Assembly: GCF_029360705.1 (NCBI RefSeq)
Contig: NZ_JARKMX010000002.1
Location: 1-64,000 of the forward strand
Direction of reading: 5' to 3'
Origin: Paraflavitalea pollutisoli
GTDB lineage: Bacteria; Bacteroidota; Bacteroidia; Chitinophagales; Chitinophagaceae
Length of the DNA stretch: 64,000 nucleotides
The number at the start of each line of letters is the position of its first letter. Position 1 is the stretch's first letter. The position numbers and the translations under genes are program-made. Under the pieces are notes generated by a model. That model saw only the letters and a list, made by a program, of their open reading frames with translations. It made no database searches and was not told the DNA's origin. This document shows positions 1-64,000 of this stretch, one piece after another.

Positions 1-60
1 AATATGCGCGTTAACAATCTTTAACTTAAAGTCGGATTTGTGTTTTCTGTATTTAACCAT

Positions 61-98
61 AAAAAAAGCCCCCAAATAGTGTCTAACTTTTTGGGGGC
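61..98 (-). terminator. Intrinsic terminator of the GH5 gene
   Basis: On the minus strand a GCCCCCAAA / TTTGGGGGC stem with an 11-14 base loop is followed by seven T residues. It lies about 30 bases after the GH5 stop codon and would end the GH30-GH30-GH5 transcript. Confidence 0.85.
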
Positions 99-128
99 AG
101 TGCATTTGGTACACCCTCCCTGTATTAC

Positions 129-1865
129 TTATTTCTTGCGCGTCAGCTGTATGCTGCGCAGGTTGAAATTACCTTTATTGGCGAGCACCCGGATGGAAAG
201 GGTTTTTCCTTTCAGGTACACATACGCGGGCTTGGTGTATTGCCAGTTCTTTTCGCCACCGGTATTGGGTACCAGCACCTCCCAAGGCGCGGGTGTATCA
301 CCGATCAGTACTGCAATGCGGCCTGAATCGTTGCCGGCAGCCACTTCAAATGCCACATCGTATCTCCCTTCCCTGGCCAGGCTTACCGTGTATTGCATCC
401 ACTCGCCGTCTTCGATGGAAAATATATAGGCGCCGTTGTCATCAGCCTGTATATCCACCCCATCGTTGCGATAAGCGCCACCCCGATTACCGCGGGTATT
501 GACGCCGGGGGTATAATGATAGCTCGCAGAATCCCTATCGTAATAAGCGTGACGCTGACGGCCCAGATCGAAATCAACCGCTGCGATGGTTGTCTTCGGT
601 CCTACCACCACCGTTTTGAAAGGCAGGGTGGCTGTCGATTGTACCTGACGGAACATGGCATCTACCACATCGCGGTGCAGGATATTGTTCTGGATCTTGA
701 TGTTCTCGATGAATTCCTGCAAAGTCTTCCAGGCATCTGCTTCGGAAGGCTTGGGGCCTTTGCCAGCCCAGTAGTCCAGCAGTTGCTGATAGCCCTGGGG
801 TATCTTGATCTCGAGTGGTTGGTTGCGGCCCATCTTCTTATTCTGCCACCAGGCCCAGCCAATGCCATGGCCCTCTACCAGTCCGATCGCTTCTGTAAAC
901 CAGGTATTGGAGTTTTCACCCGACTCTCCCAACCATACCGGTACATTTTCCTGGTCGCGCAACTTGAGGAAACCGCGAATGGCATCATCGGTATTGAAGT
1001 TGCCGTATTTGTGAAAGCTCAATACCATGTTGTTGTCCCAAACAGGCATAACACCGCGGTAATTGTTACCAAAGCCATTGCCTTCGATGATCACGATGTG
1101 GTTGTTGTCTACCTCACGGATGGCCTTTGTAATGTCCACCATCAGCTTGCGCAACGGGATATTCTTATTCTCGGCAGTGCCGCGTGTATCCTTGGGATCC
1201 TCAAAACCCCAGTTGGGCTCGTTGATGATGTCATAGCCGCCTATCCAGGGTTCGTTGGCATACCGCTCAGCCAGCTTACGCCAGAGCGCGATCGTTTTCT
1301 GCTGGTTGGCCTCACTATCCCAGGTGGATGGTTTGTTGGGATCACGGTCGGAGATATTCAGGTCGTTGCCCTGACCACCGGGAGCCGCATGCAGGTCAAG
1401 GATCAAATAGATCTTGTTGGCCTTACACCATTGCAGCAGCGCGTCGGTCATGGCAAAACCTTTCTCGAGCCAGGTTTGCTGACCTGCTACCGGTTCCTCT
1501 TCTACCGGTGGCGTATAGAGATTGTAGTGCATGGGCAGGCGCATCGAGTTGAAACCCCAGGCAGCCATGCTGTCAATATCCGTTTTAGTGGTGTGGTTGG
1601 CGAGCCAGGCCTCATAGAACTGGTCGGCTTTTTCTTTTCCCACCACTTCTTCGATCTTTGCCCGAATGCGGTGCTGGGTACCGATATTACTGAGCTTGAA
1701 CATATATCCTTCCTGCAGCATCCAGCCGCCGAGGCCCATGCCCCGCAGGATAACTTTCTCTCCTTTTTCGTTGACGATATCTTTACCACGGGTTTTCAGG
1801 AACCCTTGTCCGTAAGTAGTAACAGCAAGTGAAACAATGGCCAGCAATGAAAGGGTCTTGCGCAT
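129..1865 (-). CDS. Secreted GH5 family glycoside hydrolase with C-terminal CBM6-like domain
   Basis: Protein of 578 residues with a signal peptide (about 1-19, cleavage near TTYG/Q). Residues 25-400 form a GH5 (cellulase superfamily) TIM barrel. The acid/base is E216 in the IINEPNW motif and the nucleophile is E314 in WLGESGE; RGMGLGGW at 41-48 is the usual entry strand. Residues about 425-578 look like a CBM6/CBM35-type carbohydrate-binding domain (DGEWMQYTVSL, GGxxNWQ, IRVLANKGNFNLRSIQL). Family knowledge gives endo- or exo-beta-glucanase activity; the exact linkage cannot be read from sequence. It is the last gene of a minus-strand run with two GH30 genes (50-base gap), which favours beta-glucan such as beta-1,3/1,6-glucan as substrate. 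It probably acts in the periplasm or outside the cell. Confidence 0.85.
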   Translation of the reverse strand: MRKTLSLLAIVSLAVTTYGQGFLKTRGKDIVNEKGEKVILRGMGLGGWMLQEGYMFKLSNIGTQHRIRAKIEEVVGKEKADQFYEAWLANHTTKTDIDSMAAWGFNSMRLPMHYNLYTPPVEEEPVAGQQTWLEKGFAMTDALLQWCKANKIYLILDLHAAPGGQGNDLNISDRDPNKPSTWDSEANQQKTIALWRKLAERYANEPWIGGYDIINEPNWGFEDPKDTRGTAENKNIPLRKLMVDITKAIREVDNNHIVIIEGNGFGNNYRGVMPVWDNNMVLSFHKYGNFNTDDAIRGFLKLRDQENVPVWLGESGENSNTWFTEAIGLVEGHGIGWAWWQNKKMGRNQPLEIKIPQGYQQLLDYWAGKGPKPSEADAWKTLQEFIENIKIQNNILHRDVVDAMFRQVQSTATLPFKTVVVGPKTTIAAVDFDLGRQRHAYYDRDSASYHYTPGVNTRGNRGGAYRNDGVDIQADDNGAYIFSIEDGEWMQYTVSLAREGRYDVAFEVAAGNDSGRIAVLIGDTPAPWEVLVPNTGGEKNWQYTKPAYVYLKGKTLSIRVLANKGNFNLRSIQLTRKK

Positions 1866-1915
1866 AGAAGCGGGTTTACGATTTATGGGTGATCATAACG
1901 CAGCAGTGCCGCGTT

Positions 1916-3331
1916 TTATTTTTTCCAGACATAGGTAGCCATCGCGCCGGCGGGCAGCGTGGCGGTGAATGTTTTCTTCTTATACTGCACGTCGAAGGTG
2001 GACGGTTCTTTACTGTCGTTGAGCACCACCAGCACCAATTGCCCCTGTGGATTTTGAAATGCCACATTGGTTAATGATCCCGGAACATTGCTCGCGATGC
2101 GTACAGAACCCGGACGTACGAATTTGCCGGCATGGGCTATCGAGTAATAAGCCGGGTTACGCTCCACCTCATCCTTGTCGATAGTCACAGCGCCCAAACA
2201 GCGGTCGCAGCCACCCCGATCGGTATGCGGTTTCAACTGTGGGTTGGAAGACAGGTTCCACTCGATCACGGTACGGCTCCAGTTACGGCTGGCGCCAATG
2301 ATGAGGTTGCGTACATGCTCTGCAATATCCCGTTTCATATTACCAGGTGCACCTACCCACTGCTCGGTGAAATACAGGTTCTTGTCGGGATGGGCTTCGT
2401 GTACCTTCGACAGCGCTTCGATCTTGCCACCGTACAGGTGGAAGGCCGATCCGTCGATGTACTTCTTAGCGCCGGGATCGTCGAGTATCGAGATGGGGTA
2501 CTCGGGTTTATCGGCATTGTGGTCGTAGATGATGATCTTGGTTTTGACACCCGCCTGCTGGAAGGCAGGTCCCAGGTGATCGCGCACGAATTCTCCCTGA
2601 TCTGGCGCCAGCATCAGCAGGCTCGGCGTGTTGCCGGGGTGCAGGGGTTCATTCTGTACAGTGATGGACTCGATGCGAATACCTTCTGCCTGCATTGCCT
2701 GGATATATTTCACGAAGTACTTCGCATAGGCCGGGAAATATTCTTTTTTCAGGCTTCCCCCTCTCACATCCCCATTGGTCTTCATCCACACCGGAGGTGA
2801 CCAGGGCGAGCCCATGATCTTGATCTCAGGGTTGATGGCCAGTATCTCTTTCACGATGGGTATCACTGCGACCCGGTCGGGACCCAGGTCAAACCGCTTC
2901 ATGTCGGTATCCGTTTCGCCGACAGGCAGGTCGTTGTAGGAAAACACTTTTTCATCGAGGTCGGAGGCGCCGATGCTCAGGCGGATATAACTGCCGCCAA
3001 TGCCATTGTCTTCGGGCGAAAACAATTCCTTCAACAAAGCGGTGCGGGCAGCCTGGCTCATGCCCATCAGGTGGCCGGCACTGCCACCAGTAAGCGCCCA
3101 GCCATACCCGTCGATGCCCTGGTATTTAGGGCCGTCGTCTACGGTGATAACGGTGGCACCGGCTTTCTTCTTGGAAAATACCGGCGCTGCCGTCTGCTGC
3201 TGAAACAGGATATTGTTAGCGGGGTCGGTCAGGTAGGTGGTCACGGCACCTTTTTGTGCAGTGGCCACGGCGGCGATCGTCAGGCAACAGCCCAACAAGG
3301 CGGTTTTCATCAATGGCTTTATCATATGCAA
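1916..3331 (-). CDS. Secreted GH30 family glycoside hydrolase (copy 1)
   Basis: Protein of 471 residues with an N-terminal signal peptide (cleavage near AVATA/Q, residue 25-26). The GH30 signature is clear: GYGWALTGGSAGHL at about 75-88, SPWSPPVWMK at 175-184, acid/base E228 in TVQNEPLHPG and nucleophile E323 in YFTEQWVG. A short beta-sandwich tail (about 400-471) ends in a glucosylceramidase-type C-terminal domain. GH30 enzymes retain configuration and include glucosylceramidases, beta-1,6-glucanases and xylanases; subfamily 3 beta-1,6-glucanase is attractive given the neighbours but unproven. It lies 9 bases downstream of a second GH30 gene, so the two are probably co-translated. The two differ widely in sequence, so this is an old duplication or two separate recruitments. 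A start two codons later (MIKP) is equally possible. Confidence 0.87.
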   Translation of the reverse strand: MHMIKPLMKTALLGCCLTIAAVATAQKGAVTTYLTDPANNILFQQQTAAPVFSKKKAGATVITVDDGPKYQGIDGYGWALTGGSAGHLMGMSQAARTALLKELFSPEDNGIGGSYIRLSIGASDLDEKVFSYNDLPVGETDTDMKRFDLGPDRVAVIPIVKEILAINPEIKIMGSPWSPPVWMKTNGDVRGGSLKKEYFPAYAKYFVKYIQAMQAEGIRIESITVQNEPLHPGNTPSLLMLAPDQGEFVRDHLGPAFQQAGVKTKIIIYDHNADKPEYPISILDDPGAKKYIDGSAFHLYGGKIEALSKVHEAHPDKNLYFTEQWVGAPGNMKRDIAEHVRNLIIGASRNWSRTVIEWNLSSNPQLKPHTDRGGCDRCLGAVTIDKDEVERNPAYYSIAHAGKFVRPGSVRIASNVPGSLTNVAFQNPQGQLVLVVLNDSKEPSTFDVQYKKKTFTATLPAGAMATYVWKK

Positions 3332-3340
3332 ACGCGTGGA

Positions 3341-4759
3341 TTAATTGATAACTAGGGTACTGATCGAATGCGGCAGGCTTTCTGTTGGCGCTCCTTTACC
3401 ATCGAGCCATAGGTGGTACGGCAGTTTCTGGTCGGTGGTATTCATCACGATCACCACGATACTGCCATCGGTATTCTTAAAAGCCGTGGTTTGCAATTGT
3501 GCCCTGCTGGCAGAAGCTGCAATACGTTTGGCCCCGGGACGGATAAACTTCGAAAAATGACCAATGTACCAATAAGCATTGGTGTAGATCAGCTTGCCCG
3601 TTTGTGTATTGGCATGAATGGGCGCAAAGCAGAAATTACCAACGTGGTTGGGACCACCTTTCTCGTCGAGCAGGATGTTCCAGTCGGTCCAGGCTACGGT
3701 ACCGTTGTTGAAATCGTTGATCATCGAATAGCCATAACGTTCACCCAACGACCAGTTGTTGACGCTATCGAGGTCAAACTTCTCTTTACAACCTTCTGTA
3801 AAGATCAGGTTCTTATCGGGGAATGCCTGGTTCACAAGGCGCAGGTTATCGAATTGCATCGGACCACCGGTCCAGGTTTCGTACCAATGAAAACCAACAC
3901 CCCATACATATTTGGCAGCCTCTTTATCGTTCAGGATCACACTGGCGCGCTGAAAAAGCAGGTCGCGGTTATGATCCCAGGCAATCAGCTTTTTGCTGCC
4001 CAATCCCTGCTTTTGCAGGGTGGGTCCGAGGTATTGCTTGATAAAGTCACGCTCGTCTTCTGCACTGAATATGCAAGACTCCCAGCGTTGCTTCGCCATA
4101 GGTTCATTTTGCACAGAAAGGCCCCAGACGGGAATGCCTTTTGCCTCATAGGTCTTGATAAATTTCACGTAGTAATTGGCCCAGTGCTGGCGATTCTCGG
4201 GCTTCAGCTTACCACCCTGCAACAAACTGTTGTTGTCTTTCATCCAGGCGGGTGGGCTCCAGGGGCTCACGTACAAGGGCAATTTACCACCGGCTGCCGT
4301 GATGGCCTGTTTGATAAAAGGAATGCGGTATTGCTCGTCGTGGGCCACGCTAAATGTCTTCAGCTCGGTATCATTGTCTTCCACATAGGTGTAACTGCCA
4401 CTGGAAAAATCACAGCTGTGTATAGTGGTACGGGCTAACGTATACCCAATGCCCTTATTCTTATCAAAATAAGCGGTCATAAACTCCTGTTGTTCCGCCT
4501 TGCCCAGTTTGGCGAAGGTTTCTGCCGAGGCGTCTGTCAAGGCTCCACCAATACCCATAAACGACTGGAAGCTGTTGCGGGGATCGATAAAGATACAGGG
4601 CTGTGTTTCGAGGGGTTGTTTGAGGTCTTTGAAGTTCAGCTGACCTTGCTGACTAATACGAAGGTCCGATTGCTGGGCAGTGGTGTACACCATCACTTTT
4701 TGCTGGGCCTGGGCCGACAGGCAGGCAGGCACGATCATTATGGCAAGGAGTCTTTTCAT
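3341..4759 (-). CDS. Secreted GH30 family glycoside hydrolase (copy 2)
   Basis: Protein of 472 residues with a signal peptide (about 1-18, LSAQA/Q). The GH30 barrel contains FMGIGGALTDASAETF (67-82), SPWSPPAWMKDN (165-176), acid/base E219 in SVQNEP and nucleophile E322 in FTEGCKEKF, followed by a C-terminal beta domain (KFIRPGAKRIAASAS). This is the canonical glucosylceramidase/beta-1,6-glucanase layout, close to full family length. It is the first gene of the three-gene minus-strand hydrolase run and has a 384-base divergent upstream region shared with the ThuA gene. Two GH30 enzymes plus a GH5 enzyme next to a chitinase suggest stepwise digestion of fungal-type cell wall glucan; that role is inference. 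Confidence 0.88.
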   Translation of the reverse strand: MKRLLAIMIVPACLSAQAQQKVMVYTTAQQSDLRISQQGQLNFKDLKQPLETQPCIFIDPRNSFQSFMGIGGALTDASAETFAKLGKAEQQEFMTAYFDKNKGIGYTLARTTIHSCDFSSGSYTYVEDNDTELKTFSVAHDEQYRIPFIKQAITAAGGKLPLYVSPWSPPAWMKDNNSLLQGGKLKPENRQHWANYYVKFIKTYEAKGIPVWGLSVQNEPMAKQRWESCIFSAEDERDFIKQYLGPTLQKQGLGSKKLIAWDHNRDLLFQRASVILNDKEAAKYVWGVGFHWYETWTGGPMQFDNLRLVNQAFPDKNLIFTEGCKEKFDLDSVNNWSLGERYGYSMINDFNNGTVAWTDWNILLDEKGGPNHVGNFCFAPIHANTQTGKLIYTNAYWYIGHFSKFIRPGAKRIAASASRAQLQTTAFKNTDGSIVVIVMNTTDQKLPYHLWLDGKGAPTESLPHSISTLVIN

Positions 4760-5143
4760 CTGAGTTTTTTTCTACTACAAAATTCAATGATAATTCAATG
4801 GTCCGGGTACTATTTCGACACCAATCTGCCCGGAATTATGAACCGGTTAGGGGCGGTAACGAAGACTTTGGAACACGCCTCAAAAGTGCTGATTTACAGG
4901 GGTTGGGTCCAAATTTCACACTACGCCAAAACCACTACATTTTTAAAATTAAAGATTGACAACCAAGCATTTACTAATACTTCCGCCCCTTCAGCACTAC
5001 GCCTTTGGACCGTCACGTCGTTACATCGCTTATTTTCATAGCACTATATGGGAGCATTCGCACGACAGAAGTTACACCATCAAGTAACGAATCGTGCGGA
5101 GCATAACCAGTATAATCGTCTTTCAACGCCTTATCAAATTCTT
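4760..5143. other. Divergent intergenic region between GH30 and ThuA genes
   Basis: 384 bases without a credible gene. It must hold promoters in both directions. The only clear structure is the nested inverted repeat at 5059-5098. No good TAnnTTTG element was found on either strand. Confidence 0.6.
5059..5098 (+). promoter_or_regulatory. Nested inverted repeat in the ThuA leader
   Basis: An outer CGCACGA / TCGTGCG pair (5059-5065 with 5092-5098) encloses an inner GTTAC / GTAAC pair (5071-5075 with 5084-5088). The element sits 45 bases upstream of the ThuA start. There is no T run, so it is not a terminator; an operator or a structured leader would fit. Confidence 0.4.
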
Positions 5144-5914
5144 ATGCGACAACTTGCCTGTATATGCCTGGTAACTGTAATTTGCCTGGTAGCCTTCTTA
5201 CCATCCTGGGGCCAGGCGCCCGCCCCCAGATTCCGGGCCCTGGCGGTCTATGAGAACGGGGGGCATCATATTGCCTACTCCAAAGCTGCCAGACCCTGGC
5301 TCGATAAGCTGGCGGCCGACTCGCAGTTTGTGATCGACTATGTGAACAATATGGATTCGGCCAACGAATCTTTTCTTGCCCGGTACCAATTGATCATCCA
5401 GCTCGACTACCCGCCGTATGCCTGGCCGTCAGCCGCTGTTGCGGCATTTGAACGGTATATTAAAGAAGGACGCGGTGGATGGGTAGGTTTTCACCATGCC
5501 GGCCTGCTGGGTGAATTTGACGGCTACAAGATGTGGGACTGGTTTTCGCAATTCATGGGCGATATTCGCTTTACCAATTATATCGGCGATTTTGCTGCCG
5601 GCGAAGTTGTGGTGGAAGACAGCACACACCCTGTGACGCGCGGATTGCCCCGGCGCTTTACCATCAAACGGGAAGAATGGTATACCTGGAACAAAAGCCC
5701 CCGACCGCAGGTGCGGGTACTGGCCAGTGTGGACGAAAGTACCTATCAACCCAAAAGCAACACGACGATGGGCGATCATCCCGTAATATGGACCAATCCC
5801 CACGTGAAAGCCCGGAACGTTTATATATTCATGGGACATGGTCCCGATCTGCTGGAGAATGCCGCCTATACCCGGTTGGTCAGCAACGCTATCCATTGGG
5901 CAGCCAGGAAGTGA
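5144..5914 (+). CDS. Secreted ThuA-domain protein
   Basis: The start at 5144 (MRQLACICLV) is preferred over the in-frame ATG at 5048 because it places a normal signal peptide (cleavage near PSWG/Q) at the N-terminus. The mature part, about 230 residues, is a ThuA-like class I glutamine-amidotransferase fold. Family hallmarks are LIIQLDYPP, GGWVGFHHAGLL, HPVTRGLP and MGDHPVIWT followed by GHGPDLL. ThuA proteins are linked to disaccharide or glycan metabolism, but their chemistry is largely unresolved. The gene is followed 85 bases later by the GH18 chitinase in the same direction, and the GH30/GH5 genes diverge upstream, so a role in polysaccharide breakdown is likely. Confidence 0.83.
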   Translation: MRQLACICLVTVICLVAFLPSWGQAPAPRFRALAVYENGGHHIAYSKAARPWLDKLAADSQFVIDYVNNMDSANESFLARYQLIIQLDYPPYAWPSAAVAAFERYIKEGRGGWVGFHHAGLLGEFDGYKMWDWFSQFMGDIRFTNYIGDFAAGEVVVEDSTHPVTRGLPRRFTIKREEWYTWNKSPRPQVRVLASVDESTYQPKSNTTMGDHPVIWTNPHVKARNVYIFMGHGPDLLENAAYTRLVSNAIHWAARK

Positions 5915-5999
5915 CCTGGTGCACACCCTACCAAGACATACACCCACCAAACATTCATACCGGACACTACCGGATCACCCATTCAAAACCAGGATACAA

Positions 6000-7103
6000 A
6001 TGAGAACCTTTGCTTTGCTATTTGCTGTACTATGCGCTGCTACTACTGTGACGAGCCAGGATACTGGTAAACGCCCGGTGGTTATTGGTTATGTAGGCGG
6101 TTACCGCGGTCTCGTGAATACATCGATCATCGATGTCAAGAAGCTGACCCATATCAATTACGCCTTTGTCGATGTGCAAGGCAACCGGGCATTTCTCACC
6201 AATGAGAAAACCGACACGACCAATTTTAGAACACTCAACCTGCTCAAACAACAAAACCCCGATCTGAAGATCCTCATCTCCATCGGCGGTTGGAGCTGGA
6301 GCAAAAACTTTTCCGATGCTGTACTGACGGATACCAGCCGACGTGCGTTTGCCCTCTCCTCGGTGGCTATCGTACGCCAATACAAACTCGACGGTGTCGA
6401 CATCGACTGGGAGTATCCCGGTATGAATGGCGACAACAACAAGTTTCGCCCTGAAGACAAACAAAACTATACGCTGATGTTTCAGGCCATTCGTGAGGAG
6501 CTGACCAAACTACAGCAGGAAACCGGCAAGTATTACCTGCTCACGACCGCCACCGGTGGCTTTCCGCAATACCTCGACCATACGGAGATGGCCAAGGCAC
6601 AGGAGTACCTGGATTATGTCAACCTCATGACCTATGATTTCAGCTATGGTCAGGCAGGGCATCATACCAACCTGTTTCCTTCGAAGAATTATGACAAAGA
6701 AAATTCGGCCCATAAAGCGGTAACTACATATATAGCCGCCGGCGTGCCGGCTCATAAACTGGTGATGGGACTTGCCTTTTATGGCAAAGGTGGCACCGTA
6801 GACAGTGTGGCGGATCATGGATTCCAACAAAAATATACGGGCAACTTCCGCGTGGGTGGTTATACCTATATCAGGGATAGCCTGGCCAACAAGAAAGGTT
6901 TTAAGGCTTATTGGGATAAAAATGCCAAAGCCCCTTATCTCTTCAATGCCGAAGAAAAGAAATTCGCGACCTATGATGATGAGCGTTCGGTAAAATACAA
7001 ATGCCGTTACGTGAAGAAACACAAGATGGGCGGTGTCATGTTCTGGGAGTATTCCTCCGACCCGAAGACTTACCTGTTAAATGCGATCCATAAAGACTTA
7101 TAA
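6000..7103 (+). CDS. Secreted GH18 chitinase
   Basis: The start at 6000 (MRTFALLFAV) gives a 367-residue protein with a signal peptide ending near TVTS/Q; the longer in-frame extension overlaps ThuA and lacks secretion features. A single GH18 barrel carries SIGGW at 94-98, the catalytic DGVDIDWEYP motif with D131, D134, D136 and proton donor E138, MTYDF in the middle and a C-terminal GGVMFWEYSSD. These are the residues needed for substrate-assisted cleavage of chitin or other GlcNAc beta-1,4 polymers. There is no chitin-binding module, so it may act on soluble chitooligosaccharides. A strong terminator follows 16 bases after the stop. Confidence 0.9.
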   Translation: MRTFALLFAVLCAATTVTSQDTGKRPVVIGYVGGYRGLVNTSIIDVKKLTHINYAFVDVQGNRAFLTNEKTDTTNFRTLNLLKQQNPDLKILISIGGWSWSKNFSDAVLTDTSRRAFALSSVAIVRQYKLDGVDIDWEYPGMNGDNNKFRPEDKQNYTLMFQAIREELTKLQQETGKYYLLTTATGGFPQYLDHTEMAKAQEYLDYVNLMTYDFSYGQAGHHTNLFPSKNYDKENSAHKAVTTYIAAGVPAHKLVMGLAFYGKGGTVDSVADHGFQQKYTGNFRVGGYTYIRDSLANKKGFKAYWDKNAKAPYLFNAEEKKFATYDDERSVKYKCRYVKKHKMGGVMFWEYSSDPKTYLLNAIHKDL

Positions 7104-7119
7104 AAGGTCTATCATTAAA

Positions 7120-7154
7120 GCGCCTGGAACCTTGTCGGTTCCAGGCGCTTTTTT
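7120..7154 (+). terminator. Intrinsic terminator after GH18 gene
   Basis: A perfect 12-bp stem (GCGCCTGGAACC / GGTTCCAGGCGC) with a 5-base loop is followed by six T residues on the plus strand, 16 bases after the chitinase stop codon. Confidence 0.95.
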
Positions 7155-7273
7155 ATTATTGTATTATGGTTAGTAAGTTGGTCGACTCCGCAGTGCTCCC
7201 GCCTGATTGACCCGATCATAGACACCTTTCATCCTCGTTGCCTTGCTGCCTCTGTTGCCTCGTTGCCTTCCTA

Positions 7274-10162
7274 CTACTGGGTGATATTGATCAGATGGTC
7301 GAAGAGATTCACTTCATTGGAAATACCCAGCTTCTTACGCAGGCGGTATCGGCTGGTCTCTACGCCCCTGATCGAGATATTCATCAGCTGGGCGATCTCC
7401 TTGGTACTTAAACTCAGGCGGAGATAGGCTGCCAGCTTCAATTCGGAGGCCGTGATCTCCGGACAGGCGTCTTTGAGCTTGCGCAGGTAATTGGTGTGCA
7501 CCGTATCGAAGTGGTTGGCAAACTGTTCCCATTCCCCATCGTGGTCCAGCTCTTTATCGATGACGCGCATGATGCGCTGAAAGTCCTTGCTTCCTTTGTC
7601 TGCCCCGGCGGTATTTTTATAGATCACCAGGTCTTCCCGCAGCTTGGACAATATCTCCATCTTCCGTACAAGACTCATGGCCGATGAGGCCAACTCGGCA
7701 TTCTTGTGCGACAGTTCTGATTCGAGCTTCTCATTCTTCAGTTCAATGATCTGCTTCTCACTTTTACCGATTTCCAGTTCATGTTGTATCTGCAACCGCT
7801 TTTGCTCTTCGTCGTATTTACGTTGCTGCTCCTGCAGTTTCAGTTGCTGTAGCTTTTTGTATTTCTCCTGCTGACGTTTGTAAAAAACATACAACAACCC
7901 AAACAGGATCACCGCATATAATAAAAATGCCCACCAGCTACGGTACCAGGGTGGCAGGATGCGGAACGACCACGACGCGACCTGCGATTCGCTGCCTGCC
8001 GCGCTGCGAAACTTAACGTGGAAAGTATAACTCCCTTCCGGCAGGTTGGTATAGTCTTTGTCGGCTTTTTTGGTCCACGGCTGGTAATCATCATCGAACC
8101 CCTCCAGGTAGTAACTGTATTCGGTGTGCTGCTCCTGTCCATACAGGTTGGAAGCCACTTCAAAATGCAAAGAGTTTTGCCGGTACCGGATAGCAGGCGT
8201 GGCGCCGTCCGTGTCACTTTTATACCCCCCATAGATGGCACTGTCGGCATTGCTGACCATGCGGATACGTGCCAACAACGGATGTTTGTTTTTCCTGTAT
8301 TGGGCGTAGTTTAGGTGAATGAACCCTTTCTCAGCAGCAACGATCACATTGCTGCTGTCGATCACATTGATGTGTTCGAAACCACTGCCCATGACTTTAT
8401 CGTCGAGTTCAGAGATATACAGTACAGCGGGTTCCTTGCCCGACCGGTCGATGATACCGATATGTTTGTCGCGGCTAAACCACAGGTTGCCAAAACGGTC
8501 TTCGTGGATATAGCTGGGAATCATGCCAAACAGTTTTTCCCAGGCTACCGACCGTACAAAGTCTTTTTTCTGCTCATCGTACTCGAAGATGCCATTGTCG
8601 GAAGTGATGACGAGTTTATCGAAGATCTTGTACAGGTGATTGTGGTTGGGCGACAGGATACCGCCGTGGTCCTGGTAGGGCATGGAGACCGGTTTACCGG
8701 CCACGTTGAACGCTACCTTGTACAGTCCTTTATAAGGGTGGGCAATCCAGATCGTGTCATGATGAATCGCCACGTAGCGCGCCGATTCGAACACGGCATT
8801 GACTACCGGGTTGAAGAAACTACCGTTGGTATAGTTGTAAAAATTGATCCCATTGTACGTTCCGGCGAATACTACCGGCGAGGGTTGCGTGGTATAGAGT
8901 GGCTTGAACAGCCAGAAGCCCGTGCGGTCGTCGACGATCTTAATGGCATCCTGTATCACTTCATAGGCGCCCCGGTTGTGCGCCACCAGCAATCGTCCAT
9001 TCACTTCCGACAAGCCCCATACCTGGCCTTCTGTTTTGGGCACAAAGGCAAACGCTTTATTCGCATAACTCAGGTCTTTATCGGCTGTGTTGACGGGCAC
9101 CCGGTACAGTCCGGTAGACAGGCCGCAATACAACTGACCGTTGAACAAGGCAGAGGTGTAGCCGGCATTGCGGTCTTCCCCATCAGGGTAGATATTCTTG
9201 ATGGCGTTGTTATACGCCACGAGGTCGATACCATTGTCGAGCCCCAGCCATAGGTTCTGGTCCCGATCCAATTTAATGCTCAGGATATTGTTGCTTTGAA
9301 TGCCCTCTTTTTTGGAGAAGCGCTGAATGAACTCTCCCCGCCTGTTGATGACTACACAACCCACGATATTGGTCACCAGCGCGATGCGATCGGGAGATAG
9401 CAACGTAGCGCTGTAAATGTTCTTACCGATGATATCCCGGATACCGGGGGCGTCAAAGAAACTGATGGCCCCCTGCTTCAGCAGGAACAGGCCATGGTTC
9501 AGGGTACAAAGCAGCACGCTGTCTTGCCCGATGGGCAGGGCCGTCGTCAACCGCACGTCTTTGGGCAGGGCGCCTGTGTTGATCACGGGTTGCCATTCGC
9601 CCCGGTTGTAGGCTACCAGTTTTTTGGTGAAGTCATAAGCGATGAGACCTTCTGGCGTGACGGCCATGAAAGCCCAGTCGATGCTTTTGTGTACGGTAAT
9701 GGAATGTCCTTCCAGTTCAAAGATCTTTTTGTTGGAGCGGAAGAAGATACGTTGTTGCCAGCTGCAGACATTCCAAACATCTGCAAAGTCATTATCGTTG
9801 GCTGGCACCAGCGGCTTTAAGGAAGTGAAGTGGAGTTCGCCATCGAGACCTGGTGAGAAATACCCAAAATCGCCCTGCCCCCCAACATACACCCGGTTGT
9901 TGTCACCAATGGCCAGCGACCGCACGATGGTGCCACCCGGCAGCGGATAGGTGCGCCAGTTGGTGCCATCGAAAACCAGTAAGCCTTTGTTATTGGCGAA
10001 ATAGAGCAAGCCATTTTTGTCCTGGGCGATCTGCCAGTTCTGGCTGCCCGCATTGTAGGCCTGGCGGGTATAATTGACAATAGAAGGTATGCCAATCGTA
10101 TTCTGGGCAAATAGGGCAATACAGCTAAAGCAAAAAATAATGAGTGATGTAACTTGTCGCAT
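7274..10162 (-). CDS. Membrane-anchored propeller sensor with LuxR-type HTH (one-component regulator)
   Basis: Protein of 962 residues. A signal sequence (1-19) is followed by about 620 residues of beta-propeller repeats of the two-component-regulator type (ENLWLGLDNGI, GNLWFSRDKHIG). A Y_Y_Y domain lies at about 665-740 (TEYSYYLEGFDDDYQPW, TNLPEGSYTFHVKF), a single membrane helix at about 742-762, a long Lys/Glu/Gln-rich coiled coil at about 763-855, and a LuxR/GerE-type helix-turn-helix at about 904-962 (STKEIAQLMNISIRGVETSRYRLRKKL in two parts). There is no kinase or receiver domain, so signal detection in the periplasm appears coupled directly to DNA binding at the membrane. It is convergent with the chitinase and may control the hydrolase locus; that link is inference. 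Confidence 0.87.
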   Translation of the reverse strand: MRQVTSLIIFCFSCIALFAQNTIGIPSIVNYTRQAYNAGSQNWQIAQDKNGLLYFANNKGLLVFDGTNWRTYPLPGGTIVRSLAIGDNNRVYVGGQGDFGYFSPGLDGELHFTSLKPLVPANDNDFADVWNVCSWQQRIFFRSNKKIFELEGHSITVHKSIDWAFMAVTPEGLIAYDFTKKLVAYNRGEWQPVINTGALPKDVRLTTALPIGQDSVLLCTLNHGLFLLKQGAISFFDAPGIRDIIGKNIYSATLLSPDRIALVTNIVGCVVINRRGEFIQRFSKKEGIQSNNILSIKLDRDQNLWLGLDNGIDLVAYNNAIKNIYPDGEDRNAGYTSALFNGQLYCGLSTGLYRVPVNTADKDLSYANKAFAFVPKTEGQVWGLSEVNGRLLVAHNRGAYEVIQDAIKIVDDRTGFWLFKPLYTTQPSPVVFAGTYNGINFYNYTNGSFFNPVVNAVFESARYVAIHHDTIWIAHPYKGLYKVAFNVAGKPVSMPYQDHGGILSPNHNHLYKIFDKLVITSDNGIFEYDEQKKDFVRSVAWEKLFGMIPSYIHEDRFGNLWFSRDKHIGIIDRSGKEPAVLYISELDDKVMGSGFEHINVIDSSNVIVAAEKGFIHLNYAQYRKNKHPLLARIRMVSNADSAIYGGYKSDTDGATPAIRYRQNSLHFEVASNLYGQEQHTEYSYYLEGFDDDYQPWTKKADKDYTNLPEGSYTFHVKFRSAAGSESQVASWSFRILPPWYRSWWAFLLYAVILFGLLYVFYKRQQEKYKKLQQLKLQEQQRKYDEEQKRLQIQHELEIGKSEKQIIELKNEKLESELSHKNAELASSAMSLVRKMEILSKLREDLVIYKNTAGADKGSKDFQRIMRVIDKELDHDGEWEQFANHFDTVHTNYLRKLKDACPEITASELKLAAYLRLSLSTKEIAQLMNISIRGVETSRYRLRKKLGISNEVNLFDHLINITQ

Positions 10163-10216
10163 AAGGAAAAGCAGTCCTGACGCGTGAAGTTAAAGATCAC
10201 TCATTAAATATTCGAA

Positions 10217-10837
10217 CTATTTATTAAATACGTGGGCGTTGGCCTTGTCGATCTCATCCTGGGTGATCGTGTGGCCCATATTTGGATATACTATTTCGGA
10301 AACGTTTGCATGCTTATCCTTCAGTATGTTGGACGTGGCATATACCCTTTCTACCGGTACGTGCATATCGGGATCGCTGGTACCGATAAAGACCGGTGTT
10401 TCTTTAAAATCTCCCTGGTAATGTTCGGGGTAGATCTTATCACCGATCAATCCACCGGTAAAGGCTACCACGCCGCCGTATTGGGTAGCGTTGCGGGTCA
10501 CATACTCCAGCGTAAGACAGGCGCCTTGTGAAAAACCGAGGAAATAAATCTGTTCCCTCTTAAAACCCTGTGTTACCAGGTCCTTCACCACATCGTCAAC
10601 GACCCCGATAGCGGAAGTAAGCCAGGGCTCATTCTGCTGGATCGGCGCCATAAATGAATAGGGGTACCAGGTGTTGTTCGTTGCCTGCGGGGCAACGAGT
10701 GCGTAATCGCGCACGTTCAGGTGTTCGGCGAGGCCCAGTATATTGTCGGCCGTACCGCCCCTTCCATGAAGCATGATCAATACTTTCTTCGCAGCAGACA
10801 ATGGTTGGCCTGCTGTTACAATATCCTTTTGGTGCAT
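10217..10837 (-). CDS. MhqD-like carboxylesterase/phospholipase
   Basis: Protein of 206 residues, an alpha/beta hydrolase of the phospholipase/carboxylesterase family and close to the usual 200-220 residues. The oxyanion region is LHGRGGTADN (23-32), the nucleophile S103 sits in GFSQGA, the acid is D155 or D157 in GTSDPD, and the base is H189 in NMGHT. There is no signal peptide, so it is cytoplasmic. It lies 25 bases downstream of two ring-cleaving dioxygenase genes. In Bacillus the mhqNOD operon likewise joins an MhqO dioxygenase to an MhqD hydrolase for resistance to hydroquinones, which is why MhqD is preferred over a generic esterase. Confidence 0.83.
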   Translation of the reverse strand: MHQKDIVTAGQPLSAAKKVLIMLHGRGGTADNILGLAEHLNVRDYALVAPQATNNTWYPYSFMAPIQQNEPWLTSAIGVVDDVVKDLVTQGFKREQIYFLGFSQGACLTLEYVTRNATQYGGVVAFTGGLIGDKIYPEHYQGDFKETPVFIGTSDPDMHVPVERVYATSNILKDKHANVSEIVYPNMGHTITQDEIDKANAHVFNK

Positions 10838-10862
10838 ATCATTCCTTTTTGAGGAGCCTTAC

Positions 10863-11822
10863 TTACAAGTAATTGGCCAGGTCGATGCCAATGGGCGCAA
10901 GTGTCTGTTCGAGTTGGCTCCTTTTGGGCTCGAACTGTGGTGGCAATTGCAATGCTTCTCCAAGATGCTCCTGGCTTTCATCGACCGAAAACCCAGGACC
11001 TGCCGTCGCTATTTCAAACAATACGCCACCGGGTTCCCGGAAATAGATCGATGTAAAGTATTTACGATCCAGCACCGGTGTCGGGTTGAGCTGACGCTCC
11101 AATACTTTTTTGCGTATGTCTTCCTGCTCGGCCCTGGCGGGTGTACTGAAAGCAATGTGGTGTACGGTACCACTGCCGCCCAGACCGCGAAGGCTATCGG
11201 GTGAGCAGATGATATCGACATAGTTACCGGGCGTATCCTGTGCTGCAAAACGGAAGCGGTTACCTTTTTCGGCGATCAGCACATGATCGAGTTGTTCGGT
11301 CAGTAGACCTGCCGTGCGTTCGTATCCTTCTTCCCAGATCTCTACGTTGTAAAAGCCTTTGATGGCCTGTTCTGCAGGAATAATTCCGTTGCTGTAACCG
11401 GGGCGGGCATCTTTGTTATTGAACACCAGCTCTATTCCCAACCCATCGGTATCTTCAAAATAAACCACCACTTCGTTCTGGAAGCGCTCTTCAGGTTCTT
11501 TGTGTGCGATCCCAAACTTTTTAAGCCTGGTGAGCCAGTAGTCGAGCGAAGCGAGTGGCACTGAGAAAGTCGTGGTATTCAACATGCCCTTACCATGGCG
11601 GCCTCTCTGTAAGCCTTTGTAGGGGAAGAAGGTCATGATACTGCCAGGCCTTCCCATTTCATCGCCATAGTATAAGTGATACACATCCGGTCCATCGAAA
11701 TTGATCGTCTTCTTCACCAACCTGGTGCCGAGTATACCGGCATAAAATTCGAGGTTCTTTTGGGCGTCGCCTGCAATGGCAGTGACATGATGAATACCTG
11801 TAATTAACTTTCCCATATGCAT
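10863..11822 (-). CDS. Ring-cleaving dioxygenase, VOC superfamily (MhqO-like, copy 1)
   Basis: Protein of 319 residues with two vicinal-oxygen-chelate modules. Candidate metal ligands are the His pair in GIHHVTAIAG near the N-terminus, the His pair in VHHIAFS mid-protein, and the Glu in LFEIATAGPGF. Such type I extradiol enzymes open quinol or catechol-like rings with Fe or Mn. ATG codons occur at positions 1 and 3 (11822 and 11816), either usable. It is separated by only 8 bases from the similar gene upstream and by 25 bases from the esterase downstream, so the three form one operon. The tandem copies may differ in substrate. Confidence 0.85.
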   Translation of the reverse strand: MHMGKLITGIHHVTAIAGDAQKNLEFYAGILGTRLVKKTINFDGPDVYHLYYGDEMGRPGSIMTFFPYKGLQRGRHGKGMLNTTTFSVPLASLDYWLTRLKKFGIAHKEPEERFQNEVVVYFEDTDGLGIELVFNNKDARPGYSNGIIPAEQAIKGFYNVEIWEEGYERTAGLLTEQLDHVLIAEKGNRFRFAAQDTPGNYVDIICSPDSLRGLGGSGTVHHIAFSTPARAEQEDIRKKVLERQLNPTPVLDRKYFTSIYFREPGGVLFEIATAGPGFSVDESQEHLGEALQLPPQFEPKRSQLEQTLAPIGIDLANYL

Positions 11823-11830
11823 TTAGAGTA

Positions 11831-12766
11831 TTAGTGCAATACTGGCAATTGCTTTTCGATCTGCTTTCTCATCGGTTCGTACTGAGCAGGCAACCGGAGG
11901 TTGGTACCCAGTTCGGCAACTGACTCATCGGTGGCAAAACCAGGATTGTCAGAAGCTATTTCGAACAATACGCCACCGGGCTCGCGGAAATACAGGGAGT
12001 AGAAATAATTACGGTCGATCTTGGGCGTGATGTTGAAACCACGTTTTTCGACTTTCTCCCTGAACTCCATCAACACATTATCATCGGCCACCCGGAATGC
12101 CACGTGATGATTGGTACCACCTGCTACCTGTCCGATCTTACCTTCGGGATCTTCAATGATGTCAACGATCGCTGCGTTCTCTACCGCATCGGTTACAAAA
12201 CGATAGCGATTTCCTTCCTGCTCCAGCAACTTGTAACCAAAGATATCGGTCAGCACGGCTACGGTACCCTTGATGCTTCTCAGCGTGAGGGTAATGCTGT
12301 GAAACCCTTTGGTGGCTGCTTCTTCTTTTACATCATTGGTGGTCCAGGCCTTGCGGCTATCGGCAGCTTTGGATACATTGAGCGCCAGCTTCAAACCATC
12401 CGGATCCTGGAAGGGCAGGTACAGTTCACCAAAACGTTCGCCGGTGGCTTCCTGTTTTACTTTAAACTGATCAAAGCGGTCTTTCCAGAATTCGAGGCTA
12501 CCTGCTGGTACGCTGTACCCGATCTCGGTGGCCATGCCGGTGCCGGCATAACCAGGGGTGATACCTTCCCAGGGAAAGAAAGTCAGGATGGTTCCGGGAT
12601 TGCCCACTTCGTTACCATAGTAGAAATGGTAAGTACCCGGATCATCAAAGTTAACTGTCTTCTTTACTAAGCGCAAACCCAGCACCCTGGTATAAAAATC
12701 AAAATTACGTTGGGCATTTCCTGCGATGGCAGTGATATGGTGCAAGCCCAATATCCTGTTGTTCAT
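11831..12766 (-). CDS. Ring-cleaving dioxygenase, VOC superfamily (MhqO-like, copy 2)
   Basis: Protein of 311 residues, paralogous to the next gene downstream across its whole length (shared GxHHxTAIAGxAQxN start, KKTxNFDxPxxYHxYYG block, and LFEIAxxxPGF). The putative ligands are GLHHITAIAG, NHHVAFRV and the Glu of LFEIASDNPGF. It starts 13 bases after the YceI gene. Family knowledge points to detoxification of hydroquinone or related electrophiles; no substrate can be read from sequence alone. Confidence 0.85.
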   Translation of the reverse strand: MNNRILGLHHITAIAGNAQRNFDFYTRVLGLRLVKKTVNFDDPGTYHFYYGNEVGNPGTILTFFPWEGITPGYAGTGMATEIGYSVPAGSLEFWKDRFDQFKVKQEATGERFGELYLPFQDPDGLKLALNVSKAADSRKAWTTNDVKEEAATKGFHSITLTLRSIKGTVAVLTDIFGYKLLEQEGNRYRFVTDAVENAAIVDIIEDPEGKIGQVAGGTNHHVAFRVADDNVLMEFREKVEKRGFNITPKIDRNYFYSLYFREPGGVLFEIASDNPGFATDESVAELGTNLRLPAQYEPMRKQIEKQLPVLH

Positions 12767-12779
12767 AAAAATGGTCTCC

Positions 12780-13313
12780 TTATGCTTGTTTAATTAACTG
12801 GAACTCGCCGGCAAATTTCACTTCATCACTTACGACTACACTTCCTGCTTCTGTTACGGCGCCCCAGCCCAATCCAAATTCTTTACGATTCAATTTTCCG
12901 GTTACGGTGAAACCAGCTTTTGTTTGTCCGTAGGGGTCTACAGTGATACCACCAAATTCAACATTGGCCACTACATTACCGGTTACGCCTCTCAGGGTCA
13001 GCGCACCTTGCAGTTTGCCTTCTTCCTTGGTTCCGGTGTATTTGATACCGCTGAACTTGATCTCGTTGAATTCTTCTGCATTGAAGAAATCAGCGGAACG
13101 GAGGTGATTGTCTCTTTGTTCGTTGTTGGTATCGATAGAGCTTACATCGGCCGTGAACTCGATTTTGGAAGCGTTCGTGAAATCATCGCCAGGTGTATCC
13201 ACTTCGAGGTTGAACTTCTTGAAATAACCTGTCACGGTGGTGATCATCAGGTGTTTTACTTTGAACTGAATTTCGCTGTGTGCTGGATCGAGAATCCATT
13301 TAGTCTTTGACAT
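12780..13313 (-). CDS. YceI-family lipid/isoprenoid-binding protein (copy 1)
   Basis: Protein of 177 residues covering one complete YceI lipocalin-like barrel: WILDPAHSEIQFKVKHLMI at the start, NEQRDNHLRSADFFNAEEF in the middle and RKEFGLGWGAVTEAG-VVSDEVKFAGEFQL at the end. There is no signal peptide, unlike Escherichia coli YceI. Homologues bind polyprenyl chains such as octaprenyl phenols. As first gene of the operon with two ring-cleaving dioxygenases and an esterase, it could present or buffer quinone-like substrates; this is inference from position. Confidence 0.85.
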   Translation of the reverse strand: MSKTKWILDPAHSEIQFKVKHLMITTVTGYFKKFNLEVDTPGDDFTNASKIEFTADVSSIDTNNEQRDNHLRSADFFNAEEFNEIKFSGIKYTGTKEEGKLQGALTLRGVTGNVVANVEFGGITVDPYGQTKAGFTVTGKLNRKEFGLGWGAVTEAGSVVVSDEVKFAGEFQLIKQA

Positions 13314-13655
13314 GTTGTGTTAATTTATTGATTATCAATTTGTGTTTGTGTCATATTGACTATACAAAGTTGCAACATTAATAGGACTTGGGGAATAGCT
13401 ATACGGCGGAAAGAGTTGTACATTTTATGGGTCGTAGTCGGACAGCGGGCAAAAGCAGCAAATTCGAAAGTGGTGTTCCTGGTTGAGGGGGCTGCGTTTT
13501 TTCCAGGGTACCACCATCACGTAAGTATTCAGAACCAATATATTGAATAGAAAAACACTTATTTCAATAAGCGAACGGTGTACCTGTTCAGCTGACTGGG
13601 TGACGTTGCTGCAAAAGATGGTCCACCCAGAAAGATCCTGTGCGGTCGGCGGTTA
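13314..13655. other. Intergenic region upstream of the YceI-dioxygenase operon
   Basis: 342 bases with no supported gene. It should hold the operon promoter on the minus strand; no convincing -33/-7 pair was identified. A perfect 14-base palindrome (CTTATTTCAATAAG) lies at 13558-13571 and could be an operator or chance. Confidence 0.5.
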
Positions 13656-14201
13656 TTAGGAAGGCAGCTTCAATAGTTGTACATCACAATGCAAAATGAC
13701 CTCGTCGGAGAGCAGTAAGCCGTGTTTGTCGATGTGCTGGTTCCAGGTAATGTTGAAATCTTTGCGGTTCAATTTGGCATCCAGCGTAAATCCAGCTTTT
13801 ACATTACCCATGGGATCGGGAGAAGATCCTACATGCTGCGCCTGCAGGGTAATATCCTGGTCGATGCCTTTGATCGTCAGGGTGCCGTTAGCCTCAATCT
13901 GATCCCCCTGCACCCGTACTTGTTTCGACTTCCAGGTAATCATGGGGAAGTTCGCCGCATCGAAGAAATCGGTTGAGCGCAGGTGGTTGTCTCTTTCTTC
14001 ATTGCCGGTATACACGGAATTGGTATAGATCGTCAACTGGGCCTGGCTTCCGTTGAAGTTGTCTTCGGTCGTTACGACAGATCCTTCGAACTGGTTGAAC
14101 CAGCCTGATACGGGAGTCAGCAACAGATACTTCGTATCGAACCTGATCCTGGAATGCACGGGATCGATCACCCAAACCGATTCTTTCTTTTTTTCTTCCA
14201 T
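13656..14201 (-). CDS. YceI-family protein (copy 2)
   Basis: Protein of 181 residues with one YceI barrel: VWVIDPVHSRIRFDTKYLLL, NEERDNHLRSTDFFDAANF and RKDFNITWNQ-LLSDEVILHCDVQL. It is diverged from the copy at 12780-13313 but alignable throughout. An acidic/lysine-rich leader (MEEKKKES) and no signal peptide suggest a cytoplasmic protein. It lies 342 bases upstream of the other copy in the same direction, so it probably has its own transcript or shares a long leader. Confidence 0.83.
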   Translation of the reverse strand: MEEKKKESVWVIDPVHSRIRFDTKYLLLTPVSGWFNQFEGSVVTTEDNFNGSQAQLTIYTNSVYTGNEERDNHLRSTDFFDAANFPMITWKSKQVRVQGDQIEANGTLTIKGIDQDITLQAQHVGSSPDPMGNVKAGFTLDAKLNRKDFNITWNQHIDKHGLLLSDEVILHCDVQLLKLPS

Positions 14202-14371
14202 ACCTAACCTTTATACCGCAGAGCCTCGATGCAGCCTGCTTAATGAGCTGTGAATATAATATGGTAATGTACTGTCGCCAAATTAATTATGACTAAACCG
14301 CCACGGGTTGCCGCGCAAGCCGGCATCCTGTGACGGTTAGTACTGCTGCTGTTATAACCATCTGTTATCGA

Positions 14372-14845
14372 CTAACGTAAATGCGATCGTAACATCCAGG
14401 CCATTTTCTCGTGGGTTTCTACCAGTCCGGTGATGAAGTCGCTGGTACCCGCATCCTGCAGTTCGTTGGCAAAACGATTGATATTGCCGCGCAGGAAGAC
14501 GATGATGCTTTCATGATCACCCAAAAGTTCCTTTTCGTACCCCGCGCTGGTGTTCGGTTCGCGGATCAATTCGGTGAGGTGCGTCAGTTGCAGGAATTGC
14601 TTGAGGGTGGCAGGTGCATAATGTCCGATGGAACGGATACGTTCTGCCACATCATCCATGATCTCGTCCAACTGCTCGTACTGTGCTTCAAAGAACTTAT
14701 GCTTGGAGTAAAAATCCGGGCCTTCCACATTCCAGTGCGCGTTGCGGGTCTTTGTGTACAACAGATACTCGTCGGCCAATAATTTGGTCAGGGTATGCGC
14801 TACTTCTGTCAGGTGCTGCTGATCGATGCCTATTGCGGGTGCCAT
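14372..14845 (-). CDS. dps: Dps-family ferritin-like DNA protection protein
   Basis: The start at 14845 (MAPAIGIDQQ) gives 157 residues, the normal Dps length; the in-frame ATG at 14911 would add an unrelated 22-residue leader. The four-helix Dps fold shows the ferroxidase helix block with NAHWNVEGPDFYSKHKFFE and QYEQLDEIMDDVAERIRSIG, carrying the usual His, Asp and Glu ligands. Dps oxidises Fe(II) with hydrogen peroxide, stores iron and coats DNA in stress. It sits near YceI and the quinone-detoxification operon, consistent with an oxidative-stress neighbourhood. Confidence 0.9.
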   Translation of the reverse strand: MAPAIGIDQQHLTEVAHTLTKLLADEYLLYTKTRNAHWNVEGPDFYSKHKFFEAQYEQLDEIMDDVAERIRSIGHYAPATLKQFLQLTHLTELIREPNTSAGYEKELLGDHESIIVFLRGNINRFANELQDAGTSDFITGLVETHEKMAWMLRSHLR

Positions 14846-14980
14846 AGTTTTTGTTTTGTGTGGTATGCAATGATGCTTTACAAAACTACTGGCGGCCGCC
14901 CCGCCAATCAATTGACAATTGGAGGATAGAGATGTATATTTTATAGGTACCCGGCCGCCAGGCTGGCCCTTTTCGCCTGC

Positions 14981-15886
14981 CTAGGCCTTCTGGAACTGGT
15001 AAGCCGTCTGCTTCTTGAAATCGGTAAAGCTTTGTCCGGACACATTCTTGAAAAACTTACTAAAATGGGCGATATCATCGAAACCAAGGTGGTAAGCGAT
15101 CTCCTTCATACTGGAATCGGAATAGGTAGCATGCCGCTTGGCCTCCAGTACGATCCTTTGTTGTATATGGTGACTGGCCGGAAATCCCGACACTTTCTTC
15201 ACCACTTCGTTGAGGTAGTTGGGGGTCACGGACAGGTGTTCGGCATATTCCGTGACCTTCTTATGGGTGATGAACTTATTCTCTATGACGTTAAAGAATT
15301 TCTTGACCAGGTCGGCATTCCTCGTTTGCCCGATGGCCTGACTGTTGGTGTCGGTTTGACGGGCGAGGTAGATCAATAATATCTTGAAATAGCCGATCAG
15401 GATCTCTGACCGTAGCAGGAAGAAGTTTTCAAACTCCCGGGTGATCTTACGGATCAACAGGTTGACCTCATGGGCCGACTCATCATCGAGGGTGGCCACC
15501 AGTGTGCCGGGGGCTGTAGTAGGCCCCTGATCGCTAAACCAACCGCCTGGCCGGTCCTGCGCCAGGAAGAGGAACTCCTTCGAGAAGGAGATCACATACC
15601 CACCGACCTGGTCGCAATCTTTCAGCTGGTGCACCTGCCCGGGTGCCGCGCAACAGATCATATTGGCCCCCACAGTATGCCTGGTGAGGTCGACAAGGTA
15701 GGTACCCCGGCCTTCGCTGATCCAGGTAAACTCGTAATAACCGTGCCTGTGCGGCGCTTGGTTCTGTTGACGGTTGCGTTCCATCCATCCGATGGGTCGT
15801 ATCTCAAAGGGCAGGTTGTTGGCCTGAAATGGTATGCTTTCGCTAAGGTCGGTTACGGTTTTCCCCTGTTGTTTTTCGCGTAACAT
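14981..15886 (-). CDS. AraC-family transcriptional regulator (paralogue A)
   Basis: An N-terminal cupin-type sensor domain (APHRHGYYEFTWISEGRG) is followed by a C-terminal AraC double helix-turn-helix (VTPNYLNEVVKKVSGFPAS; SMKEIAYHLGFDDIAHFSKFFKN). The start at 15886 (MLREKQ) gives 301 residues and matches the paralogue at 24379-25248; an in-frame ATG at 15976 would add 30 residues with no counterpart there. The two paralogues share long identical stretches in the linker and the HTH, so this is a fairly recent duplication and they may bind similar sites. The target is unknown; the Dps gene 135 bases downstream in the same direction is a candidate. Confidence 0.83.
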   Translation of the reverse strand: MLREKQQGKTVTDLSESIPFQANNLPFEIRPIGWMERNRQQNQAPHRHGYYEFTWISEGRGTYLVDLTRHTVGANMICCAAPGQVHQLKDCDQVGGYVISFSKEFLFLAQDRPGGWFSDQGPTTAPGTLVATLDDESAHEVNLLIRKITREFENFFLLRSEILIGYFKILLIYLARQTDTNSQAIGQTRNADLVKKFFNVIENKFITHKKVTEYAEHLSVTPNYLNEVVKKVSGFPASHHIQQRIVLEAKRHATYSDSSMKEIAYHLGFDDIAHFSKFFKNVSGQSFTDFKKQTAYQFQKA

Positions 15887-16082
15887 ATCGATTGGTTTTT
15901 GGCAGTGGTCGGGCAAGTCGACCAGGTGAACGGGCATGTTGTTTACATCTACCAGATTCCAAATGCCAAGCCACAATATGCCGGAATTAAAATACCGGGC
16001 AAGGCGAAGTATAAAACGCAGTCTGGGAGTGCATCCGGCTCGATTAGCGGTTTTGCTGTATATGTGCAGCGTAGGTACGAGA

Positions 16083-16129
16083 CTCCGAAAAAATCGGAGC
16101 TTTTTTACTAAACTCCGACAAAGTTGGAG
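16083..16129. repeat. Tandem pair of CTCCGA palindromes
   Basis: Two hairpins lie 13 bases apart: CTCCGA-A5-TCGGAG (16083-16099), followed on the plus strand by a run of six T, and CTCCGAC-AAA-GTTGGAG (16113-16129). They lie between the sigma-54 regulator stop and the AraC start, both read on the minus strand, so they could end the regulator transcript; the minus-strand T tracts are weak. The similar arms suggest one sequence family. Confidence 0.6.
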
Positions 16130-16173
16130 CGCCGAAGGTTTAAAACGGTGTATTATCAGGTAACCAGTGTTGC

Positions 16174-18126
16174 TTATAGCTGTTCCTTCCGGATACCCAG
16201 CTTTTGCATGCGCGACTCGAGGGTAGTCGGCTTGAGGTTGAGCAGTTGCGCAGCACCCCCTTCGCCGCGAATACGGCCGTGAACCTTTCGCAGTACCGCG
16301 AGGATGTATTCGCGTTCTGCATCATCCTGCATCTTCCTGATGTCGGTCAGTGATTGCGCCTGCGATACTGTTTGCACGGCTGCATTACTATTGGTAATGG
16401 CGTGGAAAGCCGTTGCCTGTAAGGGCCTTTTGAGGGAAAGTAAAACATTGCTCTCATTGAGGATCACTGCCTGCTCGATCACATTCTCCAGTTCGCGGAT
16501 ATTACCCGGCCAATGCCAGGTCTCGAGCTCCTGCATCATGGCTGGCGTGATGCCGATAAAAGGCTTGTTGTTGCGACGGCTCGACAGGGTGGCAAAATGA
16601 TTTGCCAGGTGTTTGATGTCTTCTTTTCTTTCCCGCAAGGGAGGCAATACGAGGGGGAATACGTTTAAACGATAATATAGGTCTAACCGAAAACGTCCTT
16701 CTGCCACTTCTTTTTCGAGCAGGCGATTGGTAGCCGTTACGATCCTGACGTTGACTTTAAACGGTGATTTACCGCCAATACGTTCAATCTCTTTTTCCTG
16801 CAGTACCCGTAGCAGCTTTACCTGCATTTCCAGGGGCATTTCGCCGATCTCATCCAGGAAAAGGGTACCGCCATCTGCCTGTTCAAACTTACCTATGCGC
16901 CGGTCGATGGCACCGGTAAAGGCGCCTTTTTCATGTCCGAATAATTCGGACTCGATGAGCGTAGCGGGCAGTGCCGCACAATTGATCTTGACAAATGGCA
17001 TCGCCGACCTGGGCGATTGATGATGTATGCAATGGGCAATTCTTTCCTTACCGGTGCCACTTTCACCGAGGATCAACACCGAAGTTTCGAGTGGCGCTAC
17101 CTGGGCTACGTGGTCCAGTACACTCAGCAATTGATGGCTGTTGCCGACGATGCCCTCAAAACCTGCCCGGCTATCGGGCTTGGACAATCCAGTGGCGGCA
17201 CGACGTACCATCTCCAGCGGTTGTTCTTTAACCCTTTCTTCCATCAGCGTGGCCAATTCCGAACTCAATCTTTGCAGTAGGGCCAGGTGACCGGCATGCC
17301 AGGCATCGGGCTTGCGGCTATAAAAGGAATAGTTGTAGGAATGATTGCCTGTACCGGCCGGTAACTGCAGCAGCGACTGCAGGTCGAAGGTTTCGGTCAG
17401 CAATTCTTTCAGGGGATCAGATTGACAGGCTTGCTGGTAAGCCGCGCCATTGAACCATTGGGCGGTGATGTTTTGTGGGGCCGGCTGCAAGCGGGCCCAT
17501 TCCTGCTTCGACACACCGGTTACCGTCTGGAACTCGGCGGCTGCCATACTCTGGTATTCTTCGAATCCAATCCGTAGCATACCGAGGGTAAAAGGTTCCT
17601 GCCCCACCTTGCTGATCATCAGCAGATCGACGGGAATAAAGGGCTGCAGCGCTTTCAACATCAGCAGCAACTTGTCACGTACCGGTAATGGCTGATTGGC
17701 CACCGCATGCAGGTGATCCAGCAAAATGGCTTCCTGCCGGAGGCCCGCTTCCAGGCTGTGCTTATGACGGTACCGGGCGATATCCAGGGACACCAATACA
17801 TCCCGCGCCCGAAAAGGCTTCACCAGGAAACCATAAGGCTCCGTGGCCTTGGCCGCCTCCAGCACTTGCTGGTTGGAGTTGGCAGAAATATAGATGAAGG
17901 CGATGTGTTGCTCACGCAATTGATGCGCCAGTTCGATGCCGGTAACCTTTCCTTTCAGGAAGATATCCAGGAGCACGAAGCCTGGCTTTTCGCGGCTGAT
18001 AATCTCCCTAGCCTCCGCGACCGAAGCTGCAATACCACATACCCGATAGCCTGCGCGCTCAAGGATCAGTTTAAGATCATTGGCGACAATGAATTCATCT
18101 TCTACAATCAGTATCTGGTCGGTCAT
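16174..18126 (-). CDS. Orphan sigma-54-dependent response regulator (REC-GAF-like-AAA-Fis HTH)
   Basis: Protein of 650 residues. The receiver domain (1-120) has phospho-acceptor D54 in VLLDIF, the acidic pair at D10/E11 and the Lys of FLVKPF. A linker of about 200 residues looks GAF-like (QPLPVRDKLLLMLKAL, RLSSELATLM). The AAA+ module (about 325-555) has Walker A GESGTGKE with K360, the sigma-54 contact loop GAFTGA and Walker B GGTLFLDEIGEMP. A Fis-type helix-turn-helix lies at about 605-645 (GGAAQLLNLKPTTLESRMQKL). It activates sigma-54 promoters when phosphorylated. No histidine kinase lies nearby, so its partner must be elsewhere. Confidence 0.9.
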   Translation of the reverse strand: MTDQILIVEDEFIVANDLKLILERAGYRVCGIAASVAEAREIISREKPGFVLLDIFLKGKVTGIELAHQLREQHIAFIYISANSNQQVLEAAKATEPYGFLVKPFRARDVLVSLDIARYRHKHSLEAGLRQEAILLDHLHAVANQPLPVRDKLLLMLKALQPFIPVDLLMISKVGQEPFTLGMLRIGFEEYQSMAAAEFQTVTGVSKQEWARLQPAPQNITAQWFNGAAYQQACQSDPLKELLTETFDLQSLLQLPAGTGNHSYNYSFYSRKPDAWHAGHLALLQRLSSELATLMEERVKEQPLEMVRRAATGLSKPDSRAGFEGIVGNSHQLLSVLDHVAQVAPLETSVLILGESGTGKERIAHCIHHQSPRSAMPFVKINCAALPATLIESELFGHEKGAFTGAIDRRIGKFEQADGGTLFLDEIGEMPLEMQVKLLRVLQEKEIERIGGKSPFKVNVRIVTATNRLLEKEVAEGRFRLDLYYRLNVFPLVLPPLRERKEDIKHLANHFATLSSRRNNKPFIGITPAMMQELETWHWPGNIRELENVIEQAVILNESNVLLSLKRPLQATAFHAITNSNAAVQTVSQAQSLTDIRKMQDDAEREYILAVLRKVHGRIRGEGGAAQLLNLKPTTLESRMQKLGIRKEQL

Positions 18127-18169
18127 GCTTTCGCAGGTTTTCGGGTCCCGGATGCAAATTAACGGAATA

Positions 18170-21100
18170 TTAGAAACGCATGCCTACAACAATGTAGGGT
18201 AACCAACCTTCGCTGGACCAACCTGCCAGGGCACGCACCACGACCATCTGCGCCGGCGCAAAGAACAGGCCTCCGCCGACACCATTGTGCCATTTACCCG
18301 ATTTCTCGCCATCCTGCCATACCCGGCCTATATCGTAAAAGCCTACCATACCCATCACGCCGGGCAGTACATAACCACCGACATCGGCGATTTTCACCCG
18401 CAACTCGAGGTTGTTGTACACACTATGGTCGCCGGCGAAACGGTATTGCCGGTAGCCAAGCAGGTTTTCGTGACCGCCCAAAAACACCGATTGGTAGAAG
18501 GTAGTTTTACCCAAGGTTACCGCGCCTCCGAGCCTATTGGCCAGTACGATGGTACTTCTGGCGTTGAGTGGTTTGTAAAAGGCCACCTCTGGTATGATCT
18601 GCGCAAAAGATTTCGAGTATTGGTTCACCCCTTTGAAACCTTGTATGCGTACGTTGATGTAGGAACCCCAGGTGGTCAGTACGGTATTGTTTCGCTTGTC
18701 GCGGATATAATTCAGGATAATACCGACATGTGATTTATCGTCGGCGATGGTCGCACTGTCATACGAACCGATAGCTGCCGTGTTCTCGATGAAACGGCCT
18801 TTATTGCCTTCATCGTCGAACCGGTAGATCTGTGCGGCTGGGCCGATGGCGAGACTGCTTCCCTTGGTGGTACCCCAACGCAGCGCTGCCCAGGCCTGGT
18901 AGGTATTGAAGCGGGTGCGGTAGTAAGTACGGAAGCCATCGATCTTATCAAACTCCGATTCATTGCCGCGACCAAAGAAGTTGATGGTATTATTGGGCGC
19001 TTTGATGATGGCCTGGGTGATGATATCAGCCTTGCCCAACGCCTGGATCCACTCGCCCCGGTAATCTACTTTATAGGCTTTGGTAGAAAAGGAATGGGAT
19101 ACCAGCAATTGCTGCAGGCCCGAATATTGTGCCACTTTGGTGTAGGGCTTTTTACGGAAACCCTGGCGGCGGATATGGCGGAAGCCAGCTCCCAACAGGA
19201 AGCCATCATCTACGTTGAGCCCGATCGTACCCAGCGGCTGGGTGACATTGTACAGGTCGACGGGATTGAAAGACGTAAAGGCACTATCGTTGGAAGAACG
19301 TTTACGCAGGCGGCCGGCATCTCCATAAAAGCTGGTATTGTCTGTACGGTTGTACAATTTGATACCTCCTTTGCCATCGACCGCCGTATAGGCTTTCGTG
19401 CCTTCACCACCTACGACGCGCAGACGTATTCCGTTATTAGTATTGTTGAAGCGCACACTGTCGTTGCCTTTGGCCAGGTAAAGCCTTACTTCTTTGGTAT
19501 CGGCTGGGTCGAAGGTCTTTTTGAAGAGCTGGTCTTCTGTTTTGCCGCTCTTGGATAATTTATTGACCTGTACCGTGATGCCATTGTTCGGAGCATCTGT
19601 GATCTCTACCAGCTCATGTTTATCGGTCGCTTTTACATCGACGATCTTATTGATGAAATGGTAGTACTTGTCCATGGCTTTGGGCAGGTTGTTGCGCCGG
19701 TCTTTCAGGATACGCAGAAACTCGTCGTGGCGCAGCTGGTAGGCCGCTGCCGGCAAACGCTTCAAGCCTTCTTCCAGGACGGAGTCGGTGACCTGGGCCA
19801 CAAACTCATTGGCAATGCGCATCCAGTCTTCATAACTGAACTGTACGAGGAACCGGCCATTGAGGTAACGGCTTTCCCACAGTATGCCCTGAATGTTGTG
19901 GTAGTCGCTTTCAAATCCCTGCAGAAAAGGCAACAGCCAGTTCCATTTGGCGATGCCGGGGATCACGCCGTTGTTGACGTAGAAGACCTGGTCACGGTCA
20001 CGCGGTACGGCGAGGTATTTTTTCCCTTTACCATCTTTCTCCGGGAACCAGCGCCACTGGTCTTCGTGGCGATCCCAGTCGCCTATGAGCAGGTCGAGCA
20101 TACGCGCCCGGAGGTAGGCCGTGCTATCGAAGCTGTTGTCATTGTCTTCATCTACTTTGCGCCGCATCTTGGGGGTATTGTCGGAATCACCGAGTGGCTC
20201 CCGCAGTTCCAGCAAACACAAGGTATTGGCGAATGTATTGGAATAAATGCCGAGGGCAGTATCCGGCGCTACGTAGCCAATGATGGGCTCAGCATGTGGA
20301 ATACCCAACTGTTTCGCTATTGGCGGTACGATCACGGCACCGTAAGGATAATTGGAAGACATGTTGTCCGATAGCAGGTCCTTCACAAAAGTTCCGCGCA
20401 ATTCCTCGGGCAACAACACATCCGGATATTTCTCTACGCTGCGCAGGGCCCACTCTTTACCTTCTTTATCGAGCAGGCGTAAGGATTTCGACTGGTGGCC
20501 ACCACCCAGCCGGCTGGGTGTCAATCCACCTTTTATTTCCGAAATACGCAGCACCGGGAAGGTGGTAGGTGTGGCATAATCCTTCCGGTAGTTTTCACCA
20601 AAGAGCCAGCGGTGGAATCGGCCCACGCTGTCAAACCGGGCTACGGGTGCCATTGTAATGCTGTCTGACGGGATAGCCTTGATGGCCAGTTGCTCCTGCT
20701 CTTTTACTTTCACATACACCTGTGTATAGGAAAAGGCAGGTGTTACTCCTTTTTCGGTGGCTACATAATAAGTGAAACGAAGGTTGTTGTTGAGTAGCAG
20801 ATCGGCAGTCACAAAGCCTGATTGGCTCGAAGCATACAAGGCGTTCTTGCCTTTCCTGGCATAGTTGCGCTTGGCTCCTGCCCCACTCACCACCTGCACT
20901 TCATTGCTTTTGATGAATTGCAGGCCATGTTCATGTCCGGCGGCATAAACCAGGTTGGGTATCCGGTCGGCGACGGCACTCACCTGTTTGATCATCTCTT
21001 TGTACCAGGGGTGACCCATATCTTCGGGATTGACAATCGTTTTACGAAGGATGGGATACAATGACCCTACAATTGGCAGGGGGATGTACAGGTTCTTATT

Positions 21101-21793
21101 GATGGCTGTAAAGGGAAACAGGTGATCCACGATAGAATAATAGCCGCCATGGTGGCCATAGGATTGGAAGGGGTGGTGTGCGGCCAGCAGGATCATTTTA
21201 TACCGGTTCTTGTACAGCAGTTCGATCAACTTAGCCACCACGTCTTCCTTGGTACGGCATCCGCAATCGGCCGCATTGCTGCTTTTATCGTAGGGGAATA
21301 ACCACCATTCGCTGTCGAAGGCGATGATCGCCAGGTTGTCGCCCAGGCTGATCTCCTGTGGATCGGGGCAGCCATTCGGTGGCAGCATCTTCAACAGGGA
21401 GTCGTTTTGCTGTTCCAGGAAACCTGATTGGGCCTGGATCTTGGCGAGGCCTTTGGATCCCATCCTGTCCCAGTCGTGGTTGCCTGGTACAAAATAAACG
21501 GCAGCGCCATTGCTGCGCATGGGAGAAAACTGCGACCGCAGGATATTTTGCGTGCTTTCTTCTTCTTTGGAGCCCGGCAAGCCCATGCCTTTAGGGTAGA
21601 TATTATCACCCAGGTACATGACGGTCGTCTTTCCTTTCTTCACCATCTCTGCCGCCATGGGTATCACGTGCTGCTGCTCCTGGCTGATCTCTCCGGCATC
21701 GCCAATGAGTATCACCCGGTGTACTATGCTATCCTGTGCCTGCGCCACAGAGCCAGATAAAAATAAGATAAGTGTGTATAGCTGTTTTTTCAT
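18170..21793 (-). CDS. Three-part outer-membrane protein: metallophosphoesterase, kinase-like middle, BamA-type barrel
   Basis: Protein of 1207 residues with a signal peptide (1-20). Residues 25-350 are a calcineurin-like phosphoesterase with metal motifs at D32 (LIGDAGE), D63-N64 (YLGDNIYP), N105-H106 (GNHDWD), AAHHPFQSYG and AGHEHG. Residues about 430-720 hold an unassigned domain with a kinase-like signature: ALRSVEK near 450, then D572-W-D-R-H576-E-D-Q-W as a catalytic-loop look-alike and PRDRDQVF with D599 and D601 as a metal-loop look-alike. Residues about 840-1207 are a beta-barrel with the GYRQYRFAGDHSVYNNLELR block of the BamA/TamA type and a C-terminal aromatic (GMRF). It is 28 bases downstream of ppk1 on the same strand, so a role in polyphosphate or phosphate handling at the cell surface is plausible. 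Confidence 0.78.
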   Translation of the reverse strand: MKKQLYTLILFLSGSVAQAQDSIVHRVILIGDAGEISQEQQHVIPMAAEMVKKGKTTVMYLGDNIYPKGMGLPGSKEEESTQNILRSQFSPMRSNGAAVYFVPGNHDWDRMGSKGLAKIQAQSGFLEQQNDSLLKMLPPNGCPDPQEISLGDNLAIIAFDSEWWLFPYDKSSNAADCGCRTKEDVVAKLIELLYKNRYKMILLAAHHPFQSYGHHGGYYSIVDHLFPFTAINKNLYIPLPIVGSLYPILRKTIVNPEDMGHPWYKEMIKQVSAVADRIPNLVYAAGHEHGLQFIKSNEVQVVSGAGAKRNYARKGKNALYASSQSGFVTADLLLNNNLRFTYYVATEKGVTPAFSYTQVYVKVKEQEQLAIKAIPSDSITMAPVARFDSVGRFHRWLFGENYRKDYATPTTFPVLRISEIKGGLTPSRLGGGHQSKSLRLLDKEGKEWALRSVEKYPDVLLPEELRGTFVKDLLSDNMSSNYPYGAVIVPPIAKQLGIPHAEPIIGYVAPDTALGIYSNTFANTLCLLELREPLGDSDNTPKMRRKVDEDNDNSFDSTAYLRARMLDLLIGDWDRHEDQWRWFPEKDGKGKKYLAVPRDRDQVFYVNNGVIPGIAKWNWLLPFLQGFESDYHNIQGILWESRYLNGRFLVQFSYEDWMRIANEFVAQVTDSVLEEGLKRLPAAAYQLRHDEFLRILKDRRNNLPKAMDKYYHFINKIVDVKATDKHELVEITDAPNNGITVQVNKLSKSGKTEDQLFKKTFDPADTKEVRLYLAKGNDSVRFNNTNNGIRLRVVGGEGTKAYTAVDGKGGIKLYNRTDNTSFYGDAGRLRKRSSNDSAFTSFNPVDLYNVTQPLGTIGLNVDDGFLLGAGFRHIRRQGFRKKPYTKVAQYSGLQQLLVSHSFSTKAYKVDYRGEWIQALGKADIITQAIIKAPNNTINFFGRGNESEFDKIDGFRTYYRTRFNTYQAWAALRWGTTKGSSLAIGPAAQIYRFDDEGNKGRFIENTAAIGSYDSATIADDKSHVGIILNYIRDKRNNTVLTTWGSYINVRIQGFKGVNQYSKSFAQIIPEVAFYKPLNARSTIVLANRLGGAVTLGKTTFYQSVFLGGHENLLGYRQYRFAGDHSVYNNLELRVKIADVGGYVLPGVMGMVGFYDIGRVWQDGEKSGKWHNGVGGGLFFAPAQMVVVRALAGWSSEGWLPYIVVGMRF

Positions 21794-21821
21794 GGTCAGT
21801 TAGTTCGTTTATCGTAGCGTC

Positions 21822-23870
21822 TTACTGTTTTGTTGTTGATTTAACTCGGAGATACTGGTAGATGGCTTCTTGTGAGCGGACCTTCTCCCCTTCGCTTTGT
21901 ACCGGGTGATTCTGCAGCCTGGCATCCAGTTGAACAGCCTGTACATTGTCACTCAGTTGCAATTGCAGGATATGTTTGACCTCTTCCTGGATGTCCCGGT
22001 CATACACGGGGAAACAGACTTCAATGCGCCGGTAGATATTGCGATCCATCCAATCGGCGGAACCCATGTACAACTCTTCCTGTCCGGCATTGTGAAACAG
22101 GAATACCCGCCCATGCTCGAGGTAGCGGTCAACAATGCGTTTTACGGTGATATTTTCGCTCAGTCCGGGTAACCCGGGCATGAGGCAACAAATACTGCGT
22201 ACCAGCAGTTGTATACGTACCCCTGCCTGCGAAGCTTCGTACAATTTGGCGATGAGCTTTTTCTCTTCGAGGTTATTGAGCTTGATGGTAATGGCAGCAG
22301 GTATGCCTCTCTTCGACAGGTCGATCTCACGGTCGATGAGGTCGAGGAATACTTTCTGCAGGTTGAACTGGGCTACCAGCAGCTTATTGAATTTAAGCGA
22401 AGCGCCGGCGATCTTCCTGCGCTGGCTAAGTAGCTGGAACAATTGTTCCATCTCTTTCAGCATGGCATAGTCTGCCGTCAGCAATATATGATCGGTATAG
22501 AAACGTGCTGTACTTTCATTGAGGTTGCCGGTGGCGAGTAACCCCGCGTAATACACCCCGATCTTATCCTTTCTTTTCACGAGGGCGATCTTGGCATGCA
22601 CTTTCAGGGAGGCATCGGAATAGAGGATCTTTACGCCGGCATCTTTCATCCGCCGGGCCCAGCGTATGTTGTTGGCTTCATCGAAGCGGGCTTTGAGCTC
22701 CACCAGTACGGTGACCTGCTTGCCATTCTTTGCGGCGCTGATGAGGGCATGCACGATCTTCGAATCATCGGCTACGCGGTACAGTGTCACATAGATCTCG
22801 GAGACTGCCGGATCGATGGCCGCTTCATTGAAGAAGCGTAATACGGTATTATAGGACTGATAAGGGGGATGCAGCACAATGTCTTTGGCGGCAATGGCAT
22901 CAAAAATAGATTGGCTACTGGCCGCGACAGCCGGGATGATCGATGGCCAGGCCGGATACTGTGGTACCTGGCTATTGAACGGCAGGGACGCGAGGTCTTT
23001 CAGGTTGTGGTAAGTGCCGCCGGCTACAATACTGGCATTGGTCAATCCAAACTGCCGGATCAATGCGTCGAGGCAATCTGCCGGAAGCCCGGGCTGGTAC
23101 AGGAAACGGGTGGCGAATCCATAATCCCGTTTGCTGATCTGTTTCTCGATCTTACCCGCCATGTCTTCTTCAAAGTCGTCGGTAAGCTCCAGTTCGGCAT
23201 CACGGGTGATCTTACCATTCCAGGCGCCGGTAATCGTAGCGTCACGGAAAATGGCCGGCAGGTGTTGCCGGATAATATCTTCCAGGAAAACGATATAAGT
23301 TATGCCATTGGCAGTAAAAGCTTTGAAGCGGGGCAGACTGTCGGAGGGTATGTTGACAATAGCATATTCCGTTTTTCTGCCGGGCAACTGCAGGCCTGCC
23401 ACGAGGTACAGCTTGTTGTTGGCTGGAAAGAAATCGGGCCGCAGGCTGGACAAGAAAACGGGTTGCAGGAAAGCCAGTACCTGCGTAAAGAAGTATTCAC
23501 ACAACTCGGGCAATATCTCCACCGGTAGTGGTGTATTATATAATAGCCTGAGCTGGTATTGCTCCAGCTGCGGGAGTATACCGGCAATGGTTTGTCCATA
23601 CAACTCCTGCTGCCGGTGTATGATCAATTTGGCTTCTTCAAGTGCGCCGGTATAAATAGGTTCTTTCGCGGCTTTCGATTTATTGATCTTCTGCAGTGCC
23701 ATCAGGGCGGGCATACGCACGCGATAAAACTCGTCGAGATTGGAAGAATAGATAGACAGGAACCTGATCCGTTCGGCCAGCGGCACCGTAGGCCGGCCGG
23801 CTTCCATCAGTACCCGCTCGTTAAAAGAGAGCCAACTGAGATCCCTGCTGAAAAAATCGGTTGTATGCAT
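21822..23870 (-). CDS. ppk1: Polyphosphate kinase 1
   Basis: Protein of 682 residues, full length for PPK1. The N-terminal domain begins RDLSWLSFNERVLMEA, the usual opening. The two phospholipase-D-like catalytic domains follow: HPPYQSYNTVLRFFNEA, LKARFDEANNIRWARRM, and the phospho-acceptor His H425 in LKVHAKIAL with the LLATGNLNEST block; the second has H593 near FLFHNAG and GSADWMDRNIYRRIE. It makes polyphosphate from ATP reversibly. It heads an apparent two-gene operon with the phosphoesterase-barrel gene. Confidence 0.93.
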   Translation of the reverse strand: MHTTDFFSRDLSWLSFNERVLMEAGRPTVPLAERIRFLSIYSSNLDEFYRVRMPALMALQKINKSKAAKEPIYTGALEEAKLIIHRQQELYGQTIAGILPQLEQYQLRLLYNTPLPVEILPELCEYFFTQVLAFLQPVFLSSLRPDFFPANNKLYLVAGLQLPGRKTEYAIVNIPSDSLPRFKAFTANGITYIVFLEDIIRQHLPAIFRDATITGAWNGKITRDAELELTDDFEEDMAGKIEKQISKRDYGFATRFLYQPGLPADCLDALIRQFGLTNASIVAGGTYHNLKDLASLPFNSQVPQYPAWPSIIPAVAASSQSIFDAIAAKDIVLHPPYQSYNTVLRFFNEAAIDPAVSEIYVTLYRVADDSKIVHALISAAKNGKQVTVLVELKARFDEANNIRWARRMKDAGVKILYSDASLKVHAKIALVKRKDKIGVYYAGLLATGNLNESTARFYTDHILLTADYAMLKEMEQLFQLLSQRRKIAGASLKFNKLLVAQFNLQKVFLDLIDREIDLSKRGIPAAITIKLNNLEEKKLIAKLYEASQAGVRIQLLVRSICCLMPGLPGLSENITVKRIVDRYLEHGRVFLFHNAGQEELYMGSADWMDRNIYRRIEVCFPVYDRDIQEEVKHILQLQLSDNVQAVQLDARLQNHPVQSEGEKVRSQEAIYQYLRVKSTTKQ

Positions 23871-24378
23871 ACAAAATTATAACCTGTCGTATTATTCAAC
23901 CAGGCATTGTGACAGTGCTACTGGTCCTGCCGGTTAGGTGACTTCGCTTTCAAACCAGGTCCCCCAAAAGTATTGTCGGTATTATACAATTGCAATTGAT
24001 AAACAAGGGCTACACTTGTACAATTTACCGTTGTTATTGATCACGGTTGCACGTTTTATGCCATTTTGTTGCCCGATAGTCAAAAGTAAAAAGAATCGCT
24101 AATATGTAAACAGGAAAGGGCCACTTCCTAAGAAGGCAGCCCTTTTTTTACCCTAACCTAAACAACCAACTACTGTAACTCTGACCGGATTCTATTGTAT
24201 TGCCATTGCTCTGATGTAGAACAAAGATACTTCGACAAGCAGGGTCAAGTCAATTCCTAAATAAGGGTAAAAATTGTAAAAATCATTTGTAGGCTGCAGT
24301 ACAGGCGGGCATACGCTTTCCAGGCCATTGCTGCGTGTCAAATCAGCGGGCCCCTCACAACACAATAATCCCCTCTGT
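23871..24378. other. Intergenic region with orphan plus-strand terminator
   Basis: 508 bases between the AraC stop and the ppk1 start, both read on the minus strand. No protein gene was found. It contains a strong plus-strand terminator at 24115-24149 with no plus-strand gene before it, and AAGGGCT near 24005 that could pair with AGCCCTT in the terminator, so a small RNA of about 150 bases is possible. Confidence 0.5.
24115..24149 (+). terminator. Orphan intrinsic terminator (possible small RNA end)
   Basis: AAAGGGC (24115-24121) pairs with GCCCTTT (24139-24145), and an inner CTTC / GAAG pair closes a CTAA loop; seven T residues follow (24143-24149). It points along the plus strand, where no gene precedes it within the 508-base gap. 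Confidence 0.65.
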
Positions 24379-25248
24379 CTATCGCACGGTCAATTCCTTC
24401 CTGAAATCGGAGAAACTGGAGCCCGCGACATTCTTGAAGAATTTGCTGAAATGGGCTACATCATCGAAGCCCAGGTGCCAGGCAATTTCTTTCATGCTGA
24501 CATCCGAATAAGCGGCCTGCCGTTTGGCTTCAAGTATGATGCGGTGCTGGATATGGTGGCTGGCCGGAAAGCCGGAGACTTTCTTGACGACTTCATTGAG
24601 GTAGTTGGGCGTCACGGCCAACTGGTCGGCATAGTCGGCGACCATCTTTTTGGAAGTATACTGCTGCTCGAGCAGGGTAAGGAACTTCTTGGTAAGGTCT
24701 ACGTTGCGTGGCTGGTGTACATAGGCTTCTACCCCTTCGAACTGACGCGTGAGGTAGATCAGGAATATCTTAAGGAACCCGCGCAGTATCTCGGACCGCA
24801 GCAGGAAGAAGTTGGAAAACTCCTTCATCATCTTGACGACGATCTCGCCCATGTCTTCTGCCATTTCGGGCGACACTTTGATCACGGGTGAGTGGGAGAA
24901 GGTATAAAACAAGCCGGTATTGAAGAGCAGGTTGACATTGTCTTCGTTGGCCCCCAGAAAATCGGCGGTGAAAGAGATTACATAGCCATCAGCCGGGCCA
25001 GTTACTTTCAATTGGTGAATCTGGCCGGGTGTAAGGCAATACACGGTATCGTTTTCCAGCTCGTACCGGTCAACATCGATATAATGCACGCCCGATCCAT
25101 GCTTGATCCAGATGATCACAAAATAGCTGTGGCGGTGTGGTACTTCGTTTTGCTGGAACCTGTTTTGGGCGATCCAGTCCATGGTATGGATCTCGAACGG
25201 TACATTAGCCACAGATTTCCCTATTTCCAATACTGGGGTGATCGCCAT
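24379..25248 (-). CDS. AraC-family transcriptional regulator (paralogue B)
   Basis: Protein of 289 residues: cupin sensor (VPHRHSYFVIIWIKHGSG, CLTPGQIHQLK) followed by an AraC double helix-turn-helix (VTPNYLNEVVKKVSGFPAS; SMKEIAWHLGFDDVAHFSKFFKN). It is the close paralogue of the gene at 14981-15886. It diverges from the HipA-like kinase gene across a 200-base region and is followed by the ppk1 operon in the same direction, so either could be a target. No effector can be deduced. Confidence 0.88.
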   Translation of the reverse strand: MAITPVLEIGKSVANVPFEIHTMDWIAQNRFQQNEVPHRHSYFVIIWIKHGSGVHYIDVDRYELENDTVYCLTPGQIHQLKVTGPADGYVISFTADFLGANEDNVNLLFNTGLFYTFSHSPVIKVSPEMAEDMGEIVVKMMKEFSNFFLLRSEILRGFLKIFLIYLTRQFEGVEAYVHQPRNVDLTKKFLTLLEQQYTSKKMVADYADQLAVTPNYLNEVVKKVSGFPASHHIQHRIILEAKRQAAYSDVSMKEIAWHLGFDDVAHFSKFFKNVAGSSFSDFRKELTVR

Positions 25249-25448
25249 GAATGCCTGGATTTAGGGGATGAAATTAGGAAAATTCAGCGCATGATGGATA
25301 AGACCGCGATGGGCGCCGCTTTGTTGTTTGTACAAGTTGAAAATTGGCTTTAATTTCAGGCCCGGTTTGTTTAACAAATGACGTATTTGACTATTTCTTT
25401 TACAGGCATGGCGGCAATACCCGTATCATACCGAACAGACTAGTAATT

Positions 25449-26237
25449 ATGAATGAGCTGCAATTAAGAACTGTGAACGTGATCCGGTACGTGACACCGC
25501 TGCGGGAAGGCGGCTCGCTGCCAGCTATCGCCGAGGCCGACGATGAATTTCTGTATGTATTGAAATTCCGGGGGGCAGGGCAGGGTGTAAAAGCCTTGAT
25601 CGCCGAACTGATCGGCGGAGAACTGGCCCGCAGCCTGGGGTTTAGAGTGCCCGAGATCGTATTCGCCCGGCTCGATGCGGCCTTTGGCCGTACGGAACCC
25701 GATGAAGAGATCCAGGACCTGCTGAAGGCAAGTGTGGGCATCAACCTGGCGTTGCATTATCTGTCGGGTTCTATTACCTATGACCCTGCTGTCACCAAAC
25801 TGCCTGCACGGCTGGCTTCCGAGATCGTTTGGCTCGACTGCCTGCTGACCAATGTAGACCGTACTGCCCGCAATACGAACATGTTGATCTGGAATAAGGA
25901 GTTGTGGCTGATCGACCATGGCGCTGCGCTTTACTTCCACCATAGCTGGACCAATTGGGAAGAACAGGCCAAACGTCCCTTCGCCCCTGTCAGGGATCAT
26001 GTGTTGCTGCCACAGGCCAGTGAGCTGGAGGCCGTGGATGCCACTTTCAAACCGTTGCTGACGGAAGAACGTATCCGCAGCATCGTGAACCTAGTTCCCG
26101 ACGAATGGCTGGAGACTGGCGCGGATGAACCAGCCGCTGCCCGACGTGAAGTATATGTACAGTTTTTATTAACCCGGGTTGCCTCCTCTTCCCTATTTGT
26201 AAAAGAAGCACTACATGCAAGAACAACATTTATTTGA
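25449..26237 (+). CDS. HipA-like kinase-domain protein (HipA_2 type)
   Basis: The start at 25449 (MNELQLRTVN) gives 262 residues; an upstream in-frame ATG at 25344 adds sequence without homology features. The short HipA-like fold shows FLYVLKFRGAGQGVKALIAEL with candidate ATP-binding K39, the catalytic loop VWLDCLLTNVDRTARNTNML with D130, N135, D137 and N142, and a metal-loop Asp in LWLIDHGAA (D156). It lacks the N-terminal HipA_N subdomain and has no HipB-like antitoxin beside it. It overlaps the DUF3037 gene by 23 bases, a pairing I recall from other genomes. Function is unknown; a protein kinase or a toxin-like enzyme are both possible. Confidence 0.8.
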   Translation: MNELQLRTVNVIRYVTPLREGGSLPAIAEADDEFLYVLKFRGAGQGVKALIAELIGGELARSLGFRVPEIVFARLDAAFGRTEPDEEIQDLLKASVGINLALHYLSGSITYDPAVTKLPARLASEIVWLDCLLTNVDRTARNTNMLIWNKELWLIDHGAALYFHHSWTNWEEQAKRPFAPVRDHVLLPQASELEAVDATFKPLLTEERIRSIVNLVPDEWLETGADEPAAARREVYVQFLLTRVASSSLFVKEALHARTTFI

Positions 26238-26598
26238 ATATGCGGTGATCCGCGTGGTGCCGAGGGTGGAACGGGAGGAATTCCTCAACGTGGGGGTAGT
26301 GCTGTACTGCAGAAGGCCAGCTTTTCTGCAAGTGAAATACACGCTCGACAAGGATCGGCTGCGTGCTTTCTGCCCGCAGCTCGACATCGAGGAAGTGCAA
26401 GCTTACCTGTGCGCTTTTGACCATATCTGCCAGGGCATAGCGGCCGGCGGGCCCATTGCCAAACTGGATATGGCTTCGCGGTTCCGGTGGCTGACAGCGA
26501 CCCGCAGCACCATTGTGCAAAGCTCGAAGATCCACCCGGGCTTTAGCATCGATCCACAAACAACCCTCAACAGATTGCACGAGAAACTTGTGCTGTGA
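26215..26598 (+). CDS. DUF3037 family protein
   Basis: Protein of 127 residues typical of DUF3037: FEYAVIRVVPRVEREEFLNVGVVLYC near the start, then a helical middle and RFRWLTATRSTIVQSSKIHPG near the end. It begins 23 bases inside the HipA-like kinase gene, so translation is coupled and the products probably work together. There is no membrane or secretion signal. No biochemical role is established; it could be a partner, regulator or substrate of the kinase-like protein. Confidence 0.85.
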   Translation: MQEQHLFEYAVIRVVPRVEREEFLNVGVVLYCRRPAFLQVKYTLDKDRLRAFCPQLDIEEVQAYLCAFDHICQGIAAGGPIAKLDMASRFRWLTATRSTIVQSSKIHPGFSIDPQTTLNRLHEKLVL

Positions 26599-26628
26599 AC
26601 TATACGCTAATCCCTTTAACCCCATCAC

Positions 26629-27369
26629 ATGAAAAGACTTCTGTTATCAATCTGCCTTTTGGCGACTGTATTGTCAGTGTGCGCGCAAGAAGAATGGAAG
26701 GAGGCCAGTAAAGAGAGCCAGGCTTATCATACTTACAGTATGCAGCTGACGTTTCCCCCTTTCAGCCTGAAAAAGGTTCAGACACTAGTGAAGGCTATCG
26801 AATTTAAGGACTCAGAGAACAATGATGGTACTGAAATACTGAAACAATCAGAATACCTGAAACTAACCCAGCGGGAGAAGTTTACTTACCATGCGATCCA
26901 TGCCGAAACCTACAACCAGAACTGTGACGTCATGCCACCCATTCAGGACGAACACAAGAAGATATTTGGTCAACTGTCCGATCCTTTTGGTGAATACACC
27001 TGGGCAGAGCGACAACGCCAATTCTTCCGGTCCAATAAAGACTCCGTGATGGCCTGGATCAAGGAAAGCGTTGGTACCGGTAAAAGGCTTGGCCTTAATC
27101 TTAAGCACATTGTCGTCGAGATCAATGCACGGGAAATGATCCCCTTCCTGATCAGCAACTACAATAGCAATAAGAAAGACCATGATATGCTGACTGTACT
27201 GATGTTGCTTATGAAGAACAACGAATACAAAGTATTCATGGAGTCGCTCTCCTATAAGAAATTGTATGCTCCCGGCACCACCTATGATGGCTTTTTGATA
27301 TTCAATGCTGCCAACGAAGAGCTGATCATCAAGCGGGCGACCGACTTTTACAATGAACTTCCGAAGTAA
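26629..27369 (+). CDS. Secreted protein of unknown function
   Basis: Protein of 246 residues with a clean signal peptide (1-19, LSVCA/Q). The mature part is rich in Lys, Glu and Asn and mostly helical in appearance (LKLTQREKFTYHAIHAETYNQNC, DVMPPIQDEHKKIFG). I recognise no domain. The gene starts 30 bases after DUF3037 and its last 17 bases overlap the start of the FGE-like gene, so it is translationally coupled to that gene and may be its partner or substrate chaperone; this is inference. Confidence 0.7.
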   Translation: MKRLLLSICLLATVLSVCAQEEWKEASKESQAYHTYSMQLTFPPFSLKKVQTLVKAIEFKDSENNDGTEILKQSEYLKLTQREKFTYHAIHAETYNQNCDVMPPIQDEHKKIFGQLSDPFGEYTWAERQRQFFRSNKDSVMAWIKESVGTGKRLGLNLKHIVVEINAREMIPFLISNYNSNKKDHDMLTVLMLLMKNNEYKVFMESLSYKKLYAPGTTYDGFLIFNAANEELIIKRATDFYNELPK

Positions 27370-28207
27370 TATTGTTTTGTTGTGGCTACTGCTACTGTAT
27401 GCCTGGAGCGGCCAGGCACAGTCGTCTGTGGCTGCACCCTACGTTGTAATTCCCGGTGGACTGTATATTGTTGGTAAAAAAGGCCATGGCATCAATCCTT
27501 ACCGGACAGTAAAGCTGTCTGCTTTCCGGATTGCCCGAAAAGAGACGACCAATACCGAGTTTGCTGCCTTTGTAAAAGCGACCGGCTATATCACCGATGC
27601 CGAGCGCCGGCACGATGCGCTGGTATATCGGCCTGGACTGGCCGAGTTTGAATGGCACAACGACTCTACGGCTAACTGGCGCTATCCCAACGGCATTACA
27701 TACGGAAGCATCGACCACAAGATGGATCACCCGGTGACCTGTATCAGCTACCAGGATATCCTGGCTTATTGCCGCTGGGCCGGCGTTAGGTTGCCTTCTT
27801 TGGATGAATGGGAAGTAGCCTGCCGGGCCTGTACCACTACTGACTTCTCCTTCGGAAAAGATACCAGTTTGCTGCGCCAATATGCCAATACCTGGCACAG
27901 GACCGACCACCTGGTACCCGACAGCTCGGATGGTTACTTGTTTACCAGCCCGGTGGGAAGTTTTGCGGCCAATCCCTGGGGACTGTATGATATGTATGGG
28001 AACGTATTTGAGTTTTGCAGCGGTAAAACGAAGCTCAACCATAAACCTACCGTGGTTCATGCACGGGGTGGCTCCTGGTGGTGCAGTCCCTTCTCCTGTC
28101 ATTTCTTCAACAGCTACGACATTGGCAGCGTATATCACCGCGCCTCTTTCAGCAACCAGGGCTTCCGGGTCGTATATCCCGCCGGACACAACAGGGCGCC
28201 ACGTTGA
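27353..28207 (+). CDS. Secreted formylglycine-generating-enzyme-family protein (SUMF1/FGE fold)
   Basis: Protein of 284 residues with a signal peptide (1-23, SGQAQ). The FGE-sulfatase fold is complete: VVIPGGLYIVG at the start, ARKETTNTEFAAFVKATGY, HPVTCISYQDILAYCRWAGVRLPSLDEWE, NPWGLYDMYGNVFEFC and ARGGSWWC-GFRVVYPAG at the end. Unlike many bacterial family members, it keeps two Cys five residues apart (C244 and C249, in GGSWWCSPFSC), matching the copper-binding pair of true FGEs. No sulfatase lies in the window. The overlap with the preceding unknown secreted gene suggests joint function. Confidence 0.85.
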   Translation: MNFRSNIVLLWLLLLYAWSGQAQSSVAAPYVVIPGGLYIVGKKGHGINPYRTVKLSAFRIARKETTNTEFAAFVKATGYITDAERRHDALVYRPGLAEFEWHNDSTANWRYPNGITYGSIDHKMDHPVTCISYQDILAYCRWAGVRLPSLDEWEVACRACTTTDFSFGKDTSLLRQYANTWHRTDHLVPDSSDGYLFTSPVGSFAANPWGLYDMYGNVFEFCSGKTKLNHKPTVVHARGGSWWCSPFSCHFFNSYDIGSVYHRASFSNQGFRVVYPAGHNRAPR

Positions 28208-28239
28208 CGGCTTTATCGGCGACTCAAACATTGATCTGG

Positions 28240-29130
28240 TTACTGACCAATCTTAAAGCGAAGCACCGCTTCTCCCCCCAGCTCGATCTGGTCGCCATCC
28301 TGGAGATGATGGGCGATACCGTACATATTGAGCATTTTGATGCGATCATCAACCGTGTGTACTTTCACTTTGTTGCCACTATCGGGCAGACCGCCTTTAT
28401 CGGGATACAGCAGGTATTTGTTCTGTTTGGGATCGTACACGATATATGCGTGGTTACGGCTTACGTGCAGGTTGGCTTTGCCAATCCCTTCATCGTAGCC
28501 CGGCTCGCCGCTGGCGAGAAAGACAATATCATTAAGCTGTACTTTGCCGGTGGACAGTTGGGGAGAACGGCTACGGCCAATATTAAAGCGTAGCTGTATG
28601 TTCGGATCTAGCAGGTATTCGAATTGTTCTGCCTGACCCACCAATATCTGCAGCATCGCCGTGGTGAACTTCTCCTTCACCTGATCACCGGCACGCGTCA
28701 CTTTGATACCGTATGTGCCGTGCTGGATGCACTCTGCCGGCAATTGATCTCGCACCAGCTGGTATTCAAAAAACCAGTTGGGTTCCAGTTGTATGAACTG
28801 ATTGGCCAGCTTACGTTCCAGGTATTCGGCCTGAAAAACCCCGGGCTTGTCTGCATACAACGCAATCTTCGCCGCCTCTTCCTGCTCCTGATCAGCACAC
28901 AACACATATAGCCGCATGCCGGCCAGTGACATACCTCGTTCATCCACATAGGGCTTCAACGCCTGTATGATGAATTTGGTGATCGCTTCCCGTTTGATGG
29001 GCGTCACGGGCATTATGGTATTGGCGGGTGCGGGTGGCACCGTATCTGTTGTTGTGGCGGTTTGCGTTTCTTCCGGCTCATCTTCCGTAAGCCCAAAGCT
29101 TTTCTTCAGTTTGTTGATCAGGCTTTTCAT
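28240..29130 (-). CDS. FHA-domain protein, last gene of the kinase/phosphatase/PBP operon
   Basis: Protein of 296 residues. An acidic, Thr-rich start (EDEPEETQTATTTDT) offers possible phosphorylation sites. Residues about 48-175 form a small alpha/beta domain (KREAITKFIIQALKPYVDERG, AAKIALYADKPGVFQAEYL). Residues about 188-290 are an FHA domain with FNIGRSRS, HVSRNHAYIVYDP and LQDGDQIELGG; FHA domains bind phosphothreonine. There is no membrane segment. It lies 41 bases after the RodA-PBP fusion gene, so it probably reads phosphorylation by the operon kinase. Confidence 0.85.
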   Translation of the reverse strand: MKSLINKLKKSFGLTEDEPEETQTATTTDTVPPAPANTIMPVTPIKREAITKFIIQALKPYVDERGMSLAGMRLYVLCADQEQEEAAKIALYADKPGVFQAEYLERKLANQFIQLEPNWFFEYQLVRDQLPAECIQHGTYGIKVTRAGDQVKEKFTTAMLQILVGQAEQFEYLLDPNIQLRFNIGRSRSPQLSTGKVQLNDIVFLASGEPGYDEGIGKANLHVSRNHAYIVYDPKQNKYLLYPDKGGLPDSGNKVKVHTVDDRIKMLNMYGIAHHLQDGDQIELGGEAVLRFKIGQ

Positions 29131-29171
29131 TGTACTACTTTTTATAGGTGACCGGTCATTGCCGGAATTAA

Positions 29172-32100
29172 CTAAAACGATCCCATATAGTTTCGCCGTT
29201 GTAACACTTTGGCAATGGTATTGGCCAGTAATACCGCGTTGGCAGAGCTTTGCCCTTCTTCTATTCGAATACAGGCAACCGTGTACGAAGTATTAGCCGC
29301 GTTGGGCGCAAAGAATACATACCAACCGTCCGAGAGCTTTTCACCGCGCACAATACGTTCCGGTGTACCGGACTTACCAGCTACACGGGTGTCTTTGATC
29401 TTCAGCTTACCGGGTGTGCTTGACTGCTCGATCATGTACTGCCGCAGGATCGACGCATAGGCCGTATCCTTTGCTACCTGTACGGGGGTAGCTGCCGGCA
29501 CGTCGGATCCGGTAGCCCGGATCACATACCGCGAAGGCTGCAGCACACCGCCGTTGGCGATACTACCTGCCATCCGCGCCATCGAGGCGGGTGTGGCTGT
29601 CAACACACTCTGTCCCCAGGCGAGACCAGAGAACTCACTTCTATACCGTTTGGTGGTGCCTGCATACTTCGGGTTATTGTATTGCTTGCGGTCCTGATTC
29701 AATACGGTACTGCGCCAGGCAGCCAGGTCGGCCGAAATCTGTAATCTGTCGGCGGTATTGTTGTAATTGTACCCTCCCCGTTGTGCGAGGTTCATACCGG
29801 TCGCTTCATACAGGGTGGCCATTTCCTCTTCGAGGTGTTGCTCATTGGCCAGGCGAATGAAATAGATATTGCTGGAGTTGATGATCGCTTCGCGCATATC
29901 CACGAAGGGTACTTTCGGAATAAATGGTTCCTGCTCCCGTTTGTTGTCGCGGAATATCTCGTTGCGGGTGATGTCCGTGTATTTTACTTCTGTAGCTGCC
30001 AGGCCCATTTTATTAAGGCCGGCCATGGCTGTCAGTATCTTGGCCGTAGAACCTGGTGCCGTAGCATAGGTCATCCCCAGGTCTCTTTCCGTAACCGGCA
30101 TTTCGAGTCGCAGTCGCTCCCGGTCGGGCAGTTCCATCAATTCGGGCGATTGCAGGTTGGGCAATGGATACAAGGCAGACGCCAGTATATCGCCAGAGAC
30201 GGCATCCAATACAACCACCGACATACGCCGGTTTTTGAACGCACTGTTCGCCAGACTATCCTGCAATTCTACCTGCAAGGCAGCATCTACCGACAGGTAT
30301 ATGTCCCTGTCTTTGTCGCGGATGGCTTTGATGGTTGCCTGGTTGCTGTCGATGCCACTCTTCAACCCTTCTACCAGGGCCGTATAGTCATAGCACACCA
30401 TGGGTACAGCCTTGTAAAATGGTTTGGTGAATCGGTCGGGTTGGTATTGTGTGTAGACCGAATCCTGTATCTCGCGACTGATACCAAAACCACGCAGGGC
30501 CGTCAGGTGACGGGCTTCTGCGAAATAACCATTGGCCTGCCCCCAGAAGAGGCGGGTATTGTAATCGCCCGTCCAGAAATACAGTTGCGAAGCAAAAGGA
30601 TAAAACCGGCGAACCCGTTTGTGCACGAGGTCAGACAAATCACTGGCTTCCAGTCCTGCTTTCTTCAGCGAATCCAGGTGACTGGTCAACACCTCGGTTT
30701 CGCTGGTTGCTACGGGTAATCCATACCGGTCGTATACATTGCCCGCTGCCAACAGGCGCATCAGTTTATCGATGCGGGGATTGTAACTATAGACGGGTAT
30801 GCCATTGCGCATCACTACCCGCGCCTGCTTCACGATGTACTGATCGCGCTGCAACACCTGGATGGTGAGCACCTTGGTCGCGAGCGCCACGATACCCGCG
30901 AGGAAGAATACAATGCCTGTTGCCAGTACGGGATCATAATAGCGTTGAATCCTTTCGCGCTGCACCTCCTGCCCTTCCCGGGCCGATATGCCGGCCACGA
31001 TACCCATGGCCGCCAGGTTGATGATCAGCGATATCTTACCATAGCTGAGAAAGGGCACGGCGACGCCAGTCAGTGGCAGCAACCCTATAGAGCCCCCTGC
31101 GATGATCAGCAACTGAATACCGATGGTAATGGCGATGCCGGCGCAGAGATAAAAGGTGAAAGGATGGCCTGAGCGGCGTGCGATCAAAAAGGTACGATGG
31201 ATCAGTACACCGAATAATAAGAGAATAGCCACCAATCCGAGCCAACCCAACTCTTCTCCGATACTGGGCAATATCATATCGGTATGAGAGGCGGGCATGG
31301 TGTTGGGGAATCCCTTGCCGATACCCTGACCGGTCAATCCACCCGACGACAGTGTCCAGTAACTATGGGCGAGGTGATCACCACCAAACACATCGTTGTT
31401 CCATTGGCTGAGCCACATGGCTTTGCGGTCGGCCAGGCGTTGCCCGATACCTGGCACCCGGTCGCCAAAAGCGAAAGCAGCGATCACCAGGATGATGATC
31501 ACCGGCGCATCGGCAATGGCGGCGAAAGCACCATACCATTTGGTACTGCGCAGATGACCTTTGGCCAGCGAAGTGACCAACACGAGCAGCAAGGCCGTCG
31601 CCGTGGCCATCCAGCCGGGTAGCCACAACAACAATAAACCATACACGACACCAGCCAGCACCGTGAGCAAGAGGTTGCCGCGGGCAATGCTATAGAAGAA
31701 TAAGAAAGTAAAACACACCACCAACGCCGGCCCCATATCGCCCATCATCAGGTACAAGCCGAGGATGGCTGCTATCCCTGCGAAGACGCCCCAATTGACC
31801 AGGAAGCGCCAGCGTATATCCGAGTAATTGCGGATCCCTTCTTCATTGGCGGCAAAGAAGGCTGCCAGGAAAAATAACAACAGGTATTTGGTGATCTCGC
31901 TGGGTTGGAAGGTGAGTCCCGCCAGCTGAATATTGACCTTTACACCGCTGCCTTCCGGTCCGGTACCGATCGCCAGGGTCAGGAGAGCCAGTAGTATCGC
32001 GAGCGCCAACCAGGTATATCCCTTGTGCTGGTAGATATTCTTTTGCCGGAAGTTGAACAAGGGATCGAACCACCAACGGGCATACCATTTACCGGGATTG

Positions 32101-33224
32101 AACGAGGCTAATATGGTGTAGGCTGCCAAGCCCGCGACAATACCTTGCAAGGTTTGGAAGGCATGCAAAGAATCCGTGAGGGGATTTTGTATGCTGAAGA
32201 GTGTAAGCACTGAGATACCACACAGCAACAGCAACACCGGCAGCAAATAGCCGTCTGGTTGTTTCTTACGAACAGAAAGGATCAGTTGTACCAGCAGGAA
32301 AGCCAGGATGAGGCCACCGGCAATGATCTGGAAGCTGGTGCGAAAGTCGTCGGGTGTGCGCACGATCAGGGCGCCATCTTCCTTTAGCTGTCCATATACG
32401 ATGGAGCCGATCAAACGAAGCTTGTGCGGCTTTGCGGTGAAAGCATAATTGGCTTTGCCATTCAGGGCGCTGGTGCCTTTGCGGCTTCCGAATTCAAACC
32501 CTGGCTTGAGCGGCAATACACTGTAGCCGGAATCGCGGTACAGTCCTGCAAAGCTGAACCTGCCCTGAGCATCGGTACGTGCATACCCAATGATACCTGT
32601 CAGCGAATCTTCTTCCAGGGAAGGGATGTGTTGGCGTAGTTGCACCAATACCCCCGCCATTGGTTGATCCTGGTTCAGGACCAGGCCACTCATCTCCTGA
32701 TCGCCGGTACCGATGGTTGACTTACCCGCAGTAGCCGAGGACACGCCACTCATTACGCCGGCATTGGTGGCACCCGAAAGCTCCTGTACATATAGTGCTG
32801 AATCGAAGCCCAATCTTATGCGGGAGGCACGTAGCCTGTCGGCAAAGTCGACGCCACCAATGGACGGTTTCCAATCAAGGGGTGCTGTAATGGCAAAAGC
32901 CCCTTTATTGAGGGCCCCCAGGTTGTCGGGCTTACCGATAGCCAGTAACCGTACTGAAAGGGTATCGACCAATAACTCCGCGTCTTTCGGATCTGAGAAA
33001 TAGCTGCCGTCACCGATCACTTTTCGCAGGCGGTCACGATCCATGAATGGATCGAGCGTTACGGCTCTGCCTTCCAGTAGCAAGGTATCGGTGCGATCGA
33101 GCTGGGGTGCAAGGGCTTTGTACAATTGAAAGAAGAGCAACAGCAAGACAAGGGCGGCGCCGCTGAGCAATAACCAGCCTTCTTTGCGTTGTTGTTTACC
33201 CGTGTATGTTACCTTCTCGGCCAT
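29172..33224 (-). CDS. RodA/FtsW glycosyltransferase fused to class B penicillin-binding transpeptidase
   Basis: Protein of 1350 residues combining two peptidoglycan enzymes. Membrane helix 1 is at about 18-38; residues 40-290 form a periplasmic region with an Ig/carboxypeptidase-regulatory-like segment near 183-260. A multi-helix SEDS domain (about 300-790) carries FQPSEITKYLLLFFLAAFF, LTGQGIGKG, HTDMILPSIGEELGWLG and VPFLSYGKISLIINLAAMG. A further helix leads to the transpeptidase (about 850-1340) with S1059-T-A-K1062, S1117-S-N1119 and K1284-S-G, the SxxK, SxN and KSG/KTG triad. SEDS proteins polymerise glycan and class B PBPs crosslink it; here both are one chain. It starts 18 bases after the kinase gene. 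Confidence 0.92.
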   Translation of the reverse strand: MAEKVTYTGKQQRKEGWLLLSGAALVLLLLFFQLYKALAPQLDRTDTLLLEGRAVTLDPFMDRDRLRKVIGDGSYFSDPKDAELLVDTLSVRLLAIGKPDNLGALNKGAFAITAPLDWKPSIGGVDFADRLRASRIRLGFDSALYVQELSGATNAGVMSGVSSATAGKSTIGTGDQEMSGLVLNQDQPMAGVLVQLRQHIPSLEEDSLTGIIGYARTDAQGRFSFAGLYRDSGYSVLPLKPGFEFGSRKGTSALNGKANYAFTAKPHKLRLIGSIVYGQLKEDGALIVRTPDDFRTSFQIIAGGLILAFLLVQLILSVRKKQPDGYLLPVLLLLCGISVLTLFSIQNPLTDSLHAFQTLQGIVAGLAAYTILASFNPGKWYARWWFDPLFNFRQKNIYQHKGYTWLALAILLALLTLAIGTGPEGSGVKVNIQLAGLTFQPSEITKYLLLFFLAAFFAANEEGIRNYSDIRWRFLVNWGVFAGIAAILGLYLMMGDMGPALVVCFTFLFFYSIARGNLLLTVLAGVVYGLLLLWLPGWMATATALLLVLVTSLAKGHLRSTKWYGAFAAIADAPVIIILVIAAFAFGDRVPGIGQRLADRKAMWLSQWNNDVFGGDHLAHSYWTLSSGGLTGQGIGKGFPNTMPASHTDMILPSIGEELGWLGLVAILLLFGVLIHRTFLIARRSGHPFTFYLCAGIAITIGIQLLIIAGGSIGLLPLTGVAVPFLSYGKISLIINLAAMGIVAGISAREGQEVQRERIQRYYDPVLATGIVFFLAGIVALATKVLTIQVLQRDQYIVKQARVVMRNGIPVYSYNPRIDKLMRLLAAGNVYDRYGLPVATSETEVLTSHLDSLKKAGLEASDLSDLVHKRVRRFYPFASQLYFWTGDYNTRLFWGQANGYFAEARHLTALRGFGISREIQDSVYTQYQPDRFTKPFYKAVPMVCYDYTALVEGLKSGIDSNQATIKAIRDKDRDIYLSVDAALQVELQDSLANSAFKNRRMSVVVLDAVSGDILASALYPLPNLQSPELMELPDRERLRLEMPVTERDLGMTYATAPGSTAKILTAMAGLNKMGLAATEVKYTDITRNEIFRDNKREQEPFIPKVPFVDMREAIINSSNIYFIRLANEQHLEEEMATLYEATGMNLAQRGGYNYNNTADRLQISADLAAWRSTVLNQDRKQYNNPKYAGTTKRYRSEFSGLAWGQSVLTATPASMARMAGSIANGGVLQPSRYVIRATGSDVPAATPVQVAKDTAYASILRQYMIEQSSTPGKLKIKDTRVAGKSGTPERIVRGEKLSDGWYVFFAPNAANTSYTVACIRIEEGQSSANAVLLANTIAKVLQRRNYMGSF

Positions 33225-33242
33225 GTAGCTGTACTGGTTGAT

Positions 33243-34991
33243 TTATTGAGTTCCTTTTACAATGAGCTGATCGAATGATACGGTTTGCGCGCCATCGACC
33301 CGCATGCCGAAGTAGCTGCCGAAGCCGCGGTCAAAGGCCAGGGTCTTCTCCAGCCGGTCGTTGATGAGAAAATGAAGGCTGCTGCCTTGTTTCTCTACCG
33401 TGAGCATATTCATACCGGCATCGGGCCGGATATTACCGGATGGTGTCCAGTCGACGAGTACGTGCCATTCATCCTTGACGAGCGAGCCAATGGAATAGTA
33501 GCCATTGGAAGTGATGTAGAATACGAACCAGGCATCCTGCTGCTGATCACCGCAAAAGTTGATACCAAAGGGATCGCCCGCGCTATCTCCCCAATGGGTG
33601 GTATTGGCGGATATGGTAAAGTCCTTATCGGTATCGATGTTGAACTTGGCGGCGGTAGAATAGCTGAGACTATCGGCAAAGCCTTTCATCACGTATTTAC
33701 CATCGACGAGGTCAAACTCACTGGTCTCGTCTTTGCCAATATCCCATATACTGTCCAGCGGGTTGCTGAAGTCGTTGTAGTAAATGCCATTATTGAGTGA
33801 AATTCCAGGCTGCGCAGCAGGCTCGTTGGGGGGCATGCTGTGGTGATCAGCCAATGGTGCCTCGGGACCACTGATGGCATCGCCTGGTGATCTACGTTGC
33901 CCATGTGACAGGTTGTATTTCGGGTCCTGCACCTTGGTGGGCATGAGTTCAGGTGGGGTTGTTTCAGCGGCGCTGGCCTTGGACCTGACCAATGTGGTCC
34001 AGGAGAAAAACACGGCACCACTAACCAGCAAGAGCACGACCGCGATAAACGTGATGTCCTTGCGTTTACCGGCCTCCGGCTTTACCGGCGCTACATACTT
34101 CACCGTCTCGTTGCGCACGGGTGGCTCCAGGGTACGCATTCCGCGCAGGTCTTCGAGGGCAGCCATCTTCAACAGGTGGCGCACTTGTACGGGATCGGCC
34201 AACCGGTGTGAGCCCTGCTTGGTCAGCAATCCATCCAGCAGTAATTGCAGGCTGGGTGGCATGGACCGGTGCATGGGCAGTACCGGACGTGGAACGGGTG
34301 AAGCGATCACCCGGTTGATGTGCATCAACAGGTCATCCTGTTCGTATTCGAATGGTACTACACCTGTCAAACATTCATATAAGACAATGCCCAACGAATA
34401 AAAATCAGTGGGCGTGGACACGTTCCTGGATTGATTGAACTGCTCGGGCGACGCATAGTCGTAGGTCAGCATCGAGGAGCCGGTGACGGTGACGGAGTCT
34501 GACTCGCGTAATTTGGCGATCCCAAAATCGGTGAGCAGGAATTGTACTTCACCAGAGGGTAGCTTACGGTACATGATGTTCTCTGGCTTCACATCGCGGT
34601 GTACGACGGCTTTGGCATGTATGGCGTCGAGTGCTTCGGTCATCTGGTGGGCCAGCCTGATCAATACCGGTATATCCAGGGTTTGGTGTATCCGCAACAG
34701 GCTGCGCAGGTCACCACCTTCTATCAATTGCATGACGATGTAGGGCAATTCCGCATCCAGGTGCACTTCCAGGATCTTCACGATGTTGTCGTGCTGGATC
34801 GACTTCATGATCTCCGACTCGCGCTGAAACCTGCGCAGGGTATCGGGATCGGTGTTGAAGGCAAAATGTTTGATCGCTACCAGCTCTCCGGTGAGCATAT
34901 GGCGCGCTTTCAATACCCGCGCGTTACCCCTGCCCAGTTCACCGAGGATCTCGTAGCCTTTGAAATACTCTTTAAAGATCGAAGTAGCCAT
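33243..34991 (-). CDS. Transmembrane Ser/Thr protein kinase with periplasmic sensor domain
   Basis: Protein of 582 residues. The PknB-type kinase domain (about 12-270) is complete: GELGRGNARVLKAR, K41 in VAIKHF, HRDVKPEN with D133, TDFGIAKL with D155, and ASPEQF. One membrane helix lies at 312-334. The extracytoplasmic part (about 400-582) is not PASTA repeats but a jelly-roll domain like LamG or family-16 domains (NDFSNPLDSIWDIG, WFVFYITSNGYYSIGSL, SLHFLINDRLEKTLAF, YFGMRVDGAQTVSFDQLIVKG). It therefore may bind a glycan and signal across the membrane. It lies 2 bases after the PP2C phosphatase gene and 18 before the RodA-PBP gene. Confidence 0.92.
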   Translation of the reverse strand: MATSIFKEYFKGYEILGELGRGNARVLKARHMLTGELVAIKHFAFNTDPDTLRRFQRESEIMKSIQHDNIVKILEVHLDAELPYIVMQLIEGGDLRSLLRIHQTLDIPVLIRLAHQMTEALDAIHAKAVVHRDVKPENIMYRKLPSGEVQFLLTDFGIAKLRESDSVTVTGSSMLTYDYASPEQFNQSRNVSTPTDFYSLGIVLYECLTGVVPFEYEQDDLLMHINRVIASPVPRPVLPMHRSMPPSLQLLLDGLLTKQGSHRLADPVQVRHLLKMAALEDLRGMRTLEPPVRNETVKYVAPVKPEAGKRKDITFIAVVLLLVSGAVFFSWTTLVRSKASAAETTPPELMPTKVQDPKYNLSHGQRRSPGDAISGPEAPLADHHSMPPNEPAAQPGISLNNGIYYNDFSNPLDSIWDIGKDETSEFDLVDGKYVMKGFADSLSYSTAAKFNIDTDKDFTISANTTHWGDSAGDPFGINFCGDQQQDAWFVFYITSNGYYSIGSLVKDEWHVLVDWTPSGNIRPDAGMNMLTVEKQGSSLHFLINDRLEKTLAFDRGFGSYFGMRVDGAQTVSFDQLIVKGTQ

Positions 34992-34993
34992 GG

Positions 34994-36397
34994 TTATCGC
35001 TTGATGTTGTGCATGATCAATAGGGAAGGATGGCTGCTATCGGCTTTCACAAGATTTTGGAATGGATATTTGATGTTCTCGAAGGAGAGGTTGTCGGTCT
35101 TCAGCATTACAGGCACCTGTACGCTAAAGCCGGTTTCGAACTGAGCAAGTCGGAGGTTTTTCAGGAGGATGGTGTCACCGGGCTTTGCCGACCTTTCATT
35201 GATGGTGATGGCGGCAAAACGGGTCTTGTTCTTATCAGCGGGCAGTATCACCAGGGTTCTTCCAACGCTATCGGCATATTGCCGGATATAGTTCCAGCTT
35301 TTCGAGGTGCTGATCTTCAGGGTGTCTGTCTTTTCTTCTACCGGGCCGGGCACGGCGGTATTGTTGACCCGAACGGCTGCGCCTGCCGTTTTAATACTAT
35401 CGATGGGCAGTATGCGGGGTGGTGCTACATCGATGGGGCGCGGCGGGGCCATAAACCACCCCATGCCTGCCAATACGGCTACCGTAATACCGGCTATATA
35501 GATATTTCTGCGGAAGGTGCTGCGCACTGGCTGTATCACCTCCGCAGACTGCGTTTCTTCTTGTGCAGCTTGCGTTGCCTGGCTATGGGGCTTTGCGTCG
35601 TGGGCTTGTATGGCCGGCGCTGTGACGGTCACTTGCTTTTTCGCAGGGGCTTTTCTTTTGAGCAACACCACCGTGATGTTGTCATTGCCGCCCATTTCGT
35701 TGGCCAATGCCACCAGGCTGTTGACCTTGTGGGGCAGCGCCTGGGTAGTACCCAGTATGGTGGTGATCTGCCTTGAAGTAATCATATCGGTGAGCCCATC
35801 GCTACAGAGCAACAACTGGTCCCCGGGCAGCAACGCTTCGCTGCCATAATCCATAAAGTCTTCATCATCGAGCCGGTGCAGGGTCGACCCTACTTCGCGC
35901 AATATCTGGTTACGTTGGGGATGGCTCATGGCTTCCTGCTCGGTCATTTCGCCCGCGTCTTCCCGAATGCCCACGAAGGAATGGTCTTTCGTGAGCTTTT
36001 GTAGCAGTCCGTTGCGATACCGGTACAGTCGGGTATCGCCTACGTGTGCATAATAGACCTGCTGCTTGGCGGCATCAGCTACCACTGCGGTCAACACACA
36101 ACACATTTCACTGATGAGCTGATCTTTCTTCCTTTCTTCCACAATACGGTTGTTGGCGTAGATCAGGGCTTCGCGCAGCATGGTGAGGGTATCGCCCTTT
36201 GGGTGCTCCATGTATTGGGCAATACTTTCTTTAGCTATCGCCGCTGCTTTTTCCCCGCCGGTATAACCGCCTACGCCATCGATCACTGCCACCAACGCAT
36301 TGTCGCTATTCCATAGCTGCCGGGCTATGAAGGCGTCCTGGTTCTCCTTGCGTCGTTTACCCGGATCGGTGGTGCCGTTTATGAGGATGTTCTTCAT
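34994..36397 (-). CDS. PP2C-family Ser/Thr phosphatase with membrane anchor
   Basis: Protein of 467 residues. The PP2C domain (about 5-247) has the metal-binding acidic residues in RKENQD (D21), VIDGVGGYTGG (D40), LLCSDGLTDM (D200) and MGGNDNITVV (D239). A Gln/Ala/Lys-rich linker is followed by one membrane helix (about 299-316) and a periplasmic tail of about 150 residues with no recognised domain. This matches the architecture of actinobacterial PstP. It reverses the kinase next door, 2 bases downstream. Confidence 0.92.
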   Translation of the reverse strand: MKNILINGTTDPGKRRKENQDAFIARQLWNSDNALVAVIDGVGGYTGGEKAAAIAKESIAQYMEHPKGDTLTMLREALIYANNRIVEERKKDQLISEMCCVLTAVVADAAKQQVYYAHVGDTRLYRYRNGLLQKLTKDHSFVGIREDAGEMTEQEAMSHPQRNQILREVGSTLHRLDDEDFMDYGSEALLPGDQLLLCSDGLTDMITSRQITTILGTTQALPHKVNSLVALANEMGGNDNITVVLLKRKAPAKKQVTVTAPAIQAHDAKPHSQATQAAQEETQSAEVIQPVRSTFRRNIYIAGITVAVLAGMGWFMAPPRPIDVAPPRILPIDSIKTAGAAVRVNNTAVPGPVEEKTDTLKISTSKSWNYIRQYADSVGRTLVILPADKNKTRFAAITINERSAKPGDTILLKNLRLAQFETGFSVQVPVMLKTDNLSFENIKYPFQNLVKADSSHPSLLIMHNIKR

Positions 36398-36400
36398 CTT

Positions 36401-36490
36401 TTATCGTGGCAGGTTTTTGAAATGCCTGATCAACAGGAACAATACGAATGCACAGAGCACCGACGTGCTGATCACGGCTCCCATATTCAT
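36401..36490 (-). CDS. 29-residue single-helix membrane peptide in the PP2C operon
   Basis: A 30-codon frame reads MNMGAVISTSVLCAFVLFLL followed by IRHFKNLPR. Residues 4-21 form one hydrophobic helix, with Arg, His, Lys and Arg after it, which suggests a cytoplasmic C-terminus. The ATG overlaps the TGA of the upstream FHA gene in the classic ATGA form, and its stop is 3 bases before the PP2C start. This packing is hard to explain unless the frame is translated. It may tether or couple the FHA protein, phosphatase or kinase at the membrane; no homologue is recognised. Confidence 0.6.
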   Translation of the reverse strand: MNMGAVISTSVLCAFVLFLLIRHFKNLPR

Positions 36491-37449
36491 TGTTGTTTAA
36501 ATTCAAGGGTAATGATCCCGTTCAACAGGATCTGGCTTTGGGGCTCGAGGTAGAACCAGCGGGGCGACTGTACATCACTGCGTGCTATCACGACCTCGTT
36601 GACCCTGGTTTCGTTGGCACTGAAAGAAGCGATCTGAAACTTGCCGGAGGCTTCGTTGAGCCGGATGCGGGCATGGGGATTGGAAACATAGTTGGACTCA
36701 ATCAACAGGTAGTTGTTGTAGCCCTGGTTTTCCGGTTCCTTGCGGGCTATGACGATCTCGGTATCCTTCATGGTATACACATCGCTCTTGTTCTTATCAC
36801 CCAGGTGGTATTCGATACGTGCCAGGCCGCCATCGAGGTTGCGGGCCTGTTTCAGCAGGGAGCCACCGCCTAACGTGAGGTCATTGCTGAACTTGACGGT
36901 AAAGTTGCCGCTTTCGGCAAAATGGATATGCCGCAACACATCGAGGTTGATGTCCATCTTATCAAATACATTGGTCGCCTTCGACTTCATCGTGACCTTG
37001 GCAGTGTGCCGCCTGTCGGCAGCGGGGGCTCCTGTGCGAATGCCGGTCAGCATGCCCACGATCTTCAGATCGTAGGGACCGATGGTTTCGCCATTGAACT
37101 CGGTAGCGGGGCCAAACCTGAATTGCCAATGTGAAGAAACTGGCGCCAGGTCTTCATAGTTCTTTTTGTAACCCTCCAGCTTCCGGTAAAACATCTTCAC
37201 CGCTTCTTTCACGACTACGGGAAAAGAAGGCAACCGTTGTTCATATACATCGGGATGAAGGATGACCAGGAAATGCATGTTGAATACCAGACTAGCGCCT
37301 ACCGATTCGGTTTTGCAGGAACCGTCGAAGCAATCGACCAGTTCATGCAGCATATCGTTATTGGTCAATGGCACCGGAACTTCCCGGGTACTTTCCGGTA
37401 CAAGCCAGTTACGCATGGCGCCCCAAATATCACCTGGACGTCTCTTCAT
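36487..37449 (-). CDS. FHA-domain protein, first gene of the kinase/phosphatase/PBP operon (FhaA-like layout)
   Basis: Protein of 320 residues. The N-terminal part (about 25-120) contains GASLVFNMHFLVILHPDVYE and AVKMFYRKLEGY, which resembles the layout of the DUF3662 N-terminal domain of actinobacterial FhaA (a strand-rich segment, HxDxYE, then an amphipathic helix); this is a visual resemblance only. The C-terminal FHA domain (about 225-318) has TEIVIARKE, ESNYVSNPHARI and EVVIARSDV-WFYLEPQSQILLNG. It has no membrane helix. Its stop codon overlaps the start of the 29-residue membrane peptide. Confidence 0.85.
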   Translation of the reverse strand: MKRRPGDIWGAMRNWLVPESTREVPVPLTNNDMLHELVDCFDGSCKTESVGASLVFNMHFLVILHPDVYEQRLPSFPVVVKEAVKMFYRKLEGYKKNYEDLAPVSSHWQFRFGPATEFNGETIGPYDLKIVGMLTGIRTGAPAADRRHTAKVTMKSKATNVFDKMDINLDVLRHIHFAESGNFTVKFSNDLTLGGGSLLKQARNLDGGLARIEYHLGDKNKSDVYTMKDTEIVIARKEPENQGYNNYLLIESNYVSNPHARIRLNEASGKFQIASFSANETRVNEVVIARSDVQSPRWFYLEPQSQILLNGIITLEFKQQ

Positions 37450-37744
37450 AAAAGCGGGTTGTTTTATCCAAAAATTACAGGGAGGTGTATCAGGCCTTAA
37501 ATGTAGAAGATTATGAAGCTGACGAGTGATAAAGAAACCTTAAAAGCCCTTGCACGCTAAGCCTTTAGGAATTCATTAAGAGAATAATGAGTGAGTGAGG
37601 CTCTTTTGAAAAGTGCGCGCAAAAACGGAGGCGGGCCGGTATTTATTGTATTTAGGAAACGTTAAAATGGAAATTGATCGGGCCGACACGTACAGTCCAT
37701 TAAGAGTTGCCTAAGAAGCAGTGTATTTTATTTAGCTTAGCGCC

Positions 37745-38464
37745 GTGACAGTAACTACTACGCATCTCGGATACCTGGTAACAGGTTTGTGCATCCTGAC
37801 CGGCATGTGGCTGAGTGTAAAAGCCGGCAAACTAACTGTAGCGGCTTCTGTAACCGCCGGCATTGTGGGCTTCCTGGTATTGGTGGGTGGTGGCTATGCG
37901 GGACTCAGCCTGCTCGTCACGTTCTTTGTATTGGGGGTATTGGCCACCCGTCATCAGCGAGCAAACAAAGCGCAGGTGTCCGGCAACGAACCAGATAGCG
38001 AAAAAAGAAAGGCCAGCCAGGTGCTGGCGAATGGCGGCGTAGCGGCCATGGTGGGGTTGATCTCCTTGCTGGATCCTACACACAGGTCATTATATGTACT
38101 GATGATGGCAGCCAGTCTTTCTGCCGCCACCGCCGACACGTTGTCTTCCGAGTTGGGGACGGTATACGGCAAACGTTTTTTCAACATCCTCCATTTCCGT
38201 AAAGAAGAGCGTGGGCTTGATGGCGTGGTCAGCGTGGAGGGAACGTTGCTGGGCCTTGCCGGCAGTACGATTATAGCTGGTATTTATGCCCTGTTCGTAG
38301 GCTTAGATCGTGGCTTCCTCGTCATCATGATCACCGGAACTGCCGGCAACCTGTTCGACTCCGTACTGGGTGCTGCGCTGGAAAGAAAACAGCTGCTCCA
38401 CAATGACCTGGTCAACCTTTTCACTACCCTCTTTGCGGCATTGCTGGTATTGTTATTCCGGTAA
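37745..38464 (+). CDS. DUF92 (TMEM19/VTE6-like) membrane protein
   Basis: Protein of 239 residues from a GTG start, with about seven membrane helices. Family hallmarks are VLANGGVAAMVGLISLL, SAATADTLSSELGTVYGKR, GTLLGLAGSTIIAGIYAL and GNLFDSVLGAALERK. In plants the family includes the phytyl-phosphate kinase VTE6; bacterial members may phosphorylate prenyl alcohols, but this is not settled. It diverges from the FHA operon across 295 bases and converges on the START gene with only 5 bases between stops. Confidence 0.85.
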   Translation: MTVTTTHLGYLVTGLCILTGMWLSVKAGKLTVAASVTAGIVGFLVLVGGGYAGLSLLVTFFVLGVLATRHQRANKAQVSGNEPDSEKRKASQVLANGGVAAMVGLISLLDPTHRSLYVLMMAASLSAATADTLSSELGTVYGKRFFNILHFRKEERGLDGVVSVEGTLLGLAGSTIIAGIYALFVGLDRGFLVIMITGTAGNLFDSVLGAALERKQLLHNDLVNLFTTLFAALLVLLFR

Positions 38465-38469
38465 GTTAT

Positions 38470-39096
38470 TCAGGGTTTCTCCAGCATTGTGCGAAAACTG
38501 GTCATCGAGCTGAATAAGTTATTGCGCACGATGGGGTCGGCTACCCAGCGGGGAACTTTCTTGCTACGGTTGGTAGATATGATATAGGAAACTCGCATCT
38601 TGTTGCCAGGCAGTTCTTCGAAATACCATTTGCCGCGGGTGCCCTGTATACGTGTTACCGAACCCGTCACCGGAAATTGGGTGTGGGCGATACTTTCAAA
38701 CTGAATGGTACCCGACCGCTGGCTGCCTGTTGTTTTATACACCTGATGTTGCAGGCAACAATCCTGGTCGCCAAATGGCCAGGGGATATTGTAGCGGGTA
38801 TAGGTTATCCACTGGCTGCGAGCGCCGGTTACGATCACCTTGTATTGTTTGGCATTGGCATTCCATTCCTGGCCTTTCGCCTGATCGGTGAGTAAGGTAA
38901 TGGCAGCCTCCATATCGGCCTTTACTTCAAAAACAGCCTTCACTTCCCGGATCTGGTCTTCTCCCGGGCCAGGTATCCAGCGTTCATACAGGGATATGAT
39001 CTTATCCTGCTTCACCAGTTTGAAATCGCCGTCGTTGGGCGCTGTGTTCCAGGCCACCAGCGCGAGCAGGCATACCAGGGAGGGAATTGCTTTCAT
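38470..39096 (-). CDS. Secreted START-domain lipid-transfer-like protein
   Basis: Protein of 208 residues with a signal peptide (about 1-17, LVAWN). The mature part matches the START/SRPBCC helix-grip fold: EVKADMEAAITLLTDQAKGQEWNANAKQYKVI, YTRYNIPWPFGDQDCCL, and GKWYFEELPGNKMRVSYI. Members bind a lipid or other hydrophobic ligand in a central cavity. It stands alone on the minus strand, convergent with the DUF92 gene, with a divergent promoter region towards the cytochrome gene. Ligand unknown. Confidence 0.83.
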   Translation of the reverse strand: MKAIPSLVCLLALVAWNTAPNDGDFKLVKQDKIISLYERWIPGPGEDQIREVKAVFEVKADMEAAITLLTDQAKGQEWNANAKQYKVIVTGARSQWITYTRYNIPWPFGDQDCCLQHQVYKTTGSQRSGTIQFESIAHTQFPVTGSVTRIQGTRGKWYFEELPGNKMRVSYIISTNRSKKVPRWVADPIVRNNLFSSMTSFRTMLEKP

Positions 39097-39206
39097 GCTA
39101 TTACTTTTAGTGGTACAATGACCGTTATTGTATGCCCTACAAATGTGGTCAATCAGGTGCGGAGGGCCAATGAATTTCTATTGAGTTGTGGTATCCTGCG
39201 GTTGAA

Positions 39207-39237
39207 TTGTATAAAAGCCGGCGGTTCCTTATATTTA
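39207..39237 (+). promoter_or_regulatory. Candidate promoter of the multiheme cytochrome gene
   Basis: TTGT (39207-39210) and TATATTTA (39230-39237), a one-base variant of the Bacteroidota -7 element TAnnTTTG, are separated by about 19 bases. The predicted transcription start lies about 10 bases before the ATG at 39255. Confidence 0.4.
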
Positions 39238-39254
39238 AGTATCATACCGGGGAC

Positions 39255-40496
39255 ATGAACAAACGACTGCTTTCCATTATTGGCCTTATTGCCGCCTGCA
39301 TCACCATTTTATCGCAATGCGTTGATAGCAAGGCCAGCACGCAAGATCTCCGGGGTCCTGCCTTTGCAGGATCAGCATCTTGTGCCGGTTGCCATCAAAA
39401 CATTGTAGACAGTTACCACAGTACGGCACACGCCAACACCTCTCATCCTGGTAACCGCCAATCCATAAAGGGCTCGTTTGCACCGCCCGATAATGTATTT
39501 ACCTATTCGGGCGACAACCGGGTGGTGATGGAAGACAAAGCAGGCGGCTTGTACCAGACTAGCTACATTGGGGGCGCCATGCAAAACAGTTTTCCCTTCG
39601 ATGTGGCGATCGGGTCGGGCCGTAAAGCGCAAACCTATCTGTACTGGCTGGGCGGTCAATTCAAACAACTACCGGTATCGTATTTTGTGCCGGCGCATAG
39701 CTGGGCCAATAGTCCGGGGTTTCCGGCTACGCATCCCAAATTTGACCGGGTGATACCGAGCACCTGCTTCGGGTGTCATAGCTCTATGGTGGGGGTGAAA
39801 GCCGTTAAGCAACAGGGCGTGACGGCCGTGGAAGAGTTTGAAGATAACCAGATCGTATACGGTATCGATTGTGAACGTTGTCATGGTGCGGCGGCGGAGC
39901 ATGTCAACTTTCACCAGCAACATCCCAAGGAGAAGAAGGCACAACATATCGTTCGGATCGCTGCCCTTAGTAACCAGGCCAAGCTGGACCAGTGTGCGTT
40001 GTGTCATTCTGGCCTGAAGGCCACCCAGCAATCGATGTTCAATTTCAAACCGGGGGATGCACTGACCGACTATTATTATCCCGACTTTACCCGCAGCAAT
40101 AAGGCGGACGAAATGGATGTACACGGCAACCAATACCAGCTCTTTACTGCCAGTGTCTGCTTTCGCAAAAGCACAGCCATGAACTGTTCTTCCTGTCACA
40201 ATACCCATACCACGGAGCGCAACAATCTACCAGCACTATCGGCCAAATGCCAAAGTTGCCATGCGCCCGCCAGCACCTCCTTCTGTACGTTTAAAGAACT
40301 GCCGGCTGCCACGCTGGCCATCAACTGTATCGACTGCCATATGCCGCTGCAGGCTTCCAATAAGATCGCGCTACTGACGAACGGGCAGCAAAGTCCTACG
40401 CCTGACATGATCCGCACACACCTCATCAGGATCTACCCCGATGAGACGGCACGTCTGCTGGCCCTGCTGAAGAAAGACAGTGTGGGCAATCGTTAA
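39255..40496 (+). CDS. Seven-heme c-type cytochrome lipoprotein
   Basis: The ATG at 39255 gives 413 residues with a lipoprotein-type signal (LIAAC or LSQC, Cys at 15 or 22). Seven CxxCH heme sites are present: CAGCH, CFGCH, CERCH, CALCH, CSSCH, CQSCH and CIDCH. They lie in a pattern like cytochrome c554/c'. It is probably attached to the outer face of the inner or outer membrane and passes electrons, but the partner is unknown; no quinol oxidase or reductase lies in the window. Some 80 bases downstream starts a methyltransferase gene. Confidence 0.87.
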   Translation: MNKRLLSIIGLIAACITILSQCVDSKASTQDLRGPAFAGSASCAGCHQNIVDSYHSTAHANTSHPGNRQSIKGSFAPPDNVFTYSGDNRVVMEDKAGGLYQTSYIGGAMQNSFPFDVAIGSGRKAQTYLYWLGGQFKQLPVSYFVPAHSWANSPGFPATHPKFDRVIPSTCFGCHSSMVGVKAVKQQGVTAVEEFEDNQIVYGIDCERCHGAAAEHVNFHQQHPKEKKAQHIVRIAALSNQAKLDQCALCHSGLKATQQSMFNFKPGDALTDYYYPDFTRSNKADEMDVHGNQYQLFTASVCFRKSTAMNCSSCHNTHTTERNNLPALSAKCQSCHAPASTSFCTFKELPAATLAINCIDCHMPLQASNKIALLTNGQQSPTPDMIRTHLIRIYPDETARLLALLKKDSVGNR

Positions 40497-40577
40497 GTAC
40501 AATGGCTTATTGGTTAAGTGGGCCTGAAGGATGGCTTGGGGTGGCTGCATCTTTACACCTCAATAAAACAAACTACG

Positions 40578-41483
40578 ATGCTTACCACCAGCCATGCCAT
40601 TACTCATCCAGCCACTTTGTTACACCAACTGATTGCCCGGGGAGGTCCCAGCGTACAGGAATATGCGTCGCTGACCAGCGCTACCCAGGAACTGTATGCC
40701 GCCTACCTGGCAGGGGAATATTCTGCTGTAGATCTGCAAGTGCTTCAATCTTCCTTTAGTGACGATTGCCTCGCACAAACCCTGCATGGTCATTCCATCC
40801 GTAAACCCTTTGGCTACGCCGGCGACTTCCTGATCATCGACAAGATCTATCGTCAGCATGTTACTACGGACGAGCGGTATGCCAACTGGGACCGGTTATG
40901 GCACCACCTCGATGCCACGAAGGCTGTCCGCAATCGGAAGGACTATTTTAAAAGTCTAATGACCCGGCAGCTGGCAACCGGTAAGTCACTTCAACTATTG
41001 AATGTGGCCAGCGGCCCGGCGAGGGATCTGGCAGAACTATACGGGATGATCAATCCTGCGCAGCTGCACACTACCTGTATTGAGGCGGATGAACGGGCGA
41101 TTGCCTATGCGCGTACGCTCAACGCAGGGCATATCGACCAGATCAACTTTATCCAGCAGAATATATTCCGTTATGACGCTGCCGGAAGCTATGATATCGT
41201 GTGGAGTGCGGGGCTGTTCGACTATTTCACCGACAGCGTATTTGTGAAGATATTGCGTCGGTTCATGCGCTGGACTAAACCAGGCGGCGAGATCATCGTT
41301 GGCAACTTCAGCGATACCAACCCCAGCCAGGGCTTTATGGAACTATTTGGTGACTGGTTCCTGCATCACCGATCTGCAGCTACCCTGGAGGCGCTGGCAC
41401 TGGAAGCTGGTGCGCGTAAAGAACAGGTAAGCATAGCGCAGGAAGCAGCGGGCGTGAACCTGTTCCTGCACATCAAACTGTAG
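40578..41483 (+). CDS. Class I SAM-dependent methyltransferase
   Basis: The ATG at 40578 gives 301 residues with the SAM domain from about 125 onward. Motif I is LLNVASGPARDLAELY, motif post-I carries the acidic TCIEADERAIAYA, and ydIVWSAGLFDYFTDSVFV with PGGEIIVGNFSDTNPSQ follows. The N-terminal 120 residues are helical and contain KPFGYAGDFLIIDKIY, a signature I associate with methyltransferases near fatty-acid methyl-ester (quorum factor) enzymes; that link is weak. Acts in the cytoplasm; substrate unknown. Confidence 0.8.
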   Translation: MLTTSHAITHPATLLHQLIARGGPSVQEYASLTSATQELYAAYLAGEYSAVDLQVLQSSFSDDCLAQTLHGHSIRKPFGYAGDFLIIDKIYRQHVTTDERYANWDRLWHHLDATKAVRNRKDYFKSLMTRQLATGKSLQLLNVASGPARDLAELYGMINPAQLHTTCIEADERAIAYARTLNAGHIDQINFIQQNIFRYDAAGSYDIVWSAGLFDYFTDSVFVKILRRFMRWTKPGGEIIVGNFSDTNPSQGFMELFGDWFLHHRSAATLEALALEAGARKEQVSIAQEAAGVNLFLHIKL

Positions 41484-41495
41484 GTGAGCATTGGC

Positions 41496-42227
41496 TTATC
41501 CGATAATGGACTGGGTTTCCCACGATGCGAGATCGAGCACCAGGATGCCTTCCTGGTCTGCTTCCAACTCCGTCAGTAGATTACCCTTGTTGTCCCATAC
41601 GGCAGACCGGCCACCGCAAATCGTGTTATCACAAAGACCGATACAGTTGGACATGAGCACGGCCATGTCATAGCGGGCAGATGTATCTGTCAAAGTATGT
41701 ATGGCCTTTTCAACACCGGGTACTGTTTTGGCTTCGCTAACCAGGTAGATGTCTGCACCTGCCTGGTGTACATTGGCAGCATGTTCGGGTACTGATAGTT
41801 CATAACAAATGGCCAAGCCTATTTTGAATCCGCTCAGTTCCAGGTAAACCTGCTGATTGCCCGGACTGAAGTATGGTATTTCGTCGGCATGCAGGTGTTG
41901 CTTGGCGTAGGTGATACGTGGCTGATCGGGCTGAAAGAAGATCAGGCCGATCTGGGGTAATGATCCTTCCACAGCGATCGGCATACCTACCCCAATCGTT
42001 ATTCCATATTCGTTGCTTAATGATTGCAGCGGTTCCAGGCGGGGATCGTTTTGATCTGCCGCCAGTTCCTTCGCCAGTTCTGGCTCATAGCCGGTTATCG
42101 ACAGTTCGGGAAACACGACCAGGCGAGCGCCCAGGGCTGCCGCCGACTCGGCCATTTGCTGGTGTTTCGACAGGTTGGCGGCTATATCTCCTTTTACCGG
42201 ACTGGTTTGTGCAACGGCTATTTTCAT
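41496..42227 (-). CDS. Nitrilase-superfamily carbon-nitrogen hydrolase
   Basis: Protein of 243 residues. The Glu-Lys-Cys triad is E41 (FPELSITGYEP), K109 (YAKQHLHADE) and C141 (GLAICYELSVPEHA). This is the length of amidase-type members such as omega-amidases or beta-ureidopropionase-like proteins, without an extra domain. It is cytoplasmic and convergent with the methyltransferase gene. Substrate cannot be chosen from sequence. Confidence 0.88.
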   Translation of the reverse strand: MKIAVAQTSPVKGDIAANLSKHQQMAESAAALGARLVVFPELSITGYEPELAKELAADQNDPRLEPLQSLSNEYGITIGVGMPIAVEGSLPQIGLIFFQPDQPRITYAKQHLHADEIPYFSPGNQQVYLELSGFKIGLAICYELSVPEHAANVHQAGADIYLVSEAKTVPGVEKAIHTLTDTSARYDMAVLMSNCIGLCDNTICGGRSAVWDNKGNLLTELEADQEGILVLDLASWETQSIIG

Positions 42228-42342
42228 ATGCTTTGTTTGACTGAAGTTACAAAATGATCGAGGCGCAACGGGATGATCGCAGTATCCAGTTTAGCAATCC
42301 TTTGTGGGACCGGGTTTCGGGCATACCAATAAGTTATTTTAT

Positions 42343-43347
42343 TTATCTCAACCGCAGGCGCACACCGAGATTGACGCCGAGTCCGCCGATGTTGATAAAG
42401 GAAATAAAGTCGTTGGCTGGTTTGTTGTTGTCTTTGTAATTGGTGGTGGTACCGGAAGTGCCGGTAGGCGTGTTGGAATTCTGGTCGATTGTGGTCACGT
42501 AGTCGGTATTCCTTTCGGCGACATTCAGGTCGTTGAGTCCGCGCGTACGTTGTGGCGCTACTTCCTGTCCATTGGCCGTATTCACAAACTTCGTCACCTC
42601 ATTGTAGGTCGTGATCTCTTTGCTATGGCTTTTGACAGGCACGTTGCGGTATTCTGCTTCGACGAAAAGATCGAACCGGCTATTGAGTGCGTAGGTAGCG
42701 CCGATGGCACCCTGAAAGCCGATGGTGGGATATGGCTTAATCTCTTCTTCGCGGTGAATGACTGTTTGCGCAACGACCACCGGTGGCTGATTGGGTACGG
42801 CACTGGTTCTGGTCGCATCGGTTTCAATAATAAGACGTCCCCAGAGCGGTACTACGACCCCAAAACGCATGTAGGGATTGAGTTTGGTATAGCCGGGACT
42901 GAGCACAAGACTGGGTGCGAAATCCACGGCATTGACATGACCATTTGATTCGATGCTGCCCACCACTGTGCTGGTGCCCTGTATGGTAGACACATTTCGG
43001 GTCATGAGGTTCTTCTTGCTGTGATAATAATTGAAGGTGCCTTCTACGGCGAAGTACTTGTTGATGTTATAACCGATGGACAGTCCTCCCCGTACACCTT
43101 GCCCGTAAGAGCCTGTCAGCACCTTATCCCGCAGGGTCGTCGACACACCCGTCGTAGGATTAACCGCTGCACTGACATCGTGTGGCGGATAGGGACCTAC
43201 GTTGGGAAACTGTCCGTTGGAAACACTGAAGAAATAACCGCCGGCTGCTTTGAGGTAGAATTTACTGCCGGAACCATCCTGCGCGAAAGTATACAAGGAG
43301 ATTATCATGAGGCAACATATGGCGAAGACACGTTGGAAATGGTTCAT
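42343..43347 (-). CDS. Outer-membrane beta-barrel protein, OmpA/porin-like
   Basis: Protein of 334 residues with a signal peptide (about 1-22, SLYTFAQ). The mature part has many alternating strands typical of an outer-membrane barrel: FYLKAAGGYFFSVSN, GGLSIGYNINKYFAVEG, YALNSRFDLFVEAEYRNV and a final aromatic strand SFINIGGLGVNLGVRLRLR. There is no OmpA C-terminal peptidoglycan domain. It is read in the same direction as the GntP-glycerate kinase pair, 91 bases after the permease stop, so it may let the substrate across the outer membrane; this is inference. Confidence 0.75.
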   Translation of the reverse strand: MNHFQRVFAICCLMIISLYTFAQDGSGSKFYLKAAGGYFFSVSNGQFPNVGPYPPHDVSAAVNPTTGVSTTLRDKVLTGSYGQGVRGGLSIGYNINKYFAVEGTFNYYHSKKNLMTRNVSTIQGTSTVVGSIESNGHVNAVDFAPSLVLSPGYTKLNPYMRFGVVVPLWGRLIIETDATRTSAVPNQPPVVVAQTVIHREEEIKPYPTIGFQGAIGATYALNSRFDLFVEAEYRNVPVKSHSKEITTYNEVTKFVNTANGQEVAPQRTRGLNDLNVAERNTDYVTTIDQNSNTPTGTSGTTTNYKDNNKPANDFISFINIGGLGVNLGVRLRLR

Positions 43348-43438
43348 ATAGAAACATTTGGATTCAATAATATGGTTTCAGCATTATACCTGAAGCCATA
43401 CATAAAAACCGTTCCACCAAGTGTTAAGCGATGAATTG

Positions 43439-44779
43439 TCAGGCAAATGCGCTAAAAAGTACCCAAATTATCAGCTGTACTGTAACGCCCATCAGCAGGG
43501 TTGCCAGGCTATACGCCTTGAGGGTGGCTGCCGTTTCGAGGTTTGAAAAACGGCTGATGACCCAGAAGTAGGCATCATTGGCATGGCTGATCACCATACT
43601 ACCGGCGCTCATGGAAAGAATAGCAAGGGTTAGTCCCGTCGGGGAGTTGATACCAAGGCTACCTAATAATGGCGTAACGAGGGACGCTGCCGTAATGACG
43701 GCGACCGTCGATGATCCCTGGGCTGTTTTGAGTATAGCGGTTATGAGGAAGGGAAAGAAGATGCCGAGTGACAGGCCGCCGAGCAGGTCACCGAGGTGCT
43801 TGCCCATTCCGGTGGCTTGCAGCATTTCACCAAACATACCACCGGCTGCGATGATGGCGAGGATCATGCCTGCTTTTTCGACACCTGCCGTGAGCCAATG
43901 TGACCATTCGTGTTTGTGCTCGCCGCGTATGAGGGTCAGCGAGACCAGGATACCGACGACCAGGGCCATGACCGGATCGCCGATAAAGGAAACGATCTGT
44001 AGGGCGATATTGGCAGACAACTCCTGCGTCGTGATGAACAGCAGTACGATCGACTTGACAGCAATGAGGGCAATGGGTAATAATACAGGCAGGAAGGAAA
44101 GTCCTGCAGGTGGTAACGTGGTGCCTACAGCTGTTGTTTCCTGCGGCGCTGTATAGGTATGTTCAACTTTTGCTCCTTTTGTAACACTCCAAATGTATCC
44201 TACTATGGCTGCCGGCAGCGCGAGGACGATGCCCCAGATCATGACCAGGCCAAGGTTTCCGCCGGACGTACCTACTGCGGCGGTAATGCCGGGATGTGGT
44301 GGCACCAGGCAGTGTACTGCATATAGGGAGGTGGCCAGTACAGCGGCCATGGTGGGCATGCTGACACGTGTTTTCTTCACCAGCGAGTGATTGAGACCGC
44401 TGAGGATGATAAAACCACTATCGCAAAATATTGGCAGACCAACAATGAAACCGGTGATTCCGATGGCCAGCGGCGCATTCTTTTCTTTTACTTTTCGCAG
44501 GATGGCATTGGCCATGCTGATGGTGGCGCCTGTTTTTTCGAGTATCACGCCGAGTGTAGTACCCAACAGGATGAGCAGCCCTATTTTCTCCATCGTGTGG
44601 CCAAAGCCTGTTTTCAAGGTAGACAGGATCTTGTCGGGCGCCAGTCCGCTCGAGAGGCCAACCGCCAATGCGGCAATAAGCAGGGCGAAGAACGCATTTA
44701 CCTTTTTGTAAGCTGTGAACCAGACGATAAAGCTAATGCTCACCACCAGGAGAAATAACAGGTAATAGGAATTGGTCAT
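43439..44779 (-). CDS. GntP-family gluconate/glycerate:H+ symporter
   Basis: Protein of 446 residues with about 12 hydrophobic helices, the usual size of GntP permeases (AxxSGLAPDKILSTLKTGFGHTMEKIGLLILLG; GLPIFCDSGFIILSGL; GTSGGNLGLVMIWG). Helix endings PLLGSLGINSPTGLTLAILSM and SHANDAYFWVISRF are typical of the family. It lies 10 bases downstream of a glycerate kinase gene, so the imported sugar acid is most likely glycerate or a related aldonic acid. Confidence 0.88.
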   Translation of the reverse strand: MTNSYYLLFLLVVSISFIVWFTAYKKVNAFFALLIAALAVGLSSGLAPDKILSTLKTGFGHTMEKIGLLILLGTTLGVILEKTGATISMANAILRKVKEKNAPLAIGITGFIVGLPIFCDSGFIILSGLNHSLVKKTRVSMPTMAAVLATSLYAVHCLVPPHPGITAAVGTSGGNLGLVMIWGIVLALPAAIVGYIWSVTKGAKVEHTYTAPQETTAVGTTLPPAGLSFLPVLLPIALIAVKSIVLLFITTQELSANIALQIVSFIGDPVMALVVGILVSLTLIRGEHKHEWSHWLTAGVEKAGMILAIIAAGGMFGEMLQATGMGKHLGDLLGGLSLGIFFPFLITAILKTAQGSSTVAVITAASLVTPLLGSLGINSPTGLTLAILSMSAGSMVISHANDAYFWVISRFSNLETAATLKAYSLATLLMGVTVQLIIWVLFSAFA

Positions 44780-44789
44780 CCGAAATATT

Positions 44790-46100
44790 TTAGGAGATCT
44801 GCACCATCATCAGGTCCATCACGTTTGTTTGCGTGGGTCCGGTGATGAGGAGGCTGTCGGTCTTTTGAAAAAAATGATAAGCATCGTGTGTCTGCAGGTA
44901 ACATGCGATATCCAGGCCTGCCTGGCCGGCACGTTGCAGCGTATACCAATCGCCTATTGCGCCAGCGGCATCGGTGGGTCCGTCGGTGCCATCTGTACCA
45001 GCACTCAATGCTGTAAATACTACATCGCGCGGACCTGCTTCCTGCATTTTTTTTAGAGCAGTCAATACAAAATGCTGATTCCTGCCACCCAATCCGTTGC
45101 CGGTGACCTTTACGGTTGTCTCACCTCCTTGTAATATATAGGCCGGTAGCGGCCCATCGTATTCCAAGGCCGCTTGCAGTAATTTTTCTGCCGCTAGCTC
45201 TGCGTCGCCGGTTTCGAAGGGATGGACGATGGTGTAATAGCCGAGGGCTTCGGCTTTTTTTACCGCAGCGGCTAAGGCAATGTTGTTGGAAGCAATGATG
45301 GTGTTGTGCACCTTATCGAAGGTGGGATCGCCTGGCTTGGGTGTTTCAGGGTTTATTCCTTTGCTGCCGTCTTCAAGATGCTTCTGCAGGCTGACGGGTA
45401 TCCCCTGCCAAAGTTCGTAGCGCTCCAGTATCGCAATTGCGTCGTTGTAGGTGGAGGCATCTGCCACGGTAGGGCCGCTGGCAATCACACTCAGGTCGTC
45501 GCCCGGCACATCGCTGATGATCAAAGCATGTACCTGCGCACCATGGCATAATTTGGCGAGTTGCCCGCCTTTGATCGATGAGAGGTGTTTTCGCACGGTA
45601 TTGATCTCTGCAATAGACGCGCCGGAACGAATCAGTTGGTCGGATAAGGCTTGAAGTTCTGTCAGGGTGGTAACTGATGGGAGGTCGGGCCACAAGGCAG
45701 AAGCACCGCCGCTCAGCAGGCAGAGTACTGTATCCTCTGCCGTTACGTTGGTTAATAATCCAATGAGCGCCTTTACTCCCTGCAAACCATTCTCATCCGG
45801 GATGGGATGGGCGGCTTCGACAATACGAATGATTGCTGTGGGTAAACTATGTCCGTATTTCGTTGTCACTACACCGGCAGTGATCTTATCCCCCAATACC
45901 TGTTCCGTGGCCTGCGCCATGGCTGCTGCGGCTTTGCCGGCACCAATGACATAGATATTACCTTGCGCCAGTACCCCGTTTATGTGTACCTGATCCCCAC
46001 TTCTGTTGATGTACCGGGGTATCAGGTGACCCGGCTGCACGGCTTGTATCCCCGCCTGTAGTATACCAATGGCATTTGCTCTCGCTATCGTGACATTCAT
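44790..46100 (-). CDS. Glycerate 2-kinase, MOFRL family
   Basis: Protein of 436 residues covering both the DUF4147 N-terminal domain (AGKAAAAMAQATEQVLG, GGASALWPDLPSVT, DVPGDDLSVIASGPT) and the C-terminal MOFRL domain (LQGGETTVKVTGNGLGGRNQHFVLTAL, AGTDGTDGPTDAAGA). This is the class of GckA/TtuD glycerate kinases, which make 2-phosphoglycerate from D-glycerate with ATP. It is the first gene of the operon with GntP, so the pair takes up and activates glycerate. Divergent from the haloperoxidase gene. Confidence 0.9.
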   Translation of the reverse strand: MNVTIARANAIGILQAGIQAVQPGHLIPRYINRSGDQVHINGVLAQGNIYVIGAGKAAAAMAQATEQVLGDKITAGVVTTKYGHSLPTAIIRIVEAAHPIPDENGLQGVKALIGLLTNVTAEDTVLCLLSGGASALWPDLPSVTTLTELQALSDQLIRSGASIAEINTVRKHLSSIKGGQLAKLCHGAQVHALIISDVPGDDLSVIASGPTVADASTYNDAIAILERYELWQGIPVSLQKHLEDGSKGINPETPKPGDPTFDKVHNTIIASNNIALAAAVKKAEALGYYTIVHPFETGDAELAAEKLLQAALEYDGPLPAYILQGGETTVKVTGNGLGGRNQHFVLTALKKMQEAGPRDVVFTALSAGTDGTDGPTDAAGAIGDWYTLQRAGQAGLDIACYLQTHDAYHFFQKTDSLLITGPTQTNVMDLMMVQIS

Positions 46101-46220
46101 TGATGTAATATACCGGTTTTCGTTGGCGCAGCCTGAACTCTACAGCACAATCTGCGGACTTTGCAGACAAATGGGTTGCGTGTTTTATCATCAATTTGCA
46201 GCTCCAGGTATCCATTGAAA

Positions 46221-46245
46221 AACCTGTTTATAGTTTAAACAGGTT
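46221..46245. promoter_or_regulatory. Perfect 10-bp inverted repeat upstream of the haloperoxidase gene
   Basis: AACCTGTTTA (46221-46230) and TAAACAGGTT (46236-46245) form a perfect dyad with a 5-base centre. It lies 30 bases before the haloperoxidase ATG and between divergent genes. The absence of a T run argues against a terminator; an operator or leader hairpin is more likely. Confidence 0.5.
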
Positions 46246-46275
46246 TCGATCTATTCATTTCAAATACCAACATTT

Positions 46276-47634
46276 ATGACTTTCAGAACTTACAAAGGAA
46301 ACAGGCGGCTAATCGCCTGTGTGCTACCGGTGGCACTGTTGATCACCTTGTTAACAGGTTGCAACAAGCTGGATGATTTTTGGGGACATGGCAAACCTGG
46401 CGCGCCAACGACTTACTCCTCGGACGTGATAGAACAATGGATGAGCCTGCAATTACGATTGATGAAAAATGCCACGGGTATTCCCAACCATGGTTTCTCA
46501 AGACCTTATGCCTATGCAGGGATCGCAGCCTGGGAAAGCATTGCAGAAGGCGTTCCAGGCAGCGGTCAATGGGCCAAGCAATGGAATGGTTTGACTGGCT
46601 TGCCCGCTGCCACGGGTTCATCCAAATTTTACTGGCCAGCGAGCGCCAATGCGGCCCTTGCCTCTATCAACCGGTCCTTATTTCCCAATGCTACAGCTGC
46701 CGACAAATCGGCTATCGATTCGCTGGAGCAATTGCTGCGCACCCAATTTCTTGCTAAAGCGCCCAGCAATAAAGTAAATGCCGCTGCCGACTATGGCAAA
46801 TTGATAGCTGGTGCTGTATTTGCCTGGAGCGAAACCGATGGTTACAAGAATGCCAGCAGGCCTTATGTCGTACCTACTGGCCCTGGCAAATGGAAACCTA
46901 CGCCGCCTGCTTTCGGCGCACCCGCTACACCGTATTGGGGGGAGAACCGGCCGATTGTGAAAGGTAGTCTGACCAATACCCAGGCCCCCGCCCCAATCGC
47001 CTACTCAACCGATCCTCAATCGCCGTTTTACAAGATGGTCAAGAAGGTATATGATGTATCGCAGGGTTTGACTACCGACCAGATCAATATGGCTTTTTAC
47101 TGGCGCGATGTGCCGGGCGTATCGTCTCCCGGCCACTGGTTAAGCATCTTATTGCAGACACTACAAAAGAAACAGGTGTCGATGGCCAAAGCGGCATTGG
47201 CTTATGCCTTGTCTGGCGCGGCTGGCAATGACGCGCTGATCAGCTGCTTCCAGGTGAAGTATCAATATAACCAGGTAAGACCTATCACGTATATCCATGA
47301 GGTGATTGGTATTACTACATGGAATCCTACATTGGCCACGCCGGCGCATCCGGAATATCCGTCCGCACATTCGGCACTGTCGGGCGGTACAGCAACAGTA
47401 CTGGAATCGTTGTTTCCGGGTGTGCACTCCATTACCGATCATACTTATGACTACCTGAATTTTGGTGCACGCACCTACAGCTCATTTACAGCAGTCGCCA
47501 AAGAGGCCGCTCAATCAAGGTTATATGGCGGCATTCACTATGAGCAATCCAACGATGCGGGCCTTCAACAAGGTTTCAAAACAGGAGAGAATGTGCTGAT
47601 TAAGTCGCTTCCATCCAGTTTCATTATAGAATAG
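46276..47634 (+). CDS. Vanadium-dependent haloperoxidase-type PAP2 lipoprotein
   Basis: Protein of 452 residues with a lipoprotein signal (LLTGC, Cys at about 25). The C-terminal PAP2/vanadium-haloperoxidase site is present in order: K328 and R335-P in KYQYNQVRP, H365 in PSAHSALSGGTATVL, and R415 and H421 in SRLYGGIHY. These match the vanadate-binding set (Lys, Arg, His, Arg, His) of chloroperoxidases. Such proteins can also be plain phosphatases when the metal site differs; phosphatase activity is the main alternative. It should face the periplasm or surface. Confidence 0.85.
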   Translation: MTFRTYKGNRRLIACVLPVALLITLLTGCNKLDDFWGHGKPGAPTTYSSDVIEQWMSLQLRLMKNATGIPNHGFSRPYAYAGIAAWESIAEGVPGSGQWAKQWNGLTGLPAATGSSKFYWPASANAALASINRSLFPNATAADKSAIDSLEQLLRTQFLAKAPSNKVNAAADYGKLIAGAVFAWSETDGYKNASRPYVVPTGPGKWKPTPPAFGAPATPYWGENRPIVKGSLTNTQAPAPIAYSTDPQSPFYKMVKKVYDVSQGLTTDQINMAFYWRDVPGVSSPGHWLSILLQTLQKKQVSMAKAALAYALSGAAGNDALISCFQVKYQYNQVRPITYIHEVIGITTWNPTLATPAHPEYPSAHSALSGGTATVLESLFPGVHSITDHTYDYLNFGARTYSSFTAVAKEAAQSRLYGGIHYEQSNDAGLQQGFKTGENVLIKSLPSSFIIE

Positions 47635-47652
47635 ACAGTTATGTTTCCTATC

Positions 47653-47688
47653 AGGGCCTTTCTCCCCTCCCGGGAGTGAGGCCCTTTT
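47653..47688 (+). terminator. Intrinsic terminator after haloperoxidase gene
   Basis: AGGGCCT pairs with AGGCCCT around an inner CTCCC / GGGAG stem, followed by TTTT. It lies 19 bases after the stop codon. Confidence 0.8.
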
Positions 47689-47712
47689 GTGCTGAGTCAC
47701 CCAATTAGGGGA

Positions 47713-47743
47713 TTGACCTGGCTTTTCCCTGCCCGTACCTTTA
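47713..47743 (+). promoter_or_regulatory. Candidate Bacteroidota promoter of the AraC gene
   Basis: TTG (47713-47715) and TACCTTTA (47736-47743), a one-base variant of TAnnTTTG, are spaced by 20 bases. The expected start of transcription is about 12 bases before the GTG at 47762. Confidence 0.45.
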
Positions 47744-47761
47744 GTACACAAACCTTTTGTT

Positions 47762-48625
47762 GTGTACAACCTCTACTCGAAAATAAAGCAGAATCCTGCC
47801 TATTACCGGCAGCTTCATGGACGCCATGCGTTGATCACGCAGGTCAATTGTTTGTACCAAACCCGGTACGACAATTTCTGGAGTCACAATAATTACATGC
47901 TCTACATCATCGAGGGGCATCGGGTGTGGCATACGGCCCAAGGCTCCTTTGAGCTGGATAAAGGGAGTTGTGTGTTTGTCCGCAAGGGCGCCTGTGTGGT
48001 AGAACATTTTGCCGATACCACTTTTTGTGTGTTGGTATTTTTTCTGCCTGATGAGTTTATCTGTGAAGTGTTGCAATCTAAATCAACGCCGCTGTACAAG
48101 AGCGGTGAAAAATATGATCCGCTCATGCCTGTCGATGCGAATGGTGCGGTACAGGCCTTCTTCCAATCGATGTTATCCCATTTCGACAACGTGCGAGAGC
48201 CAGACCCGAGTCTGCTCGAGCTAAAGTTCAGGGAGTTGATCCTAACGATTGCAGACAATCCTGCCAACAAAGCCTTGAATGCTTATTTCGGGTCTTTGCT
48301 GCAGGAGCCACAGGCGGTGTCGTTACAACGGATCATGGAAGACAATTTCTGCTTCAATCTTGGGCTCGATGAATTTGCCCGCCTCTGTGCCCGCAGTCTC
48401 TCGGCTTTTAAACGTGATTTCCAACGGGCGTTCCAAACGACACCTGGCAAGTGGCTGATGGAAAAACGGCTGGAACATGCGTTACATCTCCTCTCCCACT
48501 TCGACAAAACGGTATCTGAAGCTGCTTTCGACAGCGGGTTTGAAAATCTCTCCCACTTCAGCCGGTCGTTCCGGTCAAGATTCGGTTACTCGCCGATGGC
48601 GGTGAAGCAACAGGTACCTGCGTGA
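47762..48625 (+). CDS. AraC-family transcriptional regulator with short sensor domain
   Basis: Protein of 287 residues from a GTG start that fits the promoter placement. The N-terminal half is an AraC-type ligand pocket (HNNYMLYIIEGHRVWHTAQGSFEL, GACVVEHF). The C-terminal half has the double helix-turn-helix (NLGLDEFARLCARSLSAFKRDFQRAF and FDKTVSEAAFDSGFENLSHFSRSF). The sensor half is unlike the two AraC paralogues at 15 and 24 kb. It stands alone between the haloperoxidase terminator and a gene-free gap. Target unknown. Confidence 0.87.
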   Translation: MYNLYSKIKQNPAYYRQLHGRHALITQVNCLYQTRYDNFWSHNNYMLYIIEGHRVWHTAQGSFELDKGSCVFVRKGACVVEHFADTTFCVLVFFLPDEFICEVLQSKSTPLYKSGEKYDPLMPVDANGAVQAFFQSMLSHFDNVREPDPSLLELKFRELILTIADNPANKALNAYFGSLLQEPQAVSLQRIMEDNFCFNLGLDEFARLCARSLSAFKRDFQRAFQTTPGKWLMEKRLEHALHLLSHFDKTVSEAAFDSGFENLSHFSRSFRSRFGYSPMAVKQQVPA

Positions 48626-48796
48626 CGCACAACCGTGGCTGGTTGCCGGACCTCGTTTATCGATTGACGGTTTAAGCCACCTGACCGATGAAGGCAGGTC
48701 ACTCGCCCGGATATTTACTGGCTGGACACGATCATCCCTATCGCTTTTGGCGTAAGAGATTGATTTAGAAAAGTTGTGCTATTTTCATTACACTTC

Positions 48797-48840
48797 CATG
48801 GGAGCGCCATGGGAGCGGTATGGAAGCGAGTAGGGAGCGG
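48797..48840. repeat. Array of four 11-bp repeats (array 1)
   Basis: Four units of exactly 11 bp: CATGGGAGCGC, CATGGGAGCGG, TATGGAAGCGA and GTAGGGAGCGG. It is preceded by AAAAGTTGTGCTATTT (48769-48784), a flank almost identical to that of array 2. There is no reading frame across it. See array 2 for comparison. Confidence 0.8.
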
Positions 48841-48943
48841 CACCCTCCAGATCACCCAACATGTCGGTGTTACTTCTCTCCAGACACGTCGATCCCTTCC
48901 TTTTTTAGCGAAAATGGCCTTGTTTTAAAAGTTGAGCTATTTA

Positions 48944-48987
48944 TACGGGATCGGTACGGGAACGGTACGGGATGGGTACGGGAGCGC
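48944..48987. repeat. Array of four 11-bp repeats (array 2)
   Basis: Four units of 11 bp: TACGGGATCGG, TACGGGAACGG, TACGGGATGGG and TACGGGAGCGC. It is preceded by AAAAGTTGAGCTATTT (48927-48942), differing from the array 1 flank at one base. The period is close to one helical turn. Confidence 0.85.
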
Positions 48988-49080
48988 CTGGGGTACGATA
49001 CCTGCACAACCAGGTAATCTTCTGCTTCGCGCGCAAATATACTTCGCGATGGAGGGGATTTCCAAGCGTTTTCTAAAATG

Positions 49081-49287
49081 TCATGACATTTGCAGCGGCG
49101 TTCCAAAATACAGTATAAACCCATCGGCATCCTGCACTTCAAATCCCCTTAAATGATCGCTATTGGTCTCGACCGGTCTGAAGAAGGTGACCTGACGTGC
49201 TGCAAATTCAGCGGCCAGTGCGTAGGGATCGGTCACGTGCAGGTATACATCCCAGGGGGGGTGCGCTACAGTTGATGGATGTTTGAA
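49081..49287 (-). pseudogene. Remnant of a VOC/glyoxalase-superfamily gene
   Basis: An open minus-strand frame of about 68 codons, stop to stop, ends at TGA 49081-49083. It contains PPWDVYLHVTDPYALAAEF, then RPVETNSDHLRGFEVQDADG and FILYFGTPL, the C-terminal half of a VOC protein including the GFEVQDADGFILYFG strand-turn. There is no start codon, and a stop lies just upstream at about 49288, so this is a decayed gene and not a working one. It lies in the 814-base gap with the repeat arrays, which suggests a decaying accessory segment. Confidence 0.65.
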
Positions 49288-49439
49288 TCATACTGATATT
49301 CTCCTCATTATTGAATTTACCCAATTATTGGACGAATTCACAAATAGCCTTCCGGGTTTCACAAATGCCCTACTAACGGCCACCCTTGCGCACTACTTTT
49401 AACCGGTCAACAATCATTTACAAATCTAAACCTTTCATT

Positions 49440-50525
49440 ATGAGGGCAAGTTTGCTGCTGTTTACGCTTATCGCCGCAACCCTGCTGTGTAGCGCACAGC
49501 CTCCCCGGTCCAATGCATTTACTTTATCCGGTCACCTAAAAGGCTCCCCGGCAAAAATGATCTATTTACAGTACAAGGATGCCGAAGGGAAAAATGTAAC
49601 GGACAGTTGTGGGCTGGAGAACGGCCGTTTTTCCTTTCATGGCCACATCGATGAGCCCACGATGGCTTTGCTGAAAACCAACAGAAAGATTATCCCTGAC
49701 GATGAAAACCTGAATATCACCGAGGTTTTTCTGGAACCGGCAGCCATGACAGCCAGCCTGGAAAATGACAAGTTCAGGGATATCGTTTTAACCGGATCTG
49801 CCACGCATATTGAATATGAGGAGGTGAAAAAGCAGCGCGACTATATTAATAAGACGTTTACGGATTCCTTGTCAGAGCGGCACAGTGCTTTCTCCGAACA
49901 ATATATCCTGAAAAATCCGGGGTCCTACCTCAGCGTGTATGAACTATCCTTCTATCGTGGCAGATGGCCCAATAACATGGTTCAATACCTGTACAATCGC
50001 TTTCCCGTAAAATACCGGGAAAGCAAATATGGGCAGTATACGAAATCTTACCTCGACGCCATGAAGGACAATGCGGAGGGCCGCCCGGCTAAGGCATTTT
50101 CGGCGCTGGATGTACAGGGAAAAGAACTCCGGTTGTCGGACTTTAAAGGCAGGTATGTGCTGTTGGATTTCTGGGGAAGCTGGTGTGTACCGTGCAGGGC
50201 GTCTAATCCACACCTCATCGAGTTGTACAAAAAGTATTCGGGCAAGGGCTTCGAGATCATCGGCATCGCCACTGAATACGACAAAACTGATTCCGCTTGG
50301 AGGAAGGCGATTCAGCAAGATGGCATTGGTCTATGGCATAATATCCTGAGCAGTCCGATTGCAGGACCACCGGCTGAAGGCAGTCCAACCATCGCCGGAC
50401 AATTCAGCGTTCATGTTTTTCCAACGAAGATACTCATCGACCCCTGCGGCTACATTATTGGCCGGTTTAACGGAGGTGATAACGATGCCAAACTTGATGA
50501 GTTATTAAGCACTATTTACCATTAA
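49440..50525 (+). CDS. TlpA/ResA-like thioredoxin with DUF4369 domain
   Basis: The ATG at 49440 gives 361 residues and a signal peptide (LLCSA/Q, about 1-19). The N-terminal DUF4369 domain (FTLSGHLKGSPAKMIYLQYKD; FLEPAAMTASLENDKFRDIVLTG) precedes an AhpC-TSA/thioredoxin domain (about 215-361) with WCVPC (C249 and C252) in LLDFWGSWCVPCRASNPHL. It probably reduces disulfides in periplasmic proteins. A 10-base gap to the next gene suggests cotranscription with the LytS/LytTR pair. Confidence 0.87.
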   Translation: MRASLLLFTLIAATLLCSAQPPRSNAFTLSGHLKGSPAKMIYLQYKDAEGKNVTDSCGLENGRFSFHGHIDEPTMALLKTNRKIIPDDENLNITEVFLEPAAMTASLENDKFRDIVLTGSATHIEYEEVKKQRDYINKTFTDSLSERHSAFSEQYILKNPGSYLSVYELSFYRGRWPNNMVQYLYNRFPVKYRESKYGQYTKSYLDAMKDNAEGRPAKAFSALDVQGKELRLSDFKGRYVLLDFWGSWCVPCRASNPHLIELYKKYSGKGFEIIGIATEYDKTDSAWRKAIQQDGIGLWHNILSSPIAGPPAEGSPTIAGQFSVHVFPTKILIDPCGYIIGRFNGGDNDAKLDELLSTIYH

Positions 50526-50535
50526 CTTTAGGACC

Positions 50536-52242
50536 ATGCGAAGAATAGTATTCGTAATCCTGTTGGTAGCAGCTGGCCTTCGGGCCAGCGCCCAGGATTC
50601 ACTCACGCATCGGTCGGTGGTCGTATATAAGTTTGATCAATTCAGCATTATTCTCGGTGCGCTACACATCACCGACTCTGTCCTGGATTTTCCGTCTGCC
50701 AATGCTACCTGGCCTGACAGGCACCGAAAATTGACCGCACAAGGAGATTTGTTACGGATTTACGTCACAGCGAACCTGCAGCCATTTTTCCAACCTGTAA
50801 GGACTGTTAAGTTGAACAAAAATCATAACGAGTCGTCCGAAATTATGCCAGAGGATTTGGAATTCAAGATCGATTACCCTGAAGATCTGTATTTTGGCAA
50901 TTGGAAGGATATTCGGTCGTATCCATTACTCGAAAAAGACTCTCCCCTATCTCTTTTTCCTTTTTCGCCTGGAACGCTTCCATTGACAAAAGGCAAATAC
51001 TTTAAGCTTCGTCAGCAAGCGAATATGGTATACCCAGGCGTGGAGGCAAGTATCAGGAATAAAAAAACGAAGGAGGAAGTTATTCGTTTTCAGATCCGTG
51101 GTATCGATGAACCGCTTAGCCCATTTCTGATCCTGGCAACTCAGGAAGAATCCAATAAAAAGATCATTGACTCTTTTCACAAGGTCCGCGAAAATCTGAT
51201 CGCCTTACCTAATATCGATATCAAGGATGGGCAGGTTATAGACAAGGAACCCTCTAAACAACCGGACATCCCCAAGATGCTCAACTATGAGCCTTTTTAC
51301 AAGACATCCGAGTTGGTATTGTATTTCAACAACGAGCGTGGTTATCCAGACTCTTCTTTAGAATTCAGGTTGCTAAGCAAGTCGATTAGCGATACCAGCT
51401 GGAAAAAAACCGGTCACAGACTGGTTATTCCGCAGTTGGTTGCCGGTGATCAATATAGGATTCAAGTCCGTTATGAGTTTCACCCCAGCGATGGGCAGGA
51501 GCATACGATCTATGTAGTTCCCCAATGGTACCAGACGACGCAGACAAAGATCATTTTTGCCGGTGTATTACTTTTGGGCGGGTTACTTACCTGGCTATTC
51601 ATTTACAGGCGGCAGTTAACGAGGAGCAGGCGGCGCAGGGAACAACTTTCTCTGGAGGTCAAAGCCATACGCTCCCAACTCAACCCGCATTTTATATTCA
51701 ATGCCATGTCGTCTATCCAGGGGCTGATCAACAAAAACGAGATTTCCGCGGCCAACCGCTACCTCACTGAGTTTAGCAGCCTGTTAAGGGATACGCTGCA
51801 TAACTCCGAAAAAGAAATGGTTCCGCTTGTTAGTGAGGCACATCTGTTGGACTCCTACCTCAACCTGGAACAGCTCAGGTTTGGATTTAACTACACAATT
51901 AGTATTGACGAGGCGATAGATAAAAATGGCACCGAAATACCCAACCTGCTGTTACAACCGCTGGTGGAAAACGCGGTTAAGCATGGCGCCGGGCCATTGG
52001 GTGAAAAAGGGCTTATTTCAATAGCGTTTATAAAACGGGAGCAGGACATGCTCGTGTCTATTACAGACAATGGCCGTACGTTCAACGTATCGAGGGAAGC
52101 CGAGGGGTATGGCTTGAAATTGACCAGGAACCGGATATCACTGTTGGCCCAGACATTGCGGGAGCAGCCCATCGAACTAACGATCGAACGAAAGCAGGAC
52201 AGAGAAACAATTGTACATTTAGCATTCAAAAACTGGTTATAG
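50536..52242 (+). CDS. LytS-type sensor histidine kinase
   Basis: Protein of 568 residues: signal sequence (1-19), a periplasmic domain of about 310 residues with no clear family, one membrane helix at about 337-357, then a His_kinase (LytS/YehU) domain with H385 in LNPHFIFNAMSSIQGLI and the ATPase N-box LLQPLVENAVKHGAG and SITDNGRTF. The absence of beta-propellers sets it apart from the propeller sensor at the window end. It phosphorylates the LytTR regulator one base downstream. Confidence 0.88.
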   Translation: MRRIVFVILLVAAGLRASAQDSLTHRSVVVYKFDQFSIILGALHITDSVLDFPSANATWPDRHRKLTAQGDLLRIYVTANLQPFFQPVRTVKLNKNHNESSEIMPEDLEFKIDYPEDLYFGNWKDIRSYPLLEKDSPLSLFPFSPGTLPLTKGKYFKLRQQANMVYPGVEASIRNKKTKEEVIRFQIRGIDEPLSPFLILATQEESNKKIIDSFHKVRENLIALPNIDIKDGQVIDKEPSKQPDIPKMLNYEPFYKTSELVLYFNNERGYPDSSLEFRLLSKSISDTSWKKTGHRLVIPQLVAGDQYRIQVRYEFHPSDGQEHTIYVVPQWYQTTQTKIIFAGVLLLGGLLTWLFIYRRQLTRSRRRREQLSLEVKAIRSQLNPHFIFNAMSSIQGLINKNEISAANRYLTEFSSLLRDTLHNSEKEMVPLVSEAHLLDSYLNLEQLRFGFNYTISIDEAIDKNGTEIPNLLLQPLVENAVKHGAGPLGEKGLISIAFIKREQDMLVSITDNGRTFNVSREAEGYGLKLTRNRISLLAQTLREQPIELTIERKQDRETIVHLAFKNWL

Positions 52243-52243
52243 T

Positions 52244-52993
52244 ATGGCGATCAGGGCTGTTGTCATCGACGATGAAAGGAACAATATCGACAACCTATCT
52301 ATACTGCTGAAGAAGTTGTTTCCGGATCTTGAGATCGTGGGGGTGGCAACGAATGGTATGGATGGAGAAAAGCTGATCCTACAAGGGAAGCCAGATATTG
52401 TATTCCTGGATATCCAGATGCCGCAGAAAAACGGGTTCGAGCTGTTGACTTCTTTACCGGACCATCACTTCGAACTCATTTTTGTTACGGGCTTTGATCA
52501 GTTTGGCATTCAGGCGGTCAAGTTTTCCGCTATCGATTATTTGCTTAAACCGATCAAAGAAGACGAGTTAAAGAAGGCCGTGGAAAAAGCGATCGGCAGG
52601 ATCCTGGAGAAAAAGCAAAACAGGCAACTGGAGAACCTGCTGGCACTGCTGCAACATCAGCACCAAAAAGAGGAACATCGCATTGCGCTGCCTTCGGCCA
52701 GGGAGACGCGGTTTGTGCGGACGCAGGAGATCGTGCGCTGTGAATCTTCTAACAACTATACTACCTTTTACCTGCAGCATGGCGAGGTCATTGTCACCTC
52801 CAAGCCGATCTTTGAATATGAAGAGGTGTTGCAGGGGTATGGTTTTATACGTTGCCACCAGACACACCTGGTCAACAAACGGTTTATTAAAAGCCTGATC
52901 AAGCAGGATGGCGGTTACCTATTGCTGGAGAATGGCTCGAAGATCCCGATCTCGAAATTGAAGAAGGAGCAGGTAAAAAGGATGCTGGAGTAG
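52244..52993 (+). CDS. LytTR-family response regulator
   Basis: Protein of 249 residues: receiver domain (1-120) with D56 in IVFLDIQMP and K105-type lysine in YLLKPI, then a LytTR DNA-binding domain (about 145-245: TRFVRTQEIVRCESSNNYTTF, HQTHLVNKRFIKSLIKQDGG, SKIPISKLKKEQVKRML). It starts one base after the sensor kinase stop, so the pair is translated together. Target unknown. Confidence 0.92.
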   Translation: MAIRAVVIDDERNNIDNLSILLKKLFPDLEIVGVATNGMDGEKLILQGKPDIVFLDIQMPQKNGFELLTSLPDHHFELIFVTGFDQFGIQAVKFSAIDYLLKPIKEDELKKAVEKAIGRILEKKQNRQLENLLALLQHQHQKEEHRIALPSARETRFVRTQEIVRCESSNNYTTFYLQHGEVIVTSKPIFEYEEVLQGYGFIRCHQTHLVNKRFIKSLIKQDGGYLLLENGSKIPISKLKKEQVKRMLE

Positions 52994-53008
52994 CATTGTT
53001 GCACACCT

Positions 53009-54181
53009 CTATCTGCCGCATGCATTCTGGTCTTTTACAAGCTGCTTCTTATCGTACCAAATCCGGTATGGCTTTGGTACGATATCGTTCAAAAACCGAA
53101 CAACAGCACCAAGGCTTTCCTGGTAGTAATTTGTAACAGATACTTCTTTTGAGAAAGCGGCCGACGCCATATCGAAAACGAGTATCAGGCCGTCTAAAAT
53201 GCAATTATTCGAATAGAACCGTTCCAAACTATCCAAACCCGCTTGTTGCTCAAGCGCTGCCAATGCTTTCTTTTCCTTTTTTGTCAACGCGCGTTTAAAA
53301 TAGACAGCATCTGCCGGATAATTTTTTGCCAGGTATATGAAATCATAGGGCCCTTTTTTGACGACAATTGAATCCTGGTTGACCGAATAGGTCGTCCGTA
53401 AGTATTCAGGTTTGTCGACTTTTGACACCCAAAACCTGAATGGACCTGTATAGGGATGCAGCTTTAGTGAATCCTGTATACGCTTATTCCCGGCTTCCAA
53501 TATTGAGTCCCTCGCAATGACGGCCTGGGTGATGGCATTAACGAGCTCATCATTTTCCTTTTTTTGGATTGAATCCTTTTGATTCATGTAGTGCTGGTAT
53601 TCTTCGCAGCTGAACGACTGCATCGAATGATTAGCAAGTACTATTTGCTGCCTGGTATCTGGATTTTGGGTAACAAGGTCAATAAAAGCGGTCAACACCA
53701 TTTTATCACCATCGCGAACTAGCTTCACATTTCCTGTCAAGTATTCCCGTTTAGCATCGATGCCTCCATAATTATTAATCGCGTGCACACCGTTTGCCTT
53801 ATAGGACAGGTTGGTCATGACGATACTATCATTTATGGCAGGCAACTCAAACATCAATTGTACAGATCCACTCACATCTCCCTGCCCCCACCCTCCTTTC
53901 ACCTCAGAGCTATTCATTTCCAGGAATAGCAAATTTGAATGGGCTTTCTTCGTAACCTCCCACTTCATGATCCACCCACCGGTATATTGCGCGTCCAGCG
54001 TTGCCTCTCGTATGAAACAGGCTTTCGTAAGAGGTATTTTATATGAACTGGTTTCCCCGCGATTAAACCGGGTAAGGAATAGAGAAGTATCATTAATATT
54101 TTGAGCCATGCAAGGAGAGACAGGAAGAGTCAATATCGAAATGGTTACCGATAGTATGGTGAAAAGGCTTCTAAACAGCAT
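53009..54181 (-). CDS. Secreted protein of unknown function
   Basis: Protein of 390 residues with a signal peptide (about 1-26, SPCMA/Q). It contains beta-rich stretches (IMKWEVTKKAHSNLLFLEMN, GSVQLMFELPA) and a Lys-rich helical part (YFKRALTKKEKKALAALEQQ). I recognise no domain. It is convergent with the LytTR gene with 15 bases between stops, and is followed upstream by two or three further unknown secreted genes. Confidence 0.65.
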   Translation of the reverse strand: MLFRSLFTILSVTISILTLPVSPCMAQNINDTSLFLTRFNRGETSSYKIPLTKACFIREATLDAQYTGGWIMKWEVTKKAHSNLLFLEMNSSEVKGGWGQGDVSGSVQLMFELPAINDSIVMTNLSYKANGVHAINNYGGIDAKREYLTGNVKLVRDGDKMVLTAFIDLVTQNPDTRQQIVLANHSMQSFSCEEYQHYMNQKDSIQKKENDELVNAITQAVIARDSILEAGNKRIQDSLKLHPYTGPFRFWVSKVDKPEYLRTTYSVNQDSIVVKKGPYDFIYLAKNYPADAVYFKRALTKKEKKALAALEQQAGLDSLERFYSNNCILDGLILVFDMASAAFSKEVSVTNYYQESLGAVVRFLNDIVPKPYRIWYDKKQLVKDQNACGR

Positions 54182-54301
54182 TACGGTTTGTATTGTCAGG
54201 GGTATCCGTAAATATATTAAAGACAGCCTACCCCAAAAGTTAAAGCCCCGCCAAAAGGAAGGGCTGCTATTTTCACGCGGCTAATAGGCCAGATTTAGAA
54301 A

Positions 54302-54466
54302 TTACAAGTCAACCTTTCCCAAGGTGCATCGGTGACCGGGCGAGCGATGAGAGCCTCCTGCAGAATCGCCGCTTTTCAGCATGGTGAGCTTTACTGAAAC
54401 GGACTGAGCGCCCGAGTTTATCCCTAATACTGTGAAAAGAATCAGCAACAGATTCAACCTATTCAT
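54302..54466 (-). CDS. Short secreted peptide, truncated paralogue of the next gene upstream
   Basis: 54 codons with a signal peptide: MNRLNLLLILFTVLGINSGA then QSVSVKLTMLKSGDSAGG. Its first 38 residues match the start of the 54522-55037 protein (QSVTVKLALQVNGDSTGN), after which the two differ and this frame stops. It looks like a truncated duplicate, but the intact signal peptide and frame allow a real small secreted product. Confidence 0.45.
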   Translation of the reverse strand: MNRLNLLLILFTVLGINSGAQSVSVKLTMLKSGDSAGGSHRSPGHRCTLGKVDL

Positions 54467-54521
54467 GAGAAATTCTTTGAAAAAAGATTTTGGTGCTCGA
54501 CCAGGTCTTCACTTTTCTTCA

Positions 54522-55037
54522 CTAAGGGATAGAGAAATCGACATAATTCGACTTAAACCAAAGGTCTTCGTCCTTACCCGCGTCCGCCGGAATGGTTATG
54601 GGGAATATCCTCAATCTAACCCGATAGTTACCTTTAGTCAATGTGCAGCAGTCGATCAATTTGACATCAAAGTGAACCTGATCCCCTTTCAGCAGCCTTA
54701 CGCAAGTACAACAATTCAGAAGGCATTGATCTGGAGCCGGGTCACCGCTCGAGCATCTATCGTCTACCAGCTCATATTTCCCTTTGCTCTTTCGCTCAAT
54801 GTCTGTCGTCATCGAAAATTGGTATAAAAAACAGCGATGGGACTGAATAATTGTGGTATCCTGTACATAGTACCGCTCGAACCGGTTATTCTTAACTGTC
54901 ACGCGAAATACATGATTTCCTGTCGAATCCCCATTGACTTGTAGTGCAAGTTTAACCGTAACAGATTGCCCAGCCGCGGCAATCGTCAGCAACAAGCTGC
55001 ATAGCGTAAAAATGAGTTTATTTGTAGGTGGGGCCAT
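54522..55037 (-). CDS. Secreted protein of unknown function, 171 residues
   Basis: The ATG at 55037 (MAPPTNKLIF) is preferred because a signal peptide (LLLTIAAAG/Q) follows at once; an in-frame ATG at 55061 is possible. The mature part is a single beta-sandwich-like unit (VTVKLALQVNGDSTGNHVFRVTV, YVQDTTIIQSHRCFLYQF, DQCLLNCCTCVRLLKGDQVHFDV) with several Cys (C-LLNCCTC) that may form disulfides. Its N-terminal half is duplicated in the 54-residue frame just downstream. No domain recognised. Confidence 0.6.
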   Translation of the reverse strand: MAPPTNKLIFTLCSLLLTIAAAGQSVTVKLALQVNGDSTGNHVFRVTVKNNRFERYYVQDTTIIQSHRCFLYQFSMTTDIERKSKGKYELVDDRCSSGDPAPDQCLLNCCTCVRLLKGDQVHFDVKLIDCCTLTKGNYRVRLRIFPITIPADAGKDEDLWFKSNYVDFSIP

Positions 55038-55139
55038 AGGCGCTATATTGTTGTTACCCATTCAGCAGGTGACGCCACAATGATTATGTGTAATATTCAC
55101 CGTCCCAAGGTTGCTGGAAAGAAATCATCGAGCTTTAAC

Positions 55140-55571
55140 TTATTTTTTCCTTTTGTATACCAACACCTTATACCACATCTCTTTTGAGATAGGATTCTCC
55201 GTATCCCATTCCCTGTATAAATAAGCCCCATCGAGCCAAAACCCTTTTTTGTCTGTCATTTCTGTAGCACCTTTCAATATTACTTTGTTGTTCTCTTTGT
55301 TTTGCGTGGAAACGATCAATACCAAATCATAGTACTCGTTATTATTCTTGTCGTCAGCTGGTTTTGTATAAATACATCCTTTCTTTTTCGCAAACAAAGA
55401 CTGTGCGGTTGTGTCATAATCGGTGGTCAGGCCAACAGATTTCGCATACTTCATAAACTCATCTTTATCAGCGTTGCGTAAATGCAAGTAGGTCGTGGAG
55501 TCTATCATTTGGGCAAACGAAACCTGTCCCAATAGCATAGCTATCATCAATACCAGTAAATTCCTGTTCAT
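55140..55571 (-). CDS. Secreted protein of unknown function, 143 residues
   Basis: A signal peptide (LLGQVSFA/Q) is followed by about 120 residues: STTYLHLRNADKDEFMKYAK, a Lys/Asn-rich middle (ADDKNNNEYYDLVLIVST) and IDENTS-like ends ISKEMWYKVLVYKRKK. I recognise no domain. It is read in the same direction as the neighbouring unknown secreted genes and may be cotranscribed with them. Confidence 0.6.
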   Translation of the reverse strand: MNRNLLVLMIAMLLGQVSFAQMIDSTTYLHLRNADKDEFMKYAKSVGLTTDYDTTAQSLFAKKKGCIYTKPADDKNNNEYYDLVLIVSTQNKENNKVILKGATEMTDKKGFWLDGAYLYREWDTENPISKEMWYKVLVYKRKK

Positions 55572-55811
55572 AGATTCTTTATTTAAGCAGAACTGCCTTA
55601 TTCCCGTCAGTAATGGTAAAATTGGCTAGACATCCTGGTTAGGGTTAGCCCGTTCGCATAAATATACAGAAGTCGGGCCTGATACAAAAGAACAGATGGC
55701 AAAAGAAGCGGGGCGGGAAGAACAGGCAATCAGGTAATGATGGCGACCCTAAAATAATTGCAAATCCAGGAGGCATCCGTTTTAGGGCACAAGCTGGAAA
55801 ACAGTCCAAAA

Positions 55812-55838
55812 ACAAAAAACCCCGCCAAAAGCGGGGCT
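55812..55838 (-). terminator. Terminator of the tRNA-Ser / GIY-YIG unit
   Basis: On the minus strand CCCCGC and GCGGGG pair around CAAAA (as GCCCCGCTTTTGGCGGGG), followed by six T. It lies 14 bases after the 3' end of the broken tRNA copy A and would end the whole unit. Confidence 0.9.
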
Positions 55839-55851
55839 TATATTTTCCTGG

Positions 55852-55937
55852 CGGAGACGGCGAGATTCGAACTCGCGATACCCTTTCGAGTATACACACT
55901 TTCTCCCGACATTCGTCGGGACTCCGTCAACCACTCG
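55852..55937 (-). pseudogene. Broken tRNA-Ser copy A with hairpin in place of the anticodon arm
   Basis: The 3' part is identical to tRNA-Ser(GGA): GAAAGTGTG, variable arm, T arm and CGTCTCC with discriminator G. The 5' part keeps only TCGAGTGGTTGACGGAG of the D arm and lacks the acceptor strand. Between them TCCCGACGAATGTCGGGA replaces CACGCCTG of the anticodon arm. It cannot fold as a normal tRNA. Confidence 0.8.
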
Positions 55938-55941
55938 AATT

Positions 55942-56229
55942 CTATTCAAAATCTACTATCGCATGTTCAAACCTGCTACTAACCAGCCATTCAATGTACT
56001 TTCGGGATTTTTTCTTTTTGATGGCTTTTTCGCGAAGGATAGCCTCGGACCGGGATTTGAAGCATTCAAAATATCGCAGTCGCCAGGGGCCTTTACCCGA
56101 GGTGTATTGACTCAAGCCGTCAGTATGCTTGCTCATCCGGCAGTCGAGGTCGTCACACTGACCTATATAAAAAGAAAAGTCCTTCAGAGACTGAAGGACA
56201 TACACATAAAATTTTTCATTGTGCGCCAT
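55942..56229 (-). CDS. GIY-YIG nuclease family protein between tRNA-Ser copies
   Basis: Protein of 95 residues with a full GIY-YIG core: KFYVYVLQS (GIY position), FYIGQCDD (YIG position, Y21-I-G23), R31 in LDCRMSKH, and E62 in SRSEAILREKAIK. This is the typical length of stand-alone Bacteroidota GIY-YIG proteins. Its start is 19 bases downstream of tRNA-Ser(GGA) and its stop is 4 bases before broken copy A, in the same direction as both. The neat fit inside a tRNA-derived repeat region suggests a selfish or homing-like role, although a repair function is possible. Confidence 0.88.
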   Translation of the reverse strand: MAHNEKFYVYVLQSLKDFSFYIGQCDDLDCRMSKHTDGLSQYTSGKGPWRLRYFECFKSRSEAILREKAIKKKKSRKYIEWLVSSRFEHAIVDFE

Positions 56230-56248
56230 ACACAGATGAAATTTGAAG

Positions 56249-56335
56249 CGGAGACGGCGAGATTCGAACTCGCGATACCCTTTCGAGTATACACACTTTC
56301 CAGGCGTGCTCCTTCAACCACTCGGACACGTCTCC
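56249..56335 (-). tRNA. tRNA-Ser (anticodon GGA)
   Basis: 87 bases on the minus strand, GGAGACG at the 5' end pairing with CGTCTCC plus discriminator G; no CCA is encoded. The anticodon stem CACGC / GTGTG holds the loop CTGGAAA with anticodon GGA. A long variable arm (TATACTCGAAAGGGTATC) and the T-loop GTTCGAATC are intact. Closely like E. coli tRNA-Ser(GGA) in layout. Confidence 0.95.
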
Positions 56336-56354
56336 AATATTTAGAAAAATCAAT

Positions 56355-56436
56355 TCAAGAACTATAGTACCCTTTCGATCTTCACACTTTCTCCCGATTG
56401 CTATCGGGACTCCTTCAACCACTCGGACACGTCTCC
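56355..56436 (-). pseudogene. Broken tRNA-Ser copy C with hairpin in place of the anticodon arm
   Basis: The 5' part is identical to tRNA-Ser(GGA) for 27 bases through the D arm (GGAGACGTGTCCGAGTGG followed by TTGAAGGAG). TCCCGATAGCAATCGGGA then replaces CACGCCTG. After GAAAGTGTG the variable and T arms decay (GATCGAAAGGGTACTATAG) and the 3' acceptor strand is absent. It is the first element of the unit after the promoter at 56482-56489. Confidence 0.8.
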
Positions 56437-56481
56437 AGGTTGAAACTCCCACTCTCAGGCATGTACCTTAAAAATGGGTGG

Positions 56482-56489
56482 CAAAAATA
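56482..56489 (-). promoter_or_regulatory. -7 element upstream of the tRNA-Ser unit
   Basis: TATTTTTG on the minus strand matches the Bacteroidota -7 consensus TAnnTTTG exactly. It would start transcription near 56475, about 40 bases before broken copy C. A -33 box is unclear (TTG 16 bases upstream, TTCG about 20 bases upstream). Confidence 0.5.
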
Positions 56490-56504
56490 CAGGTTCGGCC
56501 CTTA

Positions 56505-57269
56505 TCAACCGAATATTTTTTGGGCATTTGCCGAAGTTATTTTTGCGACCTCTTCCGTCGACACCCCTTTTACCTCCGCCAACTTTTCCAATATGTATTT
56601 CAGGTAGCTGCTTTCATTCCTTTTTCCCCGGTAAGGCACGGGCGGTAAATAAGGCGCATCCGTTTCCAGCACCATCGATTCCAGCGGTATATCTACCAAC
56701 GCCTCCGGCAAACCGGATTTCTTGTACGTCAGCACCCCGCCTATCCCCAGGTAAAACCCGGCATCGATGATCCTGCGAGCCTGGTCCGTTGTACCCGTAA
56801 AACAATGAAAGATGCCGCCCAGTGCCCCTTTCTGGTGCTCGCGTACGATCGTAATACTGTCTTCCATCGATTCACGGGAATGGATAACAATAGGCAGCTT
56901 GTAATGCAAGGCCCACTCGATCTGCTGGTGAAATGCCTCTATTTGCTGTTTGTCAAAATTTCTATCCCAGTAATAATCCAGGCCAATTTCCCCTACCGCT
57001 GCAAAGCTTCTTTTACCCAGCCATTCTTCAATGATCGCCAACTCCTGCTTATAGTCTTCCTTTACAGAACAAGGGTGCAGCCCCATCATCGCTATACATT
57101 TACCAGGGTACCTACTTTCCAGCTTCAGCATGGCCTCGTGGGTCTCGCTATCGATCGCCGGCAGGTACATTTTTCCCACCCCTTCCGCTTCTGCCCTGGC
57201 TATCACCGCATCTATATCCCCCAAAAAAGCGTTTCCGTATAAATGGGTATGAGTATCAATTATTTGCAT
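56505..57269 (-). CDS. tatD: TatD-family metal-dependent hydrolase
   Basis: Protein of 254 residues with the full TatD layout: DTHTHLYG near the N-terminus, GEIGLDYYWDRN, LPIVIHSRESMEDSI, FHCFTGTTDQARRII, and LETDAPYLPPVPYRGKRNES. The metal-binding His, Glu and Asp are all present. TatD proteins are Mg-dependent 3'-5' exonucleases implicated in DNA repair. It is a stand-alone minus-strand gene just upstream of the tRNA-Ser promoter. Confidence 0.93.
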   Translation of the reverse strand: MQIIDTHTHLYGNAFLGDIDAVIARAEAEGVGKMYLPAIDSETHEAMLKLESRYPGKCIAMMGLHPCSVKEDYKQELAIIEEWLGKRSFAAVGEIGLDYYWDRNFDKQQIEAFHQQIEWALHYKLPIVIHSRESMEDSITIVREHQKGALGGIFHCFTGTTDQARRIIDAGFYLGIGGVLTYKKSGLPEALVDIPLESMVLETDAPYLPPVPYRGKRNESSYLKYILEKLAEVKGVSTEEVAKITSANAQKIFG

Positions 57270-57372
57270 TATTCCTGTTTTCGTCCCCGCAAAATTAATC
57301 GAAAGAACCTTTAAACTACCACCTCTATATCTCGTCTGAAGACGTTAAATAACAACCAACAATCCCGTTTTT

Positions 57373-58287
57373 ATGAAAATCACGCATCTGCTCCTCCAAA
57401 AGGGCGCTGCCGCTACCCTTGCCGCAGCCCTCCTGTTTACCGCCTGTAAGAAAGATAACCAGGCTGATGATCCAGGTAAAGACGACCAGGCCACCTTCGC
57501 CAAAGCCAGTACCCAGGCCGACGCAGAGTCTGACGCTGTATTTGCCGATGTATTGAGTAATGTGCTGGGTGTCAGCCCGGAAGTAGCCGTAGGCGGCACC
57601 GGCGTCTTTGCTGCCCGAAGCGCTCAGCCTTCCTCCGGCAATAAAGAGAACGGCGAAAACGATACTCCCTGCTTTGTAGCAAGTTTCACCAAACTCAATG
57701 GCACCAATGCTTTCCCGCTGCAGGTCACGATTGACTTCGGCACGGGGTGTACAGGCAAAGACGGACATACCCGTAAAGGCAAGGTAATCATCGTATACTC
57801 AGGGCATTTACTGCTGCCCGGAAGCAGCGCCACCACTACGTTTGACGGCTATTCCATCGACAGCTTCAAGGTAGAAGGCACCCATAAAGCCACCAATACC
57901 AGCACCCAGGACAAACGCAGCTTCAAGATCGAGGTGACTGGCGCCAAGCTGACCAAGCCCAATGGCAACTTCAATACCTGGGGCAGTACCAGAACCCTTA
58001 CCCAGACAGCCGGCGTATCTACTCCTCTGAACCTCAGCGATGATGTATTTGAAGTGACCGGTCAGGCTACCGGCGCCCTCCAATTGGGTAGCCAATCTTA
58101 TAGCTGGCAAGCCGATATTACCACCCCGCTGATCCGGAAATTTACCTGTCCCTTTATCCCTCAGGGCACTATCTCCATTTCCCGGGATGGGAAAATTATT
58201 GGCGTCCTGGATTTCGGAACCGGACAATGTGACCGGAAAGCAGCCCTCCAGGTTAATGGGGTGGTATTTGAAATTTCTTTGGTTTAA
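57373..58287 (+). CDS. Predicted lipoprotein of unknown function
   Basis: Protein of 304 residues with a lipoprotein signal (LLFTACKK, Cys at about 26) followed by an acidic, low-complexity linker (DNQADDPGKDDQATFAKA). The mature part (about 90-304) is beta-rich with the motifs NAFPLQVTIDFGTGCTGKDG and GVLDFGTGQCDRKAALQVNG. I recognise no domain. It should be attached to the cell surface or outer membrane. It faces the deacetylase gene with a shared terminator between stops. Confidence 0.72.
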   Translation: MKITHLLLQKGAAATLAAALLFTACKKDNQADDPGKDDQATFAKASTQADAESDAVFADVLSNVLGVSPEVAVGGTGVFAARSAQPSSGNKENGENDTPCFVASFTKLNGTNAFPLQVTIDFGTGCTGKDGHTRKGKVIIVYSGHLLLPGSSATTTFDGYSIDSFKVEGTHKATNTSTQDKRSFKIEVTGAKLTKPNGNFNTWGSTRTLTQTAGVSTPLNLSDDVFEVTGQATGALQLGSQSYSWQADITTPLIRKFTCPFIPQGTISISRDGKIIGVLDFGTGQCDRKAALQVNGVVFEISLV

Positions 58288-58333
58288 TTAAAAAATAGTA
58301 TACCTTTAGAACAGTTTTCATAGGGTACGGATT

Positions 58334-58363
58334 AAAAACGGGCCAGGGTGTCTACCCAGGCCC
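58334..58363 (-). terminator. Terminator between the lipoprotein and deacetylase genes
   Basis: GGGCC-A-GGGT and ACCC-A-GGCCC pair around GTCT; TTTTT follows on the minus strand and TTATTTT a few bases beyond on the plus strand. It can end both convergent genes. Confidence 0.6.
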
Positions 58364-58438
58364 AAATTATTTTAGCCCATTCCTCCAATTTTGGGAATCT
58401 CCCAACCGACAAATTTTCAGTCTTACAGTAGTGTTTTT

Positions 58439-59083
58439 TTACAATTGAATTGCCTCGAAGCGGTACCCTTTTTCACTAAAATATTTCAATGTATCCGGCA
58501 ACGCTTTCTGCATCCTCGGAAACGCTTTTTCACTATCGTGAAATACGATTATGCTACCCGGCTTCGAATGATTGATCACATTCAGGGAACAATTCTCCGC
58601 AGTCAACTTCGTATCGAAATCGCCGCTCAATACACCCCACATAATGACCTTAAAACTTCGGTCGGAGCTTTTATACGTCGCTGTGTCCGTAAGCACTTTC
58701 GCCTGAAACTGCGTAATCTTTCCGTATGGCGGCCGGAATAGGTTGGAGTCTATATGTCGGGCAGCCTCCAGGATGTTGTTAATGTACTGATCATTTTTTA
58801 CTTTCCACCCGTTAACGTGGTTATGGGTGTGGTTGGCCGTACGATGCCCTTCATCGAGGATACGGCGGTAGATAGCCGGCTGCTCCACCACGTTTTTACC
58901 GATGCAAAAGAAGGTGGCCTTCGCCTGGTATTGCTGTAATAAATCGAGTACAAAGGGGGTTGCGATGGGATGAGGACCATCATCGAAGGTGAGGTAGATG
59001 ACCTTATCCCGGGTAGGTATATGCCAGGTACAACGTGGATAAAGCCGTTTGAGTAACCAGGGTGTCTTTACAAAATAGAACAT
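58439..59083 (-). CDS. Polysaccharide deacetylase family (NodB) protein
   Basis: Protein of 214 residues. The NodB motifs are all present: TFDDGPHP (D34 and D35), HTHNH (H85 and H89), RPPYGK, and VFHDSEKAF. There is no clear cleavable signal peptide; a basic start (FVKTPWLLKRLYPR) may anchor it. Such enzymes remove N-acetyl groups from peptidoglycan or chitin-like glycans. It is 22 bases downstream of the ARPP-1-like gene, so the two are probably one operon. Confidence 0.88.
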   Translation of the reverse strand: MFYFVKTPWLLKRLYPRCTWHIPTRDKVIYLTFDDGPHPIATPFVLDLLQQYQAKATFFCIGKNVVEQPAIYRRILDEGHRTANHTHNHVNGWKVKNDQYINNILEAARHIDSNLFRPPYGKITQFQAKVLTDTATYKSSDRSFKVIMWGVLSGDFDTKLTAENCSLNVINHSKPGSIIVFHDSEKAFPRMQKALPDTLKYFSEKGYRFEAIQL

Positions 59084-59105
59084 GGTACCCTAAAGATAAC
59101 AAGAA

Positions 59106-60062
59106 TTATTCCCGGTATCCGGTCAGGTGGTACACCTTCTGCTCATAGCGAAAGATCTTGCCATTCTTCTTCAGGTATTGCTCCTGTTGCCGTTCATCGG
59201 TCAACACCTTGTCCATATACTTCCGTACCGTATCATCCTTTGCCACTACGGGGGCTCCCTTGATCAATGCTTCCTCGATATACCCGCGCAACAACGGTTC
59301 CAGCTCTTCCTGAAACAGGTTGTTGCCGGCAAAAATATCCGTGCCGATCACCCGGTCGCCGCTCACACATACGAAGCCCGTAATGCTGCTGTCACGTATT
59401 ATCTTTTCGTAAAAAAAACGGAAGTATTCGGTCTCCTGCAACCGGTATTTCTTATCCTGCTGGCGCGCCGTATAAGCCAGTGTGGGCGATTTTACACCAC
59501 TGCCTTCGAGCTGACCAAAGATCTCCTTCCATACCAGCACCTGGTTGCGCGAGGAGTCGAGCACCTTGCGCAGGTCCGGATTGGCGTAACCATGGTAGCC
59601 AAAGGCTTTCTCTTTATTGCTCCAGCGTCCTTCTTCCACACACATCACATCTATGTACTGGTCGCGCCTGTTGGGAGCCAGGACGGTATCTTTCGTGACC
59701 ATCCTGTCTTGCCGCCCTCCGGTGATGATCTCGCCGGAAGCTATGAATACCGCGGTATCGGAACTGTTGTTGATGCGCAAGTAATGTACATTTTCAGTAG
59801 CTGCGGTACCCCGCTCACTCACCTTTACCAATCCCCGCTTCAATGCCTGGCTCAGGGAGATGATCGGCCTGCCCGGCCCCTGCAGCATGCCTCTGGGACC
59901 TCCGGTACCGCCCCCTTTCGGGCGTATGGGAATTATCTTCAGGTTCTTGTATTGCCATACGCTGTCGTAGTCGACCGTCAGGTTGTTGTAGGTCAATTGC
60001 GCCTGTGCAGTCCATGTTGTAAGGACCAGAACCAGTATGGTGATGCCTTTGAACATATGCAA
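59106..60062 (-). CDS. Secreted ARPP-1-like domain protein
   Basis: Protein of 318 residues with a signal peptide (about 1-22, WTAQAQ). The mature part carries VKVSERGTAATENVHYLRINN, IASGEIITGGRQDRM, VLAPNRRDQYIDVMCVEEGRW and CVSGDRVIGTDIFAGNNLF, which I associate with the ARPP-1 family named from a rhodanese-phosphatase gene neighbourhood. No activity is established. It precedes the deacetylase gene by 22 bases, and faces gltX. ATG at 60056 (MFKG) is an alternative start. Confidence 0.6.
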   Translation of the reverse strand: MHMFKGITILVLVLTTWTAQAQLTYNNLTVDYDSVWQYKNLKIIPIRPKGGGTGGPRGMLQGPGRPIISLSQALKRGLVKVSERGTAATENVHYLRINNSSDTAVFIASGEIITGGRQDRMVTKDTVLAPNRRDQYIDVMCVEEGRWSNKEKAFGYHGYANPDLRKVLDSSRNQVLVWKEIFGQLEGSGVKSPTLAYTARQQDKKYRLQETEYFRFFYEKIIRDSSITGFVCVSGDRVIGTDIFAGNNLFQEELEPLLRGYIEEALIKGAPVVAKDDTVRKYMDKVLTDERQQEQYLKKNGKIFRYEQKVYHLTGYRE

Positions 60063-60135
60063 TATTAACGCCCCCTGACCTAAAATAGTACTTCTGTACC
60101 CCGCAGGTACCTCCTCCCTTCTTCGCGCTACTCCT

Positions 60136-60143
60136 TATCTTTG
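60136..60143 (+). promoter_or_regulatory. -7 element of gltX, giving an almost leaderless transcript
   Basis: TATCTTTG exactly matches the Bacteroidota -7 consensus TAnnTTTG. With the usual spacing of about 7 bases, transcription begins at or next to the ATG at 60150, so the mRNA would be nearly leaderless. No clear -33 TTTG is seen. Confidence 0.55.
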
Positions 60144-60149
60144 CCCACT

Positions 60150-61676
60150 ATGGCAAAAAAAGTACGAGTACGATTTGCACCCAGCCCGACCGGTGGCCTG
60201 CACCTGGGCGGCGTGCGCACGGTTTTATACAACTACCTGTTTGCCCGTCAACAGGGTGGGGATTTCGTTTTACGCATTGAAGATACCGACCAAAGCCGTT
60301 TTGTGCCCGGTGCGGAAGAATACATTATCAACTGCCTTACCTGGTGCGGACTGAAGCCCGATGAAGGCCCGCATGTGGGTGGCGAATATGGTCCTTACCG
60401 CCAAAGCGAACGAAAATCGATCTACCGCCAGTATGCCGAGCACCTGGTGCAGACCGGCCATGCCTATTACGCTTTTGACCGTCCCGAAGAGCTGGAATCC
60501 ATGCGTGAAAGGTTCAAGACACCTGAAAACCCCTCTCCCCAATACGATCACAAGGTGCGCCTGGAAATGCGCAACTCCTGTTCGCTGACCTTCGAGGAAA
60601 CGGAAACCCTGCTCGAAGACGGCGTACCGCACGTCATTCGCATACGGATGCCAGAAAACGAAACGGTTTCTTTCACGGACATGATCCGCGGAGAGGTAAG
60701 TTTCCACACCGGCCTCGTCGATGATAAAGTATTGCTGAAGGCAGATGGTATGCCTACCTATCACCTTGCCGTGGTGGTAGACGATTACCTGATGAAGATC
60801 ACCCACGCCTTCCGTGGTGAAGAGTGGCTGCCCAGCGCCCCTGTACACGTATTGCTTTGGAAATATCTGGGCTGGGAAAGCGATATGCCCCAATGGGCAC
60901 ACCTGCCGCTGATCCTGAAACCCGATGGCAATGGTAAACTCAGTAAGCGCGATGGTGACCGTCTCGGCTTCCCGGTGTTTGCCATGAACTGGAAGGATCC
61001 CAAAACAAATGACCTTACTACCGGTTTCCGTGAATTGGGCTTTCTGCCTGAAGCCTTCGTGAACCTGCTGGCGATGCTGGGCTGGAATGACGGTACCGCC
61101 CAGGAGCTGTTTACACTGGAAGAGCTGGTAGAGAAGTTCTCGATCGACCGTGTTCATAAAGGCGGCGCGAAGTTCGACTACGAGAAAGCCAAATGGTTCA
61201 ACCATGAGTGGATCAAGAAGCTGCCCGTAGCTCATTACCGCGACCAGGTGAAGACGATCCTCGAAAGCAAAGGTATTGTCATTACCGACGAAGCTTTTCT
61301 CGACAAGGCCCTCCACATGGTGAAAGATCGTTGCACCCTGCTTACCGACTTCTACGAGCAGTCGAAGTTCCTGTTCGAAACACCGCAGCAACTGGACCTG
61401 GAGGCTGTAAAGCCAAAATGGAATGCCGATAAGAAAGCTTTCTTTGAAGCAGCCGCCAGCGCTATGATGGCTTCGGCCGACTGGAAAGGCGCCGACCAGG
61501 AAGCGGCCTTCAAGGCACTGGCTACCGAAAAGAACATTAAACCTGGCGAACTGATGATGCCTTTACGCATCATGCTCGTAGGTGGTAAATTCGGACCCGG
61601 CGTATTCGATATCGCCGAGCTCATCGGAAAAGAAGAAACAGTGAAGCGCATTCACGCCGCTTTACAACAACTGTAA
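60150..61676 (+). CDS. gltX: Glutamate--tRNA ligase
   Basis: The ATG at 60150 (MAKKVRVRFAPSPTG) gives 508 residues, normal for GluRS; the in-frame TTG at 60141 is not needed. Class I signatures are present: PSPTGGLHLGG (HIGH-type) and KLSKRDG (KMSKS-type). The protein charges tRNA-Glu with glutamate and, in many bacteria, also tRNA-Gln. A strong terminator follows 6 bases after the stop. Confidence 0.97.
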   Translation: MAKKVRVRFAPSPTGGLHLGGVRTVLYNYLFARQQGGDFVLRIEDTDQSRFVPGAEEYIINCLTWCGLKPDEGPHVGGEYGPYRQSERKSIYRQYAEHLVQTGHAYYAFDRPEELESMRERFKTPENPSPQYDHKVRLEMRNSCSLTFEETETLLEDGVPHVIRIRMPENETVSFTDMIRGEVSFHTGLVDDKVLLKADGMPTYHLAVVVDDYLMKITHAFRGEEWLPSAPVHVLLWKYLGWESDMPQWAHLPLILKPDGNGKLSKRDGDRLGFPVFAMNWKDPKTNDLTTGFRELGFLPEAFVNLLAMLGWNDGTAQELFTLEELVEKFSIDRVHKGGAKFDYEKAKWFNHEWIKKLPVAHYRDQVKTILESKGIVITDEAFLDKALHMVKDRCTLLTDFYEQSKFLFETPQQLDLEAVKPKWNADKKAFFEAAASAMMASADWKGADQEAAFKALATEKNIKPGELMMPLRIMLVGGKFGPGVFDIAELIGKEETVKRIHAALQQL

Positions 61677-61682
61677 TACAAC

Positions 61683-61710
61683 AAGGCCTGCCGCTATGCG
61701 GCAGGCCTTT
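61683..61710 (+). terminator. Terminator after gltX
   Basis: A perfect 12-bp stem (AAGGCCTGCCGC / GCGGCAGGCCTT) with a TAT loop lies 6 bases after the gltX stop; the T run is short (TTT). Confidence 0.75.
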
Positions 61711-61748
61711 ATAACGATTTGCTGAACCTGCTGTAATACTCTAGCTAT

Positions 61749-62168
61749 ATGACTGCACAATTGAACAGGCCGGTACGCGTATTGGTCGCCAAAGTAGGAT
61801 TGGATGGACATGACCGTGGCGCCAAAGTGATCGCCACCGCGCTGCGCGATGCCGGCATGGAAGTGATCTATACCGGTTTGCGCCAAACCCCCGATATGGT
61901 CGTCAACGCAGCCCTGCAGGAAGACGTGGATGCCATCGGCATCAGCATTCTATCAGGAGCCCATATGACCATCTTCCCCAAGCTGATCCAGCTGATGAAA
62001 GAAAAAGGTATGGACGATGTATTGCTCACCGGAGGTGGCATCATTCCAGAAGATGATATGCAACAACTCAATGCCCTGGGCGTTGGCCGGCTCTTTGCGC
62101 CCGGCGCTACTACCCAGGAAATCGCTGGCTATATCACCGATTGGGTGAAAGAACACAGAAGTTTTTAA
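61749..62168 (+). CDS. Stand-alone B12-binding domain protein (methylmalonyl-CoA mutase C-terminal-like)
   Basis: Protein of 139 residues, one B12-binding domain as in methylmalonyl-CoA mutase: [18 protein letters not shown] with the DxHxxG cobalamin-ligand motif (lower ligand His in DGHDRG), [14 protein letters not shown], and [12 protein letters not shown] separate small subunit could pair with a mutase large subunit elsewhere, or act as a B12 carrier. No other B12 gene or riboswitch lies in the window. Confidence 0.85.
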
Positions 62169-62223
62169 CGCAGGATTTCGCTCCTGCCTCCTCTTCATTA
62201 CCTATCCTTTACCTGGCTTCGCC

Positions 62224-62994
62224 CTATCTGTCGAACCATTTCTTAAATGCGGGGGCTTTTTCCCGGCTGATATCCAGGTCTATCTTCAATGGTGCTTTGA
62301 GCGTGATCGTCAACTTCTGGTTTTCGTGGGGGCGTACGCTCTGGATGGCATCGATGTGGACAATTCCCTGGCGGTTGGCCCGGTAATATACCTGTGGGTC
62401 CAACAACTCCTCCACCTCTTCCAGGGTCGTAAAATCAAGGATATGCTTTTCGCCGGCGAATGTATAAATGTAATTAAGGTTGTCGCGGAGGAAACAGGCA
62501 ATGTCTTTTGTATTGACCGGTATCCACTGGTGCCGCACGTGCACAATGAACTTCTCCTTGTACGCAGGTGCCGCCGACTGATTGGCCAGTAAGGATTGCA
62601 ACATCTTTTGCATAGGCGCCGGATACCGTGCCTGACTTTCTACGATGGCCCGGCATTTGGCAATTGCCCGCTGCAGCTCTTCCTCATCGACCGGCTTCAG
62701 CAGGTAATCCACGCCATTTACTTTAAAGGCCCGGATAGCGTACTCGTCGTAGGCCGTCGTGAATACGATGGGACATTTGATATCGTACCGTTCCAGCAGC
62801 TCGAAGCTTACCCCGTCCGACAACTGAATATCCATGAACAATACATCTGGTTCGGCATTCTCCATAAACCATTTGTACGCTGTTTTCATACTGGGTAGGG
62901 TCTCCACGATGGAAATATCGGGAGCAACGTTTTTGATCCTTGCTGCCAGTTCTTTGGCAATGAGGTGTTCGTCTTCGATGATAACTGCTTTCAT
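62224..62994 (-). CDS. LytTR-family response regulator (second pair)
   Basis: Protein of 256 residues: receiver domain with D55 in VLFMDIQLSDG and YLLKPV, then a LytTR domain (about 145-250: HQWIPVNTKDIACFLRDNLNYIYTF, YRANRQGIVHIDAIQSV). It starts 24 bases after the sensor kinase gene at the window end. Target unknown. Confidence 0.92.
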   Translation of the reverse strand: MKAVIIEDEHLIAKELAARIKNVAPDISIVETLPSMKTAYKWFMENAEPDVLFMDIQLSDGVSFELLERYDIKCPIVFTTAYDEYAIRAFKVNGVDYLLKPVDEEELQRAIAKCRAIVESQARYPAPMQKMLQSLLANQSAAPAYKEKFIVHVRHQWIPVNTKDIACFLRDNLNYIYTFAGEKHILDFTTLEEVEELLDPQVYYRANRQGIVHIDAIQSVRPHENQKLTITLKAPLKIDLDISREKAPAFKKWFDR

Positions 62995-63018
62995 ATGCTT
63001 ACTTTTTATTGCTGCGGT

Positions 63019-64000
63019 TTACAGCAAGGGAATTCTAACCGTAAACCAGGTGGCGTCTTCTTCAATGATCATGGGTTTATTGCACAGGAAGCGATACAGG
63101 GACAGCATATTGGCAAGCCCTTGTTTATTGGATGTTTCTACAAAGTTCTTTTTCTGCAGGTTGTTACGCACCACGAGGTAGTCGTTCTCCACAAACATAT
63201 CGATCACCAATGGCGACTCGGTATCGACCAGGTTGTGCTTGATGGCATTCTCTACCAGGTTTTGCAGGGTCACGGGCGCTATCTTCCGATCGAGAAAATC
63301 GTCGCCGATGGTATTGTTGATGCGCAACCCCTGGTCAAAGCGTGTTACCTGCAGTTCAATGTACATCTGCACGAATTTCAGTTCGTCGCGCAGCGGCACT
63401 ACTTCGCTGTCGCGGTTTTTCAGGATATACCGGTAGATGCGGGACATCTTATCGAGAAAATTGCCTGCCATTTTTTGATCGATGCGTATTAAGCTGCTGA
63501 GTGAGGTCAATGAATTGAACAGGAAATGCGGATTGAGGTGTTGCTTCAGGTTTTCGTACATCACCAGTGTCTTTTCCTTTTCCAGCTGTTGGGTCTTTGT
63601 TTCTAATTGCAATATCTGCTGTTGCTGCCCCAGCTTGGCCTTGTAAAAGACGTACAACGAGGTGGCCAGCGTCAGCGCTACTGCCAACATAAACCACCAG
63701 GTTTTGTAAAAGGGTGACCTGACATGAATGGCCAGCAATACTTCCGGCGTATGCCAGTTGCCGGGCATATTCGTGGCCTTCACCTTGAATACATAATCGC
63801 CCCCGGGGATATTGGCATACCCGGCATACCGGCGTTGCCCCGCCATCACCCAATCCTTATCAAACCCTTCCAGCATATAGGCATACTCCTGCTTATCGGG
63901 CCGGTTGTAGTCGAGTGCTGCGTACTCAAACGAGATCACATTCACTCCGGGTGGTACCTCAATGGTACTTGCACCTTTCGGCAGGTACTCGCAGTATACC
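63019..64000 (-). CDS. LytS-type sensor histidine kinase, partial (5' end outside window)
   Basis: 327 residues are visible; the frame is open to the last base of the window and carries VYCEYLPKGASTIEVPPGVN before the first in-window GTG, so the gene is cut by the edge. It holds the end of a Y_Y_Y domain (YAYMLEGFDKDWVMAGQ, ANIPGGDYVFKVKATN), a membrane helix, a coiled coil and a His_kinase domain with LNPHFLFNSLTSLSSLI. A propeller sensor is expected upstream. Confidence 0.88.
   Translation of the reverse strand, partial: VYCEYLPKGASTIEVPPGVNVISFEYAALDYNRPDKQEYAYMLEGFDKDWVMAGQRRYAGYANIPGGDYVFKVKATNMPGNWHTPEVLLAIHVRSPFYKTWWFMLAVALTLATSLYVFYKAKLGQQQQILQLETKTQQLEKEKTLVMYENLKQHLNPHFLFNSLTSLSSLIRIDQKMAGNFLDKMSRIYRYILKNRDSEVVPLRDELKFVQMYIELQVTRFDQGLRINNTIGDDFLDRKIAPVTLQNLVENAIKHNLVDTESPLVIDMFVENDYLVVRNNLQKKNFVETSNKQGLANMLSLYRFLCNKPMIIEEDATWFTVRIPLL

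Follow-up and report, generated by a model that had tools for sequence, protein, structure and literature searches.

A conserved Bacteroidota operon that joins a SEDS-PBP fusion to Ser/Thr phosphorylation genes and is probably homologous to the actinobacterial cell-wall signalling locus

Genes and domains of the operon

Positions 28240-37449 of the window (the whole 64-kb stretch of DNA analysed, from a genome of 8.76 Mb) hold six ORFs on the minus strand, all of which lie where the initial annotation had placed six tightly spaced genes. Read in the order FHA_A, microprotein, PP2C phosphatase, Ser/Thr kinase, SEDS-PBP fusion and FHA_B, neighbouring genes are separated by –4, 3, 2, 18 and 41 bases, the first value being a 4-base overlap of the FHA_A and microprotein ORFs. 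FHA_A (36487-37449, minus strand; 320 aa) combines an N-terminal domain distantly similar to FhaA_N (DUF3662) with a C-terminal FHA domain that is degenerate in most relatives. The microprotein (36401-36490, minus strand; 29 aa) starts with ATG, contains a single membrane helix and belongs to a conserved family of this operon. FHA_B (28240-29130, minus strand; 296 aa), at the other end, carries an N-terminal domain without a Pfam family and an FHA domain with canonical phosphothreonine-binding residues.

The PP2C phosphatase (34994-36397, minus strand; 467 aa; Pfam PP2C_2, E 6e-14) has one hydrophobic membrane helix at about residues 299-317 followed by a C-terminal tail, and scores 197 bits against the NCBIfam Stp1 model, below the 230-bit cut-off. 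The kinase (33243-34991, minus strand; 582 aa; Pkinase, E 7e-47) is of the HRD type, with HRD and DFG motifs and one hydrophobic helix at about residues 313-331. StkP and PknE are its best solved relatives by sequence, and among NCBIfam models the PASTA kinase scores highest, at 194 bits and so far under that model's cut-off of 450. In line with the initial annotation, no PASTA repeats were seen: none matched in the window kinase, nor in six kinases from other loci. The C-terminal domain (residues 397-582; 33246-33803, minus strand) is probably extracytoplasmic and belongs to no known family, matching neither Pfam families nor PDB sequences significantly and giving no hit below E 0.01 in a PDB profile search; the jelly-roll sensor proposed initially finds no support in these searches. 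Across 139 operon kinases the catalytic loop reads HGD in 98, HRD in 38 and neither in 3, and the kinases differ between genera. A reading of the locus as a defence system was rejected, PADLOC matches being limited to the kinase and one PP2C.

The proposed SEDS-PBP fusion is indeed a single ORF of 1350 aa (29172-33224, minus strand) containing both Pfam domains. Its SEDS part (residues 327-749; 30978-32246, minus strand; FTSW_RODA_SPOVE, E 5e-49) carries the motif H647-T648-D649, and its class B transpeptidase part (residues 1001-1325; 29250-30224, minus strand; Transpeptidase, E 4e-24) carries S1059xxK1062, S1117xN1119 and K1284SG. In the alignment of 101 fusions, D649, S1059, K1062, S1117 and N1119 are kept in all 101, and K1284 and G1286 in 100, so that the SEDS aspartate and the SxxK, SxN and K[ST]G motifs, which we take to be hallmarks of the halves of a SEDS-bPBP synthase, are all present in 100-101 of them. 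Ahead of the SEDS helices lie one hydrophobic helix and then a region spanning about residues 43-293, which weakly matches a carboxypeptidase-regulatory domain (E 0.017, reaching 1.1e-9 and 1.7e-11 in the divergent loci L086 and L087).

Conservation of the gene set and of the microprotein

Near-full-length fusions (E under 1e-250) were found in 8 of 39 genomes, and FHA_B in the same eight. In a phylum-wide sample of 395 genomes, the fusion was found in 15 and not found in 380 at E ≤ 1e-60, and FHA_A (E ≤ 0.001) was found in 11, all of them within the 15. Scanning a single genome for each species returned at least 534 confirmed stretches; the best 80, which were kept, include Niastella, Pseudobacter, Longitalea, Flavihumibacter, Segetibacter, Spirosoma, Larkinella, Mucilaginibacter, Pedobacter and others, presumably members of three families.

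We read 101 loci for synteny, 100 of them with a fusion ORF longer than 1000 aa (L153 lacks a full fusion). Flanks of more than 6.5 kb upstream and more than 2 kb downstream of the fusion were available at 83 of the 100, the other 17 falling short. Beside the fusion at these 83 loci lie FHA_B in 83, FHA_A in 78, PP2C in 78 and a kinase in 77, and FHA_A, PP2C, kinase, fusion and FHA_B are all found on one strand in 77; in none of the 83 is FHA_A, PP2C or FHA_B encoded on the other strand. The count for FHA_A is an underestimate, because FhaA_N-FHA genes adjoining the fusion of L086 and L087, which Pfam recognises, escaped the FHA_A profile. The neighbours thus do not vary at random among these loci, and conservation of the gene set in other genera implies that the operon is more than a chance arrangement, with the reservation that the loci are partly non-independent (L041 and L092 are apparently the same contig, L157 and L160 come from one genome, and L151 and L170 from one species).

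The kinase gene is the variable part of this arrangement: it lies between PP2C and the fusion (the layout of the window), following FHA_B, ahead of FHA_A, or at two of these places. The kinase profile detected no kinase near the divergent fusions of five loci (L086-L090), the divergent fusion of L091 has a 265-aa kinase match about 4 kb upstream, and L103 contains the fusion and FHA_B only. In one divergent genome (L088:6762-10916), PP2C, SEDS and transpeptidase domains share a single ORF of 1384 aa, which ties the phosphatase to the synthase.

Two further copies deserve mention. Pedobacter panaciterrae (NZ_LGEL01000011.1; L157 and L160) carries the operon twice on one contig, with a broken FHA_A frame in the second copy. 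A Spirosoma oryzicola plasmid (NZ_CP089545.1; L172) carries the operon with two kinases and its genes under generic names; the microprotein is not among the genes listed in the plasmid's incomplete gene table.

The tiny membrane peptide noted initially proved to be a conserved component. A peptide of 23-36 aa with one hydrophobic helix and a motif resembling [HN]F-x-x-[ILV]-[KP] lies between FHA_A and PP2C in 89 of 92 loci by a motif-filtered count, the exceptions being L085, L098 and L123, and in 84 of the 89 it starts no more than 15 bases from the FHA_A stop codon. Counted without the filter, a short hydrophobic ORF is present in 89 of 91 gaps, some picks being in other frames (L096, L105 and L106). 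When helix and motif are both required, the reverse strand yields 0 of 89 and shuffled sequences average 0; on hydrophobicity alone, the corresponding values are 3 of 89 and 2.9 of 89. Differences at codon positions 1, 2 and 3 amount to 0.22, 0.11 and 0.39. The median dN/dS is 0.15 over 191 pairs sharing 60% identity or more, a restriction that biases it downwards, and 0.23 over the 496 usable of 892 same-length pairs.

Nine matches to the microprotein with E under 1e-6 were obtained from the 395 genomes, all in this operon, and eight more at E 0.002-0.009 look like chance; at most 20 candidates were scored per genome, so matches can have been missed. The 41 members scanned against Pfam, hand-picked for spread from the 89 and also used for the profile, matched no family (best E 0.029), and with the profile no match fell below E 1.5 at the divergent, actinobacterial and clostridial loci or at L085, L098, L103 and L123.

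FHA proteins and the ancestry of the synthase

The FHA domain matches of FHA_A and FHA_B fall under the Pfam cut-off (E 0.011 and 0.017). Foldseek searches with AlphaFold models find the FHA fold in both C-terminal domains, the matches of FHA_A including the FHA domain of Rv0020c (1.1e-5). The two proteins differ in their binding sites. In FHA_B (84 aligned sequences: the window protein and 83 of the 93 remaining from 98, ten having been left out by hand), G185, R186, S224, R225 and H227, which we take to be the phosphothreonine-binding residues, are kept in 84 of 84, and N253 in 77. In FHA_A (80 sequences: the window protein and 79 of 88 ORFs, near-copies removed), H259 is kept in all 80 and N284 in 78, and R236 is present in only 24 and S256 in only 28, leaving 56 members without the site arginine and 52 without the serine. 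Loss of phosphothreonine-binding residues, which would have spoken against the initial annotation, is therefore not seen in FHA_B and is seen in most FHA_A proteins, the window copy retaining R236, S256, H259 and N284.

The relationship of FHA_A to DUF3662 is indirect. Window FHA_A has no Pfam match to FhaA_N, and just one of the 80 FHA_A members matches, at E 0.0052. Divergent relatives do match: 5 of the 395 phylum genomes contain FhaA_N (PF12401, E ≤ 0.01), three of them above the cut-off, and these are the same five that carry a divergent fusion; the domain adjoins the fusion in L086, above the cut-off, and more weakly in L087 and L088. In profile comparisons with hhalign, these divergent relatives connect to the actinobacterial FhaA_N (3 rows; probability 90%, E 1.4e-6) on one side and to the FHA_A domain of Bacteroidia (probability 87%, E 3.8e-6) on the other. 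Direct comparison of actinobacterial FhaA_N with the FHA_A domain gives a weak match (probability 4%, E 0.011) that still exceeds those of the controls (E 0.03-0.5). The FHA_A and FHA_B profiles used hand-picked rows chosen for spread (35 and 34, respectively). The N-terminal domain of FHA_B shows no similarity to FhaA_N or to the FHA_A domain in profile comparisons, and PDB profile searches with FHA_A, FHA_B and the divergent FhaA_N set gave nothing below E 0.01. Two of the 84 FHA_B members (L087:11935-13305 and L088:10979-12253) apparently begin with a Swt1-like HEPN domain, and divergent genomes encode more FhaA_N-FHA proteins, with an extra N-terminal region, outside the operon (L180 and L182; G050:C37 and G167:C39).

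The SEDS tree of 47 rows comprised 19 of the 101 fusions, that of L039 representing the window, together with the plasmid copy L172; actinobacterial rows came from a plasmid collection, the frame-broken Arthrobacter RodA (L185) being left out. One protein labelled RodA (L203) was placed among FtsW and was counted as FtsW in the AU tests and the reduced set. The fusions are monophyletic (100/100). In this tree, whose root was not inferred and in which the fusion has a long stem, a branch supported at 100/99 sets the fusions, five RodA rows from Actinobacteria and one FHA-linked clostridial SEDS apart from the 21 other FtsW/RodA rows, and the fusion and actinobacterial RodA alone group at 92/76. 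Once four long or deep rows had been taken out, the side containing the fusion and actinobacterial RodA receives 100/98. AU tests, with groups named after the first tree had been seen, rejected constraining the fusion to the host's own RodA (p=0.0003) or to the host's own FtsW (p=0.001); the rejections were weaker in the reduced set (p=0.033 and p=0.014, respectively). Grouping of the SEDS half with actinobacterial RodA, and not with the host's RodA or FtsW, favours an ancestry shared with the fhaA-pstP-rodA-pbpA-pknB locus, and the Bacteroidota operon is, on these sequence comparisons, probably homologous to that locus.

Convergent assembly is the strongest alternative, and we regard it as unlikely. 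On this reading, Bacteroidota would have duplicated RodA or FtsW and a PBP of their own and independently combined the copies with FHA, PP2C and kinase genes. It draws on the transpeptidase tree, in which the fusion forms one group with no clear nearest neighbour, being no closer to the PbpA of Actinobacteria than to PBP2 or FtsI (this tree omitted Streptomyces and Embleya PbpA, for which no ORF longer than 350 aa was found, and the host's own FtsI, L233), as well as on the lack of PASTA repeats in the kinases checked and on the indirectness of the link between FHA_A and FhaA_N. Both rejected SEDS constraints argue against it, as does the presence of FhaA_N in the very genomes that carry the divergent fusions.

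There is also a broader possibility, on which we are close to evenly divided and lean slightly against: the actinobacterial 'RodA' and the Bacteroidota fusion might be two branches of a SEDS lineage distinct from FtsW and RodA, the third of its kind and linked to FHA proteins and to phosphorylation on Ser/Thr, with the microprotein of about 30 residues as a fixed subunit in Bacteroidota. The grouping raises doubt whether actinobacterial RodA belongs among the other RodA proteins.

A putative phosphorylation-controlled accessory synthase

Phosphorylation as a means of controlling peptidoglycan synthesis is known mainly from Actinobacteria and Firmicutes. Mycobacterial pstP is cotranscribed with rodA and pbpA, Actinobacteria conserve this linkage, and phosphothreonine is recognised by FhaA and FhaB (PMC6554272, PMC11898655); in Firmicutes, pknB-fhaA and pstP-pknB linkages are described (PMC6554272). 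Our reference loci of the fhaA-fhaB-pstP-rodA-pbpA-pknA-pknB type were those of Tsukamurella (L224), Nonomuraea (L184) and Arthrobacter (L185). Like these, the Bacteroidota operon clusters genes for FHA proteins, a membrane PP2C, a SEDS protein, a class B PBP and a membrane Ser/Thr kinase, one FHA protein (FHA_B) has phosphothreonine-binding residues, and the SEDS half falls on the side of actinobacterial RodA in the trees, judged from five such RodA rows and with the fusion on a long branch. The initial comparison with the mycobacterial locus is accordingly upheld for gene content and not for gene order, since the kinase varies in place and the second FHA gene follows the fusion.

By contrast with the separate, adjacent rodA and pbpA of Actinobacteria, the two enzymes are fused in Bacteroidota; the kinases checked show no PASTA repeats, unlike the actinobacterial PASTA kinase; FhaA_N is recognisable solely through divergent relatives; and both FHA proteins bear an N-terminal domain, the microprotein is additional, and the synthase is a third SEDS protein beside separate FtsW and RodA. 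What is new relative to the actinobacterial locus is thus a fused synthase and a microprotein within a conserved and probably homologous operon. A clostridial FHA-SEDS-PBP trio on a Monoglobus plasmid (L173) is likewise adjacent and has its SEDS on the fusion side of the tree, but consists of separate genes with a short FHA protein (112 aa), and neither PP2C nor kinase is annotated within the 12.5 kb read.

Natural single-ORF SEDS-PBP fusions exist, for which the Rhodococcus sp. RHA1 genome paper is cited (PMC10449877); like ours they are one polypeptide, and the main text of that article presents no Bacteroidota case ('bacteroid' occurs 0 times). The available portions of PMC10920833 and PMC12088040 mention no such fusion or operon, and among the titles and abstract openings of the literature matches listed, with subscription journals thinly covered, we found no report of this operon in Bacteroidota.

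All eight fusion genomes searched encode separate FtsW and RodA, making the fusion a third SEDS protein, and contain 4-6 further transpeptidase matches each. The fusion is therefore probably an accessory peptidoglycan synthase used under particular conditions beside the housekeeping FtsW and RodA. We consider it reasonably likely, from sequence evidence, that the operon as a whole encodes such a synthase under Ser/Thr phosphorylation control and corresponds, in Bacteroidota, to the fhaA-pstP-rodA-pbpA-pknB locus of Actinobacteria. The membrane kinase would sense an envelope cue through its C-terminal domain and phosphorylate threonine residues, either its own or those of the synthase or of a partner in the lipid II pathway. 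FHA_B, which has an intact phosphothreonine site and would bind the modified residue, may act together with an FHA_A scaffold to recruit or activate the synthase, and the fusion, with its conserved catalytic residues, would then polymerise and cross-link peptidoglycan as a single polypeptide. The membrane PP2C would reset the system, and the conserved microprotein may be a small membrane subunit of the complex.

The kinase module might instead act chiefly on proteins other than the synthase, in a response to envelope stress, in differentiation or in defence, for instance, with the fused synthase as just one of its outputs. The kinases and their tails do vary between genera, and the window kinase matches PADLOC defence-kinase models (best 1e-59), as generic kinases may. 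We nevertheless judge this quite improbable: the fusion is the fixed core, around which the number and place of kinases vary, and neither the fusion nor the FHA proteins match PADLOC at E ≤ 0.001. A decaying, inactive locus, as the altered FHA_A site of most members and broken reading frames in a few loci (L111, L133 and L160) might suggest, is highly implausible given the near-invariant catalytic motifs of the fusions and the retention of the gene set in 77 of 83 loci.

If the operon is a homologous accessory circuit, its occurrence in Bacteroidota that retain FtsW and RodA might permit deletion studies without killing the cell, and the conserved microprotein is a candidate regulator of a SEDS synthase.

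In the window, a divergent DUF92 membrane protein gene (37745-38464) adjoins the operon and is retained in 4 of 4 same-genus loci read. Farther along the minus strand, at 16174-23870, a sigma-54 response regulator gene, an ORF of 1207 aa that matches metallophosphoesterase and Omp85, and a polyphosphate kinase gene lie in a row.
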